The notes under the pieces were generated by a model. It was not told where the DNA came from. It did no database searches and saw only the letters and a program-made list of their open reading frames with translations. A program made the position numbers and the translations under genes. Source: Mesorhizobium sp. WSM2240 (GTDB lineage Bacteria > Pseudomonadota > Alphaproteobacteria > Rhizobiales > Rhizobiaceae). From it: DNA of 64,000 bases. The DNA is taken from contig NZ_CP159255.1 in NCBI RefSeq assembly GCF_040438645.1, positions 62,001-126,000 of the forward strand. Reading direction: 5' to 3'. Position 1 is the stretch's first letter; each line of letters opens with the position of its first letter. This document shows positions 1 to 64,000 of the stretch, in pieces.

Positions 1-3000
1 CCCGAGGTGCTCGATCTGCGCTTCTCCGAACCCCTCGAAATGACCCATAGCGCGGTCACTTATGACCCGGGGGAACATCTCTATCAACGTCCGGGCGCCA
101 CGCTGCCCTGGGACAACGAGGTCGGGCAAGCGATCACGACGCTGCCTTCGGTCACATTGTTCGTCGGCGGGGTGGTCGGGAAGTCTCTCCGGCTCAGTGA
201 TGAGTCCTGGGGCGACGCGACGCTTCTGAACACGAGCGGCGAGGCGCTTGCGGCCGATATTCGCTATGATATCGCGCTGGCCGACGAGAGCTTTGCCCTT
301 GCCACCTTGCCGCCGCCCGACCCCGACCCCGAAGCGGCGACGGGTGAGCGCGGCGCAGCCTCTGCCGCGGAGACCGGCACGATGGGCGCAGTGTTCCGGC
401 CCGGGCCCTGGAACGCGCCCGGCGGCGACACGCCCGACAGCGCGTGGTTCCCCGTCTGGGTCGAGCGCAGCCGGCAGCTGGCGCTCGCCGCCGTCTACGA
501 CCGCCGGATGATCGCCGGTGAGAGTGGCGGTCCGGGCCGCCTGAAGAATCTCTTTGCCGAGACTGACTATCCCCTTGAGAAAGTCTCGCTTGAGATCGGT
601 CTCGGTCTTTCGGAACCGGAAGGCGAATACGAGGGGGACGAGACCGGTGTTCGGCTCGACTATGCTGGCCGGATGTCGCTTGAATTCATTGGCAGCCTCG
701 GCATGGGCACGATCGAACTGAACGGGCTCCCTAGCGCCGGCGATCTGATGGGTATCGCGGGGCAGTTTCCCCGGTCGGAAGATCACAGAGCCGAGGTGCA
801 GCTCGGCACCATGCAGGGTGATGCGCTGATCGGCGGGCTCTGGGATCAAGCCGGGTGGAAACTTGCGTATCAGCCGCAAGAACCGGCCGCGGAAAGCGTG
901 CGTTTTCGCAAGGCGACGCGCGAGGCCACCGAGATCGCGGGCGGTGACGTCAAGGTTCGTGGCCTCGATCAGATCTTTCTCGGTTCACTACGAAATACGC
1001 TGGATGTGCGGGTCGGCAGCGACGCCGCCGCCCCGCCCTTGCGGCTCTATTTCCGGGACGTACCTTTTGGCAGCACCCCCGGCGCGGGCGCGCAGCTGAC
1101 TGCGGATTTGCGCGACGCCTTCAGCCAGTCGGAAACCGGCTGGGACAGGGCGGCGAACGGGCTATCGCCTGACCTGAACCACCGGCTGGGCTTCGCCTGG
1201 TCGCTGAGCCAGGAGGGTGCCGGCGGCCATGTGCTGTTCGGCCCCTTCGCCTTCGAGCCTCTGGCGATGATCGGTGCGCTGATCGCCGACGGGACGGGCC
1301 GGCTTGAAGAAGCGCGGTTTGAGGGGCGGATCAAGTTGGTCGTACCCCGGCCCTCGGATATGGGAGGAGACACGGGCCTTGCCTTCCTCGAAGGGACGGG
1401 CAGCGCCACACTGACGATCGCGCGCGACGTGTACGGTGTCCTAACGGCAAGCTGCGCGGTTCCCGAACTCGACCTGCCGCTCAGCGATTCGCAAGCCGAG
1501 GATCGTTTCGTGGCCCGTTTTCGGGCGAGCGAGATCGTCCTTGGCGAAGGCGCCTCCTCCATTGAGGGGCAACTGGTGTTCCCGGTGGGCGAAGCCGAGG
1601 TCGCGGTCGACGTGACCGCCGACATGGCTCGTGTCGCAACTGCATCCACCCCGTCCCTGGTCAAGGCGGAGCTGGGCAGGCTCACCGTCGGAGAGGCAAG
1701 GCTGCGGCTTCCGCCCGTCAACTGGGCCGGAACGCTCTCGGTCGACCCTGTGACTGCCAGCGTGGGCATCTCCACCGCTTTCGGCGCTGAGAAGGGCCGC
1801 TATGTCATCCGGGAACGGTACAATCTGATCGAGCCGGGCCTGATGGCCGAGCATAGCGGGAGCATTCTGCAGATCTCCGGTCAGGAGCTTGCGCTCAGCC
1901 CGACGCTGACAACACGGCGCGACGACGACCCCCTGAGCGATCGGATGCTGGCCTTCAATTGGCAACTGCCAGTCGGGATCCTGCCCACACCGTTCTGCGG
2001 CGCGTTCGACGTGCTTGGCGGCGAAGGTGCGGCGCTGCTCCTTCTGGGCGAGTACATGTCCGACGGCTTCAAAGTCACCAGCGTCACGCACAGGGCGCGG
2101 CTTTCCGTCTCTGGTGAAGGTGCCACGCTGGAGTTGGTCTATCCCTCCTTCGATGACCGATCCGAGACGCCTTCGCGGGTGATGCTCAGCGGGCGGTTGG
2201 AGGTACGTAACCTGCACCGGTTCGCCAAGATGGATGTGACCGTCGACGGGGCGTATCTGACGGCGACGCTCAATTCGGCGGCACCGACATTCCAGCATGA
2301 CCTTGTAGCCCGCATCGAGGGCGCTCCGGTAACGCTCGAGGACCTGCACGAGGGTTGGCTTCGGCTTTCGGCCGCCGTCAACCATGAGCTCAGCGACGCG
2401 GCCGGCACCGATGCGAAGTGGACCAGCCACCAGCTGATCACCCTTTTCTCCGATCGCGGGTTGAAGGGCATCCTCACCGCGCTTCTCACCCAGCCGGGTG
2501 AAAGCGTTCTGACCCATGCAGGCACGCTCGGCGTGGACGTCACGGTCAAGGCGCATGTCGTCCGGTCCTGGGCGGCCATGCCCTACGGGCTCAACAAGGC
2601 GCAGGCCGAGGCGGTTTTGGCCTGGCTCGAGGCCGATGGCGGGCGCCGCTGTTTTCTGGAGGCCTCGGCCCATCACGTTCTGAGACCCACCGGCGAGGCA
2701 GCGCCGCTGAACCATCTACCGCTCCCAGCGATCGGCGCGTTCCAGGACCCTGCCGCCGATATCCCGCCGCCCTTCGACACGCTCGTGAACATCACGGACG
2801 ACGTGAAGCTGCGCCGGTCCAGTCGGCCCGGCGACGGTATTGAATTGCCGCCGCTCGACCCTGCTGTGGCGGCCCGGATCGACGCGCGACTCGCCGAGGC
2901 CCGCCAGGAGGCGCGGGCCGACCGCATCGATCTCGCGAGCGCCCTCTGGAAACGGCGGAGCGAGCCGAGGCCGCGAGCCCTGTTCCAGGGGCAGACCGAG

Positions 3001-5748
3001 GCCGAGGTCGATGCCGCATGGACCTGGAGCGACCCGGAGGAGTTTCTGGGCACGGCCGATGTCTCACTGCGCCTGTCGTATTGGAAAACCGAGGGTCCGG
3101 TGACAGCCTACACGCTTGCCCCGGGAACCTGGAGAGACGCGGATTTCGTCTCGAAGGAGCTGGTCGGAAAGACGCGCTCCCAAGACACGATCAAGACGAC
3201 CGCGGCCTATTTCAAGGCTTGGGAGATGTTGGGAAGCCCCGCGCAGCATCTTGTCCCGGGCAGCGACGACCGGGGGGCAGCATCAAATCACAAGGATCCG
3301 GCCGTGGGCGTCAGCGTTCGCGCGGCCAGCCGCGACAACAGCGAGATCACCGAGATTGCTCGCATCGTCCTGCCCGTGCGCGCGCTGTTCGACGATCCCG
3401 CGCAAGACGGAGATGACGATGGGGGCGCCGGCATTTCCATCCGGGCGCTGGAGATGGCACGCGCTAAGATCGGCAAATGGGCCAGAGACATTCTGGCGCG
3501 TGAGGCGCCATGGGCGGATGTAGCCCTTGTCGAGGCCGACAGGCTGGTCGGGACGGCGCCCTTTCCGTTGGTGATCATGAGCGTAGATAGTTCGTCGCCC
3601 GCGCAACGCCGCGTCAGGCGCGCCGCGCGAGCGTACCGGAAGGGTGCGCGACCCCAGCACCAGCGACTGGCGCACCCGCCGCGGCCTGCCGCACTCACCG
3701 CGGGCGCGGCGGAAGGCTATCTGCCGTTCCGCGCAGGCTCCGAGATCCTTACCGACGCCTTCGGTGCGCTGCGTTTGGAAGGGCAAACCGAGGTCGCGCT
3801 CACCGCCACTGCCGCGGTATCCGGCTTTGGCTTGGGCGCGACAGCGCAGCGCGTCGTTCCAGCCGAGAGGCTTGGCACTCATCAGGGCTTCTGGATCAGC
3901 GATCGTGAGACGATCGTCCCGCGCCCATTCGAAGCGTTGCCCTATCTCGAAGCCGATACCGTCGGGGTCGAGATTACGTTCGCCCTGCCGCCTGATCCGG
4001 CCACCGGTTTTCCAGTCGCGCTGGCTCCCGCGGCGTCAAGCGGACTTTATCCCAAGGCTGATCCCAAAGCGGGATCGAGCCCCCACCGGACCTATCATTT
4101 GCCGCCCTTGCAAATTCAGTCGCAGATCGGCGTCCGGTCCGGGGCCTGGAACACGCGCCGCATCGGGATAGACGAGGTCGAAGCCGATTCAACTGGCGGA
4201 CTTGCCGTTACACCTGCACCGCAGGCTCCCCTGATACAGCGCACTCCTAGGCCGGTGGAACTCGGCGTCAACGATCGGACCCGGGCCAGTGCTTTCGAGC
4301 CGAGACATTTTGATCTGGCCTCCGAACCGATGGCCATTCTCCACGACCGCGGGCAGCGCATCACCGACCCGCCGGACGAAGAAGAGCCCGATCCGGGCGG
4401 TTTCGGCGGCGAGGGAGAGACCGCGGTCTTCCTCGACGCGGCGCTGAAAGCGGGTCTCGACCGCCGGCCAAGAGGCCGTGGCGCTCTCATCGTGAAGCTA
4501 AAGGCGCCGAAATTCGCGCTGCTCGGGCCGGATTGGCAGGGCGAGATCACGCTAACGCGGGTGGCGGGTTTCGGTGCGCCGCCTCCGGACTGGTCTGTAA
4601 AGAGTGCCATCATACAGGTTGGCGAGAATTTGTATCTTGGTCAGGGCGATGGCTCGTTGACGGGGGGTGACGGCACGATCCAGCTCGTCGGATTCCGGAA
4701 GGGTGGACGGTCGCTTCTGACGGATCTGCTGGATTTGCCGGGTGCGACGCCTTTGACCCTGCGCGTGCTTCTGTCGGCACCCGGGATCGAGCGCCAGCTT
4801 GTCTTCGGGCTTTACAAGACGGGCGGCGAGGCACCTCTGGTAGACCGCGCCGCCTTCCTGCGCTTCGACGATCCCGCCTATAACGACCGGCTGACCGGCC
4901 TGCCCAAGCTCGACCGGGTGCCCATTCCCGGCACCACAGGCACGGAATTGGTGTTTCTCGGCGAGCGGAACGAGGTGACGCCAGGCGATTACCTGACGCT
5001 GGCCGCCGCGCTCGTTTCGACCGTACCGGGAAACAATCCGGAGGCAGAGTTCTTCGCGCTCGAGGAGGAGATCGACAAGCAGATTGTGCGAGTGTTGAGA
5101 CTTAGGCGCATTTCGGGCGGGGCACCCATACCGATGGCTATTCGCGCCGAACGGCGGCGGCCAGGCACAAACACGGCCGTTCAACTCGATCTGATCCCCC
5201 CAGATCCCAATGCGGAGGCAGATTTCGCGATCATGTCGCAATCGCTTTATCTTTATAAGATTAAGAATGTCGACGAGAACCTTGGCGAAAGGCCTTTGAT
5301 CGCAGGGGACCGGCTATCGATCCGCCTTGAACTTGGAGAGGGCGAGGCGAAGGAACAGGCGATCTTGCGCTTCGATGTGGTCGAGAAGCCCAGATTTCCC
5401 AGTAACCCGGCGGCCTTTGCGTTTAAAAGCTTTCTATGGGAGGATAAAAAACACGGGGCAGCGGCCGACAATTTGCGACGTCAGCTCTCGGTTCCGCTTT
5501 ACGCTCGGTTGGCCGAGCCCTCGGTCATTGAGCTTGTCGATCCGCGCGACATGCTGCGTGGCATCGTGCGCCGGAGAGCAATCTACTATTGGCGGGACTT
5601 CCTGCAACCGTCGGCCGATGGGCTCAACTGCCGCTTTGCTCTGATGAAGAGCGGCCGCACAGGCGCTACTTGGCTGCCGAACAGCATCGATGATGATTGG
5701 GCGCTCTTAGACTCTCCATCCGTGCAAACTTCAAGGTCCACTGACTGA
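1..5748 (+). CDS. Giant protein of unknown function (5' end outside window)
   Basis: An open frame of at least 1,913 residues runs from the left edge to a TGA at 5746-5748. The first in-frame start is a GTG at base 7, but the frame is open to the edge, so the protein is probably longer. The sequence is acidic, rich in short beta-strand-like stretches, and has a Pro/Asp-rich segment near residue 101 (PPPDPDPE). I see no signal peptide, membrane helix, P-loop or recognisable catalytic motif, and I do not recognise the family. The SLOG-fold gene starts about 30 bases downstream on the same strand, so the two may be co-transcribed. The frame is certainly coding: it is very long, has strong GC3 bias and every overlapping frame is broken. 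Confidence 0.85.
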   Translation, partial: PEVLDLRFSEPLEMTHSAVTYDPGEHLYQRPGATLPWDNEVGQAITTLPSVTLFVGGVVGKSLRLSDESWGDATLLNTSGEALAADIRYDIALADESFALATLPPPDPDPEAATGERGAASAAETGTMGAVFRPGPWNAPGGDTPDSAWFPVWVERSRQLALAAVYDRRMIAGESGGPGRLKNLFAETDYPLEKVSLEIGLGLSEPEGEYEGDETGVRLDYAGRMSLEFIGSLGMGTIELNGLPSAGDLMGIAGQFPRSEDHRAEVQLGTMQGDALIGGLWDQAGWKLAYQPQEPAAESVRFRKATREATEIAGGDVKVRGLDQIFLGSLRNTLDVRVGSDAAAPPLRLYFRDVPFGSTPGAGAQLTADLRDAFSQSETGWDRAANGLSPDLNHRLGFAWSLSQEGAGGHVLFGPFAFEPLAMIGALIADGTGRLEEARFEGRIKLVVPRPSDMGGDTGLAFLEGTGSATLTIARDVYGVLTASCAVPELDLPLSDSQAEDRFVARFRASEIVLGEGASSIEGQLVFPVGEAEVAVDVTADMARVATASTPSLVKAELGRLTVGEARLRLPPVNWAGTLSVDPVTASVGISTAFGAEKGRYVIRERYNLIEPGLMAEHSGSILQISGQELALSPTLTTRRDDDPLSDRMLAFNWQLPVGILPTPFCGAFDVLGGEGAALLLLGEYMSDGFKVTSVTHRARLSVSGEGATLELVYPSFDDRSETPSRVMLSGRLEVRNLHRFAKMDVTVDGAYLTATLNSAAPTFQHDLVARIEGAPVTLEDLHEGWLRLSAAVNHELSDAAGTDAKWTSHQLITLFSDRGLKGILTALLTQPGESVLTHAGTLGVDVTVKAHVVRSWAAMPYGLNKAQAEAVLAWLEADGGRRCFLEASAHHVLRPTGEAAPLNHLPLPAIGAFQDPAADIPPPFDTLVNITDDVKLRRSSRPGDGIELPPLDPAVAARIDARLAEARQEARADRIDLASALWKRRSEPRPRALFQGQTEAEVDAAWTWSDPEEFLGTADVSLRLSYWKTEGPVTAYTLAPGTWRDADFVSKELVGKTRSQDTIKTTAAYFKAWEMLGSPAQHLVPGSDDRGAASNHKDPAVGVSVRAASRDNSEITEIARIVLPVRALFDDPAQDGDDDGGAGISIRALEMARAKIGKWARDILAREAPWADVALVEADRLVGTAPFPLVIMSVDSSSPAQRRVRRAARAYRKGARPQHQRLAHPPRPAALTAGAAEGYLPFRAGSEILTDAFGALRLEGQTEVALTATAAVSGFGLGATAQRVVPAERLGTHQGFWISDRETIVPRPFEALPYLEADTVGVEITFALPPDPATGFPVALAPAASSGLYPKADPKAGSSPHRTYHLPPLQIQSQIGVRSGAWNTRRIGIDEVEADSTGGLAVTPAPQAPLIQRTPRPVELGVNDRTRASAFEPRHFDLASEPMAILHDRGQRITDPPDEEEPDPGGFGGEGETAVFLDAALKAGLDRRPRGRGALIVKLKAPKFALLGPDWQGEITLTRVAGFGAPPPDWSVKSAIIQVGENLYLGQGDGSLTGGDGTIQLVGFRKGGRSLLTDLLDLPGATPLTLRVLLSAPGIERQLVFGLYKTGGEAPLVDRAAFLRFDDPAYNDRLTGLPKLDRVPIPGTTGTELVFLGERNEVTPGDYLTLAAALVSTVPGNNPEAEFFALEEEIDKQIVRVLRLRRISGGAPIPMAIRAERRRPGTNTAVQLDLIPPDPNAEADFAIMSQSLYLYKIKNVDENLGERPLIAGDRLSIRLELGEGEAKEQAILRFDVVEKPRFPSNPAAFAFKSFLWEDKKHGAAADNLRRQLSVPLYARLAEPSVIELVDPRDMLRGIVRRRAIYYWRDFLQPSADGLNCRFALMKSGRTGATWLPNSIDDDWALLDSPSVQTSRSTD

Positions 5749-5780
5749 ATTGACTTGAGCGTATCAAGGAACAATTGACC

Positions 5781-6479
5781 ATGAACAATGCGAACATGCG
5801 TGCCCCGATTGTAGCAGTATTCGGCAGTAAAAAGTTTGTTTCCCATGCGAGGTCAATAGGTGAAAAGGTCTCTAACGCCGATGCGATTCTCCTGACTGGC
5901 GGAGACGGAGTGGACGATGGGAGCGTCAAAAACGCAGCAATCAAGGGTGCGAAAACAGCGGGCGGGCGTTGGATTGGAGTTCACAGGCATGCCTACAATG
6001 ACGGTTCGCGGGACCCAAGTTTGAAGGAAGAAAAGGCTGGGCTGATACTGGAGCCTGGTCTCGGTCACCGGCGAAACTACCTAGAGGCCTGCCTTTGCGA
6101 TGTTGCAATTGCGCTCAAGGGTGGCAAGGGAACCGTTTCGGAAATTTTCGCATGCGTGTTTCTGAGGAAACCTGTGATTCTCGTTGCTTGGGACGATCAT
6201 ATCGAGCCTGATTTTTGCTGGTTGATGGCCGATGAATACGCACCGAAGATCGACGCCCTGGACGAGAAAATAAAGGAGCTGGCGTCAGCCGGTTTGAGAG
6301 AAGATGCGATAATCCGGCTACCGGCCGAAACGCCCGCTGGTGAAATTGTGACAACGGCGCTCGCGCGCGTTGGGATGGAACGTCCGGGTCGGTTCCCCGC
6401 ATTCTTTGGGGACCGGTTCCGGCCCCTGTTCGATGCATTTGAGGCATTCACTGCTCAACGGACAGCAAAGCTCCCCTGA
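5781..6479 (+). CDS. SLOG/LOG-fold (lysine decarboxylase-like) nucleotide-binding protein
   Basis: A 232-residue protein with a Rossmann-like SLOG fold. It has a glycine-rich turn (LLTGGDG, about residues 37-43) and the family signature GGKGTVSE at 114-121, where LOG and TIGR00725-type proteins have GGxGT.xE. Members bind or hydrolyse nucleotides: LOG proteins release cytokinin bases, while other SLOG proteins act as sensors in conflict systems. The start is ATG 5781, preceded by AAGGA ten bases upstream; a TTG at 5775 is in frame but too close to that site. It follows the giant gene by 32 bases. The C-terminal 60 residues after the fold are not recognised. The substrate cannot be told from the sequence. 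Confidence 0.75.
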   Translation: MNNANMRAPIVAVFGSKKFVSHARSIGEKVSNADAILLTGGDGVDDGSVKNAAIKGAKTAGGRWIGVHRHAYNDGSRDPSLKEEKAGLILEPGLGHRRNYLEACLCDVAIALKGGKGTVSEIFACVFLRKPVILVAWDDHIEPDFCWLMADEYAPKIDALDEKIKELASAGLREDAIIRLPAETPAGEIVTTALARVGMERPGRFPAFFGDRFRPLFDAFEAFTAQRTAKLP

Positions 6480-6768
6480 TCTTCCGCCGATGGTCAGGTA
6501 TTCTGTGAGTATTCCGGCAGACTGACTTTATGGGCCTCGGTCACTGTGGAACAGTTCTCGACCGCGGCGGAGAATTTCGAACGCTACCGATGTTGAGGAG
6601 CAGCGGGAGGCTCTTCGTTTCCAAGAAACTTGCGCATACCGAGGAGTGGTTCCGGCCAATGTCGGGTTTCAGAATGAGACCTCCGCTTCGGAAGGTCGCG
6701 TTTTGGTCAACTAACGCAACAGCACGACGGGATCCGGATGACTGCACAGGGTCCGATTACTAACCTAG
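6480..6768. other. Intergenic, no gene seen
   Basis: About 290 bases lie between the SLOG gene and the 3' end of virD4, which converge. A 77-codon plus frame starts at 6530 but its composition (many Arg, Cys and Trp), the lack of a ribosome site and the absence of any family resemblance argue against a gene. I see no clear terminator hairpin. Confidence 0.4.
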
Positions 6769-8940
6769 CTAATCAATATCTTGCACGGCTGTCTCGAGAT
6801 CGCTCAAGCCGGCGTCTGCTTCCGATTTATTGGCCGCTTTCGCGGCGACCCTCGCCACCCGGCTAATCGCCTCCGCAATCTTCGCATGGGCTATCGATAC
6901 AGCATGGTTGCGCCCGGCGGCGCGCGTAATCGCAGCCAGGTCAGGCGTATTCCGAGGCATGGGTACCCGACCGGCTGATGGTTTAGGGTTCGCTGCAATG
7001 TAGGTCGTCACGGTGACCGGACGCGTTGGTGGGGGAGGGCGCCTGCCAGCCTTAGCCGCGAAAACCGCACCGCGCGGCCGCGTTAATGCTGGCGCCGCCT
7101 CATTCGCGCGCGCAAATCGTGGCGGAACCAACATGTCGCTAAAACCAGCACTCGGTTTTGGTGCTGCTTTCCGGCCGGCATCCGGTTCCTTGTCGACCTT
7201 GGCGGCCGCCGCTTTGAAGACCGGAAGCGGCATCCATGCACGTTTCGACAGCTCAGCGTCGGCAAAATAGAAATTGCGCGTGCCGAAAATTGCATGCGAA
7301 CCGCGAGGAAGGATGATGCATTTGTTGCGGCTCATGGTGCGGATCTCGTCGGGGCGCATCAAGGGCCGACGGACCTCCTTCACGTGCACGGTGCGCGCGT
7401 AATGCATGTCGAACATCGTCGCTTGGGTTTTGCTGACATCCTTCTGGACTTCGGTGCGCTCGCCCAGGGTGTCGGAGATGTATTTCAGGTCCTCCGCGTC
7501 TTGCGCGCCGAAAAACACCTGGACACGCGCGGAGTTGACCAGCGTTTTGCGGCCTTCCTCGCGATAGATGGTGTCCACCGACTTGAGAGACTGGACAAAG
7601 AACCAGGTCGGCACGCCATAGCCGCCGAGGATGGTGGCCGCTTCCATGACGTTTTCGAGTTTCCCGAGGTTCTGGAACTCGTCGAGCAAGATGAGGACAC
7701 GATGCTCACCCTGTTCGGGCATCTCTTTCGCCATATAGTTCATCAGCTGTGTAATCAGGACATTGAACAACGGCCCGATCGAGCGGATTTGCTCGATACG
7801 AAAGTCGAGATAGAGCGAGACCTTTTCGCGCTTGAGATTGCGGATGTCGAAGGTGCTCTTGTCGGTCGCGCGCAAAAGCCGCTCGTTCATGAACGGATTG
7901 AGACCCGTTCTCACGCTGCCGAACAGGCCGGAAAACTGCTTGTCCGACATTTCGGCGTAGCTGGCGAGCATCTGCAGCGTGTAGTCTGAAATCTCCTTCG
8001 CTTCCTCCTCGCGCAGTGCCTGAATCCATTCCAGGAACGGCCGGTCGGCGCCATTCATGATACGAAGCGCCTGACGCAGCGTTCGCTGGCTGTCCTGGAG
8101 GCGGGGCGTCTCCATGACGTAGGAGATCACGCCGGCAAAGAGCATGCGACCGTCGTCGACCCAATAGGTTTCGCCTGTCGTCGGGCGTGGAAACAGCGCA
8201 GCCGCGATGTTGCGAATGTCGATGTCGCGCTGGTCGCTGTCGAGGCTAATAAAATCGAGCGGATTATAGCATTCCGTCTCGCCTTTTTCGTCGGCCGGTG
8301 AGAACCGAATGACCTTGGAAAAGGTTGAGCGATAACCCGCTGTCGCCTGATAGGTCTCGCCCCGCATGTCGAGCACCACAAGCGAATCCGGCCAGAGCAG
8401 CGCATTCGGGATGATCAGGGCGGCACCCTTGCCCGATCGCGGCGGCCCGACGACGAAGCCGCCGACGTCGTCGCCATCGACCCATAGCTTTTTTCCGCCT
8501 GCGAGCTTCGGCTTGGTGAAGCGTCTCTTGTTGGAACCGCGCTGGGTGAACGCGCCGATGACGCTCACGAGATTGCCGCCCGCGCGGCCGATGAAGACGC
8601 CGCCTCGTTTCGTCAGGCCGGCCCGGTTGACTTCCGCCAAACTAAGAAATTTGGCATCGTTCGATGCCTTGCGCGTCATCAGCACGGCCATGACAGCCAG
8701 CACCATCACGCCAATGAGCGCCAGGCCGGCCGCATAGAGCGCCTGCTGATAGTGGCCGAGAATGGCGACATCGGCGTGGGCGCGGCGCAGTGTGGCAAAA
8801 GGATCCCGGTCGAGATCCTGAATCAGGGCGAAGGAGCCCGTCTCGTACCAATCGACGCCTGCATAGGCGATGGCGAAAAAAACAACGCCCACGGCCATGA
8901 CCATGAGCGTCACGACCAATCCCTTGATGACCTGCACCAT
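6769..8940 (-). CDS. virD4: VirD4/TraG-type IV coupling protein
   Basis: The inner-membrane coupling ATPase that brings substrate DNA-protein complexes to the type IV channel, 723 residues. Two N-terminal membrane segments are visible at about residues 8-29 and 67-89. Walker A is GPPRSGKG (166-173) and Walker B is LLDEFQNL (419-426), both typical of VirD4/TraG. The C-terminal 130 residues are Ala/Pro/Arg rich and low in complexity. ATG 8940 is preferred over the adjoining in-frame GTG at 8943. It is the last gene of the virB operon, 27 bases after the virB11 stop. Its presence in the operon shows that this is a conjugation system rather than a pure effector system. Confidence 0.95.
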   Translation of the reverse strand: MVQVIKGLVVTLMVMAVGVVFFAIAYAGVDWYETGSFALIQDLDRDPFATLRRAHADVAILGHYQQALYAAGLALIGVMVLAVMAVLMTRKASNDAKFLSLAEVNRAGLTKRGGVFIGRAGGNLVSVIGAFTQRGSNKRRFTKPKLAGGKKLWVDGDDVGGFVVGPPRSGKGAALIIPNALLWPDSLVVLDMRGETYQATAGYRSTFSKVIRFSPADEKGETECYNPLDFISLDSDQRDIDIRNIAAALFPRPTTGETYWVDDGRMLFAGVISYVMETPRLQDSQRTLRQALRIMNGADRPFLEWIQALREEEAKEISDYTLQMLASYAEMSDKQFSGLFGSVRTGLNPFMNERLLRATDKSTFDIRNLKREKVSLYLDFRIEQIRSIGPLFNVLITQLMNYMAKEMPEQGEHRVLILLDEFQNLGKLENVMEAATILGGYGVPTWFFVQSLKSVDTIYREEGRKTLVNSARVQVFFGAQDAEDLKYISDTLGERTEVQKDVSKTQATMFDMHYARTVHVKEVRRPLMRPDEIRTMSRNKCIILPRGSHAIFGTRNFYFADAELSKRAWMPLPVFKAAAAKVDKEPDAGRKAAPKPSAGFSDMLVPPRFARANEAAPALTRPRGAVFAAKAGRRPPPPTRPVTVTTYIAANPKPSAGRVPMPRNTPDLAAITRAAGRNHAVSIAHAKIAEAISRVARVAAKAANKSEADAGLSDLETAVQDID

Positions 8941-8967
8941 CACGCCCTCATACGTCGCCTTCTCAGA

Positions 8968-10020
8968 TCAGCCGAGGCGTTCGGCCTTTGTGAAAGTTAT
9001 CTCGCTCACCACGCGCCGGCCGGCATCTCGACGCGAGAGCTGGACGACGATCGGGATCACCTCTTTCAGGTAGTCCATGATCTCCTCGCGCGAGAGTTTC
9101 ACGCCGCCCTGCATGACCATCAGCGCCAGGCGCTCATAGGCGGCGCGCGCCGAATTGGCGTGTACTGTGGTCAACGATCCGGGGTGCCCCGTGTTGATCG
9201 CCTGCAGAAAAGAAAAAGCTTCCGCGCCGCGCAACTCGCCGAGCAACAATCGGTCCGGTCGCATACGCAACGACGCCTCGAGAAGGCTTTGCGCGTCGAC
9301 CTTCGCCAGGCCCTGGTCGCCCTTGGAGGAGAGTAGGGCCACGGTATTCCACGTGACGGGCTTCAGCTCGCGCGTGTCCTCGATGGTGATTATCCGTTCG
9401 CTCGGAGGAATGAGCTTTAGCAAGGCGTTCAGGAAGGTCGTCTTGCCGGTCGACGTGCCGCCCGAAACAACGATCGACACGCGATTCTTGACCGCATGCT
9501 CCAGAAATTTCATTGGATCGGAGCCGCCGATCAGCTCAACTAGTTCCGTTTCTTCTTCCGACAAGCCGAGCTCATTGCCCATACGCGTTTCTTCGAACGC
9601 GCCGCGCTTGGCGTAGTCGTCCACGGTCATGTCCATGATGACCTGCTTGCGGATCGAAATGGCGCCACCGTCCGGTGCTGCCGGCGGCAGCACGAATTGA
9701 ATGCGCTCGCCGCTGGGGAGTGCCGCCGACAAGATGGGCTTTTGCTCATTCACCTGTTGATTGGTTGAGCTGGCGACAAGTGTTGCGAGGTTGCGAATCC
9801 ATTTCTCGGTCAGCCTGACGTCAGAGATCCGTTCCATTTCCTCGGCGCCAAGCCGCTCGACAAAGATTTGGCCCGGCCTGTTGACGGAAAGCTCGGAAAC
9901 ATTGTCCTGCCGTAGAAGTTCGTGAAGGGGTTCCAGCTCCATTTCCAGAATCGGGAACTTAGCATATGGGCTCGATGAGGTAGCCGGCGAAGCAGTGGCC
10001 GGGTGTTTGATCATGGTCAT
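8968..10020 (-). CDS. virB11: VirB11 traffic ATPase
   Basis: A 350-residue hexameric ATPase of the GspE/VirB11 family that powers pilus assembly and substrate transfer at the cytoplasmic face. Walker A is GGTSTGKT (about 187-194), followed by the Asp box (IITIEDTREL), Walker B (LLLGELRG) and the His box (TGHPGSLTTVHANS). The chosen ATG (10018-10020) overlaps the virB10 stop as ATGA, which indicates translational coupling. An upstream in-frame extension of ten residues to 10050 would lie inside virB10 and is not needed. Length and motif order are normal for the family. Confidence 0.95.
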   Translation of the reverse strand: MTMIKHPATASPATSSSPYAKFPILEMELEPLHELLRQDNVSELSVNRPGQIFVERLGAEEMERISDVRLTEKWIRNLATLVASSTNQQVNEQKPILSAALPSGERIQFVLPPAAPDGGAISIRKQVIMDMTVDDYAKRGAFEETRMGNELGLSEEETELVELIGGSDPMKFLEHAVKNRVSIVVSGGTSTGKTTFLNALLKLIPPSERIITIEDTRELKPVTWNTVALLSSKGDQGLAKVDAQSLLEASLRMRPDRLLLGELRGAEAFSFLQAINTGHPGSLTTVHANSARAAYERLALMVMQGGVKLSREEIMDYLKEVIPIVVQLSRRDAGRRVVSEITFTKAERLG

Positions 10021-11462
10021 TTGGTCACCGGGGGTGCTGCCGGAAACCAATTGTCTTTCAGCGTCATGTAGAGGGGAACAGGGTCGATCGCGGCACGCGG
10101 TCTGCCGCCGCGTTTGAGTCTCGCCAGCTCTTCCTGGACCGGATCGGCGTAAAGTTCCGAAAAATCGAGATCGCGCCGCACAAAGACGATCACTGACGTA
10201 CCTTGGTCGACATAGATCGTCGGCGGGATGTTGCGCGAATCCTCGAAAGCCTCCTTGGCCAATTCGGTCATCGTGCTTGCGGAGCGTTCGATCGCGATCT
10301 GACGGGCTTCCTCTTCCGTCCGCTCCGGATCGATCGTGATCGTCGTCACCTCGCCAGTGATAGGATCGACACGGGTAATCGTCTCCTGGCGGCGGCCGCC
10401 GCTCGGGTCGGCGAGCGCCGAAAGGTATTCCGCCGCACCGCCAACGATCGACAGCACGATCGCCGAGCCGAAGCGTTCCAGCCAGTGGCGATCGACACGA
10501 CCGGCCATGCCGCCACGGCCAAGGCTGTCAGCACCAGGCGAGCCGATGTTGACCGACACGCCGTCGGACCGGATCATCCGGTTCCAGACGACAAAGACCC
10601 GCGTCTGGCCGCGTGCAATGCCGGACTTGTATTCGCCGGTAAGGCGCGACCCTTTCGGGATCAGCACACGACGACCGTCAAGCGAGTAGACATCCTCGCG
10701 CACGACCGCCCGCACCATTCCAGGCAAGTCGGTGTTGATGGCAGTTTCAAGAAAACCGCGGATCATGGTGCCCTCTGCAATCAGGGCATCCGTGCGGTTA
10801 TTCTTCGTCGCCGTCGCCTTGGCGTTGCGACTTACTTCGGCCTGGGCGAGGAACGCCTTGTTGGGGTCCAGGTCTGCCCCAGGAACAGGAACGAGCTGGC
10901 CGTCGCCGGCGATCGCCGCGGCCGCTTCGCCTGCCGGGGCGTCCTGTTCCCCGTCAGTGACAATCTGACTCGAGCGCAGCCGCTCCCACAGCTCCTTTTC
11001 TTCCTGCTCCTTTCGCTTGCGCTCTTCCTCCGCCAGCCTAGCCTCTTCCTCTCGGCGGCGGGCCTCCTCCTCGGCAAGCCGGCGGGCTTCGGCTTCGCGC
11101 ATTTGCTGTTCGAGCAAGCGCCGCTGCTCCTCAAGATCGACGCCCGGCGCGACTGTCTGGTCGACGTCGGCCGATTGTTGCGGTGGCGGTGTCTGAGGAG
11201 GCGGGATGACAATCTGGTCTTGCGGTGGCAATTCCGTCGCCGGCGTCGCCGGCTGGCGGGGTTGAAAGGTCGAGGTCTCGAAAGCCTCTTCGTCGTTCGA
11301 TGTCGTGTTCCGGTCGGACGGTCCGCTCGGCCAGTTGATATACAACAGCCCGCCGGCCAGCAGCAGCCCGATCCCGGCTATGCCGAGTTTCGTACCCAAA
11401 CCTGCATTTCGCCGGGCAACCGGGCTACCACCGTCGAGCTCATGATAGTCTATGTTCGACAT
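10017..11462 (-). CDS. virB10: VirB10/TrbI-type scaffold protein
   Basis: A 481-residue protein that spans from the inner membrane to the outer-membrane core complex. The layout is classical: a short cytoplasmic N-terminus, one membrane helix at about residues 26-42, a Pro/Gln-rich periplasmic stretch, a long Glu/Arg-rich helical stalk (about 120-165), and a conserved C-terminal beta-barrel domain that begins with the segment IRGFLETAINTDLPG. Its start overlaps the virB9 stop (TGATG) and its stop overlaps the virB11 start. An antisense open frame of 440 codons covers it and is a GC-rich shadow. Confidence 0.95.
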   Translation of the reverse strand: MSNIDYHELDGGSPVARRNAGLGTKLGIAGIGLLLAGGLLYINWPSGPSDRNTTSNDEEAFETSTFQPRQPATPATELPPQDQIVIPPPQTPPPQQSADVDQTVAPGVDLEEQRRLLEQQMREAEARRLAEEEARRREEEARLAEEERKRKEQEEKELWERLRSSQIVTDGEQDAPAGEAAAAIAGDGQLVPVPGADLDPNKAFLAQAEVSRNAKATATKNNRTDALIAEGTMIRGFLETAINTDLPGMVRAVVREDVYSLDGRRVLIPKGSRLTGEYKSGIARGQTRVFVVWNRMIRSDGVSVNIGSPGADSLGRGGMAGRVDRHWLERFGSAIVLSIVGGAAEYLSALADPSGGRRQETITRVDPITGEVTTITIDPERTEEEARQIAIERSASTMTELAKEAFEDSRNIPPTIYVDQGTSVIVFVRRDLDFSELYADPVQEELARLKRGGRPRAAIDPVPLYMTLKDNWFPAAPPVTK

Positions 11463-12271
11463 CAGCGGCTCCTCTGTTCGAACTGTCCACGCTTGCTCTT
11501 TTTGCTGAGCTTCGACGGGCCATAAATGTCTTCAATCGGATCCGGCATGCGTTGCGATGGAGATTGACGGTTATAGAGGCACAACGTTTTGTCGCCGGCC
11601 CGCAGGGTGAATTGCCGCGCAACCTTGTCGACGATCATGTACTCGCCTTCAGTGCGCAGGTTCACCAGAGATTCACGGCCTTTGGCTTCGACAACGAAGA
11701 TCGCCGGCACGTCGCCCGTGAATTGCAGGAACATTTTCCTCCCGTCATCGAACACGACCCGCGGCTTGAGCGAGTCATCACCGCGATAGGCGTAGTCGTA
11801 GTTCAGCATCGACGGGTCGATGTTTTTCAGCGACGGATTGAGGGCGCTTTCTTCGGCTTGGGCGAGGAGCCGCGCGTTCACGTCCTCGTCAGGGTATTTG
11901 AACCGAACATGAAACGATGCCCTGAGCGACGGTTCGCGCGAGCCGACGAGGAGCAGGGAATAGACCCGCTTGTTGGTGACGATGTTGACGTTGGTCTCGG
12001 CGTTTTCGACCAGCGGCTTGACGAACAGGATGCCCGAGCCCTTCTTCGGCACGATCGACCAACCGATCGTGTCGCCGGCCGAAATCGTCTCGATAACTTC
12101 CGTCGGGCTGAGCTGGACCATCGTCGAGACGCCGATCGCAGCCTGGATCGTCACGACATTGTCGTTGTTGAAGGTGACGTAGCGAATCCGGCCGTCGCGC
12201 GACAGCGCCGGGCACGACAACGCCAGGCAAAGCGCGGCCGACAGCGCGACCTTTCTCAGCCGCCGCCTCAT
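11462..12271 (-). CDS. virB9: VirB9 outer-membrane core protein
   Basis: A 269-residue periplasmic component that, with VirB7 and VirB10, forms the outer-membrane core of the channel. An N-terminal Sec signal peptide is clear ([20 protein letters not shown]), with likely cleavage after the ALS near residue 24. The body has the VirB9 pattern of a beta-sandwich region followed by the YDYAYRG and [15 protein letters not shown] segments typical of the C-terminal VirB7-binding domain. The ATG overlaps the virB8 stop as ATGA. Confidence 0.93.
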
Positions 12272-12984
12272 TGTACCGTCCTGTCGGCCGGCGTGGCGTC
12301 GGGAAGCGATTCCTGGTCACGCCGATATTCCGCGACCTGAAAGCCCAATGGATTGTCGAACCGATACTCGTTCTTGAGTGGGGTGCTAGTGTAGCGGAAT
12401 TTGACGACCGCCACCCAGTGCTCACGCCGCGTCGTGTTCTGCCGCTTCTCTTCTGTCGAAAGGCGGACCGTTGCCGTCGTGCGATTGAGGAACGACACCG
12501 ACTTCACCGTTACGCTGATGGTCGTGTCGGTCCCGTAGCGCTTGTCTTTGGAACTCGGATTCGAGGGCGTAAATTCCCGCACGAGATCGTCGGCGGCAGA
12601 TCCGGTCGAATAAAGCTGCGCCAGATCGAAATTCGATTTGATCATGCGCGGGTCGTAGGTCTCGCGCGCCCGGATATAGCGCACGATATTCGCCGCCGTG
12701 ACCGCTTCATCCTGGGACAGATCACCCGGTTTCAGGGCTCGTGCAATTTCCAGGTAGCCGGTCGTCTTGTCGACAGCGACCATGTAGGGTTCGTATTGCT
12801 TGAGCGGAAAAAGCAGGACGAGCGCCACCAGAGAGAGAAGCGCGATGGCGCCGAAAACTCCGGTCAGCAGCCACGCGAACGTTCGTGATCGCCGTAAACT
12901 GCGATGGGTATCGTCTTCCCACGACTTGCCCTGTTGGAAGTACCGCTGGTCGACTACGCCTGTTTCGGTCGGTTCATTTGACAC
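12268..12984 (-). CDS. virB8: VirB8 inner-membrane assembly protein
   Basis: A 238-residue bitopic protein with a short cytoplasmic tail, a membrane helix at about residues 36-59, and a periplasmic NTF2-like domain that starts with the typical [12 protein letters not shown] segment. VirB8 nucleates assembly by contacting VirB9 and VirB10. The start is GTG 12984; no in-frame ATG lies near the beginning of the conserved region, and AAGG lies about ten bases upstream. It overlaps virB9 by four bases. The gap of about 98 bases to virB6 holds no gene. Confidence 0.92.
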
Positions 12985-13082
12985 TTTAATTTAGCCTTGT
13001 TTTCAAGCTTTCTTCTCGACGCCATCAGATCCCATTGGACTTGATGACGAATTCGGCGCTTTCTGCAGTCTACCCGTAGACC

Positions 13083-14120
13083 CTATAGCGAGGACGCGTT
13101 CCTAGCTGTCTCGCGTTGAATATTGATCGCCCTCATATCAGACGCGAATCTCTGTCGACCTTCCGCCGATCCCCGCAGGAATGATCCACCGGCGCGCGTC
13201 GTTGTGCGGGTCACGACGTTGTCTGCCGCGCCCCTTGCAGACCGCCACATGGAGCCGATCGCTCCGGCAGTTCCTATCGGTCCGCTCCCCGTCAGGATGC
13301 CGGCGATGATCGGCACCTGTAGCAGGACGTAGAAGCCGACCAAAGTGACCAGCAAAAGCGGCATGACGTGCGCGAGCTTGCCGGTAATATCGGTGCCGCC
13401 ACCACCGTCCATGGCAGTAACCGAGAGCTGCACCATGTAGTAGTAGAAGCCGAGAAACCCGTAGATCAGCAATTGCTGCACCACCAAGTTCGCGGTGACG
13501 GTGAAAAAGCCCTCGGTAAATTTGAATGAATAATTGAAGAGGGCCATGATGATCCACACCGGCCCAAGAGCCAGGATGATGAACAGCAGCACCTTGGCGG
13601 CAATGATCGCGGCGACGGCGACGCCGATGAAAAGCAGCGTGAAAATAATGATGATGATGGCCAGAAGCGCACCAAAAAAGTCGGTTAAGGAGCCGGTGTA
13701 GATCAACGGCACGACCCTTAGCGTCGCTTCGTAAAGACCGTCGAACATCGCCGGCACCGCATCGACCGAAGAAACCTGAGTGCCGGTGGTCGACGAAATC
13801 GTCTGGACGATCCGATTGGCCAGAATTTCCGGGATCGACTGCACCAGCGTATAGATTGTCTCGGAGAACGGGGCCCAGTTGGTGACAAACCAATAGATGG
13901 CGATCGCCCGGCCGAGCCGCCACGCAGCCTCCAGTGGCGAGGCCGTCGAGCGGCCGAATATCTGCATGTAACCCCAAACGACCACGTAGAGGACCAGCAT
14001 CGCGAAAAACAGGTTTTCGCTATAAAGGCCGACGCGCTTGTAAAGGACCTCTACAAAGCGAGCCCCGGCCTGATCCACGCCGTTCAGAAGGTCGCTGATG
14101 ATGGTCGAAACAGGGTTCAT
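13083..14120 (-). CDS. virB6: VirB6/TrbL polytopic channel protein
   Basis: A 345-residue polytopic inner-membrane protein with about six to eight hydrophobic segments between residues 35 and 275, and a soluble C-terminus. VirB6 forms part of the inner-membrane passage for substrate. The family signature region with a central conserved Trp is present (ALGPVWIIMALF). The ATG at 14120 is one base downstream of the stop of the small lipoprotein gene, with GGAAT as ribosome site inside that gene, so the two are probably translationally coupled. Confidence 0.92.
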   Translation of the reverse strand: MNPVSTIISDLLNGVDQAGARFVEVLYKRVGLYSENLFFAMLVLYVVVWGYMQIFGRSTASPLEAAWRLGRAIAIYWFVTNWAPFSETIYTLVQSIPEILANRIVQTISSTTGTQVSSVDAVPAMFDGLYEATLRVVPLIYTGSLTDFFGALLAIIIIIFTLLFIGVAVAAIIAAKVLLFIILALGPVWIIMALFNYSFKFTEGFFTVTANLVVQQLLIYGFLGFYYYMVQLSVTAMDGGGGTDITGKLAHVMPLLLVTLVGFYVLLQVPIIAGILTGSGPIGTAGAIGSMWRSARGAADNVVTRTTTRAGGSFLRGSAEGRQRFASDMRAINIQRETARNASSL

Positions 14121-14121
14121 T

Positions 14122-14295
14122 TTATTCCGACAACACGTTGTCGAATGCCGAGTTAACCGGCTTCAGCTCGCCGCACTCATCGTTGGCCGCATACGAGGAA
14201 ATCGGGCCGCAGGGCGCCTTGAGCTCGCGGCCGGGCCTTGCGCAAGCAGTTGCCAGGGCGGCCATCATCAACGCCAAGAACACCCGAGAATTCAT
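14122..14295 (-). CDS. virB7: VirB7-like small lipoprotein
   Basis: A 57-codon gene read directly from the minus strand. The product starts MNSRVFLALMMAALATAC, a short charged N-terminus, a hydrophobic core and a cysteine at residue 18 placed like a lipobox (ATA-C; the -3 residue is Ala instead of Leu). Three more cysteines or prolines follow in a 39-residue mature part. Position between virB5 and virB6, size and lipoprotein signal match VirB7/EexN-type proteins, which anchor VirB9 to the outer membrane or give entry exclusion; the sequence does not decide between these. It is one base from the virB6 start. Confidence 0.75.
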   Translation of the reverse strand: MNSRVFLALMMAALATACARPGRELKAPCGPISSYAANDECGELKPVNSAFDNVLSE

Positions 14296-14379
14296 GCACT
14301 ATCTCCGCCGTTAGAGTCACGATCGCCGGCACCGTTCCCCCGGACCGATGCCGGCGACCTCACCCCCGCAAGAATTCGC

Positions 14380-15117
14380 CTACTGCGAACCGCCGGCATT
14401 CTTGAATGGGTTCACGTCTTTGAATTGCAGCATCTTTTGAACCTGAGATTGCTGCGTCAGCCGGAACTTCAGGTCTTCGTTGAGGGCCGACACCGCGCCG
14501 TTCTGGACGCCGATAAGCTCATTGATCGAGCGCGCTGTTTCCAGCTGCATCCGCGTATTCTCGTCGACCGAACCCTTGACGTTCTCCGCCTGACCGATCT
14601 GGCCGGTCGCCGATTGCAGCGACTGTTCCCGGGTTGTCACGCCCTGCGAAGCTTGCTGGGTCAGTGCAGCCAGCAGCGCAGAGGTGTTGACGCTGCCGCT
14701 GTAAAGGCTGTTCACGGCGCCTGGGTCTTCACCCTGGATGACGGCCTTCAGCTGCTTGACCAACTGCAGGCCGTTGATCACCGCGCCGGCGATCTGTTGT
14801 GCCTGACCACCGAGCCCGCCGAACGAAAGCGTCCCGCCGTTGAGAACCGATCCGAACGATGGCGCAGCGGCGATCGACATCCCCCCGCCAAGACCCTGTT
14901 GACTGATACCGAGCGAGCCGTTTCGCGTCCCGGAAAGCGCCTGCAGGATCTCCTTCGACTTCTCAAGGATGTCGTCATTGCTCCTCATGATCGAATTGGT
15001 GTTTTCGGCGTTTTCTCGCGCGACATCCAGATTCGCGCCGTCGATCACTGCGATTTGGGCATTCCCGAGCGCAGTCGAGGCGACCAGGAATAGCGATGCT
15101 GCAACAGTCCGTTTCAT
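14380..15117 (-). CDS. virB5: VirB5-type minor pilus protein
   Basis: A 245-residue exported protein. The start ATG 15117 has a good ribosome site (AAAGGAGC) and is followed by a Sec signal peptide (MKRTVAASLFLVASTALGNA). The mature part is helical, rich in Gln, Asn and Ser, with a Gly-rich loop at about residues 70-110 and a C-terminal coiled-coil-like region, as in VirB5/TrbJ-like tip adhesins. Upstream in-frame codons to 15171 overlap the preceding gene and lack a ribosome site. The identification rests on position, signal peptide and helical pattern. Confidence 0.8.
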   Translation of the reverse strand: MKRTVAASLFLVASTALGNAQIAVIDGANLDVARENAENTNSIMRSNDDILEKSKEILQALSGTRNGSLGISQQGLGGGMSIAAAPSFGSVLNGGTLSFGGLGGQAQQIAGAVINGLQLVKQLKAVIQGEDPGAVNSLYSGSVNTSALLAALTQQASQGVTTREQSLQSATGQIGQAENVKGSVDENTRMQLETARSINELIGVQNGAVSALNEDLKFRLTQQSQVQKMLQFKDVNPFKNAGGSQ

Positions 15118-15136
15118 TACGGGTGCTCCTTTCACT

Positions 15137-16312
15137 CTATTGCGCGTTGCGTTGCATATGTTCCAAAGCACCCGCCGCCGCGTCGGCGTTGGGAACGTGC
15201 GTGATTTCTTCAGCGCCGCCCGATCCTGTGACGCGCTTGGCGCAGCCGGGCCACAAAGGCTCCGGCACTTCTAGCCTGCCGAGGATGACGGGATCGCACG
15301 AGAAGGGGTTTTCCGTGCCCTCACTGGTGCCAAATCTGGACACCTGAGAAAGCTTGGTGTTGCGCTGGAGAAGACGGGCGTTCAACAGTTCGTTCACCGC
15401 TGCAGAACCCTGGATTAGCTGGTTGAGCAGGTCGGCATTCAAACCGCGCGCCGTGGAGTTTTCGTCCCAGGCGTCCATGTATTCTTCCTTGGTCCCGACA
15501 CCCGCCGCCAACGTGTCGATGAGACTGGAATACTGCGATCGCTGCGCGCTGCCTGTTTCGAGCCCAGTAGCCGTCTTGTTGACGGCAGTGACGCCGCCCG
15601 TCTGTGCAGCACCGGCAGCGCCGGTGCCGCTAGCCTGGATACTGAAGGGCGGTGGGGCAGCAGCCGGGGCCTTTCCCGACCCCACATACTCATTGAAATA
15701 TCCATGCCAGCGCCCGACGCCGGCCGCCCAATTGGCCTGTTCGGCCGCCGTCGAACCGTTATAGTAGGATGCGAGGCATGCGTAGTTCGTGCCGCCGCAT
15801 TTCTTGACCGCCTGGCTCAGCAGCTTCACCCCGCCCTCAATATTCTGTTCGTTGATGTCGCGATCGAAGCCGAGGCCGCGTCCCGTGCCCTTGGTGAGCT
15901 GCATCGCCCCTTTCACGCCGGTATGGCTGCCGGCGCAGGTGTCGAAGCGCGCTTCCTGGTAGGACACGGACAGTGCCACTCCTTCCGAAACGCCATACTT
16001 CTTTGCGTAGTATCGAATGAGCGACACATTGCCCGCATCGCGGGCGAGCGCCTGTTGTGGCGAGCGCCGAAACATTTCGTTCCGGTATTTGTTCGAGTAG
16101 GTGCAGGCGACGGCCTTGCGCTGTCCGGTTTCAGACGTCTTGTCCTCATGGGAACTGTCGTTCTGAAATTCATCTTTTTTTCGCTCGACGAGGTTGGGAT
16201 CGTCTTCAACAGCGATTTGTGCCAGACCAATGCTCGGGGAGATGAGCATCGGCGCTGTCACGACCGTTGCGAACAATGCGGCCATCGGGCCGGCCTTAAG
16301 CTGCTTGCTCAT
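15137..16312 (-). CDS. Lytic transglycosylase inside the virB operon
   Basis: A 391-residue exported protein with an SLT-type transglycosylase domain. The signal peptide is at residues 1-32 (ends GLAQ), the catalytic glutamate is E120 in SYQEARFD, followed by GAMQLTKGT, which matches the ESR/GxMQ pattern of the family, and an ASYYNGS segment near residue 205. A Gly/Ala/Pro-rich linker leads to a C-terminal helical region that ends with conserved cysteines. The ATG at 16312 overlaps the end of virB4 by 17 bases. It is the second peptidoglycan-cleaving enzyme of the operon, after virB1, and probably opens the wall for the channel. Confidence 0.88.
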   Translation of the reverse strand: MSKQLKAGPMAALFATVVTAPMLISPSIGLAQIAVEDDPNLVERKKDEFQNDSSHEDKTSETGQRKAVACTYSNKYRNEMFRRSPQQALARDAGNVSLIRYYAKKYGVSEGVALSVSYQEARFDTCAGSHTGVKGAMQLTKGTGRGLGFDRDINEQNIEGGVKLLSQAVKKCGGTNYACLASYYNGSTAAEQANWAAGVGRWHGYFNEYVGSGKAPAAAPPPFSIQASGTGAAGAAQTGGVTAVNKTATGLETGSAQRSQYSSLIDTLAAGVGTKEEYMDAWDENSTARGLNADLLNQLIQGSAAVNELLNARLLQRNTKLSQVSRFGTSEGTENPFSCDPVILGRLEVPEPLWPGCAKRVTGSGGAEEITHVPNADAAAGALEHMQRNAQ

Positions 16313-18706
16313 CCGCTTCCCTCTCCCATCCACAAAAATAGGGGAGCCATGCCGTCGGCTCGTCGCCGTGGCGCCTGCGCAGTTCCTCACACTCACGAAC
16401 GGTTTTTTCGTTGCCCGACAGGACCTTGACCAGGTCCGGCATCGTCGAAAGGTCGAGTTTGGCGACGATCGAATCCGACGCATGTTTCACAAGAAATGCG
16501 CGGCTTTCCTTCGCCGTCTCCCTGACAAACCGGAACTCCTTGGCCGTCAAGGTGAACCGTCTGCGGTAGGATTCCTGATCGGCCTTCGGGTTCGGGAAGA
16601 AAATGTTGGTGGAGGTCTGCTCAATCAGCGTGTTCGAGATCGCCGACTTTGCAACGTCGTCCGCGGATTGGGTGCCGAAGCCGACCACGCCGTTGCGCTT
16701 ACGGATCGTCTTCAACAGGTCCTTTATGAACTCGACGAAAACGTCGTCATCCAGGAGCTTCCAGCCTTCATCGAGGAATACCAGGAAGGGATCGCCGTTT
16801 ATCTCCTGATCGATGCGGAAGAACATATAGAGCAGCGCCGCCGTGCGGATTTTCGGCTCGTTCAGGATTTTGGTCATGTCGAAGCCGATCACCGCCGACG
16901 AGAAGTCGAGTTGGTCGGTTGCATTGTTGAAGAGCCACCCTCTGCTCTTCATGTCGAGCCACGGCTCGAGCCGTTGAGTCAGGTCGTTCATCCCCGGTTG
17001 CAATCGACCGCGCAGGACCTCCGGCAACATCGAAAAGACGCGTCGCTCTTTCGGGATCCTGAAAATCTGATCGACCGCATCGCCGATGACCCGGATCTCG
17101 GCGGGTTCCAACGTGCCGTTGTCAGGCTTCAGCAGGTACTGCAGCAACGTATCGACGAATGACCGATTTTCCGGCGTGTCGTCCAACTGCAGGGGCGCGA
17201 AACCGGTTTGAACACCGGGTTCCAGCACTTCATAGCGGCCGCCGAGCGCTCGCACGAAGATCTCCGCGCCGCGATCCTTGTCAAAATAGACGCAGCGCGG
17301 CCGAGGCTCGACCCTCATGCTTTGAGCCAGCAGGAAGGACATTGCCACGGTCTTGCCCCAGCCGGTCGGGCCAAAGACCGTGAAATTTCCCACGTCGTCC
17401 ACATGGAAATTGAAATAGTAGGCAGTTTGGCTTGTCGTCTCGAGCAGGGCGATCGGACGCTTCCAATGCAGCCGGTCTTTCTGGCCGGACGGGAAATTAT
17501 GCCCCGAAAACAGGCCCGCGAAATTCATCGACGAGATCAACGCCTTGCGCGCGACGTAGCTGAAATTTCCCGGCAGTTGCGCCCAAAACGCCGGCTCCAT
17601 GTTCAGGCGCTCACGTACCGGGATAATTGCCAGACGCGACATTTCCGACTGCACGTCAGAAATTGCCTTGTTGAGCTCCGGAACAGACCGCGCGACCACG
17701 CAAACCGTCAAATGATGGCTGCCGAACACGACTTCGCCTTGCGCGAGCTTGTCCATGCCATCGTGAACCGACTGCTCGACTGAGGTGCCCCCTTCGTCAG
17801 AGCCAACAACTTGTCGACTGATCTTGCGGATTTGCCCCATTGCGGCAACGCGGTCCTCCAGGGCAAAGGATTGCGTAATGATGATCTCATGAGGCAACCG
17901 CAGAAGCCCGTCGAGGCCACCCGGGGTCGTGTAGGGGGATATTCCTTCATCGAGATCATCGCGGCCAATTTCGATGTAGAAGGTTCCGCCCCTTTGATTT
18001 CGATCGCCTCGCGCCCGAACAGCAGTTGCCGCGTCGGAATTGCCTCAGCCAAACTCATTCGGGGAAGCGGGACTTCCACCTCATCGGCGCCGGCGAGGAT
18101 CTTGGCTAGAAATTCAGCAGGCTCCGAAAATGCGCTGCCGTTGCGCTCGACCACCTCCAGCTTCCGTGCCCCATAGGCACTGAAATCCTGCACGAGACTG
18201 TCGGTCACGTCGTGCAGTTCCTTGAGTGCTTCGGCGCGGGTTTCCTCGCCGGCCGACTGCAACCGAAACTGATCAAAAATCTTGTCCACCCAGCCGATCT
18301 TGCCGGCCATCGGCCGGCGTATAACCGTCATGTAAACTTCGTTGACGAACAGGTTCTTGGAGGACAGCGCCTCCATGTAGCGCGCGTCCAGCTCCGCGAC
18401 GAACGGATTGTCGAAGCTTCCCTCGATGTCCGGCCTGATGTGACGACGGATGATCGTCGCATAGACGGAAAAGCGCGACGACGAGAGATTGCGAAATGTC
18501 GTGTTGCGGTTCAGGACCCGGGCATTGAGCTCTGATTGGTCCATCGTCTGAAACGGCAGACCGCCCATGCGGATGACGCAGGCCAGAAAGCCCGCCTTGG
18601 TCACCAACACGTTATCATCCACATGACGCAAAAAGGGGACGTGTTCACTCACGCCCTGCTCCTTTTTGCGTTGCTTGCCGTATTTCAGATCAGCGTTGAT
18701 GCTCAC
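16296..18706 (-). pseudogene. virB4: VirB4 ATPase with an apparent -1 frameshift near 17,933
   Basis: The largest ATPase of the channel is encoded in two frames. The N-terminal part starts at GTG 18706, overlapping the virB3 stop as GTGA, and stays in frame to about 17,935, where it reads MKEYPPTRP. The family sequence then continues in another frame as GGLDGLLRLPHEIIITQSF down to the TAA at 16296. Walker A GPTGWGKT lies at 17349-17372 and Walker B (FLVFLDEGWKLL) follows. Adding one base in the CCTACACGACC stretch would give an intact protein of about 803 residues, the normal VirB4 length. All neighbours are intact, so a sequencing error is as likely as a real knock-out. Confidence 0.85.
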
Positions 18707-19005
18707 GGAGAATAGCTCCTGGCTCCCCAAAACGAGGTGTTTCCCATCGCCCGCTTGGTCAGAAAAAGGCGCTCGAAGATGTGGAACATGTGAATGTCGC
18801 GTTGACACAGATAGGCTGACACCCCGTGGCCGATCACGGCCACGAGGGGCGGAAGCAGAATGTTGCTGGTGGCGATGAAAAACACGACACCGATCAAGCC
18901 GTTCAGCCAAAAAACCTCGTAACGCACGCCCAACACCATTAGGGGGCGCGTTAGCGCGAGGCTCACAGGCTCTGCCGTCGGCAGGTCGTCTTCGTTGTCG
19001 TTCAT
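18703..19005 (-). CDS. virB3: VirB3 inner-membrane protein
   Basis: A 100-residue protein with the VirB3 pattern: an N-terminal SLALTRPLMVLGV motif, two closely spaced hydrophobic segments (about residues 33-47 and 49-65), and the family-typical HMFHIFERLF stretch before a short basic tail. It works with VirB4 in pilus biogenesis. Its start lies three bases after the virB2 stop, and its TGA overlaps the virB4 GTG. Confidence 0.9.
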   Translation of the reverse strand: MNDNEDDLPTAEPVSLALTRPLMVLGVRYEVFWLNGLIGVVFFIATSNILLPPLVAVIGHGVSAYLCQRDIHMFHIFERLFLTKRAMGNTSFWGARSYSP

Positions 19006-19008
19006 GCC

Positions 19009-19317
19009 CTAGCTCGAAGCGGTCTCGCGGATTGCGTCGACCAGTGTCGAGGCGCCAAACACGAAAGCGATGCCGACGACGATCGAGAATGCCAATGGCC
19101 AGGCCAAACGGCCGGTCATCGCCATAAACCCGAGGAAACAGACTGCAATAATCGCGATAGAGCGCGCGATGTTGCCCTGCAGGACGCCGACCAGCCAATC
19201 AAAGACGCCTTCGATGGGTGCAGCGTCCTGGGCGAAGGCCGCGACTGGCTGCAAAAGCGAGCCGATCGCAACGGCAGCGGCGAGCTGCAGTGTGAATTTA
19301 CTCCACTTCAATGACAT
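19009..19317 (-). CDS. virB2: VirB2 major pilin
   Basis: A 102-residue prepilin. The ATG at 19317 has a strong ribosome site (GGAAGGA, about six bases upstream). A long signal peptide ends at AAFA-QDAAP, giving a mature pilin of about 70 residues with two hydrophobic helices separated by a short basic loop (GRLAWP). This is the usual pilin topology. Earlier in-frame starts (19338, 19356) overlap virB1 and have no better ribosome site. Confidence 0.92.
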   Translation of the reverse strand: MSLKWSKFTLQLAAAVAIGSLLQPVAAFAQDAAPIEGVFDWLVGVLQGNIARSIAIIAVCFLGFMAMTGRLAWPLAFSIVVGIAFVFGASTLVDAIRETASS

Positions 19318-20011
19318 GTCCGTCCTTCCACGCATTTTCGAACTTCCCTTCTCCATTGATCTCAGACACTTTCGCCGGCTGCGACGAGCCGACCATGGCC
19401 GACAGCTTCCAGCGGTTGAGAACCTTGATGATGTAGCCGGCCGTCTCCGGAAACTCCGGAATGCCCCGGCTCTGACGAACGTTTGCGGGCCCGGCGTTGT
19501 ATGCGGCGAGCATCAACAATGGATCGCCGAACTCGTCGTGGAGATGCTTCAGGTATTTGATGCCGCCGCGAACATTCGCATCGACATCACACCTGTCACG
19601 AACGCCAAGATCGCCCGCGGTTTCCGGCATCAGCTGCATGATCCCCACAGCGCCCGCCGACGATTGCTTGCGCGCCGCGCCATGCCGGCTTTCGACCCAA
19701 GCCACAGCGTCGGCCAGGTCCGCATCAACACCCTCTTGCGCCGCCACCGCGCGGACGAGGTCGCTGACGGCCTTGCTATCGACTGCCGGACACTTAGTTG
19801 GCGGTAGAGCAGCCGACGACCGTGCCGTTGGGACCGCCTGATTCAACGTTACCTTATAAGCGGCAGATTTTTCGGCCCGAAACGCTGCGGCTACACGCGC
19901 TGCAATATTTGGCGGTTGCGGAGCCTGCCGAGAGACTGCATCCTGTGCTTGGCTTTGTGTTGCCAGCGCAACCCCTGCCGCAAGAATTCCGACGAATGAA
20001 ACTCTGGCCAT
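19298..20011 (-). CDS. virB1: VirB1 lytic transglycosylase
   Basis: A 237-residue exported SLT-family enzyme that cleaves glycan strands to let the apparatus through the wall. The signal peptide covers residues 1-22 (ends QSQAQ). The catalytic glutamate is E107 in AWVESRHG, followed by GIMQLMPETA (123-132) and AAYNAGP (169-175), the three classical SLT motifs. It is the first gene of the type IV operon and overlaps the start of virB2 by 20 bases. A sigma-70-like promoter lies 30-60 bases upstream. Confidence 0.93.
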   Translation of the reverse strand: MARVSFVGILAAGVALATQSQAQDAVSRQAPQPPNIAARVAAAFRAEKSAAYKVTLNQAVPTARSSAALPPTKCPAVDSKAVSDLVRAVAAQEGVDADLADAVAWVESRHGAARKQSSAGAVGIMQLMPETAGDLGVRDRCDVDANVRGGIKYLKHLHDEFGDPLLMLAAYNAGPANVRQSRGIPEFPETAGYIIKVLNRWKLSAMVGSSQPAKVSEINGEGKFENAWKDGHVIEVE

Positions 20012-20041
20012 TGCGTCGCCTCGGTTATTACTTTAACTTAC

Positions 20042-20070
20042 GTCATAACCGCGGCAATCCCGCTCGTCAA
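20042..20070 (-). promoter_or_regulatory. Probable promoter of the virB operon
   Basis: On the minus strand TTGACG (20065-20070) and TATGAC (20042-20047) are separated by exactly 17 bases and lie 31 bases upstream of the virB1 start. This is a good match to a housekeeping sigma factor promoter. No second candidate of this quality is seen in the 243-base space between the divergent genes. Confidence 0.5.
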
Positions 20071-20254
20071 CAAGCGACTACAACCATGGCTTTCTTTCTC
20101 GTCGGTTATTCGCCCCTTTTGCTGCCGACCGTAGCGCGGGCGATCTCAGCGCGTCCAAGAGGCCCGAGTTGCGCCTTCGGCGCTGCCCGCGCCAGCCGCT
20201 TGACGCTTTCGGTCACCCGCGCACAAATGCAGCCATAGAACGGAGAATGCCGTC

Positions 20255-20872
20255 ATGAAATTGATCGTTTCCGTTTTGGTTGCAGCCGCCGCATCGATGA
20301 GCGCGGCATCCGCCCAGGACGAGCCGTCACCATTCGCCGAACCGAGCGTTCAATATCTCAGCCAGTTCGCCGAACCTCACAAGAAGGTCTTCGTTCTCGA
20401 GCGCTATGATGCAACCGGCAAGCTCTTCGTTCGCGACGTCGACGAGATCTCGTCTCCCGTCGAAATCATTGACGCGACCCATCGCAAGATCAACGGCGTC
20501 GAATATGTCTTGCGCGGCCTCACGTCGTGCCCGTCCAAGAAGGTCATCTACAATCGAGTGCAGACGTGGGATTGCAAGGACGCCGCGAAAGACGACGCCG
20601 GTACGATCTATAACGAGCGCGCCAGCGTGATCCTGTGCAAGACGCTGGTCCTGCAATCGACGCCTGGAACGCCCGACCCTGTGTCCTGTTTCGCTCGCGT
20701 CGGTGAAGGATCGAACAGCGATCCGTTCCTCGTCGCCAACGACGACGACTCCATGGTCTTCCAAGGTTTTGCTCAGATCGGCGTAGGCACGGACGGCAAG
20801 CCGCTTCGCCCCGATCTCCTCGAGTCGGCGGTCATGGGAAAGGAAATGGGACTTGGCGATTCGAGCCAGTGA
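20255..20872 (+). CDS. Exported protein of unknown function, divergent from virB1
   Basis: A 205-residue protein with a clear Sec signal peptide (MKLIVSVLVAAAASMSAASA, cleavage before QDEP). The mature part contains four cysteines that may form disulfides (TSCPSKK, WDCKD, ILCKT, VSCFAR) and no known catalytic motif. The ATG has CGGAGAATG-type ribosome site upstream. It opens a four-gene plus-strand operon facing away from virB1, so a role at the cell envelope alongside the transfer apparatus is likely. I do not recognise the family. Confidence 0.8.
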   Translation: MKLIVSVLVAAAASMSAASAQDEPSPFAEPSVQYLSQFAEPHKKVFVLERYDATGKLFVRDVDEISSPVEIIDATHRKINGVEYVLRGLTSCPSKKVIYNRVQTWDCKDAAKDDAGTIYNERASVILCKTLVLQSTPGTPDPVSCFARVGEGSNSDPFLVANDDDSMVFQGFAQIGVGTDGKPLRPDLLESAVMGKEMGLGDSSQ

Positions 20873-21413
20873 TATTCTTTTGACGGCGACTGCAATCGCC
20901 GCGACCTTTCTTCCGGCCCACGGGCAGGAGGTGGCGCCGAGCTTCGCCGTCCCCAAGAACATCACGTTGCGGACCGGCGACACCTGGGAGTTCAATGGCC
21001 AGGTCTACCGCCTGTATGGCGTCCAGTCCTGTATACGCGGCAGCATCGCTACCGACGCCGCCGGTGATAAACACGACTGCGGAAGCCTTTCGCTGGCCCA
21101 GCTCGGAGGCTTGTTTCAGACGGCGACCGTGACTTGCCAACCGATTGGGAGAGCGCGGGACAACGCGATTTTCGCAGTTTGCGCCGCTGAGATCGACGGC
21201 TCGACGATCGACGTTGGCACAGCAATGATTTCTTCGGGCTTTGCCTTTGCGGCAACCTATCCGGATGGTAACGCCGTCAATATGAGCTATGTTGTTGCGG
21301 AACTCACGGCAAAAGGCGCCGGCGAGGGCTTGTGGGCTTACAACTTTCAACATCCCGTCCAGGCGCTTCTGCAGACCTCGCAGCCCGCGGCCACGAAAGG
21401 AGCTGGCCAGTGA
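20853..21413 (+). CDS. Exported thermonuclease-like protein lacking the usual active site
   Basis: A 186-residue exported protein with a signal peptide that ends PAHGQ. The mature sequence resembles the staphylococcal nuclease (SNase) fold: VYRLYGVQSC takes the place of the R-L-x-G-I-D-A-P-E strand, and a C-terminal GFAFAATYP segment matches the family's G-x-A motif. The catalytic DAPE, the second acidic residue and the Arg of the DxYGR motif are all absent, so it is probably not a nuclease. TTG 20853 with AAAGGAAA upstream is the best start, giving a 20-base overlap with the previous gene. Confidence 0.7.
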   Translation: MAIRASDILLTATAIAATFLPAHGQEVAPSFAVPKNITLRTGDTWEFNGQVYRLYGVQSCIRGSIATDAAGDKHDCGSLSLAQLGGLFQTATVTCQPIGRARDNAIFAVCAAEIDGSTIDVGTAMISSGFAFAATYPDGNAVNMSYVVAELTAKGAGEGLWAYNFQHPVQALLQTSQPAATKGAGQ

Positions 21414-21622
21414 CCATGCCGGATTCTCACTACAATCGCCCTATGACAATCGTGCAGGCGGAAGGGCTAGAAGCGCAGAAGCAAGCTGAACGCGATCTCG
21501 CCGATCTCCACAGCGGTCACGGTTGGGCCGTAGCCGCCATCATTTTCCTGCTGGCGCTCACGTGGCTTTGCAACCGATTTCCCGCTCTAGGCGATTTGCT
21601 CCTTAGTCTTTGGTATTCATGA
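21410..21622 (+). CDS. Small single-pass membrane protein
   Basis: A 70-residue protein with a charged helical N-terminus (EAQKQAERDLADLH) and one membrane helix at about residues 43-58 (WAVAAIIFLLALTWLC). The GTG at 21410 overlaps the previous stop as GTGA and has AGGAG seven bases upstream; ATG 21416 is the alternative. It is the third gene of the operon divergent from virB1. The family is not recognised. Confidence 0.65.
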   Translation: MTMPDSHYNRPMTIVQAEGLEAQKQAERDLADLHSGHGWAVAAIIFLLALTWLCNRFPALGDLLLSLWYS

Positions 21623-21951
21623 ACAGCATCACATCCTCTGCCATCGCTCTCGTGATCGGTATAGCCATGGGAGTTGGCGGGACCTACGCACTAACATCGT
21701 TGGCGCCTGGGAACTCCCAATTGGAAATTCCCACTGAGGAGGAAGCTCGCGCGTCGCTTCAAGCCGCCAAGCCCAATGATTGGCCGAATCTCCAATTATC
21801 CTTGGGGCAGTGCGACAAGGACACCTTGGGACCTGGTGTGCGATGCGCCGTTGACGTAACCTATGATGGTCTCGGCGGCCAAAGAAAGAGACAATCCATC
21901 GTCGGCTTTTCTAAAACCCCAAGCGGCTGGATGGCCTCTCTCTACCAATAG
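21619..21951 (+). CDS. Small membrane-anchored protein
   Basis: A 110-residue protein with an uncleaved-looking N-terminal helix (SAIALVIGIAMGVGGTYAL), a Pro/Glu linker and a compact periplasmic domain with two cysteines (GQCDKD, VRCAVD). The ATG overlaps the preceding stop as ATGA. It is the last gene of the operon, and the convergent small gene ends three bases later. The function is unknown; the topology would suit an exclusion or channel-accessory protein. Confidence 0.65.
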   Translation: MNSITSSAIALVIGIAMGVGGTYALTSLAPGNSQLEIPTEEEARASLQAAKPNDWPNLQLSLGQCDKDTLGPGVRCAVDVTYDGLGGQRKRQSIVGFSKTPSGWMASLYQ

Positions 21952-21954
21952 CCG

Positions 21955-22278
21955 TCACTCCCAAGAAAACGACTGCAACAGCATCTCCCAGTCATTCTCG
22001 TCCAGACCGCTGGCACCGTCGACAAGCAATGTCCGTACATAGGCCGCTTTGGCCGCAACATCGACCATTGTCGTAGCGCTGAAAGCCAACAAAGCGTGTC
22101 GCGCTTCCCTCTCCGCTGCAATCGCTGAATCGGCAGGAAGCGAACGTCCACCACCGTTCTCATTCACCGCTGCCTCCAATGACCGGCGGGCTCTGCGATG
22201 CTTCGCAATCAGCACCAACAGTATCCGGCCGACACGCTCAATGCGCTCGCCGTCCAGAACAACCAGATTGATATCCAT
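21955..22278 (-). CDS. Small helical protein, paralogue of the gene at 32795-33178
   Basis: A 107-residue protein starting MDINLVVLDGERIERV, with AAGGGAAG as ribosome site. The C-terminus (AAKAAYVRTLL, SGLDENDWEMLLQSF) matches the 127-residue protein encoded at 32795-33178 almost motif for motif, and the N-termini also align. Both are helical, charged, and have no recognised domain. Two copies 11 kb apart on one element point to a conserved plasmid family. Confidence 0.7.
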   Translation of the reverse strand: MDINLVVLDGERIERVGRILLVLIAKHRRARRSLEAAVNENGGGRSLPADSAIAAEREARHALLAFSATTMVDVAAKAAYVRTLLVDGASGLDENDWEMLLQSFSWE

Positions 22279-22318
22279 GATCTTCCCTTTCCCGCGTAGC
22301 GGTCTTGGTCTGCCGCAA

Positions 22319-22339
22319 GGCAGGGCCGTCCGCCCTGCC
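22319..22339. repeat. Perfect GC-rich hairpin
   Basis: GGCAGGGC and GCCCTGCC flank a five-base loop, 41 bases upstream of the minus-strand gene that starts at 22278. It could be an operator, an attenuator or the end of a converging transcript. The rest of the space from 22279 to 22538 is GC-rich and holds no gene. Confidence 0.4.
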
Positions 22340-22538
22340 CTCGCGGCGTCGCAAGCCAGACCCGGCAGAAAGGGGGAAAGGCCAAAATCGGAAGGGGGAT
22401 CACCCACCCGCAGGGACATCCTGGAGGGCTGCGAGCAGCCCGGAGGGATAGTGTTGCAACGGCCGCACGCCGGAAGCATGGGGAAGACCGATTTTTGCCT
22501 TGTTGGGGAAAGATGGCTGGAACCATCGTTCCCCTCAG

Positions 22539-22748
22539 CTAACTTAAGAAAGCTCGGGCGATCCGCTCCAGAAGTCTTTCCAGCGCCTGTTTGTGAAGCT
22601 CGTCGTGAGGAACGCGCGCCAGGAAATCGTCTATCGACATCCAGTTGGCCTTGCCCGATGGCGCGAACTCGACATAGAGGTGCATATTCTCCGGCTCAAA
22701 GACCACGCGCCAGCATCCTCGCGGTTCTTCGGCAAGCAAACAGATCAT
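22539..22748 (-). CDS. Small hypothetical protein
   Basis: A 69-residue protein (MICLLAEEPRGCWRVV at the start) with GAGG five bases upstream. It has a mixed beta/alpha pattern, ends in a basic helix (LERLLERIARAF), and shows no known motif. It is divergent from ardC, about 340 bases away. The intervening DNA (22749-23092) contains no supported gene. Confidence 0.55.
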   Translation of the reverse strand: MICLLAEEPRGCWRVVFEPENMHLYVEFAPSGKANWMSIDDFLARVPHDELHKQALERLLERIARAFLS

Positions 22749-23092
22749 CGTCCTCGGCCTCTCTAGCTCGGCAACAGCAGAGACTTCATGAACTCGACTA
22801 CGGCTGAGCCGTCGATCGCAAGAAATGAGTATTGACAGGGGTTGCGACCTGGACGCCGGGCGCTTTGCATCGTGTGATTTCCGGCTGCCGCTCGACTCGC
22901 GCAATTGCTCGATGGCCGACTCGATACCTCCCGGCCGTCTCCATCCGCCAAGTGATTGACGGGCAAGCTACGATGGCCCCTCCCCCATGCAACCGCTGTC
23001 GCGGTCCTCCTCTCCGTTGGGGCCCTACGGGGTGCATGGGCTCGTTTCAGCCATCTCCGTTTTTTGCCGTCAACCGACGGAAGGAGACGGCC

Positions 23093-23980
23093 ATGCAGAG
23101 CATCAAGGACACCTACCAGCGCATCACTGATACGATTATCGAGCAGCTTGAATCCGGCACCAAGCCGTGGGTCCGTCCATGGCGCGGTAACGCCCGCAGA
23201 AGCTCGATCATCCCTCGCCGTGCGACCGGCGAAGCCTATCGCGGTATCAACGTCATCATGCTCTGGGTTGCCGGCCAGATGTTCGGCTACGAGGAAAACA
23301 CCTGGATGACGTACCGACAGGCTCAGGATCTCGGCGGCCAGGTCCGCAAGGGCGAAAAAGGCTCGCTCGTCGTCAAGTACGGCACCTTCACGCCAAAGGA
23401 TCAGGAGCACGACGAGGATCGCGTGATACCCTACCTGAAAGGCTACACCGTCTTCAACGTTGAGCAGATCGAGGACCTGCCGGACCGGTTCTTCAGCGCG
23501 GCCGAGGAACTGCCGTCAGCGCCGGTTCCGCACATCGAGACCGTCGAGACCTTCGTCAAAAACACCGGCGCGAAGGTCAGCTACGGCGGCACGAAAGCCT
23601 GCTATCGACCGAGCATCGACGACATTCTGATGCCCGACCGTGACCGTTTCGACAGCGAGGTTCACCTTTACTCGACCCTGCTTCACGAGCTCAGCCATTT
23701 TTCAGGCGCCAAGCACCGCCTCGACCGCGATCTGACCGGCAGATTCGGCAATGAAGCATATGCGATGGAAGAGTGCATTGCTGAATGTACAGCGGCTTTT
23801 TTATGCGCCGATCTTGGTGTCGACCATGATCCGCGGGACAACACCGCCGCGTACCTGGCGAACTGGTTGACCGTTTTAAAGAGCGACAAGCGTGCAATCG
23901 TCACGGCCGCCGCCAAGGCGCAATCTGCCGCCGACTACCTCCACGGGCTCCAAGCATCGGAGACATGCGAGGCCGCTTAG
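23093..23980 (+). CDS. ardC: ArdC-type antirestriction protein with zincin-like domain
   Basis: A 295-residue protein of the ArdC family, which protects incoming plasmid DNA from host restriction. The N-terminal single-strand DNA binding domain covers about residues 1-130 (includes WVRPW, RGINVIMLW and WMTYRQAQDLGG). The C-terminal metallopeptidase-like domain contains the zinc motif HELSH at 198-202, followed by EECIAE near 225. The ATG at 23093 has a strong AAGGAG ribosome site; the longer upstream frame has none. Length is normal. A terminator hairpin overlaps its stop codon. Antirestriction genes often lie in the leading region of conjugative plasmids. Confidence 0.92.
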   Translation: MQSIKDTYQRITDTIIEQLESGTKPWVRPWRGNARRSSIIPRRATGEAYRGINVIMLWVAGQMFGYEENTWMTYRQAQDLGGQVRKGEKGSLVVKYGTFTPKDQEHDEDRVIPYLKGYTVFNVEQIEDLPDRFFSAAEELPSAPVPHIETVETFVKNTGAKVSYGGTKACYRPSIDDILMPDRDRFDSEVHLYSTLLHELSHFSGAKHRLDRDLTGRFGNEAYAMEECIAECTAAFLCADLGVDHDPRDNTAAYLANWLTVLKSDKRAIVTAAAKAQSAADYLHGLQASETCEAA

Positions 23981-23995
23981 CGGCCTCCTTCTTTC
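23969..23995 (+). terminator. Rho-independent terminator overlapping the ardC stop
   Basis: GAGGCCGC (23969-23976) pairs perfectly with GCGGCCTC (23980-23987) across a TTA loop and is followed by CTTCTTTC. The ardC stop codon TAG lies at the loop, so the 3' coding end forms the left arm of the hairpin. Confidence 0.65.
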
Positions 23996-24060
23996 GCTCG
24001 GTCTAGCAATCACGGGATCTCAACGGCGCAGAAGGGTGGAGAACTGCGATTCGCGTGGGT

Positions 24061-24089
24061 CTATTGGAACGAGCAAAGAGCGCCAATAG
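24061..24089. repeat. Inverted repeat upstream of the HEPN-like gene
   Basis: CTATTGG (24061-24067) and CCAATAG (24083-24089) are perfect seven-base arms with a 15-base spacer, about 130 bases ahead of the gene at 24219. It could bind a regulator. The rest of 23996-24218 holds nothing I recognise. Confidence 0.3.
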
Positions 24090-24218
24090 TTGGCCTTTCG
24101 CTCGGGCGGCGACGAACCTCAGATTCCCCGGACGGCCAAGAAGCAGTTGGTGATTCCCTGATTTGAGTCTATCCCGGGCCAAGTCCAAGAGTTGTCGGCA
24201 GCAGAGGGACGAGGCAAC

Positions 24219-25001
24219 ATGGCGAGTTTCGCCGAACAAGCGAAGAAATTCTACGATGATCTTGGCGAGTTCTCCGCAACGAGGTCAAATGAGCTTGGCC
24301 AGATGCTTCAGCCGTATGTTCAGGTGACGGACCGCTATGGCATCCTTGTCTGCCGGATCACGCTTATCCTAGGAAGAACGCCTTCCAGGTCGAAGACAGA
24401 TACCGCTATCCGCGACCTAATGGCGGACGTCTTCGACTTTCTGTATGAGGCACGCTTCCTAATCATAAAGGGCAAGCCGGAAGTGGCATACCCGCTAGCA
24501 CGAAGGGCCTACGAGTCTTTGTCGCTGATGGTGGCCTGTTTCCTGGACAAAAAAACCGCCCACCGATGGGTGGCAGGCAAGAAGCTCGGCAACGCGGAGA
24601 TCCGCCGTGTCCTTGGAAAGCATCCGGCAGGAGAGCCCGAGGATAGAATGAAGGAGCTATATGGGTTCTTCAGTCAAGTTTCACATCCTAACCGCGATAT
24701 GGTCGCCCATCGGTTCTTGGGAATCGGTAATGAGTTTGTTCTCGGATCAATCGGTCGGCCGAGCCTGACCCTTCTGGCAGACTACGCGTTGAAGACCCTT
24801 GAACTTTGGCATTGGTTTGGTGCGTTCATTGGGTTCGCATATTTACCCGTTGTTGCCAATGCAGACCCAGATATAGTCGATGAGCATGTTGAGGTAAGGG
24901 AAATCGCTCAGCAAGTCGCGCGTTGGCTTGGGGAGCAGCACAACCGGGTCCTTGCTCAGGAGCAAGCTGAGATGGCCACCGCGAAAGCGGCTCGTCCCTG
25001 A
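24219..25001 (+). CDS. Helical protein with HEPN-like RX4H motif
   Basis: A 260-residue, mostly helical soluble protein. The ATG at 24219 has GAGG five bases upstream. Residues 155-164 read SHPNRDMVAH, which contains R-x4-H, the minimal catalytic signature of HEPN ribonucleases, set between helices as in that fold. The N-terminal part (SATRSNELGQML) and a C-terminal helix rich in Ala/Glu/Gln are not diagnostic. The HEPN assignment is tentative; the motif could be chance. It precedes a Zn-ribbon/PIN-like gene on the same strand by about 210 bases. Confidence 0.6.
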   Translation: MASFAEQAKKFYDDLGEFSATRSNELGQMLQPYVQVTDRYGILVCRITLILGRTPSRSKTDTAIRDLMADVFDFLYEARFLIIKGKPEVAYPLARRAYESLSLMVACFLDKKTAHRWVAGKKLGNAEIRRVLGKHPAGEPEDRMKELYGFFSQVSHPNRDMVAHRFLGIGNEFVLGSIGRPSLTLLADYALKTLELWHWFGAFIGFAYLPVVANADPDIVDEHVEVREIAQQVARWLGEQHNRVLAQEQAEMATAKAARP

Positions 25002-25211
25002 AGATTGCGAAACGCGCCGAGATTGCCAGGGGCCGTTTCGTTTGATGGCATGGATGCACGCTCCCGACGGCATTGCCATGCGTTGGGATGATGATCTGCA
25101 AGGACATCACGGAATCTCAGATGACAAAATCACCAGCTCACATAAGGTGGCTTTTAGTGTTTCGGGGCCGATGAGCGCCCTAGCTCGCGTGTGAGGAAGT
25201 TGAGACTGGCA

Positions 25212-26264
25212 ATGGCATTGGTCAGCTACGTCCTTAGTGATTGCCCTGGTTGTGGAGCCAAAAACTCCTTCGGCAATGACGTATACGCCACACGCGTATC
25301 ACTAGGCTGCGGCAGATGCACCTACAAGGAAAGCCGCCCGCTGCCGCCCATTACAAAGAAAATCCTCTACCTAGATCAGTACTTCTTCAGCCATGCCATT
25401 CGGGGTAACGATCCCCAGTTTACCGCCGCCGCAAGTCTTATCCGTGAGTTGGTAGGCCTGCAGCTTCTGGCCGTGCCGTATTCCGACGTTCATGAGGACG
25501 AGACCCACCAGTGGGCAGGGCATGAACAACTCCTCGAATTCATCAAGTCCACGTCTGGTGGACATGAGTTTTCCCAGACTTACCGGGTGGAGCTTAACCA
25601 ACTCAACAATGCGTTTGAGGCATTCCTGAAGGGGCAGGCCGCGGCCTATGTTCCCAAGCGCGAGGATGCCCTTCACGACAAGGTCGACGTGTGGGGCGGG
25701 TACTTCCGTATCGACGTGGGAGGCTATCACGGCGACGTTGACCTCATCCGCAACCTAAAGGAACAGGCCATTGACGGCCTCGTTTCGCTATTCCCCGGCT
25801 GGCGCGAAAGTGCCAATACTTTCGAGCAAGACGTCGCCTTGGAGCACAATGCTGCAGCGAAAGGCTATGTGGACGCCTATGTGACTTACGTGAAGCGCAT
25901 TGCCGAGGGCGACTACATGGCCCTAATGGATTCGCCCATTATGTCCCAAGTCATTCAGACGCTGATGCACCACTTCGCACGGGAAGTGCCGCCGCCCGAG
26001 CGGATGACGAGCATCCTAGCGTTTCTCTCCTCGGACCACTTCCGCAGCACGCCCTACCACGATATTCAGGCCCGGATGTATGCCACCCTGAAAGCCATGG
26101 TGAAGGGCGGCTCGTACATGAATCCTGAGAAGAGCATTGCGCGGCTCTCGGGCTTCTACTTTGATGTAAAGCACATTTCCACCTACGCGCCCCACTGCGA
26201 CGGGGACGCTCGACAATCCGCTCACCGGGGTCCGGAAACGCAAGGCATTGGGCGTCTCATTTAG
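25212..26264 (+). pseudogene. Zn-ribbon/PIN-like protein with replaced C-terminus
   Basis: The frame encodes an N-terminal zinc ribbon (CPGCG and CGRC, residues 12-36) and a domain beginning ILYLDQYFFSHA that resembles proteins with a PIN-type nuclease fold. The C-terminal segment HISTYAPHCD should be followed by a hydrophobic strand and acidic residues; instead it continues as a Gly/Arg-rich tail to a stop at 26264. I infer that recombination near 26,200 removed the last part of the gene and joined it to Tn3-type DNA. ATG 25212 is preferred over GTG 25191. Family resemblance is from memory and moderate. Confidence 0.55.
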
Positions 26265-26315
26265 GTGGTACTATATTTCTTGCTGTGAGGGGGCCCTTTA
26301 CGTTACAGTTCGCAT

Positions 26316-26912
26316 ATGACGCACACGTTGATTGGCTACGCCCGCTGTTCGACCGACAAACAGGACCTCGCCGCGCAAAAGGAGGCCTTGCTGAAACTCG
26401 GCGTGGCACCGGATCGGATCTATACCGATCACGGTTTCACCGGCACAAACCGGGCACGGCCGGGACTCGATCAGGCGCTGGCAGCGGTGCGGGGCGGCGA
26501 TACGCTGGTGGTGCCGAAGCTCGATCGGCTTGCGCGTTCTGTTCCCGACGCGCGCGCAATCGGAGACAGCCTGGCCGAGCGTGGCGTGAAGCTACAAATC
26601 GGGGCGAGCGTTCACGATCCCACGGACCCGATGGGCAAGCTGTTTTTCAACATTCTCGCCACCTTTGCCGAGTTCGAGGCGGACCTCATCAAGCTTCGAA
26701 CCCGCGAGGGGATGGCGGTGGCCCGGGCCAAGGGAAAGTTGCGTGGAAAGAAGCCAAAGCTGTCCGATCGCCAGCAGAAGGAATTGCGTCGCATGTACGA
26801 CACCGGCGAATATTCGATCAGCGACCTTGCCGAACTATTCTCAATATCACGGCCGACCGTTTATCGGACCCTCGGCCGGCAGGTAGCCGGAGTCGGCGTG
26901 GAGGCGGCGTAA
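26316..26912 (+). CDS. tnpR: Tn3-family resolvase (serine recombinase)
   Basis: A 198-residue serine site-specific recombinase that resolves transposon cointegrates. The nucleophile is S12 in YARCSTDKQDL. Conserved arginines follow in KLDRLARS, a catalytic-domain helix E segment lies at ATFAEFEADL, and a C-terminal helix-turn-helix is at about residues 165-190 (ISDLAELFSISRPTVYR). Length and domain order are complete. The stop is followed within two bases by a Tn3-type terminal repeat. No transposase gene is present, so this is a remnant. Confidence 0.9.
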   Translation: MTHTLIGYARCSTDKQDLAAQKEALLKLGVAPDRIYTDHGFTGTNRARPGLDQALAAVRGGDTLVVPKLDRLARSVPDARAIGDSLAERGVKLQIGASVHDPTDPMGKLFFNILATFAEFEADLIKLRTREGMAVARAKGKLRGKKPKLSDRQQKELRRMYDTGEYSISDLAELFSISRPTVYRTLGRQVAGVGVEAA

Positions 26913-26913
26913 G

Positions 26914-26930
26914 CTTCCGGAAACGACCCC
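26914..26930. repeat. Tn3-type terminal inverted repeat (right-end orientation)
   Basis: CTTCCGGAAACGACCCC reads on the other strand as GGGGTCGTTTCCGGAAG, the typical start of a Tn3-family terminal repeat. It lies two bases after tnpR, so the resolvase side is the inside of the old element. No matching left end was found. Confidence 0.5.
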
Positions 26931-27074
26931 AAGTGCGCCATAGATGAGGCTGTTCTGAATTCCCGAAAGCGGACACCACAATGCAAGATTCTTGCCGCCG
27001 AATTGAGCTATGCGGCAGCCCGTGCTGCCAGACTGGATTTTTCCAGCCTCAACCGGTCCAGAAAGTCGGGGGTG

Positions 27075-27536
27075 TCAGAGCGGCAACAATGCGTCAGGCT
27101 TCACATCACCAATCGATGCGTAAGTGTGCGTTTCCCTGACACCAGGAAGCGGCAGAATGACCCGCTGCAGGAACTCCTGAAACGTCGCCATGTCAGCTAT
27201 TCGTGCTTTGACCAGGTAGTCGAAACCACCAATCACCATATGGCATTCGATGATTTCGGGTGCCTTCGCAACAGCCTCCGCAAAGCGGTCGAAGACGTGC
27301 GGCGCGGTGTGATCGAGCCTTACCTCGACAAAGACGAGCGTGCCGCGTCCGATCTTTGAGGGCTCCAGCACTGCCCGCACGGCGCGGATAAAGCCTTCAC
27401 TGAAAAGGCGCTTGATGCGTTGCGATGCGCCGGTCGGTGACAGTCCAACGCGTTGGGCGAGGTCAAGTACGGTCCGGCGACCATCTTCTTGCAATAGCCC
27501 AAGCAGCATCCGGTCGACACGGTCCAGATCGTTCAT
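27075..27536 (-). CDS. Lrp/AsnC-family regulator, divergent from ornithine cyclodeaminase
   Basis: A 153-residue regulator. The N-terminal winged helix (MNDLDRVDRMLLGLLQEDGR, then LAQRVGLSPTGASQRIKRL) is followed by an Lrp-type RAM ligand domain (about residues 65-150) with the usual CHMVIGGFDYLVK core. Such proteins sense amino acids and form octamers. It is divergent from the ornithine cyclodeaminase gene, so it is probably that gene's regulator, with an amino acid as ligand. Confidence 0.9.
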   Translation of the reverse strand: MNDLDRVDRMLLGLLQEDGRRTVLDLAQRVGLSPTGASQRIKRLFSEGFIRAVRAVLEPSKIGRGTLVFVEVRLDHTAPHVFDRFAEAVAKAPEIIECHMVIGGFDYLVKARIADMATFQEFLQRVILPLPGVRETHTYASIGDVKPDALLPL

Positions 27537-27627
27537 TTCGGATTCACACTTTCTTGGGCCTAAATGCGCGATAGTCACGCCAAAAAATCGAAATCACTAT
27601 ATTTCATCGCGCCGGTTTGTCGCAATA

Positions 27628-27655
27628 CGGTTGGAAGGCATCGAACGCCCAACCG
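27628..27655. promoter_or_regulatory. Inverted repeat between Lrp regulator and ornithine cyclodeaminase
   Basis: CGGTTGG (27628-27634) and CCAACCG (27649-27655) are perfect seven-base arms 15 bases apart, just ahead of the ATG at 27676. It could be the Lrp-type operator or a leader hairpin. The spacing is compatible with either. Confidence 0.35.
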
Positions 27656-27675
27656 AAACGAAGGCCAGCAACATC

Positions 27676-28668
27676 ATGGACAGCACACAACCTGCATCGA
27701 GCAATCACGCAAAGGGTGAGATCAAGATTCTCTCGCTGAGCGAAGCTGAGATCAAAAAATGTATCGACCTGCGTAAGCTGCTCGACGCGCTAGCGGACGG
27801 GTTCAAAGCGCTTTCCGACGGTCGTGTCGTCAATCCAGAACGACCACAACTCGACATTCCGAGTGCGGGCTACTCATTGGCGATGCCGGCCTGGATGAAG
27901 GGCATGCATTTGACCGTAAAACTGGTCAACGTGTTCGAAGGCAATATCGCCCGAGGCATCCCAAGTCACCTCGCGACAATACATCTCTTCGATCCAGAAA
28001 CAGGAATGCCTGTTTGCATCATGGATGGCACCTATATCACGGCCGTGCGCACGTCTGGCTCGGCCGTTCTCTCAGTGCGAGAGCTCGCCAGGCGCAATGC
28101 CAAGGTCGCAACCGTCGTGGGCGCTGGCGTTCAAGCCAGCCAGCACCTTCACCTGCTGTCACTCGTTCGCGACTTCGAAGAAATCCGAGTTTTTTCGAAG
28201 GATTTTGCCGATGCGCAGGCGCTGGCTTCACGTCATCCAGGTGTCACCGCCGTCGAGGACCTCGAGGTGAGTGTACGCTCTTCAGATGTCGTGTGCCTCG
28301 CGACCCACTCTTATACTCCGGTGATATCCGCAGAATGGGTTCAACCAGGGACGCACGTGTCCTCGGTTGGTGTCGCGCCACCCGGCGGGGAACTGCCGAT
28401 CGATTTGATCGCTCGCGGCAACCTCTTCGTTGAAGCGCGGGAGTCCTTCTCGCCAACCCCGGTGGGCTGCTGCGAGCTTGCAACTATCGATCCCGAGGCT
28501 GGCACAGATCTTGGTGCTATGTTGCTGGGACAGCGACCAGGCCGGACGTCAGATGAGCAGATCACAATCTACAAGGCCATGGGCGTCGCCATGGAAGATT
28601 TGGTGGCAGCCGACCTCGCTTACCGCGAGGCCAAACGCCTGGGTGCGGGCCGAGCTATCTCGCTCTAG
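27676..28668 (+). CDS. Ornithine cyclodeaminase / mu-crystallin family enzyme
   Basis: A 330-residue NAD(P)-dependent enzyme of the OCD/mu-crystallin family, which converts ornithine to proline or acts on related amino or imino acids. Substrate residues lie in the conserved SLAMPAWM and MDGTYITAVRTSGS segments, and the Rossmann motif VVGAGVQASQ is at about 147-156. A later VSSVGVAPPGGELP stretch is also typical. It is divergent from its probable Lrp regulator. The stop codon TAG coincides with the inner edge of a Tn3-type terminal repeat, so the last residues may come from the transposon; the length is nevertheless normal. Confidence 0.9.
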   Translation: MDSTQPASSNHAKGEIKILSLSEAEIKKCIDLRKLLDALADGFKALSDGRVVNPERPQLDIPSAGYSLAMPAWMKGMHLTVKLVNVFEGNIARGIPSHLATIHLFDPETGMPVCIMDGTYITAVRTSGSAVLSVRELARRNAKVATVVGAGVQASQHLHLLSLVRDFEEIRVFSKDFADAQALASRHPGVTAVEDLEVSVRSSDVVCLATHSYTPVISAEWVQPGTHVSSVGVAPPGGELPIDLIARGNLFVEARESFSPTPVGCCELATIDPEAGTDLGAMLLGQRPGRTSDEQITIYKAMGVAMEDLVAADLAYREAKRLGAGRAISL

Positions 28669-28700
28669 CGTAGGATTCCGCCCCCTCCCGCAAACGACCC
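28668..28700. repeat. Tn5393-like Tn3-family terminal repeat
   Basis: The minus strand begins GGGTCGTTTGCGGGAGGG and continues into a GGCGGAATCCTACGC end, which I recognise as the terminal repeat of Tn5393-type elements minus the outermost G. It is in right-end orientation and directly abuts the ornithine cyclodeaminase stop. The partner end is not in the window as far as I can see. Confidence 0.65.
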
Positions 28701-28991
28701 TCCTCCATTGGAGCCCTCCGACAGGGTAAGAAAAAAACGCTCGGGAACCCTCGCATTTTTGCAGAATTCGAAGTCGATTTGGATCGGCGCCCAGTTGCTT
28801 CCCGAACCCGTTGGCTGTTTCCGACCCAAGTCGGCCGTTCATCGCAGGAGGCGACGGCTTTGCAAGATGACCTTGCAGATGGCCGTCGTCATGGATCATA
28901 TCTGTCGCAGAAATCAGGTGCAGAACTGTCGTTTTAATCGGGATTTCGTATCAGGCTAATGCCGAAGTTTGTATGGGATGTATCCTTCCGA

Positions 28992-29384
28992 ATGATCGAT
29001 CATGTTTCTCTTGGCGTGCGCCGCCTCGACATCAGCACCAGTTTCTATGAACTGGTGCTCGGGTCCTTGGGCTATACAAAGCTTGTTGTCCGACCCCGGA
29101 CGGTTGGCTTCGGCAAACGCTATGCCGAAGTCTGGATCAACTCGCGGCCTCAGATGAAGTCCGTCGAAACCGATAGCGGCGCGCATCTCTGTTTGCGGGC
29201 GGGATCACCCGAACAGGTTGAAGCCTTCCACCGCGCCGCTTTGGCCAATGGAGGGGCCGATGATGGCCCTCCAGCCCCACGGGAGCACGATGCGGCAGAT
29301 CAGACCTTTTACTCTGCTTTTGTGCGCGATCCCGACGGTAACAGGATCGAAGCCGTCTGCTTTGTCGGTGCGCCGCCTCCATGA
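28992..29384 (+). CDS. VOC-superfamily (glyoxalase/bleomycin-resistance fold) protein
   Basis: A 130-residue single-module vicinal-oxygen-chelate protein. It starts MIDHVSLGVRRLD, contains a metal-ligand His at residue 4 and the typical C-terminal FVRDPDGNRIEAVC strand with a conserved acidic ligand. ATG 28992 matches the family start; ATG 28959 is an alternative with 11 extra residues. Such proteins detoxify or isomerise small molecules. The substrate is unknown. The 290 bases upstream (28701-28991) show no gene. Confidence 0.85.
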   Translation: MIDHVSLGVRRLDISTSFYELVLGSLGYTKLVVRPRTVGFGKRYAEVWINSRPQMKSVETDSGAHLCLRAGSPEQVEAFHRAALANGGADDGPPAPREHDAADQTFYSAFVRDPDGNRIEAVCFVGAPPP

Positions 29385-29388
29385 GCCG

Positions 29389-29889
29389 TCATACTTCGTT
29401 CGGCAAAGGCGGTCCCCGCAGCGGCACCGGGGAGGACTGCACGATGGAGGTCGTGGTCTGTCCGTGGGCCAGGAAGCGGTCGAGCACCTGATCGAGACTT
29501 TCCAGTGCGTCCAGGTGGATTCTGAGGATAAAACAGTCCTCGCCCGTTATGCGATGACATTCGGCAACCTGGGGCAGCGCCCGCGCGAGTTCTATGATCT
29601 TCGGCAACTGTCCGGGCATGGGGCGGATTCGGACGAACGCCGTGATGGGCCAACCGAGCGCCTTCGAATCAAGATCGAGACGATAGCCCCGGATTACGCC
29701 GGCCTCTTCAAGGCGCGTCAGACGCTCCCTCACCGCCGGAGCCGACATGCCGATGTGCCGGGCCAGTTCCGAAACACTCGCGCGCGGGTCATCCAGCAGG
29801 AGCCGGAGAAGGTCCACGTTGCGTGCATCGGACAGGAGCTGCAGAGATTGATTGTCGTTGGGCGGCTTCGCTTTCAAATTCCTTGTCAT
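29389..29889 (-). CDS. Lrp/AsnC-family regulator, divergent from DMT exporter
   Basis: A 166-residue Lrp-type regulator with a winged helix (VDLLRLLLDDPR, then ELARHIGMSAPAVRERLTRL) and a RAM domain (about residues 75-155, core CHRITGEDCFILRI). The ATG has AAAAGGA upstream. It is divergent from a drug/metabolite-transporter gene, with a perfect 19-base palindrome between the two starts, so it probably controls amino-acid or metabolite export. Confidence 0.9.
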   Translation of the reverse strand: MTRNLKAKPPNDNQSLQLLSDARNVDLLRLLLDDPRASVSELARHIGMSAPAVRERLTRLEEAGVIRGYRLDLDSKALGWPITAFVRIRPMPGQLPKIIELARALPQVAECHRITGEDCFILRIHLDALESLDQVLDRFLAHGQTTTSIVQSSPVPLRGPPLPNEV

Positions 29890-29909
29890 TATCCTTTTTC
29901 TCCTTCAGA

Positions 29910-29928
29910 TCAGCATATACTATGCTGA
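29910..29928. promoter_or_regulatory. Palindromic operator for the Lrp-type regulator
   Basis: TCAGCATA and TATGCTGA form perfect eight-base arms around TAC. The site lies 21 bases from the regulator start and 22 bases from the exporter start, the classical arrangement for autoregulation and control of a divergent target. Confidence 0.65.
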
Positions 29929-29950
29929 CCTACCCTGCAAAACTGTCGAA

Positions 29951-30904
29951 ATGAGAGTTGCGGACGATTTGTCGGCCGAGATGGGGGCTTCCAATCCCGA
30001 AGGGGAGCCGGAGACGCCGCGAAGCCAGTGGTCGGACGGGCTTCTTCTGGGGAGCTTGGGCGTGCTTGCCTTCAGCGGAACGCTGCCCGCAACGAGGGCT
30101 GCTGTCTCGTCCTTCAGTCCGTTGATCCTCACCTGCGCCCGGATCGAGATCGCCGCAGCTCTCGGTATTCTAACTCTCCTCATCACACGGCAATGGCGCT
30201 TTCCCGAAAAGCGGCACCTGCCGGGCATTCTCTGGATGGGCTTCGGCTTGGCTGTCGGCTATCCCTTCTTCGTTGCTGTCGCGCTCCAGCAAGTTCCGGC
30301 GATTCACGGGGCAGTGGTGATCGGGCTGGCCCCTGCCGTCACGGCGCTGATCGCTGTGATGCGCGCCGGAGAGCGTCCGCCACCCGCATTCTGGATTGCT
30401 TGCCTCGTCGGCGTCGGCACGGTCCTGTCCTTCGCGGTCCATCAAGGCGGCGGTCACATCACCCTGGCGGACGGCTGGCTTGTCCTCGCAATGCTGAGTG
30501 TCGGCATGGCCTATGTCGAAGGTGGGCGTGTCTCTCGGGAGCTTGGCGGCACCACGACACTGTGTTGGGCGATGATCCTGTTGGCCCCGATCACCGCCCT
30601 CCCTCTCGGTTTTGCGCTGTGGCAGCACGAATGGGCTTCCATCCCCGAGTCCGCCTGGGCTGGCTTCTGGTATGCGGGCATCGTGAGCATGTTTCTCGGC
30701 TCGGTGTTCTGGTATCGGGGTCTCGCTGTGGGCGGGATCGCGCGCATCGGCCAACTGAATCTTATCCAACCCCTGCTCACGCTGCTCTGGTCGGCATTGC
30801 TCCTCGGTGAGCGTGTAACGGTCGTGGCCGTGATCTGCGCCGCGATCATCATCGGGTCCATGGTTGCCTGCATCCGAAGCAGAGTGCCATCGACGCCAAG
30901 GTGA
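29951..30904 (+). CDS. DMT-superfamily exporter with two EamA domains
   Basis: A 317-residue inner-membrane transporter of the drug/metabolite transporter superfamily with about ten predicted helices in two EamA repeats. Typical features are the GTLPATRAAV segment in helix 1 and ARIGQLNLIQPLLTLLWSALLLGE in the second repeat (quoted here as its first and last parts, ARIGQLNLIQP and LLLGE). Such carriers export amino acids or related metabolites. ATG 29951 is chosen because earlier codons overlap the operator and regulator. The divergent Lrp regulator supports amino-acid efflux. Confidence 0.88.
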   Translation: MRVADDLSAEMGASNPEGEPETPRSQWSDGLLLGSLGVLAFSGTLPATRAAVSSFSPLILTCARIEIAAALGILTLLITRQWRFPEKRHLPGILWMGFGLAVGYPFFVAVALQQVPAIHGAVVIGLAPAVTALIAVMRAGERPPPAFWIACLVGVGTVLSFAVHQGGGHITLADGWLVLAMLSVGMAYVEGGRVSRELGGTTTLCWAMILLAPITALPLGFALWQHEWASIPESAWAGFWYAGIVSMFLGSVFWYRGLAVGGIARIGQLNLIQPLLTLLWSALLLGERVTVVAVICAAIIIGSMVACIRSRVPSTPR

Positions 30905-31074
30905 GAGCGGTGGTTTTAGCACGGTGATCGGGGCCATAAGGGGCGGCAAGTTACAATTGGCGACATAGGCAGCTTCATCGCCAACCAATCCGAAAGCTGC
31001 CCGACCGTTTTCCACCCGTTACGGTCAGCGGCGACGCAGTTTACTCATGGTCCGCACCGCGCCACAATTCCTTC

Positions 31075-31758
31075 ATGATCAATGCCGTCTTCTACAGTGA
31101 CCAGGTCATCCCAGCCAACGAAAAGGTCGACATTCGTTTGACCGAACTGATGGGCGAGCGCGGTCGTCGCATTGGATATATTCCGTCCGGACCGGACCCG
31201 AACTTGCGGTTCTACTCGGAGAAGCGGGCCTACTACGCCCGGCAGGGCCTTGCCCTCGACATCTTCTACGATCTGGACCGAGATCACGGCAGCGCCGAGT
31301 TGGATACCTTGCTGGCATGCGACGCGATCCACCTTTCCGGCGGCAATACCGCGGCCTTTCTCGCCCGGCTCCGGCGCAGCGGCATGCTTGGCAGGTTGCG
31401 CAACTGGGCGAACGACGGCGGTCTTCTCGTCGGCACGAGTGCGGGGGCCATTCTGATGACCCCGACTGTTGCAGTGGACGCACTATTCGGCGACGGAAGT
31501 CCCGAGGATGTCAGGGATGGCGCAGCACTCGATCTTGTGCCGTTCGAGTTCTTTCCGCATGTGCAAGCCAAGGCGAGCTACCTGCCGGACCTGCTCGCCT
31601 ACAGCACACGGAACTCAAGGCCAATCATCGCTTGCCCGGACGGCGACGGGGTCGTCGTCGCGCATGGTGTTGTGGAATGCATTGGCGATCCGCTCTGGCT
31701 TTCCAATGGGTCTGTCGAGCGGGTAAGAGAAATGACCTTGGCTGCCCTTTCGCGCTGA
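31075..31758 (+). CDS. Peptidase S51 (dipeptidase E-like)
   Basis: A 227-residue cytosolic serine peptidase with a class-I glutamine-amidotransferase-like fold. The nucleophile elbow GTSAGA (120-125, Ser122) and the preceding IHLSGGNTAAF segment match the S51 family, which cleaves N-terminal Asp dipeptides or releases cyanophycin units. A candidate catalytic His lies in FFPHVQ. The ribosome site is weak. It lies 170 bases after the exporter and 51 bases before a serine hydrolase, all on one strand, so the block may be one metabolic cargo unit. Confidence 0.85.
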   Translation: MINAVFYSDQVIPANEKVDIRLTELMGERGRRIGYIPSGPDPNLRFYSEKRAYYARQGLALDIFYDLDRDHGSAELDTLLACDAIHLSGGNTAAFLARLRRSGMLGRLRNWANDGGLLVGTSAGAILMTPTVAVDALFGDGSPEDVRDGAALDLVPFEFFPHVQAKASYLPDLLAYSTRNSRPIIACPDGDGVVVAHGVVECIGDPLWLSNGSVERVREMTLAALSR

Positions 31759-31809
31759 TCGTCGCTCATGGAAGTTGACCTTCCGGCTTAATGTCGCGAT
31801 CGTCATCCG

Positions 31810-32733
31810 ATGGACGAGTCATCCTTCCACTCCGCCTGGATTACTGCCGATGGCGCGGTGAACTCCACGGGGTCGGTGTCCTCCGCGTTTCCCTGGTGGA
31901 GCTTCACGAAGACCGTGATGGCGATCTGTGCGCTTCGCCTATTCGAAGACGGTCAACTCGACCTTGACGCGCAACTCCGTGACAAACCATACACGCTCCG
32001 GCAACTCCTGCAGCATCGTTCGGGCCTCCCGGACTATGGCCCGCTGAAGACGTACCATGAAGCGGTCGCCCGCAACGACACCCCTTGGTCTCGCGACCGT
32101 TTGCTGGATGCAGTCGGCGGCGATCAGCTCGTCTTCCCGCCCGGTAGCGGCTGGGCCTACAGCAATGTCGGCTACATGCTCGTCCGCGAGACCATCGAAG
32201 AGATCACCGGCCGCGATCTGGCGACAACCCTAAGGGACATGGTGTTTGCGCCGCTGCCAGTGCCGTCGGTTCGGCTCGCGGCCACGCCCGCGGACTTCAG
32301 CGAGGTATTTTGGCCAGATTTGAGGACGTATGATCCGCGATGGGTCTATCCCGGTTGTCTCATCGGCACCCCGGTGGATGCGGCCATGGTACTACATGCC
32401 CTTTTGCGCGGGTGGATTCTGAAACCGGCAACCCTGCGCTCAATGCTGAACCGGCATGACCTGGGCGATGCCGTCCCTGGCAGGCCTTGGACAGCATGCG
32501 GATATGGTCTGGGGCTTATGTCCGGGCTGATGGGGGAAGCTGCAAGAGCCATCGGTCACTCAGGTGCCGGTCCCCACAGCGTCAACGCTGTCTATCACTT
32601 TCCCGATCTGGCCGTTCCGATCACAGTTGCGACTTTCACAAGCGGTGACACGGATGGGCCAGCAGAGGCTGAAGCAATGTCGATTGCACTCCGGGTAGGG
32701 CAAGGACTGCTCCCCACCCTCTCGCGACGGTGA
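31810..32733 (+). CDS. Beta-lactamase-family serine hydrolase
   Basis: A 307-residue class-C/penicillin-binding-like serine hydrolase. The SxxK motif is SFTK (31-34), the YxN motif is YSN (117-119), and HSGAG replaces the KTG motif near residue 255. No signal peptide is seen, so it probably acts in the cytoplasm as an esterase or D-aminopeptidase on small substrates. It follows the S51 peptidase by 51 bases. An imperfect hairpin lies just after the stop. Confidence 0.85.
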   Translation: MDESSFHSAWITADGAVNSTGSVSSAFPWWSFTKTVMAICALRLFEDGQLDLDAQLRDKPYTLRQLLQHRSGLPDYGPLKTYHEAVARNDTPWSRDRLLDAVGGDQLVFPPGSGWAYSNVGYMLVRETIEEITGRDLATTLRDMVFAPLPVPSVRLAATPADFSEVFWPDLRTYDPRWVYPGCLIGTPVDAAMVLHALLRGWILKPATLRSMLNRHDLGDAVPGRPWTACGYGLGLMSGLMGEAARAIGHSGAGPHSVNAVYHFPDLAVPITVATFTSGDTDGPAEAEAMSIALRVGQGLLPTLSRR

Positions 32734-32738
32734 GGATG

Positions 32739-32779
32739 GCGCCTTCCGAAAATTTCTTTGTTTTCCGAAAGGCACCTTG
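32739..32779 (+). terminator. Possible terminator after the serine hydrolase
   Basis: GGCGCCTTCCGAAAA pairs imperfectly with a downstream TTTTCCGAAAGGCACC segment around an eight-base T-rich loop. The stem has several mismatches and no long T tract, so the call is weak. Confidence 0.35.
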
Positions 32780-32794
32780 GCGTCCGCACGCCCG

Positions 32795-33178
32795 CTAAGA
32801 GAAAGCGCCGGCTGCCACCGCGGTACGATTGACAAATGACTGCAAAAGCAGATTCCAATCAGCGTCTTCCAATCCGCTGTCGCCCTCGTTGAGCAACCAG
32901 CGAAGGTGCTCGGCCTTGGCAGCACAGTCCTCGATACTTTCGACCGCAAATCGAAGCATCTCGTCCCGTGCATGCTCTTCTTGGGCGAGGAGCTCGTTCA
33001 GTCGCATCTCGAGCCGCACCGAGAACCGATTTTCCGTCTCGCACTCGACGAGCCGCCGACACAGACGCTCCACCTGCTCTCTCAACTGACGATGTCGTCG
33101 AACTATCGCTATGAGCGGCCTTTCAGCGTTAGGATCCTCAAGGCATTCACCATTAAACGTTACGACAGCCAGAGCCAT
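32795..33178 (-). CDS. Small helical protein, paralogue of the gene at 21955-22278
   Basis: A 127-residue protein starting MALAVVTFNGECLE. ATG 33178 is chosen because AGAGGATG lies at the right distance, whereas the upstream ATG at 33187 abuts it. It has a long charged coiled-coil-like centre (about residues 30-85), then AAKAEHLRWLL and SGLEDADWNLLLQSF, nearly identical in pattern to the protein at 21955-22278. It is divergent from the RcgA-like gene. The function is unknown. Confidence 0.7.
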   Translation of the reverse strand: MALAVVTFNGECLEDPNAERPLIAIVRRHRQLREQVERLCRRLVECETENRFSVRLEMRLNELLAQEEHARDEMLRFAVESIEDCAAKAEHLRWLLNEGDSGLEDADWNLLLQSFVNRTAVAAGAFS

Positions 33179-33287
33179 ATCGCGCATCCTCTAGTTGCAT
33201 CGAACTGATAAAAACGTTGATTAAGGACGAGGGCACGATAGGATACGAAAACAAGCGAAACGGAACGAAACCAGAGCCTATAAGTCA

Positions 33288-34901
33288 TTGTTTAGGAACG
33301 GAAAGTTATTTCTCGCTCCGCCCAGAGACGGGAGTGATTTCAAAGAATTATTCAAACGATTGGCGGCGGCGGGTGCGGGTCGGCCATTGGGCAAAGACGG
33401 GTTTCCTGCAGGCCCATGGACGCCCGAGCTTCTTGCAGAGGCGATTTCACAGATTGATTCCAACCGGGTTGGGGTCGATTTGCGAACGGTGCAGCTTTGG
33501 TTTCAAGAGAACGAGAAGGGAATTAGCACTGCCAACATTCGTTGGCTGGCGAGGATTTTTGGATGCGATGATCCGGTCGCAACTAGCGAATGGCAGATGG
33601 AGCTTAGTGCGGCGCAATCGCGGTTATCGGCCAAGAGACGAGAATGGAAGAGAGCCGGAAGCAGCGTTGCACAGGAGATTCCAGATACGGCACTGACTGC
33701 GACCTTCGATGACGAGACAGACTCCCCGGCAGAGCTGACACGGGATACTGACGCCAAGGGGCCGAGGCGGCGTTTTAGTTTGGCGAGGAAATCGGAGGCG
33801 TTTTTTAGTCACGGATCTCCCCTGAATTTACCGGCGTCGGTGTTTGCCGGCATGACCGCCCTCGGCTTTCTGTCGTACATCATTGGTATCCACAACGTCA
33901 CCTACGAGCGAGCGGACGGGCTCGTTAAGCAGGTTGGATTCCTTTGGGCCGCAAATTGGACACTCGACTTTATGGTGTTCTTACCGCTGTTTTTCTTCTT
34001 CGTTATAGAGTTGCTGGTCTTCTGGAAAAGTGAGGGGCGCAGAAAGCTCGCCGCGCAGGGCGATCAGGTGGAAAGCGACGACGCCTGGTTGCGCAACGTT
34101 GACGCTTCCTCGTACACATATTGGTCGGTTTTTTTGATTTGCTTGCTGTTCGCGGGTCTTTTTCAATGGATCGGCGTGTCCTTGATCCCGTTGATGAAGG
34201 GCGGTGGCAACTATGCCATCGATTGGGGAAAAATAGCTCTTGTGCGTCCGGAGGTCATATCTGTCCCCGAGACAGTCGTTTTTACGGGGCTCGCTTACCT
34301 ATACATGTGCCTGGTGTTTTATCTTTTCTTCGCAGGTCTCATTTTGCTATATACGGTTGTTCATGATCTTTGGAGAATTGGAGACGGATTGAAGAAGCTG
34401 CCGCATGTTGATCATCAGCAAGAGCTCAATGAAGCCGGCCTCACAGTGATGCGTGGGGTATTTCGGTGTACTGTTTTGGGGGTTCTGGTCGCCCTTTGGA
34501 TGAAGGTCCAAAGCTCTTATCTGGCATCCAGTGGTGAGAATATTGTGGCGTGGTTGGTCGGCGATATGTCTTCGACGTTCCAAGGTCGCGATGATGTGAG
34601 CACCGGGTTCCGCTATCGTATGCCGACGCATTACAGCAGCCTTCTTATCGTTATTTCGACCTGTTTTGTATTTCTGTATGGCTCCATCCGATTAGGTGTC
34701 GGAGGTCGATTTCATGCGCCTTTGTGGAAGATGTCGGCGGTCGTAGCGTTACTTGTTGTCAGCTACTTGTTGATCGACGCGTTTGCCGGCTTTTCGACCC
34801 TTCTGGCCATTTCAGTGCTAGTCGCACTATACGGCCTGTTCAATCCAGGATTAGGCCGCTGGCGAGCGAGCGAGTTAGGAAACAATCAGAGTGTTTCATA
34901 G
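33288..34901 (+). CDS. rcgA: RcgA-like multi-pass membrane protein
   Basis: A 537-residue protein with a soluble N-terminal region that looks like a degenerate helix-turn-helix (VDLRTVQLWFQENEKGIS, residues 63-80) and a C-terminal half with eight to nine hydrophobic helices. I recognise it from rhizobial plasmids as the 'RcgA family putative transporter', named for a gene linked to control of plasmid conjugation; that link is from memory. TTG 33288 is the apparent start and has no good ribosome site, so the start is uncertain. The downstream hydrolase overlaps it by 11 bases. Confidence 0.7.
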   Translation: MFRNGKLFLAPPRDGSDFKELFKRLAAAGAGRPLGKDGFPAGPWTPELLAEAISQIDSNRVGVDLRTVQLWFQENEKGISTANIRWLARIFGCDDPVATSEWQMELSAAQSRLSAKRREWKRAGSSVAQEIPDTALTATFDDETDSPAELTRDTDAKGPRRRFSLARKSEAFFSHGSPLNLPASVFAGMTALGFLSYIIGIHNVTYERADGLVKQVGFLWAANWTLDFMVFLPLFFFFVIELLVFWKSEGRRKLAAQGDQVESDDAWLRNVDASSYTYWSVFLICLLFAGLFQWIGVSLIPLMKGGGNYAIDWGKIALVRPEVISVPETVVFTGLAYLYMCLVFYLFFAGLILLYTVVHDLWRIGDGLKKLPHVDHQQELNEAGLTVMRGVFRCTVLGVLVALWMKVQSSYLASSGENIVAWLVGDMSSTFQGRDDVSTGFRYRMPTHYSSLLIVISTCFVFLYGSIRLGVGGRFHAPLWKMSAVVALLVVSYLLIDAFAGFSTLLAISVLVALYGLFNPGLGRWRASELGNNQSVS

Positions 34902-35916
34902 TTGGCTCGATCGTTGGGACGAACGCCGGGCCCTTCGCGGAGAGGAAGGGAAGAAACCAACGGATTTCGTCCTTGACGCGGAACGCGCCTTTCCAGGTGC
35001 GAATAAGACAACAAGTATCGAGGAATTCTGTGCCCTTGCGGACCAAGCCGTGGCTGATCCAGCCTTTTTCGATGAGCCGAGTGTGAGTGATCAGGGTTTT
35101 GAACGGCTAGATGGGTGGCTCAAATTTCCATCGGACATTTCTACTGATATCGAACAGAACAATGTCGTCTCGGCGAAAATCACAGAAAGCGGGTCGTTCG
35201 ATCAGGCGATGGTGATTTTTCACCATTGGAATGCAAGCGCCCGGAATCGTCAGATTGCCAACTTTTTCTCGCAGCGTGGCATCACGGTTGTCGAGATTGC
35301 TATGCCTTATCACTTCGAACGCAGCCGTCCCGGCTCCGTGCACGCCGACTATATGCTTGGCCCTAATCTCGGTCGAACGATCCAGTCTGTAAGGCAGGCA
35401 GTGTTGGATGGGCGAAAACTCATACGTTGGTTGAAAAGCGAGGGCTATCGAGAGATTTCGGTTCTCGGTATGAGCTTAGGTTCCTGGGTCGCAGGGGTGA
35501 TCGCGGCGCACGACTCTGCTGTGTCGAAAGCCTCGTTGTTTCTGACGGCGGGGAGTCTCGCGGATATGGTTTGGACGGGTCGCGCGACACGATCGATACG
35601 TGATAGTCTTGAGCCTGAGATTGACCTGACCGATCTCAGAAGGGCTTGGGCTCCACTTAACTTGAAGAATTACGCGCATAGCTTGGCACGGTCTGATCTC
35701 GAACTTCATTTTGTGCTGGCTAAGAGAGACAAAGTGGTTTTGCCAGAGCTATCGGAGAGGTTCATGCAAAGGCTGAAGGACGCCGGAGCCCGGCCAAAAA
35801 TATTGGAGTTAAACTGTGGTCACTATTCGCTCGCTATGCCGCCTTACATTTTGTTGGCCGGATTGAGCTTAAAGCGGTTTCTGTCGTGTGCTGACAAGTC
35901 GGCCCGGCGAGCATGA
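34891..35916 (+). CDS. Alpha/beta hydrolase coupled to the RcgA-like gene
   Basis: A 341-residue alpha/beta hydrolase. The nucleophile elbow is GMSLGS (193-198, Ser195), and a likely catalytic His lies in NCGHYSLAMPP near residue 317, preceded by an Asp in AKRDKVV. There is no signal peptide. The GTG start overlaps the RcgA-like stop and has AGGA ten bases upstream, so the two proteins probably act together. The substrate is not predictable; a lipid or a small signal ester is possible. Confidence 0.8.
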   Translation: MFHSWLDRWDERRALRGEEGKKPTDFVLDAERAFPGANKTTSIEEFCALADQAVADPAFFDEPSVSDQGFERLDGWLKFPSDISTDIEQNNVVSAKITESGSFDQAMVIFHHWNASARNRQIANFFSQRGITVVEIAMPYHFERSRPGSVHADYMLGPNLGRTIQSVRQAVLDGRKLIRWLKSEGYREISVLGMSLGSWVAGVIAAHDSAVSKASLFLTAGSLADMVWTGRATRSIRDSLEPEIDLTDLRRAWAPLNLKNYAHSLARSDLELHFVLAKRDKVVLPELSERFMQRLKDAGARPKILELNCGHYSLAMPPYILLAGLSLKRFLSCADKSARRA

Positions 35917-36604
35917 GCTTGGCGTTGGCCGTCAGTTCACCAGCAAATTCTCTGGTAGGGGCCTTAGAGTGTCATTTCGCCCCCAGCCGGAACTGACCCC
36001 CATTTGCGGCCGCGGATTCCGACCTGATGTCGCCTCCTGCTACCGTTGATTGTTGTACTTTAATTGATGTACGTGTCAAGCTTTCGCTGCTGATTTTTCA
36101 GCGATGGCTGGGCAAGCCCGCGGGAAACCGTGTTTCCCCGGGATCACGTCGCAAGCACTTCAACCAAGCTTTAACCTTGCCAAGCCACGGTGGCATTTGG
36201 GCGCACCAACGCATGAGACGCGACAACTTGTACCGATCTGTTTTCGAGGCGGAAGCAGCAGCGCCGGGCCAGCGGCGCGCTCGGGGAGGATAGGCCACCC
36301 CGACCGAGGCGACGGCCTCGCCTTCGAACCGGAGGTGATCTTATGTGGTTTCTACCACTTAGCATCACCCTAGATGTGAAGAGGACCCGGACGAGCTGGC
36401 AACTCCAAATCCGGGTCCAATTCTGGCTCTAGGAAACGGGGGCGGGCCGTAAGGCTCGCTCCCACTCCGGAACTGAATATAGCGATTTTCGTTTGATGTT
36501 CCAACCCTTTCGCCGAGGCCGTTTCCTCCCCTCGCGCTGCCCTGCCCTCCACGAACGCAGTCCCGCCCTGGGCAGGGCTGCCGATCACGCTGGATGAAGG
36601 ACGG
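35917..36604. other. Intergenic, about 690 bases without a gene
   Basis: Several short frames exist on both strands but none has a ribosome site, family resemblance or normal composition. The stretch from 36,010 to 36,100 is more AT-rich than its surroundings. No transposon end, terminator or repeat was recognised. It may contain decayed genes. Confidence 0.4.
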
Positions 36605-37138
36605 TCAGAGGCACCACGGCCTCCGCTTACCTGACCACTGTCTGGCCAGGCCTTCGGCGACCAATATGCTGCCGGCGGACCTGCCGTTGACCTGAACGAT
36701 GCGAAGGCTGCGGCCGTACTGATCGACATCCCGACTTCCCTTTCGCACGACCGTTACTGTGCCGGAATTCAGGATCTCGACAAGCCGCAGGGTGGCGCGA
36801 TCGCCGCGCTCCTTCTCGCTCGCGCATTTGTAGTCTCGGACCTCAGGCGCATCGATGTCGAGCATCCTGATCTTCTCGCCTTTGAGCCGGATCGTGTCTC
36901 CGTCGATGACGCAGGTGCGATCAAGCGAAGTGTAGCATTCCCGGAAAGTGACGCGGCTAGCTTGTGCCGTAGGGTTCGAGATCAGTCCAAGGCCGGTAAC
37001 GCCGGAGATGGCGTCGCGACCGTAGAAACCAGCGACGGCCATGACCACGAGCGCCGGGATCAGCCACGGCGATTCGAGCAGTCCGCGTCTGCGGCTTCTC
37101 GGCCTTCTTCGCTTCCTGAATCCGACAACGTTGCCCAC
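36605..37138 (-). CDS. Membrane-anchored thermonuclease-family protein
   Basis: A 177-residue protein with a very basic N-terminus, one membrane helix (about residues 25-41) and an SNase domain. The domain contains IDGDTIRL, IRMLDIDAPEVRD (conserved Arg and Asp), GDRAT where the general-base Glu region lies, and DQYGRSL with the conserved Arg. The active site looks essentially intact, with Asp in place of Glu at one position. GTG 37138 with GGAGG five bases upstream is preferred; ATG 37186 is an alternative. A role in trimming DNA or RNA at the envelope is likely. Confidence 0.8.
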   Translation of the reverse strand: MGNVVGFRKRRRPRSRRRGLLESPWLIPALVVMAVAGFYGRDAISGVTGLGLISNPTAQASRVTFRECYTSLDRTCVIDGDTIRLKGEKIRMLDIDAPEVRDYKCASEKERGDRATLRLVEILNSGTVTVVRKGSRDVDQYGRSLRIVQVNGRSAGSILVAEGLARQWSGKRRPWCL

Positions 37139-37383
37139 ACACCCCTCCGAACAGAGCATTCTGCCTGAAATCCCCGAACAGTCCATTGATGCAGTCGCTC
37201 AAAAATGCGCGGGTCCGCTTCAGTTCCCGGCATCACCACGGTGCTCCCAGCAGAACCAGACCGTTTGCTTGCCTCGCGGAAATCCCCAACCACCCCATTT
37301 CGTACAGCCCTGGTGTTCGCATTAGTGCTCGAATATCCCTACAGGACGAGCGACAGGCGCTGGCTGCGAGGAGGGTTCGTCGC

Positions 37384-38088
37384 TCATTTGGGGAACAGAC
37401 CGTATTCGGAAGCCATGTCGATCGGCTTTATCATCTCTTCACCGCCTTTGAATTTGCTCGAATTCACCTGGCGGTCGACCCGGTAGAATTCCAAGTCGCC
37501 ATCGAGAGTCTGGCTGAGGAGTGCCTTGGCCTCGTTCACCGGCGTCGCCGGATCCAGCCATGCATCGTAGGCCGAGGGATCGAGGATCACGGGTTGGCGA
37601 TCGTGCAGGTTGCTCATCGGATTTTCGGCCGGCGCCGTCAGTATCGTGCAGCTGGTGATGTCCAGGGTCGAATTGTACGCCCAGAGCCCTGCGAATGAGA
37701 ACGGCCGGTGGTCTGCAAGGAATATGTACCAGGGGTCCCGGCCACCATCGGCAGGGCTCTTCGTCCATTCGTAGAACCCGTCGGCCGGGACCAGGCAGCG
37801 CTTCGATTTGAACGCGTCGCGGAATGCAGGCTTCGCATCTGCCTCCTCCGATCGCGCATTGAACATCTGAAACTTCGGGACCTCTTTCGCCCAGTATGGC
37901 ACCAGCCACCATCTGCCTTGGCGGAGCTTGTGGTTGCCGTCCTCAGCGATGGTGATGAAGGGGACCTCCTCAGTCGGTGCGACATTGTAGGCCGGCGCAT
38001 CGTTGCGATGCTTCTCCCAATCCAACGTCAAACGGTAGAGCCGATGAATTTCCGACCAGGGCAGATATCGAGTGTAACGACCGCACAT
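37384..38088 (-). CDS. yedK: SRAP-domain protein (HMCES/YedK), SOS-response-associated
   Basis: A 234-residue SRAP protein that forms a DNA-protein crosslink with abasic sites in single-stranded DNA and so shields them. The essential Cys2 is present (MCGRY), as are N78-A-R80, the catalytic E107 in DGFYEW, and H162 in HDRQPVIL. All active residues are therefore intact. It is the last gene of a six-gene minus-strand operon that starts just behind a perfect LexA box, which agrees with the family name. On a conjugative element it may protect transferred single strands. Confidence 0.93.
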   Translation of the reverse strand: MCGRYTRYLPWSEIHRLYRLTLDWEKHRNDAPAYNVAPTEEVPFITIAEDGNHKLRQGRWWLVPYWAKEVPKFQMFNARSEEADAKPAFRDAFKSKRCLVPADGFYEWTKSPADGGRDPWYIFLADHRPFSFAGLWAYNSTLDITSCTILTAPAENPMSNLHDRQPVILDPSAYDAWLDPATPVNEAKALLSQTLDGDLEFYRVDRQVNSSKFKGGEEMIKPIDMASEYGLFPK

Positions 38089-38091
38089 GCG

Positions 38092-38457
38092 CTAGTTCCG
38101 CAAAATATCCGGCACGCTTAGCGGGCCGCTTTCGAGAATTCGCTGCCATTCTTCGTGGCGACGCCATGCTCCCCGTGCCCGGCCATTTTCCCGGTCGCGC
38201 TTGGGGTCGAACAGCGTACCACCGAAATGATCCTTGAAGGCCCTTGCGGATGCAAGGTCGGCGAAACAATGAAGCCGATAGTTCTCCTGCTTTCCGTTCG
38301 GCCAGATGGAAGTGACGCTGCGCGTTCGATAGGTCCACCCCCGCGCCTGGCAAAACTTCATGATCAGCGCGAGATTGCTCATGACGCAAACATCATCCGG
38401 CAGCGCCACCTGATAGGGATAAGCGCGGTCGATGGCTGCATAGGAAAGCTCACCCAT
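38092..38457 (-). CDS. Small hypothetical protein in the SOS operon
   Basis: A 121-residue protein, three bases upstream of the SRAP gene and overlapping the preceding gene by eight bases. It has an alpha/beta pattern with a FADLASARAFKDHFGGT segment and a basic C-terminal third. I do not recognise the family; the operon context implies induction by DNA damage. Confidence 0.65.
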   Translation of the reverse strand: MGELSYAAIDRAYPYQVALPDDVCVMSNLALIMKFCQARGWTYRTRSVTSIWPNGKQENYRLHCFADLASARAFKDHFGGTLFDPKRDRENGRARGAWRRHEEWQRILESGPLSVPDILRN

Positions 38458-38686
38458 TCGTCTCGCTGGCATCTGTCTCCACCGGCCATCTCTTATGGTG
38501 CCATTGCCTGCTGAAGCCCGACGAAACGGCAACCCTGAAATATTGAATTTCGCGCTCCAGATAGGCGACCTGAACAATCAGCGCGCGAACCGCAGCGCGA
38601 GCATCTCCGTCACAGGAGGCGATGACGGTGTCGACGTTGCGCTCCAGACCATCGTCCGGTTCGGTGGCGGGCTTTGGGGATTGCAT
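38450..38686 (-). CDS. Small hypothetical protein in the SOS operon
   Basis: A 78-residue protein starting MQSPKPATEPDDG, with a central helix (DARAAVRALIVQVAYLERE) and a basic tail. Its start lies one base after the stop of the previous gene, and its end overlaps the next start. No known domain is seen. Confidence 0.6.
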   Translation of the reverse strand: MQSPKPATEPDDGLERNVDTVIASCDGDARAAVRALIVQVAYLEREIQYFRVAVSSGFSRQWHHKRWPVETDASETNG

Positions 38687-38687
38687 T

Positions 38688-38987
38688 TCATCGCACGGCC
38701 TGAAACAGATCCGGCTGCGCCGTCGGGTCCGGCCACGGCAGCCGGCGAAGGCCGTCGTAGACGAGATCAACGGAATCCGGATCGTAGAAACAGGCCCTCA
38801 GCACCGGCAAAATCTTGGCGTCATAGAGCGCCCGTTCTTCTTCGGTCAGATCATCCTTCGAACGAAAATCCAGCTCGTATGCCAGCCGGTCTTCAGGGCG
38901 GCCGCTTCCGAAATATCCGTTCTCGCACAACTCTTCCAGAATGCCTTCAGCGGTCTCAAAGAGCCATTCATCTCTCTCGCTGGGCAT
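38688..38987 (-). CDS. Small acidic hypothetical protein in the SOS operon
   Basis: A 99-residue acidic protein starting MPSERDEWLFET, with GGAG five bases upstream of the ATG. It is predicted helical and carries many Asp and Glu residues (LYDAKILPVL, DLVYDGLRRL). The family is not recognised. Its charge might suit DNA mimicry, but that is only a thought. Confidence 0.65.
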   Translation of the reverse strand: MPSERDEWLFETAEGILEELCENGYFGSGRPEDRLAYELDFRSKDDLTEEERALYDAKILPVLRACFYDPDSVDLVYDGLRRLPWPDPTAQPDLFQAVR

Positions 38988-39012
38988 GGTGGTCTCCGCT
39001 AGTTGGCTTGTT

Positions 39013-39417
39013 TCAGTTCGTTGCCTGCTCCAGGGCATCGATCGCGGTCAAAATGGCCTGCCTTTTTGGTTCGATGGGCTCCTCGGGGCTGAAATCTGAC
39101 AGCTCGAGCGCCGTAAAAGCGATTGTCACGGCGTTGACCAGCTCACGCGCGCGCCCTTGATCTTCGAAATCTGCGGCGACGACCCAGGCGAGGTCTGCAA
39201 CAGCGCTATCGAGGAATTCGCGTTGATCGTCCGCGTCCCGAACGCGCGATCGGAGCATGACAAGCGCAGTGTCGCGATCGACGAGCTGCGTCGCCGGACT
39301 GGTGACTAGCTGCAGGTGAGCGCTTTCCGGGCGCTGCTTGCCTTTTCCATCCCATCCCGCACATGCGGCATCGACGGCGGCGGTGTCGGCGGCGTCCCAT
39401 ATGGCAGCGGCCTCCAT
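39013..39417 (-). CDS. Helical hypothetical protein in the SOS operon
   Basis: A 134-residue, almost wholly helical protein rich in Ala, Asp and Glu. The ATG follows an AGGA site at short distance and lies 21 bases after the previous stop. A basic patch (GKGKQRPES) breaks an otherwise acidic sequence. No known domain. Confidence 0.6.
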   Translation of the reverse strand: MEAAAIWDAADTAAVDAACAGWDGKGKQRPESAHLQLVTSPATQLVDRDTALVMLRSRVRDADDQREFLDSAVADLAWVVAADFEDQGRARELVNAVTIAFTALELSDFSPEEPIEPKRQAILTAIDALEQATN

Positions 39418-39438
39418 TTCCTGATCGGAAATGTCGAA

Positions 39439-39630
39439 CTAGTCCGAAAAGCCGGCGATGTCCCAGCCTTCGCGAATGCTGACGCCGTCAGCGGCATCTT
39501 GGGGATCGACACCGGCGCGCCTGAATACGGCAATTGCGGCATCCAAGCCACGCTGCAGCTCGTCGGGCGTGGCTTTCGGGATCGAGATCTTCATTAGCGG
39601 GAATTCCGGATCAATGCGTTCGTGCCTCAT
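39439..39630 (-). CDS. First gene of the SOS-box operon, small hypothetical protein
   Basis: A 63-residue protein starting MRHERIDPEFPLMKIS, with TAGGAG nine bases upstream. A helical segment (ELQRGLDAAIAVFRRAGV) is followed by an acidic C-terminus. The LexA-type box lies 29 bases ahead of the start. The function is unknown. Confidence 0.65.
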   Translation of the reverse strand: MRHERIDPEFPLMKISIPKATPDELQRGLDAAIAVFRRAGVDPQDAADGVSIREGWDIAGFSD

Positions 39631-39658
39631 GGCCCTACTCCTATCCCGCTTGAAGTAA

Positions 39659-39673
39659 GAACAAAATGGGAAC
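39659..39673. promoter_or_regulatory. Alphaproteobacterial LexA (SOS) box
   Basis: GAAC, seven bases (AAAATGG), GAAC: an exact match to the GTTC-N7-GTTC/GAAC-N7-GAAC direct repeat bound by LexA in alphaproteobacteria. It sits between the divergent starts at 39630 and 39727, so it could repress both. The presence of an SRAP gene at the end of the minus operon gives independent support. Confidence 0.8.
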
Positions 39674-39726
39674 AAAAGTCAAGCGGCCCTTGACTGGCGA
39701 GGAACATTTTCCTCATTTTGGAGGCA

Positions 39727-39990
39727 ATGATTGAGACGCTGCAATTCGGTTGGCGGGTGCACATGCGGTGCGCCTGGGGCAAGCGCGACGGCATGAAATC
39801 GATCCGAGAATGCGGCTACCGCGTCGAGCTCGACATGGACACGCTTGTCATAGCGAAAGGGCCTGGCTTTCCCATCGGCATGCTCGCCGAGAGGTTGTTC
39901 TGTCCTCGCTGCAGAAGCCGTCGAGTCACGGTGGCCTTCACCCCACCGGCCAACGAGAACTTGGCCAGGGCTCGGGGCGGTTCTTACTGA
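39727..39990 (+). CDS. Small hypothetical protein divergent from the SOS operon
   Basis: An 87-residue protein starting MIETLQFGWRVHMRC, with GGAGG just upstream. It has a C-terminal FCPRCRSRRV segment that could be half of a zinc ribbon, and a CAWG pair nearer the N-terminus that may supply the other ligand. It shares the SOS-box intergenic space. The function is unknown. Confidence 0.65.
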   Translation: MIETLQFGWRVHMRCAWGKRDGMKSIRECGYRVELDMDTLVIAKGPGFPIGMLAERLFCPRCRSRRVTVAFTPPANENLARARGGSY

Positions 39991-40092
39991 GGGCGAAACA
40001 CTACGCGAATTGGTCCCGTCCAATTGAAATCATTCGATCGCCGCGTTCGGATCGGCATTGGTATCATCCGCAGTTCTTGTTTGCAGCGACAG

Positions 40093-40314
40093 CTAAGCAC
40101 GGAGAACCTTCATGCCGGCACATCGGCGGCATGGTTCGGCCGCGTATCCGATACCGTTCTTGACAATCGCCGCATCACGATCATTCTCGACAGCCCGCAA
40201 CCCGACCCCACGGCAAGCCATGCAAGGCACTGTCCCTCGCCGCGATTTTGCGCGCTCTTCGGCCCACCATTGGAGCTGCCGCAGCTGCCGGCGCGTCAAT
40301 ACGGGCTGTGTCAT
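40093..40314 (-). CDS. Small protein with DnaJ-like paired CxxC motifs
   Basis: A 73-residue basic protein with CMACRGVG and CRRCAG, spaced like the zinc-binding repeats of DnaJ cysteine-rich domains. ATG 40314 overlaps the preceding stop as TGATG; GTG 40317 is possible. It is the third gene of a three-gene minus operon. Probably a zinc-stabilised nucleic-acid or protein binder. Confidence 0.7.
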   Translation of the reverse strand: MTQPVLTRRQLRQLQWWAEERAKSRRGTVPCMACRGVGLRAVENDRDAAIVKNGIGYAAEPCRRCAGMKVLRA

Positions 40315-40790
40315 CACTTGGGTGTTCCCGACGTCTCAGGCAGGCAAAAGACGCCTTGCGTGATTGAGAGGACGACGCCCCCTTTCGGTTCGACAATCGC
40401 TCCGGTCCAGGCCTGCGAATAGGTTCGGCTCGCATCGACCGCCGTCAACCACAAGACACGATTGTCCGCGAGCTCCACCTTCACCTCCGCTTGGAGCGGG
40501 CTGTCATTGACCGTCTGTCTGTAGTGACGCTTGATCTTCACCGTCCCTTCGGGAAACAGCGCGCGGCTGTTTTCATATTCGATCTCGAATTTCGCTCCGG
40601 CAGCACCGTCGACCTTGCAAGTTCCATCCCGATCACAAATCGTGCGGGCCGTGGCTTCGCACGTCCAGTTGTATCCTGATTGCCACATCGGGTTGCTCGC
40701 CTGCGCGAGCGCCATTCCTGGCGCCAGCATCGCGACGATTCCGGCTCCGGCGACCACTCGCCCGCAACTCGATACACTGCCATCCATCAT
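40314..40790 (-). CDS. Exported protein of unknown function
   Basis: A 158-residue protein with an N-terminal signal (VAGAGIVAMLAPGMALAQA) and a beta-rich mature part with three cysteines (TCEAT, ICDRDGTC). It starts with an ATG that overlaps the previous stop as ATGA. No enzyme motif is seen. It could be a periplasmic factor of plasmid establishment. Confidence 0.7.
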   Translation of the reverse strand: MMDGSVSSCGRVVAGAGIVAMLAPGMALAQASNPMWQSGYNWTCEATARTICDRDGTCKVDGAAGAKFEIEYENSRALFPEGTVKIKRHYRQTVNDSPLQAEVKVELADNRVLWLTAVDASRTYSQAWTGAIVEPKGGVVLSITQGVFCLPETSGTPK

Positions 40791-40987
40791 TCTTCCGGCC
40801 CTTTCAGTTCCGTTTTCGGCGTGACCAGCAAGGGTCCTTGCTGCCGATGAAATCCGCTGCTGGCGCTGCCCTGATAAAATGCCAGCGTCATCGCTGCCAC
40901 TCGCAAGGCAGCCTCAATCCCGTCGCGCTCCGCGCGTGCGCGCAGCTCCTCGAAATACACATCCGCGATCTCTTGGGCGTCGCTCAT
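40787..40987 (-). CDS. Small helical hypothetical protein
   Basis: A 66-residue protein starting MSDAQEIADVYFEEL, helical and charged. It opens a three-gene operon. A TATAAT lies eight bases ahead of the ATG and there is no ribosome site, so the message may be leaderless. The family is not recognised. Confidence 0.6.
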   Translation of the reverse strand: MSDAQEIADVYFEELRARAERDGIEAALRVAAMTLAFYQGSASSGFHRQQGPLLVTPKTELKGPEE

Positions 40988-41055
40988 GGAAAGATATTAT
41001 AGTATCAACTTTTCGACCGCCAGAGGGGAAAGGAAGGCCCTGCCCCCTCTCCCCA

Positions 41056-41205
41056 GCAAGGCGACAAATCGGTCTCCCCGTCCTTCCTCCGACGGACCTC
41101 CGGTCGCGCTTCGTGCAGGATCCGCGCGGATCCGCATGCGCGGATCGGCGCCGCCCCTTCGGCTTCGCCTCGGGCGGGTGATCCCCCTCCGATTTGTCGC
41201 CTTGC
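41056..41205. repeat. Perfect 17-base inverted repeat flanking about 116 bases
   Basis: GCAAGGCGACAAATCGG (41056-41072) is repeated in inverted form at 41189-41205. The enclosed DNA is GC-rich with short GGATCCGCG-type palindromes and no gene. It lies 104 bases ahead of the ParB-like relic. It could be the ends of a small non-autonomous element, a partition-type site or a regulatory stem. Confidence 0.6.
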
Positions 41206-41308
41206 CCCCCTCTCCCCGGTCGGGTCGCCGACTGCTCGGGAGCAGGAGCGGGGCTCCTGCCCCTTCGGGCAAGAGCAAGACCGCTTCGCGGGAAAGGAGA
41301 GAATCCCC

Positions 41309-42004
41309 ATGACTATTGCTGAAACCGAAACCTTCATGGTGCCGTTGAACAAGCTGACGATCTCGGAAAAGAATGTCCGCAAGACCAACGCCGCCGACAC
41401 TGTCCGCCCAAGGCGAAAACCCACTGCTTCACAATGTACGCACAGCGAGGGCCGGCGAGCGCGTCGTCGGCCAGGTCATCGGTCACGATGACCGCGTGGC
41501 CGTTCTTGTAACTGAAAACGGCATCGTTGCCGCCGATCGGGCTGATCTGGCCGCTCGCCCCCCGGCAACGATCAGGAAATCGCCTTCACCGCCCGCTCCG
41601 ATTTTTCGCAGCTTGGAAGGCCCGCCGAAGTGATGCGGGAGGGATCAGCCGCACCCTTGGCGCCTTCCGTGCCGCTAACTCCGGTCGAACTGCGCCGCGC
41701 CATTGCCGGCGCCAACAAGGCGTTCGACCGCATTGGGTCGTCGCTTGCCAACGACGCCGACAAAGAGGACCTTGCCGGTGCCCGCGAGGAGATCAACAAC
41801 CTGCTAAACGAGCGGCTTGAAGAAGTCCGCATCACCCAATCGCAGCAGCAGGCGGCAAGGCCGGCCGAAGAGCACCGTCCGCCAGAATCGGCGCGCGAGG
41901 CGCAAACGCCTCGCCCCACGCACGAGCCAGAGCGATCGCGTGGAACCGACAAATCGACTGGCCGAGACGCAGGGCGCGGTATCCGCGACGATTACGAGCG
42001 CTGA
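41309..42004 (+). pseudogene. Degraded gene beginning with a ParB-like N-terminus
   Basis: A strong ribosome site (AAAGGAG) precedes MTIAETETFMVPLNKLTIS, which resembles the start of ParB/RepB-type partition nucleases (VPLNKL.. followed by NVRKT). After about 32 residues the frame breaks. A second segment in another frame encodes GERVVGQVIGHDDRVAV, and a run of six C at about 41,560 shifts the frame again into a 124-residue helical C-terminal piece with VELRRAIAGANKAFDRI. I read this as an internal deletion plus a homopolymer frameshift. The C-terminal parts are not recognised and may come from a different gene. Confidence 0.5.
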
Positions 42005-42066
42005 CCGTTCCTAGGTGTAGCGGCTTGAGATTATCCAGGCTCGGGCGCGAGATCATCGCGATTTTC

Positions 42067-42158
42067 GGCTCAGATTAAATGCGACTGTAAAATCGCTTCG
42101 GCTCGAATTCGGTGAGATTGGGCTCGGAATATGTGCGACGGGCTCACATTGATGAGAC
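42067..42158. repeat. Four degenerate 19-21-base direct repeats
   Basis: Copies start at 42067, 42100, 42121 and 42141 and share GGCTC, an AT-rich centre with ATT or AAT, and a TG-GAC or GAGAC end. The last three are spaced by 20-21 bases, two helical turns. They could be iterons, or multiple end repeats of an IS21-type element; the IS21 idea fits a relic at 47,250. The rest of 42005-42397 contains no gene. Confidence 0.5.
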
Positions 42159-42397
42159 TGTGCGCAGACCGGTGAGAATAAGCACGACCAGCAAGAAAAG
42201 CGTCCGTTTTTCTGGCGACAGAGATAGTTCGTGCCAGTGTCAAAATTTCCGCCAGAACTGCTCGGCCGCGTCTTTCATGAGCTCCAGCCTCCCGGCCCTG
42301 CTCTCCCTCGGTAACAAATCGGGCAGCAGGGGGAAAGTGTTGGAAGGAACCAACGGAGCCTCCGGCCGGTTAGGTGTGAAAACCATGGGAGAGCTCA

Positions 42398-42583
42398 ATG
42401 GCGGACGACAAGAGCAAGACCGGCGGGCAGGACCGCATTCGTGTCGCCGGCGGGCAGGAATACGAGGTCCGCGACTTCGCCGACAAATTCGATATCTCGC
42501 CGGCCGAGGCCAAAGACCTCATCGAGCGCTTCGGCAATGACCGCGAGACGCTGGAGCGAGAGGCGAGAAAGCTGAAGGGCTGA
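42398..42583 (+). CDS. DUF3606 protein
   Basis: A 61-residue basic protein of the DUF3606 family, which is common in Rhizobiales. It has the typical DRIRVAGGQEYEVRDFADKF segment (shown here as its 20-residue core) and a helical LIERFGNDRETLEREA stretch. GGAGAG lies upstream of the ATG. The family has no established role. The next small gene starts three bases downstream. Confidence 0.8.
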   Translation: MADDKSKTGGQDRIRVAGGQEYEVRDFADKFDISPAEAKDLIERFGNDRETLEREARKLKG

Positions 42584-42585
42584 CC

Positions 42586-42813
42586 ATGATCGAAGATGAG
42601 ATCGTTCTGGGTAAGGAAATTGATCCGGAAACCTTCAGGATCGACATGGCTAGCGAGCTGTGCACCGCGTTAGCAGCGCTCGACGCCCCGCGCGAATTAC
42701 TTGAGATCGTCGGCAGTTGGGGTGACACGATGGACGATGACGAAACACTCCGCCATCTGCGGTCCTACAATCAAAGCGGGACCTTCTATTCGAAGATCAT
42801 CTGCCAAAGCTGA
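42586..42813 (+). CDS. Small acidic hypothetical protein
   Basis: A 75-residue acidic protein starting MIEDEIVLGKEIDPE, directly after the DUF3606 gene and probably co-transcribed. It is mostly helical and has no recognised domain. Confidence 0.5.
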   Translation: MIEDEIVLGKEIDPETFRIDMASELCTALAALDAPRELLEIVGSWGDTMDDDETLRHLRSYNQSGTFYSKIICQS

Positions 42814-42885
42814 ATGCTCCTCGTGGACTTCTTTCAAGGTGGCATCACCTGCTCGTACCGGACGAGGCTGGCGGCTAAAAAAATT

Positions 42886-43170
42886 CTAGCCCGAACTTGG
42901 TCGCCAGTCACCGATGTCGTAAGCAGCCGGCTCGCGGTGTATGAGCCGGACGCTAAGCTTATCCCGATACATCCGGGCGAACAGGCTATCGGGGAAGTGC
43001 TCGATCGCCCTGTCGCGCAGCCAGGGTTCGACCTGGCCCCAATATTGAACGCGATCTTCGGCGACGAAGCCATTGAGTGGATCGCCGAGCTTCACCTCAA
43101 TGCCGCCATCCCAAAACCACGACACCGAGACATTGATCTCGCTGTGGTAGAGGTCCTGCATGATGCTCAT
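42886..43170 (-). CDS. Conserved hypothetical protein of rhizobial type
   Basis: A 94-residue protein beginning MSIMQDLYHSEINVSVSWFW. I recognise the LYHSEIN.S.SWFWDGG start from a widespread unnamed Rhizobiales family. AGGAG lies eight bases upstream of the ATG. It follows the DNA ligase on the same strand after about 60 bases. The function is unknown. Confidence 0.75.
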   Translation of the reverse strand: MSIMQDLYHSEINVSVSWFWDGGIEVKLGDPLNGFVAEDRVQYWGQVEPWLRDRAIEHFPDSLFARMYRDKLSVRLIHREPAAYDIGDWRPSSG

Positions 43171-43230
43171 CGGGATCGCTCCTGCATCAGCCTTCAATGC
43201 CTCAAAGGAGCAGCGGTTCCGGGGCCCGGG

Positions 43231-44109
43231 TCAATCCTCTCGCACCTCTTTCAGCGTGGCGTGGCGCAGCCCGCCTTCGCCCCGCAGGAAGCGCACGCGC
43301 CCGACCATGCCAGGCTGGGTCCATTCCGCCCCGGGGTTCCTGAATCCCTTCGGCGCCGGCGCAGGCCTCGTCTTCACCCTATCCCATAGTCGGTCGCGCA
43401 TCGCGCCTTTAAGCGCGACGATGGCGCTGCCGACATACTTCCGGTCTGGCGTCGCCATCAGGGCTTGCGGAGCCTGCCCCGGCTCACGGACGACGCCGAG
43501 CAGCTCGAAGTCGGATTCGACGAAGCACTTCGTCTTGAGCCATACCTTCGACGGCCCGCTGCGGTAGCGGCTGTCGGCGCGCTTCGAGACCATCCCCTCG
43601 AGTCCCATTGCCTCGACAGCGCGGAAGATCGCCGCCGCGTGCCCCTCAAATGCCTCGCTGAACTGTATCTTGGCATTGCCCTTCACCATGTCAGCCAACC
43701 GACGCCGGCGCTCCACTAGCGGTTTGGCGCGAAGATCGGTCCCGTCGAGGTGGAGCAGGTCGAAGGCGACGAAACAAAGACTGCCAGGATCCGACCGGAT
43801 TGCCCGGCCGACAGCATTGAAGTCAGACGCACCTTTCTCGTCGCAGACGATGACCTCGCCGTCGATGATGGCCGAAGTGCATGGCAGCGCCAGAGCGGCT
43901 AGACCTATGGGCCAGAATTTTGCCGACCAGTCGTGGCCGTTGCGGGTGAAGATGCGCGCCATGCCGTCCTGAACGATGACTTGGACACGGTAACCGTCGA
44001 ACTTCACTTCGTGAATCCATTCATCGCCCTCGGGCGGCTTATCCACCAGGGTCGGGACTTGCGGGGGAATGAACTCGAGCCGAGATCCGGCGACAGAACG
44101 CTTACTCAT
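43231..44109 (-). CDS. ATP-dependent DNA ligase (LigD ligase-domain type)
   Basis: A 292-residue stand-alone ligase resembling the ligase domain of LigD. The nucleotidyl lysine is K36 in EVKFDGYR (motif I). Motif III (FVAFDLLHLDG), motif IV (LEGMVSKR) and motif V (VWLKTK) are all visible, followed by an OB-fold region that ends in RFLRGEGGLRHATLKEVRED (20 residues). It seals nicks with ATP and may join double-strand breaks together with Ku. No ku gene is seen here. Lengths fit the family. Confidence 0.92.
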   Translation of the reverse strand: MSKRSVAGSRLEFIPPQVPTLVDKPPEGDEWIHEVKFDGYRVQVIVQDGMARIFTRNGHDWSAKFWPIGLAALALPCTSAIIDGEVIVCDEKGASDFNAVGRAIRSDPGSLCFVAFDLLHLDGTDLRAKPLVERRRRLADMVKGNAKIQFSEAFEGHAAAIFRAVEAMGLEGMVSKRADSRYRSGPSKVWLKTKCFVESDFELLGVVREPGQAPQALMATPDRKYVGSAIVALKGAMRDRLWDRVKTRPAPAPKGFRNPGAEWTQPGMVGRVRFLRGEGGLRHATLKEVRED

Positions 44110-44237
44110 GCATCTACGAATCTAGTGAGTTGATTCGTATTTTAGGAGTCTCTGATAGAAAAAAGCCCCGCGCTTATGCAGTGGAGGCTATAGGTTCGGT
44201 CGCGGCCTGCACGGCATTGTGTCTGCAAATCGACCGT

Positions 44238-44314
44238 TTTCCTTACACATTTGAGAACCGCGCTTATTGAGGCGACGAAGAGCGGCAATTGCGTACGGAA
44301 AATGTGTAAGGAAA
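44238..44314. repeat. Inverted 15-base repeat, res-like site of the serine recombinase
   Basis: TTTCCTTACACATTT (44238-44252) is repeated in inverted form at 44300-44314, and a partial third copy (TCCTTACAT) lies at the recombinase start. This arrangement upstream of a serine recombinase gene resembles the subsites of a resolution or inversion site. Confidence 0.55.
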
Positions 44315-44318
44315 TCTA

Positions 44319-44347
44319 TTGACAGGAAAACGCTGTGTTTGCACTAT
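44319..44347 (+). promoter_or_regulatory. Probable promoter of the serine recombinase
   Basis: TTGACA (44319-44324) and CACTAT (44342-44347) are 17 bases apart, seven bases before the ATG at 44354. It overlaps the edge of the inverted repeats, so the recombinase would repress its own synthesis when bound. Confidence 0.45.
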
Positions 44348-44353
44348 CCTTAC

Positions 44354-44935
44354 ATGCTAATTGGATATGCCCGCGTCTCAACCGCAGACCAGAACCTCGA
44401 CATGCAACGAGACGCGCTGACGCGCGCCGGATGTGAGAAAATCTTTGAGGAGAAGAAGTCCGGTAAGGCGGGGAGCAAGCGTCCGGAATTCGAGGCCGCC
44501 CTCGCCTATCTTCGGCCGCAGGACGTTCTGGTGGTGTGGAAGCTCGACCGGCTCGGTCGCTCCCTTGTCGAAATGATGCGAACAATTGACAAGCTCCGCC
44601 AGGACGGCATCAAGTTCCAAAGCCTGACGGAGCACTTCGACAGCGAGACTGCACACGGCCGGTTCGCTCTACAGATGCACGGTGCTATGGCGGAATATTT
44701 CCTGGACCTGAATCGTGAGCGGACCATGGAAGGGCTCAAGGCGGCTCTCGCCCGCGGTCGCAAAGGTGGACGAAAACCCAAGCTCACTGAAGATGATATG
44801 AGAGCTGCAAAAGCCATGCTCGCGGCCGGAGATATCTCGGTAGCTGATATCGCCCGCCGCCTGGGAGTGAGCCGCGTCACCTTCTACCAATACTTCCCTC
44901 AGGCGCGGGCCCGATCGAAGGAACTAGTGAAGTGA
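44354..44935 (+). CDS. Serine recombinase (resolvase/invertase family)
   Basis: A 193-residue small serine recombinase. The nucleophile is S9 in YARVSTADQNLDMQ, followed by WKLDRLGRSL (conserved Arg pair), the FALQMHGAMAEY helix, and a C-terminal helix-turn-helix (SVADIARRLGVSRVTFYQYF). It is complete. It is distinct from the tnpR at 26316. ATG 44354 is the family start; upstream in-frame codons lack support. It probably acts on the repeats just upstream. Confidence 0.92.
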   Translation: MLIGYARVSTADQNLDMQRDALTRAGCEKIFEEKKSGKAGSKRPEFEAALAYLRPQDVLVVWKLDRLGRSLVEMMRTIDKLRQDGIKFQSLTEHFDSETAHGRFALQMHGAMAEYFLDLNRERTMEGLKAALARGRKGGRKPKLTEDDMRAAKAMLAAGDISVADIARRLGVSRVTFYQYFPQARARSKELVK

Positions 44936-45176
44936 ACGGGGGTGGAGACGCGGATCTCAAGGGCTAGTGGCGAAAATCTGACGCTTGGCACCCGTGACAA
45001 AGGACTGGATCGGGCACGATTTCCGGATAGTCAGCTGTTGGGCATTGCGGAGGCGATAGCCGCCGTTCCGTTCACGACCCCCATTGCTGCCGGTGGCGCT
45101 TCGCTTTTGTGAGGACCGCTTCTGGCCCAAGCGGGCACTCGATAACCCTGTGCTCGAAGCCAGGGCGCGGGGTATA

Positions 45177-45686
45177 CTACCTCCCTCGCTGATGGAGCGA
45201 TCCGTCACTGCTCAACCACAGACCGTCGCTAAGGTACACATCCTCCCCATCGCCGCCCGATGAAATGGCTTCGTATAGGTCGATCATATCATCTGCTCCG
45301 CCGGTGACTTGTTCGCCCGGCCCGTCGAACAGATCGAAGAACCTCTCGACAGTCCTGAAGAGAACATCGCGGAGGTCCTCATCGTCGCGCTCACGGACGA
45401 TCCTGCAGATTTTTACATAGTCTCTGCCAAGTCGATCCTTTGTCTCGTGCGCGTTGAACCCTAGTGCCAGGCAAAGCCGAATTGCAGTTTCGATCAGTCG
45501 ACGTCTGTCACCACAGACTTTCACGCAGCCATCATCCTCGCTGGCTGTAGCCGTCATCAACTCCCACCGAGGCTCCTGCCCAAGGATCCGCAGATAGCTG
45601 GTACCGTTTCGTACAACTAGCAGGCTCTCGTCGCTCGCTAGCCCTGCCTTGGTTGACTTGACGATTTCGAATGTCGCGTTGCCCAA
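45177..45686 (-). CDS. Hypothetical protein, start uncertain
   Basis: A protein of about 169 residues with a beta-rich N-terminus (LLVVRNGTSYLRILG) and a helical middle with two cysteines (CVKVCGDRR, RLCLALGF). An unusual TTG start at 45686 has GGGAGGGGG upstream; the frame extends to TTG 45749 without a ribosome site. No family is recognised. It is flanked by relic DNA, so it may itself be a cargo gene. The 240 bases between the recombinase and this gene hold nothing recognised. Confidence 0.5.
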   Translation of the reverse strand: MGNATFEIVKSTKAGLASDESLLVVRNGTSYLRILGQEPRWELMTATASEDDGCVKVCGDRRRLIETAIRLCLALGFNAHETKDRLGRDYVKICRIVRERDDEDLRDVLFRTVERFFDLFDGPGEQVTGGADDMIDLYEAISSGGDGEDVYLSDGLWLSSDGSLHQRGR

Positions 45687-46021
45687 TAATATGCCCCCTC
45701 CCCGCAGAACACTTCGGCAGACTATCGCCGCCTTGTCCTTACTCCGCAAGGAGAGTTAAAGCCTGAGCGTCAATGACCGCCTTTGTGCGCGATCCAGCCG
45801 AGGGGCGCTCTTCCGCTTTTCGACCTGCCCTGGCTCTTGTGGATATACTTCACCGCGCCGAGCTTACGGGCCTGGCTCAAAAATTAAAATGGCAATCCTA
45901 TTGGGCCACGCATATGAGAGCGGAAATTGCAGCCGTCGATCTGAACCGGCATGAAGCGGACAAAGCGGCCTTTCGCAGGAGGATTGAATTTCTTCCCGAA
46001 CTGCCCGTAATAGCTAGCCAA

Positions 46022-46108
46022 GATGAAAAAATCAGACTCGAAACTCCGAGTGATCACGAAACAATATACCACCTGACGAAGGCGGCCTTCGAACCGATGC
46101 CATTTAGT
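46022..46108 (+). pseudogene. Relic of a GNAT acetyltransferase N-terminus
   Basis: The plus strand encodes KIRLETPSDHETIYHLTKAA followed by FEPMPFS, which resembles the first strand and helix of GNAT acetyltransferases (IR.ETP.DH..I..LT..AF). The resemblance stops abruptly after residue S and the rest of the acetyltransferase is missing. It lies in a longer frame (45773-46351) whose other parts are not convincing. Confidence 0.45.
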
Positions 46109-46162
46109 CTAAATGCGATCGTGATGCTGCTCGCCCTAATGTCTGCCGCGCGTCGCGATAGA

Positions 46163-46345
46163 TCACCGCGCCATGCAGCTTCTACGCATGACTTTGATGA
46201 AGTCTATGTCGCCGTCCTGCCGCGCGCGGGCAATAGCCCGTTTGTCCACCTCGTTAGGGTAGTTCACCTCGACAATGTAGTAACGTTCAACCGTTTCACG
46301 CAGATTTGCGATCTTCCGGGCGTGGACTTTAACATCGTATTTCAT
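46163..46345 (-). CDS. Small basic hypothetical protein
   Basis: A 60-residue protein starting MKYDVKVHARKIANLRE, with GAAGGA seven bases upstream. It has a beta-alpha-beta look (YYIVEVNYP, DGDIDFIKVM) and is basic. It is preferred over the overlapping plus-strand frame because of its ribosome site and composition. The function is unknown. Confidence 0.5.
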   Translation of the reverse strand: MKYDVKVHARKIANLRETVERYYIVEVNYPNEVDKRAIARARQDGDIDFIKVMRRSCMAR

Positions 46346-46426
46346 GGCTGAATCCTTCTGTGCCGACTGATTCGAAGGATTGCACGCACCTACCGAAAAA
46401 AGTGTGCCGCCAACGTAGGAGCGGCG

Positions 46427-46586
46427 CTAGTCGCTTCGCTTGAAGACGCTGAATGCCCAGACAATCACAGCACCGAGGATCAGCAGGACGAGCGGCGCGA
46501 TGAGCGCGACCCAAAGCGGAGATTACAATCCACAGCCGCCAGAAACCACGCCGTAGGTTCATCGTTTGCCCGGTGGTGGCCGTCAT
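46427..46586 (-). pseudogene. Frameshifted small membrane protein
   Basis: The gene starts MTATTGQTMNLRRGFWRLWI, overlapping the upstream stop as ATGA. Near 46,510 the frame shifts; the other frame continues LWVALIAPLVLLILGAVIVW and ends in a basic KRSD and stop at 46427. Restoring one frame gives a two-helix membrane protein of about 52 residues. The defect may be real or a sequence error. Confidence 0.6.
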
Positions 46587-47083
46587 TGATACGGGAAACT
46601 AAGGCTGTTGCAGGAAATTTCCGTCATGCCTTTAACAAATGTCGGTTCGCCGACCTCAAGTTTTGTCTCGTCAGCGGTAATCGTTCGCTTGATCCAGTCC
46701 TTGATTGTTATGGTCTCTTCGTCAGAGACCAGTCGCAAACCTGTTCCCGCCGAAGTGCCCGGGCCGCGCCAGTAGAGGCGAGGGAAAAGATGGAGCAACA
46801 GCGGGTCTTCGGCCGAGGCGCAAATATGGGTGAAAGTAGCTCCCTTCACCTCTAGCGGAGGCCGAACCGCCCAGCAGGTCTCGCTGTCTGCACCCTCGCC
46901 CCTGTCAAGGTTTATGCGTTTGGATTTGTTCAAATAGAGTAGGGTGGCAGTGGGGTCAGGGGCGTGCTTGCATGCAAGCTGATGGATCAAATGTTCAGTG
47001 AATGCTTCCTGCGCTTCCTGGGAATGCGCTGCCGTCGAAACACCGAGCAAGAGCGCAACCGATACAGTTGTAGCTCGTCTCAT
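46583..47083 (-). CDS. Exported protein of unknown function
   Basis: A 166-residue protein with a signal peptide (MRRATTVSVALLLGVSTAAH, cleavage before SQEA) and a mature part with four cysteines. ATG 47083 has a strong GGGGGG-type ribosome site five bases upstream. It is coupled to the frameshifted membrane gene downstream. No enzyme motif is seen. Confidence 0.7.
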   Translation of the reverse strand: MRRATTVSVALLLGVSTAAHSQEAQEAFTEHLIHQLACKHAPDPTATLLYLNKSKRINLDRGEGADSETCWAVRPPLEVKGATFTHICASAEDPLLLHLFPRLYWRGPGTSAGTGLRLVSDEETITIKDWIKRTITADETKLEVGEPTFVKGMTEISCNSLSFPYQ

Positions 47084-47246
47084 GTTCACCCCCCAGTAGA
47101 ACTGTCAGAGTAACCCATTTCCGCAGCAGTGTCTGCTGGGAACCTGGCGACAATGTCCCCTAAATGGGTCCAATTTGAAATCGGGCTTTGAAGTGCGAGA
47201 AGGGTGGGTGGCCCTAATCAGCCTACCACCTCCCAACCCATCTCGA

Positions 47247-47330
47247 TTACTGTGCGCCAGGATCGTTTCCTGTCTTAACAATTTCGCAGTGATGCGTCAG
47301 CCGGTCGAGAAGGGCTACGCCGCCCCGGCG
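47247..47330 (-). pseudogene. istB: Relic of an IS21-family istB gene (C-terminus)
   Basis: The minus strand encodes VALLDRLTHHCEIVKTGND, the characteristic C-terminal segment of the IstB helper ATPase of IS21-type elements. Nothing else of istA or istB remains in this gap. The surrounding sequence from 47,100 to 47,474 contains only short frames and looks decayed. Confidence 0.65.
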
Positions 47331-47474
47331 GCAGTGACAAAAAGTTCCGGAATCTGGCAGGGGAGGATTAGTTGCCCCTACGCCTCGGGATCGATCACAA
47401 TGCAGGTCGATCGCTACGGGAACAGCCACATGACCAACGGCCCGATCTACGGATCTACGATGCGGGCGATCACG

Positions 47475-47918
47475 TTATTTCGGGGATCGCCCAGGCCCGG
47501 CACCCAAAAGCGAGAGCGCATAATTTATGTCATCTAGAATTTCGTCAGGGATAGCCGGACCCAATATGCCAACATTCTCGCAGTGATCTACGCGGGCTTT
47601 TACTTCTAATTGAACGCGATAAGATTGCTCGATTGTCGAGCTGAGATTGTATCCAAGCTCTCGCAATTCCTGGCTTGTCCAGAGCATATCGCCAAGCCAA
47701 TGATGGTATGTTTCGCGATACACCGATGAAAGATACCGAGAGGCTCCCTCAATCGAGCCGAAAGATACCTCAGATAGGATTTCGCTGCACTCGACACAGC
47801 TAGGCAAATCGACAAGAACATCGCTATCGTGATAGCGGTCGCCGACAGCCGGCAGATATCCATACGGCACTTTGATAGCGGTGCCTGCGATGTCACCGCA
47901 GAAGACGCATTCAGCCAT
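47475..47918 (-). CDS. Hypothetical protein with paired CxxC, possible treble-clef fold
   Basis: A 147-residue protein starting MAECVFCGDIAG, with GGAGGGGGAG directly upstream. A second pair (SCVECSEIL) lies about 38 residues later, after DVLVDLP, an arrangement seen in HNH/treble-clef zinc folds, but the catalytic His residues are not evident. The C-terminal half is helical. It lies between the IS21 relic and the Dpd operon. Confidence 0.6.
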   Translation of the reverse strand: MAECVFCGDIAGTAIKVPYGYLPAVGDRYHDSDVLVDLPSCVECSEILSEVSFGSIEGASRYLSSVYRETYHHWLGDMLWTSQELRELGYNLSSTIEQSYRVQLEVKARVDHCENVGILGPAIPDEILDDINYALSLLGAGPGRSPK

Positions 47919-48147
47919 CTCCCCCTCCAGAATATCGACTAGCCTGGAGGCACTGCTCGAAATTGTCAATTTGTCGCAAGAACTAACATCATCTGAACAG
48001 GGTAGAGCCGGAACGCGACAGCGGCCGCAAAGTCCAGAAATGCAAGTTCCCAAGTTCCGCTCTGGCACGAAGGTGTTCGGCAACCCGGTCGCCTGAATGG
48101 TGATCTCGGACGAGTCACAGACCACTGACCGATCACTTAAACTTTAA

Positions 48148-50226
48148 CTACATTCCAGCCGCGCGAACTCTGCGTTCGAGCGCCCGGACGATACTCGCGC
48201 TACCTGTCCCTTGCACATATTCGAGGCGATCTCTTACCTTATCGAAGGCACGATAAACCGCGTGCTTGGTGGCCCCCCACACGAATAGTATGACATCGGC
48301 CGTTGTCGCTGACGCGGTGCCTTCGCCTGCAGCATGATCCGTCACTAAGACGACGTGGGCTTGCGTGCGATCTTCGATTTGCGCGGCCGCTTCTCGCGCC
48401 GCACGTTCATGCAATGAGACGATTGCGATCTTCTTGAACCCCGCCGCAAGCAGCGGGTCATCCGCAGATTGGAGGGGCTGCCAATCTCCACCGAGCGCTT
48501 CGTCGGTCGTGGTCACATCCAGACCGAGGCGGCGGCCAAGTCGATACCAAAGATGCCGGTCGGCGACAGAAAAACCTTCGTGGTCGACCTTTGTGAGACC
48601 AGCACCCGCGTACCAAAGCGCAAGATAATCTTGAGCGGTACTCTGCTCGGTCAAAAGCTCCAGAGCTTCGCCGAGCCAAGCGAGGCGCGAGCGGACCGGC
48701 CGGGCTTCCCACCAGCGCACTATCGCGGTTGCGGCTATCGCCTCCAGACGGCCGTCGAGACGTAGCAGCGCATCGGCGATGGTGAGCAGCAACTGCCCGT
48801 CTATCGGATCGGTCGACATTGTACGGCTCGACGACCAGATCTCGAGCACCGCCTGATAGAGGCTGAGGCGTTCTCGCCGCGGAAACCGCTCCTCGCAAAC
48901 ATAGGCGTCGATGACGGTCGTCAGGACCTGGTCAGCTGCGGCGCGTTTCTTCGTATCCGCTATGATGTCCGAGTCCGTGAACAGTTCAATGACGAAGTCA
49001 CCGTCACCCGGATCACAGGCGTCGGGCATCAGCATGGCGCGCTGGAGAAAGGCGGCCAAGGGCTCGTGTGCGTCGGTCGCAACGAGCGTAGGAACGTCCG
49101 ACCAGTCGAGCGGCAACGCGGGCTCGTCCGTGACCGGCACCGAAGCGACTTTGTGCGTTTCACCCTCGGTAACAGGTGGCTCGACGGTCTCTACAAACGG
49201 CGGCTCGACCAACTGGGCTTCGGTCTTTAGAACGGGCGGCGCCGCGGGCTCTGAACTCGACTGCAGGCCGAGCGCCGGGAGGATGGAAGCGAGCGCCGCA
49301 ACGACCGCATCGCCCGGAAAACGGTCTGCTAACGCATGGAGCCGGCCTGCATCTTTCGCGAGCGCCGCATCATAGGTGGCCATGCGCACAATAGCGGCAT
49401 CGGCACCGTCCGTAGGGTGACCGGCAAGTCCAGCAAGGCGGCCGTACAAGGGCAGATATGCCGCGAGGGCGGCCTCGATGTTACCCGCGGCCTCGTGGTC
49501 GGCCAAGAAGACTGCATGATGGGCCAGGAGCACGCTTTCGACGACGCGCTGTGGTATGCGCATCGACAGCAGGTCGTCCAATTGCGGATGATTAACAATC
49601 GCCTGATCGTCACCAAAGGCCGCGGCGAGGCGAATGCGCATGGAGAGCGCATTGGATGCCGTATCGAGTTGGCGTTGATCGATATCGTTGATCGCTTGGA
49701 GCGCGGTGTTTCGGTCACCGGTCGCGAGCCCTAAGGTGAACTGGCGGCGCAGCATTTCAAGGCTCGGGCGCAACTGCGACTGGCGGGCGGGCGCTTGTGC
49801 GATGACCGCACGCATTGTTGCCAGACGAGCGATCACATGATGGATGTCGGCGAGACGGCTGTGCCAGCGGAAATAGCCCTGGGGTGACTGCCTTAGCAGA
49901 AGCGATCCCATTTGTCCGGCCGTACCACCCTCCGACAGTATCGATGGCGCGGATTCCCAGCCGAAGCTCGGGAGAACCCAGCAGCGAAGGTCCTCGATCG
50001 CGCGCCGGAGTTCCCCGGCCGTCGGCGCGAGGGTCACCCAAACGACATCCTGTCTGCGCGGATAGGGTAGAGACGCGACCTTACCGTTGAGCGTCGCGGC
50101 GATCTCATTGGCGAGCGGATGGTCGGCGCGCACGCTACCGTGCAGGGATAGCGAAAAGGCCAATTCCCCCGATAGTCGGGCGCCAAACATGTCGAGCAAC
50201 GTGGTGACCGTACTGCTGTCGCTCAT
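48148..50226 (-). CDS. dpdD: DpdD-like protein of the Dpd restriction arm
   Basis: A 692-residue protein and last gene of the operon. The middle is an Ala/Leu-rich helical solenoid (about residues 110-330), followed by an acidic Pro/Glu/Val-rich linker (about 345-385), a second helical part, and a C-terminal alpha/beta domain of about 110 residues with VVLVTDHAAGE and DVILFVWGATKHAVYRAF. That C-terminus fits DpdD as I remember it. No catalytic motif is known. The ATG at 50226 overlaps the dpdK stop as ATGA. Assignment rests mainly on context. Confidence 0.7.
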   Translation of the reverse strand: MSDSSTVTTLLDMFGARLSGELAFSLSLHGSVRADHPLANEIAATLNGKVASLPYPRRQDVVWVTLAPTAGELRRAIEDLRCWVLPSFGWESAPSILSEGGTAGQMGSLLLRQSPQGYFRWHSRLADIHHVIARLATMRAVIAQAPARQSQLRPSLEMLRRQFTLGLATGDRNTALQAINDIDQRQLDTASNALSMRIRLAAAFGDDQAIVNHPQLDDLLSMRIPQRVVESVLLAHHAVFLADHEAAGNIEAALAAYLPLYGRLAGLAGHPTDGADAAIVRMATYDAALAKDAGRLHALADRFPGDAVVAALASILPALGLQSSSEPAAPPVLKTEAQLVEPPFVETVEPPVTEGETHKVASVPVTDEPALPLDWSDVPTLVATDAHEPLAAFLQRAMLMPDACDPGDGDFVIELFTDSDIIADTKKRAAADQVLTTVIDAYVCEERFPRRERLSLYQAVLEIWSSSRTMSTDPIDGQLLLTIADALLRLDGRLEAIAATAIVRWWEARPVRSRLAWLGEALELLTEQSTAQDYLALWYAGAGLTKVDHEGFSVADRHLWYRLGRRLGLDVTTTDEALGGDWQPLQSADDPLLAAGFKKIAIVSLHERAAREAAAQIEDRTQAHVVLVTDHAAGEGTASATTADVILFVWGATKHAVYRAFDKVRDRLEYVQGTGSASIVRALERRVRAAGM

Positions 50227-50768
50227 GCAAGCGTCTTCCAATGGCGATCAAGCTCAAGATAGGCTTCCGCGATCTTGGGCGGCAAGCCGTTGCCGACGAC
50301 GCTGTGATACACGACCTTCTCGCCGCGCACGCGTACCCCGTGATGGGTGATGTTCATCGACCCCTCAATGTAGAAGGTCGGTGCGAGAATGCCCTTTTCG
50401 TGGAACTTGCTGTCGCCGAGGCGACACGACACGCGCGACACATTTTTGAGCGCCGGGATACTCATGAATGCACGCGAGCGGTCATTATCGGTGGTAAGCA
50501 GACGGACATCGAGCTTGGTCGAGAGCGCGGTTAGATAGTCCGAGAAGCGGATCCATGGCTGCTCGGCGAGACGCGGAAAGAGCGCGGCAAAGTCCCGGAA
50601 GCGATTGTCGAACAGGTCAAAGTCGGTGATCCAGGGGCTCGCGAAATAGGCCGGCCGGCGATGCTCGCTTAGGAGCAGGAGCGACGCGAGCGCCGAGCGC
50701 AGCAGGTCGGGGAGCGGCCAGCCGCCACCATGAGTCCAGATGTCGCGGCTTTGCAGCGCCGGTCGCAT
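50223..50768 (-). CDS. dpdK: DpdK-like phospholipase D-type nuclease
   Basis: A 181-residue protein with one PLD-type HxK motif: H-E-K in KFHEKGILAP, followed by GSMNITHHG, which supplies the GSxN element. Single-motif PLD nucleases work as dimers with one active site. In Dpd systems DpdK is the candidate DNA-cleaving subunit. The start overlaps the dpdJ stop as TGATG. It resembles DrmC of DISARM, the PLD partner of a DUF1998 helicase, in motif and in gene position. Confidence 0.82.
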   Translation of the reverse strand: MRPALQSRDIWTHGGGWPLPDLLRSALASLLLLSEHRRPAYFASPWITDFDLFDNRFRDFAALFPRLAEQPWIRFSDYLTALSTKLDVRLLTTDNDRSRAFMSIPALKNVSRVSCRLGDSKFHEKGILAPTFYIEGSMNITHHGVRVRGEKVVYHSVVGNGLPPKIAEAYLELDRHWKTLA

Positions 50769-53700
50769 CACCGCACCCCCATGTTGCGGATTTCTACGCC
50801 GACCCGCCAGCCATCGGGATTGCGCGACACGCCGCTCAGGATCGGCCAGACGAGCAGATAATCGCGCTCGAACGGCTCGGTGAGGAGTGTTTGTAGCGCC
50901 CGCGCGATTTCCGCAAGGTCGTCGGCGCCGCCAATGATCTCAACCCGATCCTCGCTCATTAGCAGAGCATGGAGCCGTTCGACCCAGCCCGTCGAGATCG
51001 AGAGAGAGGGCGTCGGGGGTCGTGAAGCGCGCAGCCATTGAGCGGTCAGTTCCCGCGACGGACGAATGTCACTGGCGAAGCGATTGGTGTTGGCCAGGCA
51101 TTGCGGACAGCTGTCGTGGCAGCCGGGCACCAGAAAGTCTTGGGTCCGCGCGAACAGCTGCGCCTCGGCTGGCTGCTGCGCGGTAATGCGCTCGATCATC
51201 AAAGAGAAGCGCCGGCGGACATAAGGGGAGTCGGCCAACAGATAGGCGAAGACGCGCGCATCTATGGGCGCACCAAGCCGCCTTTCTCTGTTCGCCCACA
51301 ACCGGTTGAGGCTGTCGAACCAGGCATCGGTCGTCGTATTGCTGTTTGGCTGGAGCAGACGGCCGGTCACCGCGACGACATTTTGGCGCGAAGCGCCAAG
51401 CCCTGCCTCCTCCAGAGCCCCGGTGAGGCGCTCTTGCGCGGAGAGAGTTTGCTGATAGCCGCGCGCACGCCGCGTTCTATCGAAAGCGTCTGCGAGCGTT
51501 CCCGGAGTGCGGGCGTGTTCGGCGACCGCAATCAGGTTCTCACTGATATGCGCGCGGGTGCAGAAGCCAAGCGCGTGCGCCAGCGCCCGCTCGAACGCAC
51601 CTTCGCCGTCGAGTGACATTTGCACAAAGGCTTCGATCTGCCCGATGCCGCCGGGCGCGCTTTCCGAAATGACGATCAGCGGATTCCCGTCCTCGGCGAG
51701 GACATCGACCATGAGATCACCTTCCCCGACATCGGTGGCGACGGCATGGACAGCGCTTAGGCAGCCCTCAGCGAGCGTTTGCAAATGGCGCTGACGCAGC
51801 CAAGCCTCGAAATCCTCGTCTAGATCGGACCAGAGCGCGGTCTCGGCGCGCGTGATCTCCGCCGCGCAGGCAGAGTCGGACCAGAGAGCCTCGAGCCGCT
51901 TACGCGCCTTGCCGCCGGCATGATGATCGTCGGCATCGTCATCATCAAGCGCGGAGACGCTGAACATGCGTGAAAGGACCCGCCCGATTGCCGCGACCCG
52001 CTTGCCGTCGAGCCGCGACTGCGCTGCTTCGAGGCTGCACTTAGCTTTGAGTGCGGTAGCGGTGAGCATCGCCAGGCTGGTTTGCCACACCCATTCAAGT
52101 GTGAAGCTGCTTGCCGCTTCGCGCAGCAACAACGAGCCCATGAGCAGACGCTTGAAATAATCCTGGCGCAGCCGGCCCATGGTCGCGTCATCGAGCGCGG
52201 GCCGGACGCGCAGACGCTCTTCGCGAATTCGGAAGACAAGGGCGTCGACCGTCTGCTCGAAGCCGACGGGTTCGCGCACGACCTCGCCATTGTCCGACGT
52301 TGAGGCCAGCAGAATTGCACCGCGGCGTTCGACGCCGCGGTTCATCAAAATATCGAAGCGACCTTCGCTTGTTCGGCGGCGAATCAGCACTGCATTTAGG
52401 TCGCCGTGCAGATAGGCACGCGTATCGTCGAAGATTTCCTGCCAATGCTGCTGGCCGAGCAAACGAAGCGACCGCCCATCGCCGATGCACTCGGCGCTGT
52501 TCAACCAGAGCCACGCGGCGTTGCTGCTGTCCTTGACGTCGCGCGGCCGCTCAACCAGCGCCACGCGCAACGGCTGAAGCGCTGCCGAGGCTTGGTCGGT
52601 GCCGATTGCGAGAGTGTCGGGGAAGAACTGGCGCGCCGGCACAATAACCGGACTAGGCGCGGTGAGAAGCTGCTCAGACCCGGCGAGCCAATAGCCGTGC
52701 TCCTGGCGGCGTACGGAAAAGCGTTTGGAGACGCGCCCGGGGCAGGATTCGATAAGCTGCGACGCGATCCCACGGATCTCAACGTCCTTGTTCGTCCCGG
52801 GAAAGTCGACTGTCACATCCGACGCTGCGAGATCGGCAAAGGACGCGGCGGGGATGAAGCTCGGAAGCGGCTGACGCGCACCGCTGTCCTCGCGATCATT
52901 ATCCCGGCTTGGATCTGCGAAACGCCATTCCGCCTCAAGTTTGCGCAACAGCGATGGCACGGCGTGGCGCAGCACTGGCCGCGGCGCTTCCCAAAGCATC
53001 GTGTCGACGACCCGGTCGATGTCCTCGTCGCTCGCCCAACCGAACCGCTGGGTAAGGCGCACCACCCAGCCCAGTTCTCGGTGGAAGGCGGCATAGTCGT
53101 CCCCGAGATCAAGCAAGCGGCGTAACAAGGCGATCGCGCGGCCGCGCGCGGCCGCGTCATATTTGCCGGGGCGCCGCAGATAGCGCACCGGGTCAGCGGC
53201 GCCGACTCGCCGGCCCACCCAATCGAGCAGAAAGCTCGTCGCCTGGACATGCTGCACATAGGGGTTGAGCAACGGCACCTTGATCGACTCGACCTCGGGC
53301 TGGAACAGGCGTTCGCTGTTCTGAAATAGCCAGCGGTCGCGGCCCCAGTCCGACAGGACAATGAGCGTCGTCGGCCGCGAACCGCGCGTGCGCCCGGCGC
53401 GGCCCTTGCGCTGCAGGAAGGAGGCGATGCTACGCGGCGCCTTGTGGTGAATGACTGCGCCGACATCGGGGTCGTCGTAGCCGACCTCGAGGCTTGCGGT
53501 CGCGACGATGATGTCGGAGGAGGTGTCGGCGCCTGGATCTTGCGAACTGCAGCGGCTGACCCGAGCGCTCTGGCGCAGGTCATGGCCGAGCGTATCGGGC
53601 AGCGACCAGATCTGGCCATCCGCGAGCATTGCGCGTTCGGTTGCCTGGCTCACCGTCTGGCCGGATTTATCGGGGGGCAGCCGATATTGAGCCAAGCGGT

Positions 53701-55333
53701 TCCACTCGGCGTCATCGAGGTCGGGGAGCCAGCGGTTGAGGCTGTCAAGTTGGTCGGTAAAGCCGAAAACCTTGCGTAGATAGAGCGACCAACCGGCGAG
53801 GCTCTCGCTGGGCGGATAGCTGACATGGGCGGGTGTCAGCAGCCGCGATTGCAACATGGCCGCCTGGATCGACGTGGCGAGTAGCGAGGCGCCGGACCCG
53901 GCGTCACCCTTGACGATGACGGTGTAATCGCGGCCTTCGGGCTCGAGTTCGCCATCCATCGGCGTGCATTCGACGACGCGTTCCGGATTCACGCAGCCGA
54001 TCGTCCCGAGATGTTTGGGCGCGTCGCGCAGGGTCGCCGACAAACCGACGACATGTAATCCTTTAGGTCGCGCCGCCTGGCGCCAGCGCGCGACGATCCA
54101 GGGCGCCTGGGCACCGCTCAGCCCACTGTAATTGTGGACCTCGTCGAACAGAAACAGCCGCGGCTTCTCTTCAACCCCGATTCCGAATGTCTTGGCCCAG
54201 AGCGGATTGCCGAGCTCGCGGTTCATCATCTCAAGTGACAGGAACAGGATATCGGGCGGATTGGCCTGCAGGCCTTCGCGGGTCAGCTGGATGACGGCAT
54301 CGGGAATCTCCGGCGGCTCGTCGAGTGCGTCGATCCGATACAGGGTGGTCCGTCCGGCTTTGCGGTCGGCATCGAGCCAGACGAGTTCGCCGCGGCTCGT
54401 ATGGAAGGGCGCGCGAAGGAAGGGCACCACCCATCCGCGATTGTGTACGCGCTTCCATTGTTTGAGAAAAGGACTCTTGTCGCCAAGATCAAAGTGACCG
54501 GCGGGAGGAAGATCCCCCAGCAAAGCCCCGACCGTGATCGGCCGCATGCCATTAGCGTTGAGCAGTGCGCCGAGTTTACCCGCCTCGGCAATCGCTTCAC
54601 GGAGTTGGTCGGCGAGAAGGACATTTCGCGGATAGACCGCAATGACCTTAGTGAAGCGATCAGCAAATTTGCCGAGTTCGGGAGCGATCGCGGTGAAGGC
54701 GGGAATGTAAAAGGCCTTGGTTTTTCCCGCGCCGGTGCTCGCACAGACCACGGTCCCATTTTGCTCCTCGGTGCCATAGGATCGGAAGATCCGCTCGAAG
54801 GAACGCACTTGGAACCCGGCGAAGGTGAAGGTACTACCATCGGCCCGCGACGCCAAAGCTTCGAAAACTGCGCGCTGGAACGTAGGCTGGGACGCATGCG
54901 GCGCAATGCCGGCCCATGCGGTGTCGGCCGTAATACCGATCGCGGGATAGCGGCGCGGCGCGAGATGGAGCTTGATGTCGGCGACAAGCCGGCGGCCGCT
55001 CGCCCAGTCCTGATAGCCGAAGCGCTGGCGCAGATGCGCGAGCAACCGAAGCCCTTCGGCAAAGCGGCTGCGGATGCGTCCCGACCCATCGGGGACCAGA
55101 TGCAGGAGATCCGCGCGTCGCATCTGGGCCAGCAGGGTGCCAAGATCGATGCCGTCACGGGCAAGTGCGTCCCATGCCTCGCGCACCCCATCGGGGGCGT
55201 CGGTCTCGATGAGGGCCGAAAGGTCGGCTTCGTCGAAGGCGACCTCGTAGAAGCCCCAATTCTGGAGCCGTAGTTCGCATTCTTCGATGAAATTGAGGAA
55301 GTCCGAAACGAACGTCGGCGATGCGATGGTCAT
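50768..55333 (-). CDS. dpdJ: DpdJ-like giant DEVH-box helicase
   Basis: A 1,521-residue superfamily 2 helicase. Walker A is CASTGAGKTKAF (about 197-208), the DEVH box is at 397-400 (LFLFDEVHNYSG), motif III is GLSATLRDAP (430-439), and motif VI is QRKGRAGRTRG (641-651). The long C-terminal part ends with a cysteine cluster (CHDSCPQC) as in DUF1998-type helicases such as DrmA and MrfA-like proteins. The ATG directly follows the dpdI stop. It probably moves along or opens DNA for the PLD subunit encoded immediately downstream. Confidence 0.88.
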   Translation of the reverse strand: MTIASPTFVSDFLNFIEECELRLQNWGFYEVAFDEADLSALIETDAPDGVREAWDALARDGIDLGTLLAQMRRADLLHLVPDGSGRIRSRFAEGLRLLAHLRQRFGYQDWASGRRLVADIKLHLAPRRYPAIGITADTAWAGIAPHASQPTFQRAVFEALASRADGSTFTFAGFQVRSFERIFRSYGTEEQNGTVVCASTGAGKTKAFYIPAFTAIAPELGKFADRFTKVIAVYPRNVLLADQLREAIAEAGKLGALLNANGMRPITVGALLGDLPPAGHFDLGDKSPFLKQWKRVHNRGWVVPFLRAPFHTSRGELVWLDADRKAGRTTLYRIDALDEPPEIPDAVIQLTREGLQANPPDILFLSLEMMNRELGNPLWAKTFGIGVEEKPRLFLFDEVHNYSGLSGAQAPWIVARWRQAARPKGLHVVGLSATLRDAPKHLGTIGCVNPERVVECTPMDGELEPEGRDYTVIVKGDAGSGASLLATSIQAAMLQSRLLTPAHVSYPPSESLAGWSLYLRKVFGFTDQLDSLNRWLPDLDDAEWNRLAQYRLPPDKSGQTVSQATERAMLADGQIWSLPDTLGHDLRQSARVSRCSSQDPGADTSSDIIVATASLEVGYDDPDVGAVIHHKAPRSIASFLQRKGRAGRTRGSRPTTLIVLSDWGRDRWLFQNSERLFQPEVESIKVPLLNPYVQHVQATSFLLDWVGRRVGAADPVRYLRRPGKYDAAARGRAIALLRRLLDLGDDYAAFHRELGWVVRLTQRFGWASDEDIDRVVDTMLWEAPRPVLRHAVPSLLRKLEAEWRFADPSRDNDREDSGARQPLPSFIPAASFADLAASDVTVDFPGTNKDVEIRGIASQLIESCPGRVSKRFSVRRQEHGYWLAGSEQLLTAPSPVIVPARQFFPDTLAIGTDQASAALQPLRVALVERPRDVKDSSNAAWLWLNSAECIGDGRSLRLLGQQHWQEIFDDTRAYLHGDLNAVLIRRRTSEGRFDILMNRGVERRGAILLASTSDNGEVVREPVGFEQTVDALVFRIREERLRVRPALDDATMGRLRQDYFKRLLMGSLLLREAASSFTLEWVWQTSLAMLTATALKAKCSLEAAQSRLDGKRVAAIGRVLSRMFSVSALDDDDADDHHAGGKARKRLEALWSDSACAAEITRAETALWSDLDEDFEAWLRQRHLQTLAEGCLSAVHAVATDVGEGDLMVDVLAEDGNPLIVISESAPGGIGQIEAFVQMSLDGEGAFERALAHALGFCTRAHISENLIAVAEHARTPGTLADAFDRTRRARGYQQTLSAQERLTGALEEAGLGASRQNVVAVTGRLLQPNSNTTTDAWFDSLNRLWANRERRLGAPIDARVFAYLLADSPYVRRRFSLMIERITAQQPAEAQLFARTQDFLVPGCHDSCPQCLANTNRFASDIRPSRELTAQWLRASRPPTPSLSISTGWVERLHALLMSEDRVEIIGGADDLAEIARALQTLLTEPFERDYLLVWPILSGVSRNPDGWRVGVEIRNMGVR

Positions 55334-56017
55334 TTAGAGCCCGACCTTTAACATTGACCAGACTGCTGGATTGGCATCAAGGAATGCGAGAACCTCGGCA
55401 TTCTGGAGTTCCTTCGCCTTCGCGCGACCGCTCGCCGCATCGACCATGAACTTGCCGGCCCGCCCTTCGAGACCTAGATCGGCGATCGCGGCCGGGATGC
55501 GTGCGGCGTTCGCGACATAGACTTCTGCCGCCTGCGGCGTCGTGGGCGGAGTGTCGCGCCAATCGTCGAGCCGCGCGATCGCGGCATTGAGCGCGGCTGC
55601 GCCAGGAAGCGATGCGCGCCCGGCGGCTTCGGCGAGGGGCTGGTAGCGTTTTCCCTGCTCATCGACCAGCGTCCGCCAACCCTTGGTGACAGCAGCCGAC
55701 GCATTTTCGAGGCGCTCGTTGATAGCAGTTAGCGTGACGTCGGCGTGCTTGCGATCGAAACCCGATCCAGCCTCGAGACGCGCTTTAAATCGCGCTGCGT
55801 TGGCAGACGCCTGCGCAAGGCCCTGTTTGGCTTTCTCGACGAAGTTTGCGCCTTCGACTGCTTCAAGCGCGGAACTCAGGCTCCGCAATCTTTCGGCAAG
55901 GTCAGCGGAGTTGCTGAGTTTATCGCGGATCGCGACCATCTCTCCCAACTGGGTGGCGCGCTTCTCCTTGTCAGGGATCCCTTTCATAAGTGCGATGAGG
56001 TCTGAGATGCGGCTCAT
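55334..56017 (-). CDS. dpdI: DpdI-like helical protein
   Basis: A 227-residue protein, nearly all helical, Ala-rich, with a coiled-coil-like N-terminal half (about residues 20-110). The ATG at 56017 overlaps the dpdH stop as ATGA; the longer upstream frame lies inside dpdH and is not real. It has no known motif. Position between the ATPase and the giant helicase matches dpdI. Possibly a structural link between the two. Confidence 0.7.
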   Translation of the reverse strand: MSRISDLIALMKGIPDKEKRATQLGEMVAIRDKLSNSADLAERLRSLSSALEAVEGANFVEKAKQGLAQASANAARFKARLEAGSGFDRKHADVTLTAINERLENASAAVTKGWRTLVDEQGKRYQPLAEAAGRASLPGAAALNAAIARLDDWRDTPPTTPQAAEVYVANAARIPAAIADLGLEGRAGKFMVDAASGRAKAKELQNAEVLAFLDANPAVWSMLKVGL

Positions 56018-59000
56018 GCCACGACCTCCTGCGCAACGCCGGTGACCCGCGCCAATTCCGCGACTATCTCGCTCTCGAGCGCGTCGGGATCGCCCTCCCC
56101 AATCATATGGGCTAGCTTCGCCTCGGCGTGTGCGTTTGCTGCTTCTATCAAGAGTCGGCATCGCTCGACGACTGCCGCGACTTCAACCAGTGCCTGCGGA
56201 TCGAACAGCAGGACATCAGTATCGTTTGTCCCCTCAGCGACCGCCGCGGCGTTCGCCAATACTCGCGCCATAGGAGCGCTGCGATCGGAAATCTTGTCGC
56301 GTTTGAAGAAGTCTGTATCGGTGCTCGGCCAGCGGAAAGATAATTTCAAAAGCTCGATAAGTCGGGCCATGTCGGCGATGAAATCGACGAAGCCGGCATA
56401 ATTTCCGCCGGTAGCAAAACCATTGCGCGCTAGCACATGATCGATTGTGTGAACCAACTCGCCGATCGCCTCGCGCTCGGTCGCGATCGCGCCGGGCAGC
56501 CCTGCCCAGGCCTTAAGCCCCTCGAACGCCTGGTAGCGCGACTTCCAGTAACTTGCCGAATAGTCGGGGGGAAGGGGCGCGATCGAGGGATCGCTGCGCG
56601 CCTCGGTGATTGCCTCTATGATCACCTGGGGATCGATAACAAGTATGCCACCGGTTGCCCCTTGGGGAAGGTTGGTCTCCTCGACGAGAAATGACTGCAG
56701 CGTGCGCTGCCTCTCGGGCAGGTCGTTATAGAGTTTTCGCAGCGGATCTGTGAGCACCGTTGGAAGCTTCATCGCCTCGGTAGATGTCACGTGTGACAAG
56801 GCGGCCGATGTATCGCGCGGCAGTTCGGCGCGGCGCTCGATGATCGCCGACATGCACAGGAACTTGGTTGCGTGCTTGATCGGCACGGTCGTTGAAAGAC
56901 CGACTGGATCGAGCGCGGCGAGCATCGCGCGCTGGTGATTGCGCAGCCAACGCGCAACAATCCTCTTGTAGCGCTCGCTCTGCGGAAAGTCCCACGTTCC
57001 CCTGCCTTCGATGGCATGATGGATCAGAGCTACGATCAGATCATAACTGTCTTGGGTGCGCTCGAAGGCAAAGGAGACCCTGTTTGACACGGCTTGGGTG
57101 GCCGAGTCCTCGATGCGGATTGAACCGCGATTGGCCTCACGCAACAGACGTTGAGCGGGTACCGCTGGCGATCGGATATCATCAAGCGGAAGCGCGCCTT
57201 TCAGGAAGGAAAGCAGAATCTCCTGATAGTCTCTTGGGGTCTCCAGCGTCTCACCGGACCACCAGCGCTCAAGCCTGTTGATAAGATCCGTGAGTCGCTT
57301 CTGCACGGCGGCATCGATCGGTGCCGGTACAGGCTGAAGGGACACCACCGTGTCACCGCCAGTCGCTTGGACGCCCGGTGCCTTTGCGCCCGAAGGCGCA
57401 TCGCGAACCGGCTGGACCGGTCCGCCATCGGCGGCCTTGGCGCTGAACTCCGGCAGGTTGAACGGCTCCAGCAGCGCTTTCAGGTCGCTGGCGATATCAG
57501 GTGCTTTGGTCTTGCGCGTCCAGGCTTCGACCAAGAGGCGCAAGCGTGTCTGATCGCCTGCAGCCCATCCGCCTAAATAGGTTTCGGTGAGCGTCTGCCA
57601 ATCGGTTGGGGGCTTTCGGCGGATCGGAAGGGACAAGGGATGGCGGTCGCCTTGGTCGAGCGCATCGACATGGCGCATCACCGGCTTGGTGACATGATCG
57701 AGCAGACCACGCTGGGTCGGGCGCACGCCTGTTTGCGATTCATCAAGATGGTCGAGCAGATACGGTGCGGTACCCGGCCGGAACGGAAACAAGCCAACTA
57801 CCGTGTCGCGAAAGGCCACACTGCCGAACGCCGCATGACAGGCCTCTTTGGCAGGGCAGTCGTCACACGCGCTGACGCTCACGTCGCCCCCCAGCCGCCG
57901 ATGATCGGCGATCAGGGCGACCTGCGGCTCTGGCAGACGCGCGGCATTCAGATAGCGCGCGATGAATCGATCGATCTCCGCATTCTCGTCGGCCCAGGAT
58001 GCAGCGCTCGCATCCTTGGGAAAGGACAGGATCAGACCGCTGCCGGCAACGCGCTGATACTGATTGTCACGAAGGCGCAGATAAGCCTGCTCGGTCATGC
58101 CGAGCACTGACGTGAGATCACAGAGGCTGGCGTCGTCCTGCGGCTCGACAGCGTTGACGACTTCGTCGTCGAGCACCGAGAGCGTCGAGACGTCCTCGAT
58201 CAGCAGGACTAGCCGTTTGTTCTCCTTGCGCAAGTCTTGGCGGATCGAACGCAGGATCGTCGATAGCGCCGCATTGCCGAGACCGGTCAACTCGCGCAGC
58301 GCGGCGCGGAGGCTATCGTTGCACAGACGCGCCGCCTGTTCGGCCGACTCCGGCTCCTCGGCGAACTCATCGATCAGCCGGCGGACATTGGCGGTGTTGA
58401 GGCCGTGGCTGCGCTGTTGCGGATTGTCGATCCGGAACTCGTCCGCGGTGAAAGGCGGAAAGTTCTCGCGGTCGCGCACATCGCTCGGGCTGATCAACTG
58501 CTGGATATTACGGTCGATCACCCCGCCCTCGCGGCAGAGCCAGGCACCGAAGCCCTCGGCGTGGAAAGCTTCGGCGAGATGGCGGATCGTGCGCGGCAAC
58601 GGCGACCTGCCCGCCTCTTCCCAGCGAACTCCGAGTTCAAGATGGAGTTCGGTCGCAAGCTTCTTGCGCGCCTCCTTCTCGGAGATGCGGTCGATCGCGG
58701 ATTGCACCGGCTCAAGATATTTGTGGAAGCGGTCGGGCAGCTGCTCGACGAGCTGCTCGAGCGCATCCTTGAGGCTGCCGGTGCGGCGCCGCACGAGCAC
58801 AGGCAGCACATCGGCAAGCTGTCCGGTTTTCAGGGCATGGTCGTAGCGGAGTTTCACCCAGTTGATGAGGTGCGATTTGCCGGTGCCGGGCGCGCCGTGC
58901 ACCAACACGACATTCTCGCGCGCGCTCAGGCGCACAATATGGTCGAACACCTTGGCGTCGGTGAGCGTGCGTTCGGTGTCGCCGACGCGGACGTGAGACA

Positions 59001-59136
59001 TCGGCGCATGCGTGGCGAGGAAGCGCGAAGCGCTCTCGTCGCCCACGGCGGCGACGGTCCGAACTGTTGCCTCGAGATTGGCATCGGTCCAGCAGGGTTG
59101 CCCTAATCGCGCGGGCACAACGATCGGCTCAGCCAT
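56014..59136 (-). CDS. dpdH: DpdH-like P-loop ATPase
   Basis: A 1,040-residue AAA/STAND-like ATPase. Walker A is HGAPGTGKSHLI (about 80-91) and a Walker B-like strand is LVLLIEDVSTLSVLDDE near residue 325. A cysteine cluster (CDDCPAKEACHAAF) near residue 425 may bind metal or an Fe-S cluster. The C-terminal 500 residues are helical and unrecognised. ATG 59136 has AAGGGAA upstream and overlaps the dpdG stop by eight bases. Size and place match DpdH. Confidence 0.8.
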   Translation of the reverse strand: MAEPIVVPARLGQPCWTDANLEATVRTVAAVGDESASRFLATHAPMSHVRVGDTERTLTDAKVFDHIVRLSARENVVLVHGAPGTGKSHLINWVKLRYDHALKTGQLADVLPVLVRRRTGSLKDALEQLVEQLPDRFHKYLEPVQSAIDRISEKEARKKLATELHLELGVRWEEAGRSPLPRTIRHLAEAFHAEGFGAWLCREGGVIDRNIQQLISPSDVRDRENFPPFTADEFRIDNPQQRSHGLNTANVRRLIDEFAEEPESAEQAARLCNDSLRAALRELTGLGNAALSTILRSIRQDLRKENKRLVLLIEDVSTLSVLDDEVVNAVEPQDDASLCDLTSVLGMTEQAYLRLRDNQYQRVAGSGLILSFPKDASAASWADENAEIDRFIARYLNAARLPEPQVALIADHRRLGGDVSVSACDDCPAKEACHAAFGSVAFRDTVVGLFPFRPGTAPYLLDHLDESQTGVRPTQRGLLDHVTKPVMRHVDALDQGDRHPLSLPIRRKPPTDWQTLTETYLGGWAAGDQTRLRLLVEAWTRKTKAPDIASDLKALLEPFNLPEFSAKAADGGPVQPVRDAPSGAKAPGVQATGGDTVVSLQPVPAPIDAAVQKRLTDLINRLERWWSGETLETPRDYQEILLSFLKGALPLDDIRSPAVPAQRLLREANRGSIRIEDSATQAVSNRVSFAFERTQDSYDLIVALIHHAIEGRGTWDFPQSERYKRIVARWLRNHQRAMLAALDPVGLSTTVPIKHATKFLCMSAIIERRAELPRDTSAALSHVTSTEAMKLPTVLTDPLRKLYNDLPERQRTLQSFLVEETNLPQGATGGILVIDPQVIIEAITEARSDPSIAPLPPDYSASYWKSRYQAFEGLKAWAGLPGAIATEREAIGELVHTIDHVLARNGFATGGNYAGFVDFIADMARLIELLKLSFRWPSTDTDFFKRDKISDRSAPMARVLANAAAVAEGTNDTDVLLFDPQALVEVAAVVERCRLLIEAANAHAEAKLAHMIGEGDPDALESEIVAELARVTGVAQEVVA

Positions 59137-60028
59137 TGGCACGCGTTCCCTTGGCGGGGTTGTAGCGCACGGCCGAGACTAGGTCGGACTTCAGATGAAC
59201 CCCGTCCCGCGGCGGTGCAGCCTTGGCGATGCTCCAGCCGTCGCTGTCAAGCGGGCAGTTGAGCACCAGCACACCGTCGAGATGCAGATCGACCAGTGCA
59301 TGTGACAGACCGAGCGAGATCGTGCGGGCGGATCGGTCCCAGTTCGGATTGGTTCTCAGGAAGAAATGCCCTCCGTCAAGTTCGGGGCACTGCTGAGACA
59401 ACCGGTCCATGAAAACGTCGATTAAAAGATCGCGCCCCTGGCTGAAGATGGCAGGGAGTTGCCGCGCCACGCGATCATAGGGGTTGGGGTGGAAGCGGTC
59501 CTCGCCGTCGTGCCAGCCGAGCCCACAATAACGGAACCAGCGCCGGAAACCGCGATATTTGCTATCGTTGAACCTGTTCGGCTGCTTGGCTCCGCCGAAC
59601 AGTTCACGCTCGAACCGCGCTTCCCAATGCTCTCCCGCGTCTTTGCCAGTTGCAGCTGATTCGTCCCGCCCGAGCAGGAAGGCGTAGAACAGCCCAAACC
59701 AGGGTTCGATCTTGTCGTCGCGCAGTACTTTATCGTCGATGGCCTCAACCACTGCCGTCCGAGCGGAGCGATTGTCGCGCGTGCGGCTGGCGCGGATTAT
59801 ACCGCCGGCCTGATCCTCGATGAGATCAAGTTCCCGCGCCGCAGTGATCGCGCGTCCCGCCTGGTCGCTCTTGCTGGTCCGTGCCGGAAGCCCCTCTGGC
59901 TGGAGCAACTGGCGAATCGTCGACGCATCGAGCTTGCGGTCGCTCATCGAACGGACCACTTCGAGCAGCATCTCGACGCGGGCAGGGGTCGCTTCAGAGT
60001 CCGTGAACATTAGATCTGTGTCCGCCAT
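59129..60028 (-). CDS. dpdG: DpdG-like protein
   Basis: A 299-residue protein with a winged-helix-like N-terminus (LLEVVRSMSDRKLDASTIRQ shown as its 20-residue start), which could bind DNA, and an alpha/beta C-terminal part (GHFFLRTNPNWDRS, GVLVLNCPLDSDGW). It overlaps the end of dpdF by 19 bases and the start of dpdH by eight. A second possible start is ATG 60010. Its activity is unknown; the name is by position in the cluster. Confidence 0.7.
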   Translation of the reverse strand: MADTDLMFTDSEATPARVEMLLEVVRSMSDRKLDASTIRQLLQPEGLPARTSKSDQAGRAITAARELDLIEDQAGGIIRASRTRDNRSARTAVVEAIDDKVLRDDKIEPWFGLFYAFLLGRDESAATGKDAGEHWEARFERELFGGAKQPNRFNDSKYRGFRRWFRYCGLGWHDGEDRFHPNPYDRVARQLPAIFSQGRDLLIDVFMDRLSQQCPELDGGHFFLRTNPNWDRSARTISLGLSHALVDLHLDGVLVLNCPLDSDGWSIAKAAPPRDGVHLKSDLVSAVRYNPAKGTRANG

Positions 60029-62457
60029 TCGTCATAGGAAGGAAAAAAGAACGCCCCCTCATGGATGAGCAGGACGCGGTCATTGGCATCGGTGATCTGC
60101 GCATCCTTGGGGAAGAGGTGCGAGATCCGCATCCCGGCGCGCAAGCGAAGCATCGCGCGATCGGGCATGCGCCCATGAATGGCGACGACATGCATGCCAG
60201 GATCAATATTGAGCCTGCCGATCTCCCGCGCATCATCGAGCCGATAGAAGTGGCGACCGGCCGGGAGCAGGCGCTCGGCGAGCGCCATCGTCACCTGCCC
60301 GAGAAGGTCGGGTGCGCATAGGAACTGGACGAGCCGCTGCTCGCTGATAAGGTCGGCCACGCGATCGGCCAGCGCGCCGATCGCCTTCGCGCCGCTCGAG
60401 AAGATTTCTGAGGAGACGACGTCGAGCCTTGGCTTGGTTGGCCCCAGCGGGTCGAAGTCCAGCGCAGGAATAGAATAGCGATCGAGCGGTTCGTCGCGAC
60501 AGGCGATGCAGCCGCCACAGGCAATGATCGTTTCCGCGCCATATTCGCGGCGCAGCAGCCGACAGATCTTGGCAGTGCCTGCGAGGTAGTCGTCGAGCGC
60601 CCGGATGCCGCGGCCCGCTTCGCGCAGGTCGTGCTCGCGCGGCGATTTGAGCAGTTCTGCAATCCGCGGGTCACTGGGCACGAAGTTGCACCGTAGGCGC
60701 ACGCGCTCGACCCGCCCTTCCGGCACAGCGCTGTCCTCTTCTAACTGGAGATCAACGAGGTCGATCAGGCGGGCGCGTGCCATCATCAGCAGCAGCCGCT
60801 TGTTCCATCGGATATTCTCGCCATAGCTGCGCCCGCCCATCAGCCGCTGGTGCTTGGCATTGGTCGGCATGTTGAGGATGCCGTCCTCCTCGTCGCGCGC
60901 CGCACCCAGCATCGTCTGCCAGCGCAGAGCGATCAGGTCAGCGCCAAGCATCTTCGGCAGCAAGCTCGTCGCTACCCGCCGATCCTTCGGCGTCAACGGC
61001 ATCCACAGCGCGACCGATTTCGCGCCGTCGCGGCCGCCGCGGCCGACCTCCTGATAGTACCGATTAACATTTTCGGGGTAGCAGGCGTGCACGACGGCGC
61101 GGACATCGGGCTTGTCGACCCCCATGCCGAAGGCAGAGGTCGCCACCATTATCTCGACCTCGTTAGCTCGCCACGCGAGCAGCAGCCGGCGTCGATCGGC
61201 GCCCGAAGTATCGCCGTGAAAGCATTCTGTTGCTGCAAATCCGGTTCCGACAAGAACCTCACGGAGCCGAATGGCCTCGCCGACCTCCGTCACATAGAGG
61301 ATCAGCGGGCGAGGTAGATGGTGAAGCGCCTCGACGAGCGCCGCCTCGCGATCGTCAGGCGCCGTGAAGCCGCCGCTGAAATAGGAAATCTCCGGGCGTA
61401 GTCGCTGGCAAGCGAACTGTCGCCATTGATCGCCGCCGAACATCGTGCGCAGCAGGTCGAGGCAATGCGGCGTGAAGGTCGCCGAAAGGAGTAGTGTACG
61501 CAGCGACCCCCCACTAGACTTCAGCCATTGCGTTTGGCGAAGCGCGAGTAGCTGGAATTCGACGCGGAAATGCCCACCCCAGGAATCGATGATATGCGCT
61601 TCGTCAACCACCAAAGTGGCGAAGCGTCCTGCGGCCGCCAGATCGTCGATCACTGCACGCAAGCTGCCTGACACGCAGGATTCAGGTGACGCAAAGAGCA
61701 ATCGGCAACTCCCATCGCGCAAGGCGGCGCGCACTGCTGCAGGATCGCTGGCAGGATCGTTGGCGGAATAATAGCGCGGGCCGAGATGTGGGAAGTCGGC
61801 CAAGATTTCCTTGGCGGCGATGTATTGGTCGATTGCGAGCGCCGTCGTCGGGACCACAACGATCGTGACACCAGCGCTGAACCGCGCTGCAAGCTGAAAG
61901 CTTAAGCTCTTGCCCGCGCCGGTCGGCAAGCCCAGCAAGGTAGTCGAGCCGGGCGGTGCCATCAGCGCCTGCCAGCAAGCCTCCTTCTGCGCGGCGGAGT
62001 GCCACCTGCGCATTTGCCCTTTTGATAGCGACCAGAGCCACGGCTCTGCCGGGAGGCTCTCGTCTGGTATTGCTAGCAAGGGTGGTTCGTCGAGACCATG
62101 GCCTTCGGGCCAGATCTCTTCGGACAGCCAATCCGGGCAATAGGGGGCAGCGATCAGATCGCCTGCCGCGGAAAGCGTGACGCCGCATGCCTCGCCGACG
62201 GCGGCGAGTTCGGACGTCCAGTTCCCGACGAAGAGCCCCCCGCGCGACCAGCGTGCCGCCTGCCGCAGCAGTACGCCATGATCAAGCGTGGGCGCGGGAC
62301 AACGCTGAAGCAACGACAAGAAGCGCCAGCGGGGATAGTCGACGTGCCAGGTCGAGGGCGGCAATACGATCATCTCGGGAGCAGTCCCGGTCGAAAGAGC
62401 GGTGCGGAATTGCTGCACTAAGGTCGGCTCTACTGCGGAAGGGGCTAAGCTCGCCAT
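60010..62457 (-). CDS. dpdF: DpdF-like RecQ-type helicase
   Basis: An 815-residue RecQ-like superfamily 2 helicase. Walker A is LPTGAGKSLSFQL (about 177-189), the DEAH box is at 285-288 (LVVDEAHIIDSWGG), motif III is LLSATFTP, and the C-terminal helicase motifs are ATSAFGMGVDKPDVRAVVHA (20 residues) and QEVGRGGRDG. A zinc-type cysteine cluster (CGGCIAC) follows, as in RecQ zinc domains. The start lies one base after the dpdE stop. RecQ-like helicases in a defence operon fit DpdF. Confidence 0.88.
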   Translation of the reverse strand: MASLAPSAVEPTLVQQFRTALSTGTAPEMIVLPPSTWHVDYPRWRFLSLLQRCPAPTLDHGVLLRQAARWSRGGLFVGNWTSELAAVGEACGVTLSAAGDLIAAPYCPDWLSEEIWPEGHGLDEPPLLAIPDESLPAEPWLWSLSKGQMRRWHSAAQKEACWQALMAPPGSTTLLGLPTGAGKSLSFQLAARFSAGVTIVVVPTTALAIDQYIAAKEILADFPHLGPRYYSANDPASDPAAVRAALRDGSCRLLFASPESCVSGSLRAVIDDLAAAGRFATLVVDEAHIIDSWGGHFRVEFQLLALRQTQWLKSSGGSLRTLLLSATFTPHCLDLLRTMFGGDQWRQFACQRLRPEISYFSGGFTAPDDREAALVEALHHLPRPLILYVTEVGEAIRLREVLVGTGFAATECFHGDTSGADRRRLLLAWRANEVEIMVATSAFGMGVDKPDVRAVVHACYPENVNRYYQEVGRGGRDGAKSVALWMPLTPKDRRVATSLLPKMLGADLIALRWQTMLGAARDEEDGILNMPTNAKHQRLMGGRSYGENIRWNKRLLLMMARARLIDLVDLQLEEDSAVPEGRVERVRLRCNFVPSDPRIAELLKSPREHDLREAGRGIRALDDYLAGTAKICRLLRREYGAETIIACGGCIACRDEPLDRYSIPALDFDPLGPTKPRLDVVSSEIFSSGAKAIGALADRVADLISEQRLVQFLCAPDLLGQVTMALAERLLPAGRHFYRLDDAREIGRLNIDPGMHVVAIHGRMPDRAMLRLRAGMRISHLFPKDAQITDANDRVLLIHEGAFFFPSYDEWRTQI

Positions 62458-62458
62458 A

Positions 62459-64000
62459 TCAGCCCCGGATATTGACGGCTAGAAAGCCGATCCCGTCGAG
62501 GACAATGTCCCAGCTGTCGATCAGCGCGGAGTAGCGCTCTAACATATCCGCTTCGGCTGCTCCGGCGGCATCGCCACCTTCAATCAACTGGCGCCGTTGG
62601 AGCTCAATGCGTTTGCGTTCGGAGGCCAACGGCTCGGCCAATTCCCTTGCGAAAACCTGTCTTGCAGCGGGGATGTCGTGCTCCATTGCGCGATTGAGGC
62701 AGGTCGACAGGTCGCCGTCGACACGCCGGACGAACTGCTGGACCTCGTCGCCGCTAAGATCGCGCCAGCGCGGCCCCTCACCCTTCGCTGATAGTGAAGT
62801 TCGTAAGGTTGCCAGTTGCTGGCCATCGACCTTCTGGCCCTGAATCAAGGGCACGAACAATGGCCGCCGCCGTGCCCCAAAGATCGCATCCGCGAGGTTC
62901 AAAAGACTTGGCGAGATGTCGCTCGCGTTGAGGCGCGGCCGGGCCGCGACAATCATCTCGAGCCCGATAAAACTGATCGCGCCCGCAGCCTGGCAGACAA
63001 TCGCGTAGGTCCGCCCAGTCAGACGATGGCCGAGCGATTCAACCACGGCGTCAAACAGCGGATTGCCGTAGGTGAAAAATTCTGCGTCGCGCTGTCGCTG
63101 CGCGAGCGCGCGCCGGAATGTACCAATGCGCTTGCGAAGCTCGCCCTCCGCGTCCTTATCGACGATCGTCAGTTCCCCGTGCCGGACATTTCCGGGCCGC
63201 AGACACCATAGCCCCTCGGCACCGTCTGCGCTCTCGTGTCTTGAGACGCCCTTGCCACCAGCCAGTACCCGAAAATAGTCGAGAAAGGCGGCCTCCAGCG
63301 CTGTCTCAATTCCGGGCGATGGCGTGTGCATGAAACGTTCAGCGCGCGCCGCATGATAGGAAGCTTCATCGAGTAGCGCTTCGCTGTCGTCGCGAACGCG
63401 TTCTTCCGCGGCAATCGCCTGCAGCCGCGGCACAAGGTCATGCATCTCGTCCTGACCACCTGTGAGCGCCGCATCGACAATCTCGTCCTGCAGGTGCCGC
63501 AGCGCGAATTCCAGTCCGCTGACCGACGTTCCGAATAGGTCGAGTCCGTCATGGTAGCAGGCAAAAAGGCCAGACTCCCACGCGCCAGCGCTGACGCAGA
63601 TATGCGAAATGACTTGGTTGGAAATGGCCTCCCGGCCAAGACGGTCAAGGCGACCGATACGTTGTTCAATTACCGCAAGGTGCCAGGGGAGGTCGGCGTG
63701 GACGAGACTATGCGCGAACTGGAAGTTGCGCCCTTCTCCGCCGCTTTCATCGCTGACCATGATCGAGACGTTGGATTCGGTGCGGAAGCGCCGGACATTT
63801 TCCTCCTTTGTCATGTCATCGAGATCGCTGCGGAACTCGGTCACGGACTTCTCGCCGAACACGTCCTTGAGGAGCGTAGCGAGCCTTTGCGCGACGCCGG
63901 GGAAGCCTGCAAACACCAGCGTCTTCCGGTTGGCGGCGATCTCCCCGCGCAACAGCGAGACCATCGCGTCCCAGCGGGCCGATGACGACTGCGATGAGCG
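62459..64000 (-). CDS. dpdE: DpdE-like SNF2-type helicase, C-terminal part (5' end outside window)
   Basis: At least 513 residues of an SNF2/RapA-type helicase; the frame is open to the right edge. Visible are the C-terminal helicase motifs: TLVFAGFPGVAQRLATLL (motif IV region), SDESGGEGRNFQFAHSLVHA (motif V) and EQRIGRLDRLG (motif VI). A long helical C-terminus follows. The N-terminal ATP-binding half is expected beyond base 64,000. It is the most upstream gene of the operon seen here, so its promoter and dpdA-C, if present, are to the right. Confidence 0.85.
   Translation of the reverse strand, partial: RSSQSSSARWDAMVSLLRGEIAANRKTLVFAGFPGVAQRLATLLKDVFGEKSVTEFRSDLDDMTKEENVRRFRTESNVSIMVSDESGGEGRNFQFAHSLVHADLPWHLAVIEQRIGRLDRLGREAISNQVISHICVSAGAWESGLFACYHDGLDLFGTSVSGLEFALRHLQDEIVDAALTGGQDEMHDLVPRLQAIAAEERVRDDSEALLDEASYHAARAERFMHTPSPGIETALEAAFLDYFRVLAGGKGVSRHESADGAEGLWCLRPGNVRHGELTIVDKDAEGELRKRIGTFRRALAQRQRDAEFFTYGNPLFDAVVESLGHRLTGRTYAIVCQAAGAISFIGLEMIVAARPRLNASDISPSLLNLADAIFGARRRPLFVPLIQGQKVDGQQLATLRTSLSAKGEGPRWRDLSGDEVQQFVRRVDGDLSTCLNRAMEHDIPAARQVFARELAEPLASERKRIELQRRQLIEGGDAAGAAEADMLERYSALIDSWDIVLDGIGFLAVNIRG

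Follow-up and report, generated by a model that had tools for sequence, protein, structure and literature searches.

Dpd systems are bacterial defences that mark their own DNA with 7-deazaguanine and are thought to attack unmarked DNA. On the Enterobacter cloacae plasmid pPOL9A, with annotated dpdA, dpdB and dpdD-K, the system (which we group with the Salmonella Montevideo cluster) combines dpdA-dpdB with restriction genes in the order E-F-G-H-x-J-K-D; an Agrobacterium vitis plasmid with annotated Dpd genes has the same E-F-G-H-x-J-K-D order. Which Dpd restriction proteins form a core and which are exchangeable is, to our knowledge, still an open question. Here we examine a window of 64,000 nucleotides from Mesorhizobium sp. 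WSM2240 (contig NZ_CP159255.1, positions 62,001 to 126,000). It very probably holds one arm, that for restriction, of a complete modification-restriction system of the Dpd kind, based on 7-deazaguanine in DNA; the carrier is a repABC plasmid that also has conjugation genes.

Gene content, order, open frames, motifs and plasmid location were established directly. Eight consecutive minus-strand genes fill positions 48148-64000 of the window in the order dpdE-F-G-H-(I)-J-K-D, as in the two annotated plasmids. All eight open reading frames (ORFs) are open and neighbours overlap or abut in operon-like fashion, bearing out the gene order given in an earlier note on this DNA. That note had described a restriction arm on a conjugative element. 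The restriction genes are confirmed, but the plasmid carries both arms, marking as well as restriction, head-to-tail on one 145,461-bp repABC contig (C3), and this contig is the precise form of the proposed element. It encodes RepC (C3:2453), a relaxase-domain ORF (C3:27253), a VirD4-type coupling protein and ArdC, and two of its DNA pieces resemble annotated VirB genes. No overlap between its two ends was found at any of the lengths compared.

A Dpd protein was the best match for seven of the eight ORFs (D, E, F, G, H, J and K), both in the NCBIfam profile search that the earlier note had proposed and in PADLOC. DpdJ alone exceeds its curated NCBIfam cut-off; the other six matched restriction proteins score under theirs and are therefore read as divergent Dpd members. 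The restriction arm of the window thus belongs, as a divergent member, to a defence family already described.

The SNF2/RapA-like helicase gene dpdE (62459..64000, minus strand like all genes of the two arms) runs on to 65719 on the contig, so that the C-terminal 513 aa of a 1086-aa protein lie in the window; the full protein scores 409 bits in NCBIfam (cut-off 500) and 2106 bits in PADLOC, and a pattern search, used also for the motifs of DpdF, DpdH and DpdJ, finds GLGKT and DEVH. DpdF (60010..62457, 815 aa), a RecQ-like helicase with GAGKS, DEAH and QEVGRGGR, scores 518 bits in NCBIfam (cut-off 550) and 1094 bits in PADLOC, the latter to a model spanning residues 269-815 only. DpdG (59129..60028, 299 aa) reaches 69 bits in NCBIfam (cut-off 80) and just 38 bits in PADLOC (E 4e-10). 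Both DpdF and DpdG are 73% identical to their Sphingobium counterparts. The P-loop ATPase DpdH (56014..59142, 1042 aa) has the motif GAPGTGKS and scores 288 bits in NCBIfam (cut-off 450) and 1974 bits in PADLOC; in Pfam, AAA_22 is over its cut-off and AAA_16 slightly under. DpdJ (50768..55333, 1521 aa) is a giant DEVH helicase with GAGKT, DEVH and QRKGRAGR and a C-terminal Cys motif, CHDSCPQC; it scores 1103 bits in NCBIfam (cut-off 800) and 1379 bits in PADLOC. DpdK (50223..50771, 182 aa), a PLD-like putative nuclease, scores 93 bits in NCBIfam (cut-off 100) and 396 bits in PADLOC, and HxK and GSMN are present in all seven aligned DpdK sequences, the window's among them. DpdD (48148..50241, 697 aa, first ATG at 50226) scores 204 bits in NCBIfam (cut-off 300) and 1285 bits in PADLOC.

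The remaining gene, in the dpdI position (55334..56017, ORF open up to 56161), encodes 227 aa from a likely start ATG at 56017, with a 4-base overlap with the dpdH stop. At E<=0.001 no model of NCBIfam, PADLOC or Pfam matches its product, so its naming as DpdI is based on where the gene lies and on a weak alignment, at the C-terminus, with other proteins from the dpdI position. It is 62% identical to the Sphingobium protein in the same place, and with an HMM built from four dpdI-position proteins the window ORF ranked third of 798 ORFs, at no better than E 0.33. This protein, the helical protein of the earlier note, is predicted to be all-helical (AF2 model built on two sequences, with pLDDT 82.8).

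The DNA right of base 64,000, which the earlier note had proposed to inspect for marking-arm genes, does contain a marking arm. After dpdE the contig continues, in window numbering, with a VUT transporter gene (66223-66789), queC (66782-67519), queD (67541-67894), queE (67891-68526), dpdB2 (68531-69631), TGT-like dpdA (69628-70920), dpdB1 (70917-72059) and dpdC (72056-73039). DpdA scores 525 bits in NCBIfam (cut-off 200) and matches PDB 7ui4, 'DNA-guanine transglycosylase', at E 1.6e-93, its GDCGAFTY, SFDTT-like and C-C-C-H stretches aligning with that protein. This gene, together with the lead of the Dpd models over those of DISARM, goes against both refuting conditions that the earlier note had set. 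The two DGQHR proteins DpdB score 383 and 454 bits in NCBIfam (cut-off 300) and have their motifs present. DpdC matches in PADLOC (E 1.1e-81) and has no NCBIfam match. Another contig (C1) carries one folE, a second queC and a tRNA tgt. Of 18 DpdA loci examined, 14 have DpdA between two diverged DpdB paralogs. The pair suggests that the marking complex has two subunits in the alphaproteobacterial systems covered here.

About 40 bases past dpdD, on the same strand, lies a frameshifted queC remnant (48007..48108) covering codons about 90-120. In blastn it aligns at 71% across 103 columns with E 5e-7, the second-best hit in the window being at E 1.7; tblastn gives E 9e-6, with the second-best hit at E 1.1. 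A short istB-like stretch is also seen at this left border.

By homology and known Dpd biology, from which we infer all activities of the Dpd proteins here, GTP would be converted to preQ0 by FolE from contig C1 with plasmid QueD, QueE and QueC. DpdA, with its TGT fold, would then exchange G for preQ0 in plasmid and host DNA together with DpdB1 and DpdB2, and DpdC would mature the mark. DpdE-F-G-H-(I)-J-K-D would act as ATP-driven helicases and ATPases with a PLD-type putative nuclease, attacking incoming unmarked DNA. The system may in this way exclude phages or rival plasmids, as its homologs would lead one to expect.

The locus departs from the annotated systems in several respects. pPOL9A has a single dpdB, against two on the Mesorhizobium plasmid, no queCDE or VUT was found in the stretch of it examined, and its DpdA and DpdJ are 40% and 29% identical to those described here. 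A Sphingobium arseniciresistens locus (L011, L081; on a 688-kb contig) has two dpdB around dpdA, as here, but its marking arm is convergent with dpdD; the arms are convergent in Enterobacter and Agrobacterium too, whereas ours are head-to-tail. Plasmids of Caulobacter sp. S6 and Methylobacterium sp. XJLW and the genome G028 share our marking arm, C-B1-A-B2-queE-D-C, with VUT beside it in Methylobacterium and G028 and with DpdA 70-84% identical. Their restriction arm combines F-G-H-(I) with a ~2100-aa fusion of SF1 helicase and DpdJ and with a RecB-like protein, and no dpdE, dpdK or dpdD was detected in these three loci. We distinguish two restriction-arm types, one with dpdE, dpdK and dpdD and one with the SF1-helicase-DpdJ fusion and RecB-like protein.

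The two arms of the Mesorhizobium system have their nearest relatives in different places. The marking arm is 61-84% identical to that of G028, whose restriction arm is of the other type; the restriction arm is 61-84% identical to that of Sphingobium and co-linear with it from dpdE to dpdD, while the Sphingobium marking arm is 39-68% identical. At the DNA level G028 aligns over 66227-72409 (73%) and Sphingobium over 49289-65686 (71%) and 48173-48946 (73%); Sphingobium DNA also aligns with five segments of the marking arm, each 65-682 columns long (69-80%). In trees that all carry a warning of long branches meeting, the DpdA of the window plasmid pairs with that of G028 (98/98), its DpdJ groups with Sphingobium and Novosphingobium (100/100) and its DpdF pairs with Sphingobium (100/100), with each arm type on one side of a branch in the DpdF tree (100/100). 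AU tests reject the opposite pairing for DpdA (p 5.9e-9) and, for DpdF, a grouping of the window with G028 (p 1.6e-11) or with G028, Caulobacter and Methylobacterium (p 1.8e-3); the DpdF tree and tests include the Skermanella DpdF (845 aa). Trees and AU tests thus reject a shared history, and show on sequence comparison that the arms descend from different Dpd lineages. From this we infer, within a small sample, a probable recombinant system, with a marking arm of G028/Caulobacter/Methylobacterium type and a restriction arm of Sphingobium type.

Sister marking arms also differ in restriction-arm type between Sphingobium and a phage-labelled scaffold, as they do between the window and G028. Loss alone is able to produce such patterns, if one ancestor had several restriction arms that were lost differentially among lineages with no recombination. 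We consider this unlikely: no locus with both arm types was seen in the stretches examined, the blocks of DNA similarity have sharp limits at the stop of VUT and the start of dpdE, and the orientation is unlike the convergent form. A recombinant origin could reflect a more general property, to which we give an even chance: that marking and restriction arms can be exchanged as modules, that closely related marking arms, each with dedicated DpdB1 and DpdB2 around DpdA, were re-paired at least three times with different restriction-arm types, and that the window plasmid is a recombinant keeping a border remnant. If the arms are interchangeable, then marking would be coupled to attack only by the mark on the DNA and not by contact between proteins of the two arms; DpdF-G-H-(I)-J would be the conserved core, and DpdK (PLD) and the RecB-like protein alternative nucleases. 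The plasmid would be a natural experiment, in which an attacking arm of Sphingobium type shares one molecule with conjugation genes and a marking arm of another lineage, and if the system works its arms would communicate solely through the mark on DNA. It would then point to core restriction proteins as against exchangeable nuclease and helicase parts.

That the arms do not work, a decayed or mismatched restriction arm standing beside a marking arm of another lineage, is a still less probable reading. The NCBIfam scores below threshold, the different ancestry of the arms and the queC remnant and istB-like stretch at the left border would fit it; yet dpdC to dpdD comprise 16 genes that are all open and, apart from one wide space between dpdE and VUT, tightly packed, the motifs are kept in the proteins checked (DpdE, F, H, J, K, DpdB1, B2 and DpdA), and co-linearity with Sphingobium is intact from dpdE to dpdD. 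As an alternative to Dpd, DISARM, BREX, Druantia or a similar helicase-rich defence is rejected as next to impossible: DpdE and DpdJ have helicase domains in common with DrmD, BrxH and DruE, and their scores against those models are low (DrmD 142 bits with full-length DpdE, against 409 for its Dpd model; DruE 47 bits with DpdJ), but no DrmB is among the matches listed (NCBIfam, and the top 25 in PADLOC), Dpd models are far ahead for seven of the eight proteins, and dpdA, dpdB, dpdC and queCDE adjoin the restriction genes.

The eight minus-strand genes at 48148–64000, which the earlier note had read as a Dpd restriction arm, are all present, open and closely packed, and for seven of them the best match is a Dpd protein. 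In NCBIfam this is the expected family each time, with DpdJ (1103 bits) the sole protein above its curated cut-off and the other six below: DpdF (518 bits), DpdE (409 bits, with the full gene taken from the contig), DpdH (288 bits), DpdD (204 bits), DpdK (93 bits) and DpdG (69 bits). PADLOC likewise gives a Dpd best match to the same seven, and one model covers nearly the full length of DpdE, DpdH, DpdJ, DpdK and DpdD; the best model for DpdF spans residues 269–815 and the DpdG match is weak.

The DNA right of base 64,000 holds a marking arm. Rightward on the same strand follow the remainder of dpdE, a VUT-family transporter gene, queC, queD, queE, dpdB2, dpdA, dpdB1 and dpdC; from dpdC to the transporter, neighbouring genes overlap or are spaced by at most about 20 bases. 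DpdA scores 525 bits in NCBIfam (cut-off 200) and aligns with the DNA-guanine transglycosylase PDB 7ui4 across 421 residues. Both DpdB proteins (383 and 454 bits) exceed their cut-off of 300; DpdC has a PADLOC match and a below-threshold Pfam match to DUF6884. Contig C1, probably the chromosome, encodes one folE, a second queC and a tRNA tgt. This gene content bears out the Dpd reading, and on sequence grounds the system is real, divergent and complete apart from DpdI. By homology, following Dpd biology reportedly worked out in Salmonella Montevideo, FolE, QueD, QueE and QueC would make preQ0, DpdA with DpdB would insert it into DNA, DpdC would mature the mark, and DpdD–K would attack DNA lacking it; all these activities are inferred.

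The eighth restriction-arm protein (227 aa, ATG at 56017) has no match in NCBIfam, PADLOC or Pfam. It comes after dpdH; at that site the Caulobacter protein matches NCBIfam DpdI partially and below threshold (30 bits, cut-off 150). The window's protein shares 62% identity with its Sphingobium counterpart in the same position and aligns loosely at its C-terminus with other dpdI-position proteins; an HMM made from four such proteins failed to recover it at significance. An AF2 model from two input sequences is all-helical (pLDDT 82.8) and has no informative match in the PDB.

The unusual feature of this system is the composite ancestry of its arms. The marking arm is 61–84% identical to that of comparison genome G028, while four comparable restriction proteins are only 23–32% identical; with Sphingobium the restriction arm is 61–84% identical and the marking arm 39–68% (QueD 39%, others 49–68%, DpdC being just a fragment in the stretch fetched). 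At the DNA level Sphingobium matches 49289–65686 and 48173–48946, starting beside the dpdE start (65719) and stopping near the dpdD stop (48148), and its matches to the marking arm are confined to five pieces of 65–682 columns; G028 matches in a single block, 66227–72409, ending at the stop of the VUT gene. The trees divide likewise: the window pairs with G028 for DpdA (98/98, falling to 92/94 with 14 rows) and for concatenated DpdB1, DpdA and DpdB2 (100/99), and with Sphingobium for DpdF (100/100) and, together with Novosphingobium, for DpdJ (100/100). Several trees drew a warning of long branches meeting; the window, G028 and Sphingobium rows are themselves short. With Paenibacillus excluded, AU tests rejected window plus Sphingobium for DpdA (p 5.9e-9) and window plus G028 for DpdF (p 1.6e-11). 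Novosphingobium colocasiae (L012) carries an isolated dpdI(part)-dpdJ-dpdK piece, its DpdJ 74% identical to the window's, and no dpdE, dpdH or dpdD match was found in that 24.6-kb locus.

The arms are convergent in Enterobacter, Agrobacterium and Sphingobium but head to tail in the window. By blastn, the 540-bp seam separating dpdE from the VUT gene matched none of the loci compared. About 40 bases past dpdD, on the same strand, lies a frameshifted queC remnant (blastn E 5e-7, against 1.7 for the runner-up in the window); it is closest to the plasmid's own queC, with a slight lead over that of Sphingobium (6.7e-6 versus 2.3e-5), and has no blastn match to the C1 queC locus. Some 700 bases further on is a 62-base stretch like IS21 istB. 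Also past dpdD, 47478–47918 encodes a short cysteine-containing protein with no Pfam match and with 42–53% identical relatives in Azospirillum and Skermanella Dpd stretches.

Restriction arms fall into two types. Type 1, with dpdE, dpdK and dpdD, is found in the window, Sphingobium, Agrobacterium and Enterobacter; Shinella and Paenibacillus are grouped with these, though not all three genes were seen there. Type 2 (locus L007, 25103–40762; relatives in G028, L008, L049/L059, L051/L058, L046 and L060) combines F-G-H-(I) with a RecB-like protein and an SF1-helicase/DpdJ fusion of about 2100 aa, and no dpdE, dpdK or dpdD was detected in these arms. Its carriers are Caulobacter, Methylobacterium, G028, Azospirillum and Skermanella, with partial arms in G230 and a phage-labelled scaffold; family names come from profile scans in Caulobacter and elsewhere from tblastn, size and position. 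Two of five RecB-like proteins scanned passed Pfam PDDEXK_1. One branch (100/100) splits the types in the 11-row DpdF tree. On the concatenated marking-arm tree, starred branches force at least three changes of arm type, and there is apparently a general exchange of arms among Dpd systems. The type labels showed no excess of clustering over shuffled labels: 227 and 231 of 500 shuffles gave values as low. This is consistent with free exchange, weakly so at 11 typed loci. By tblastn, no restriction proteins lay within 20 kb of dpdA in Bradyrhizobium, Sinorhizobium, Rhizobium WYJ-E13, Methylorubrum or Acetobacter.

The DpdA loci number 18. Thirteen are regions fetched from the 25 plasmid records found by tblastn, of which four cyanobacterial and eight weak archaeal records were left out. 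The other five are the window, G028, G230, Sphingobium and the phage-labelled scaffold, sole phage record of its search. That scaffold (L060, MT835580.1 24181–45437, human faeces, 'Bacteriophage sp.') carries two DpdB in its marking arm, together with the beginning of a type 2 arm, and may not be a phage. Among 397 genomes of the order, three have a strong DpdA match (E <1e-100), counting that of the window, and 41 more have weak ones alone (best E 1.7e-6); in the class, only the window's own genome among 385 has DpdA at E<=1e-30. DpdA has one DpdB before it and another after, on the same strand, in 14 of the 18 loci; Enterobacter has a single DpdB, after DpdA, and none was found at the threshold used in the Paenibacillus, Methylorubrum and Acetobacter loci. 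In an unrooted 29-row tree the first and second kinds of DpdB separate into two groups (100/99), both keeping invariant residues including QR and DGQQR; the window's pair is 36% identical. Three rhizobial marking arms (L009:24076–25614, L010:24657–26313, L048:24678–26367) have a 260–305-aa protein and a HAD-type hydrolase after queC or VUT; these may perform an additional step in mark or precursor chemistry.

The carrier is contig C3, 145,461 bp long in a genome of four contigs and 6.7 Mb; the window spans its positions 62001–126000. C3 fits the conjugative element proposed earlier: it encodes repC, a relaxase-domain ORF and a VirD4-type coupling protein, and two DNA pieces making up 8% of the window's first 25 kb resemble a VirB-annotated region on a plasmid from Mesorhizobium sp. 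AR10. No overlap of its ends was found at the lengths tried. At 7–5748 is an open frame of 1913 aa with no Pfam match. The plasmid also carries an ArdC-type antirestriction protein (22832–23980) alongside the Dpd system, a caspase-domain (Peptidase_C14) protein near an alpha/beta-hydrolase-like protein under the Pfam cut-off (L003:243–2063 and L002:19278–20000) and, directly left of the Dpd block, a DNA-ligase-domain protein and a Resolvase-family recombinase (43231–44935).
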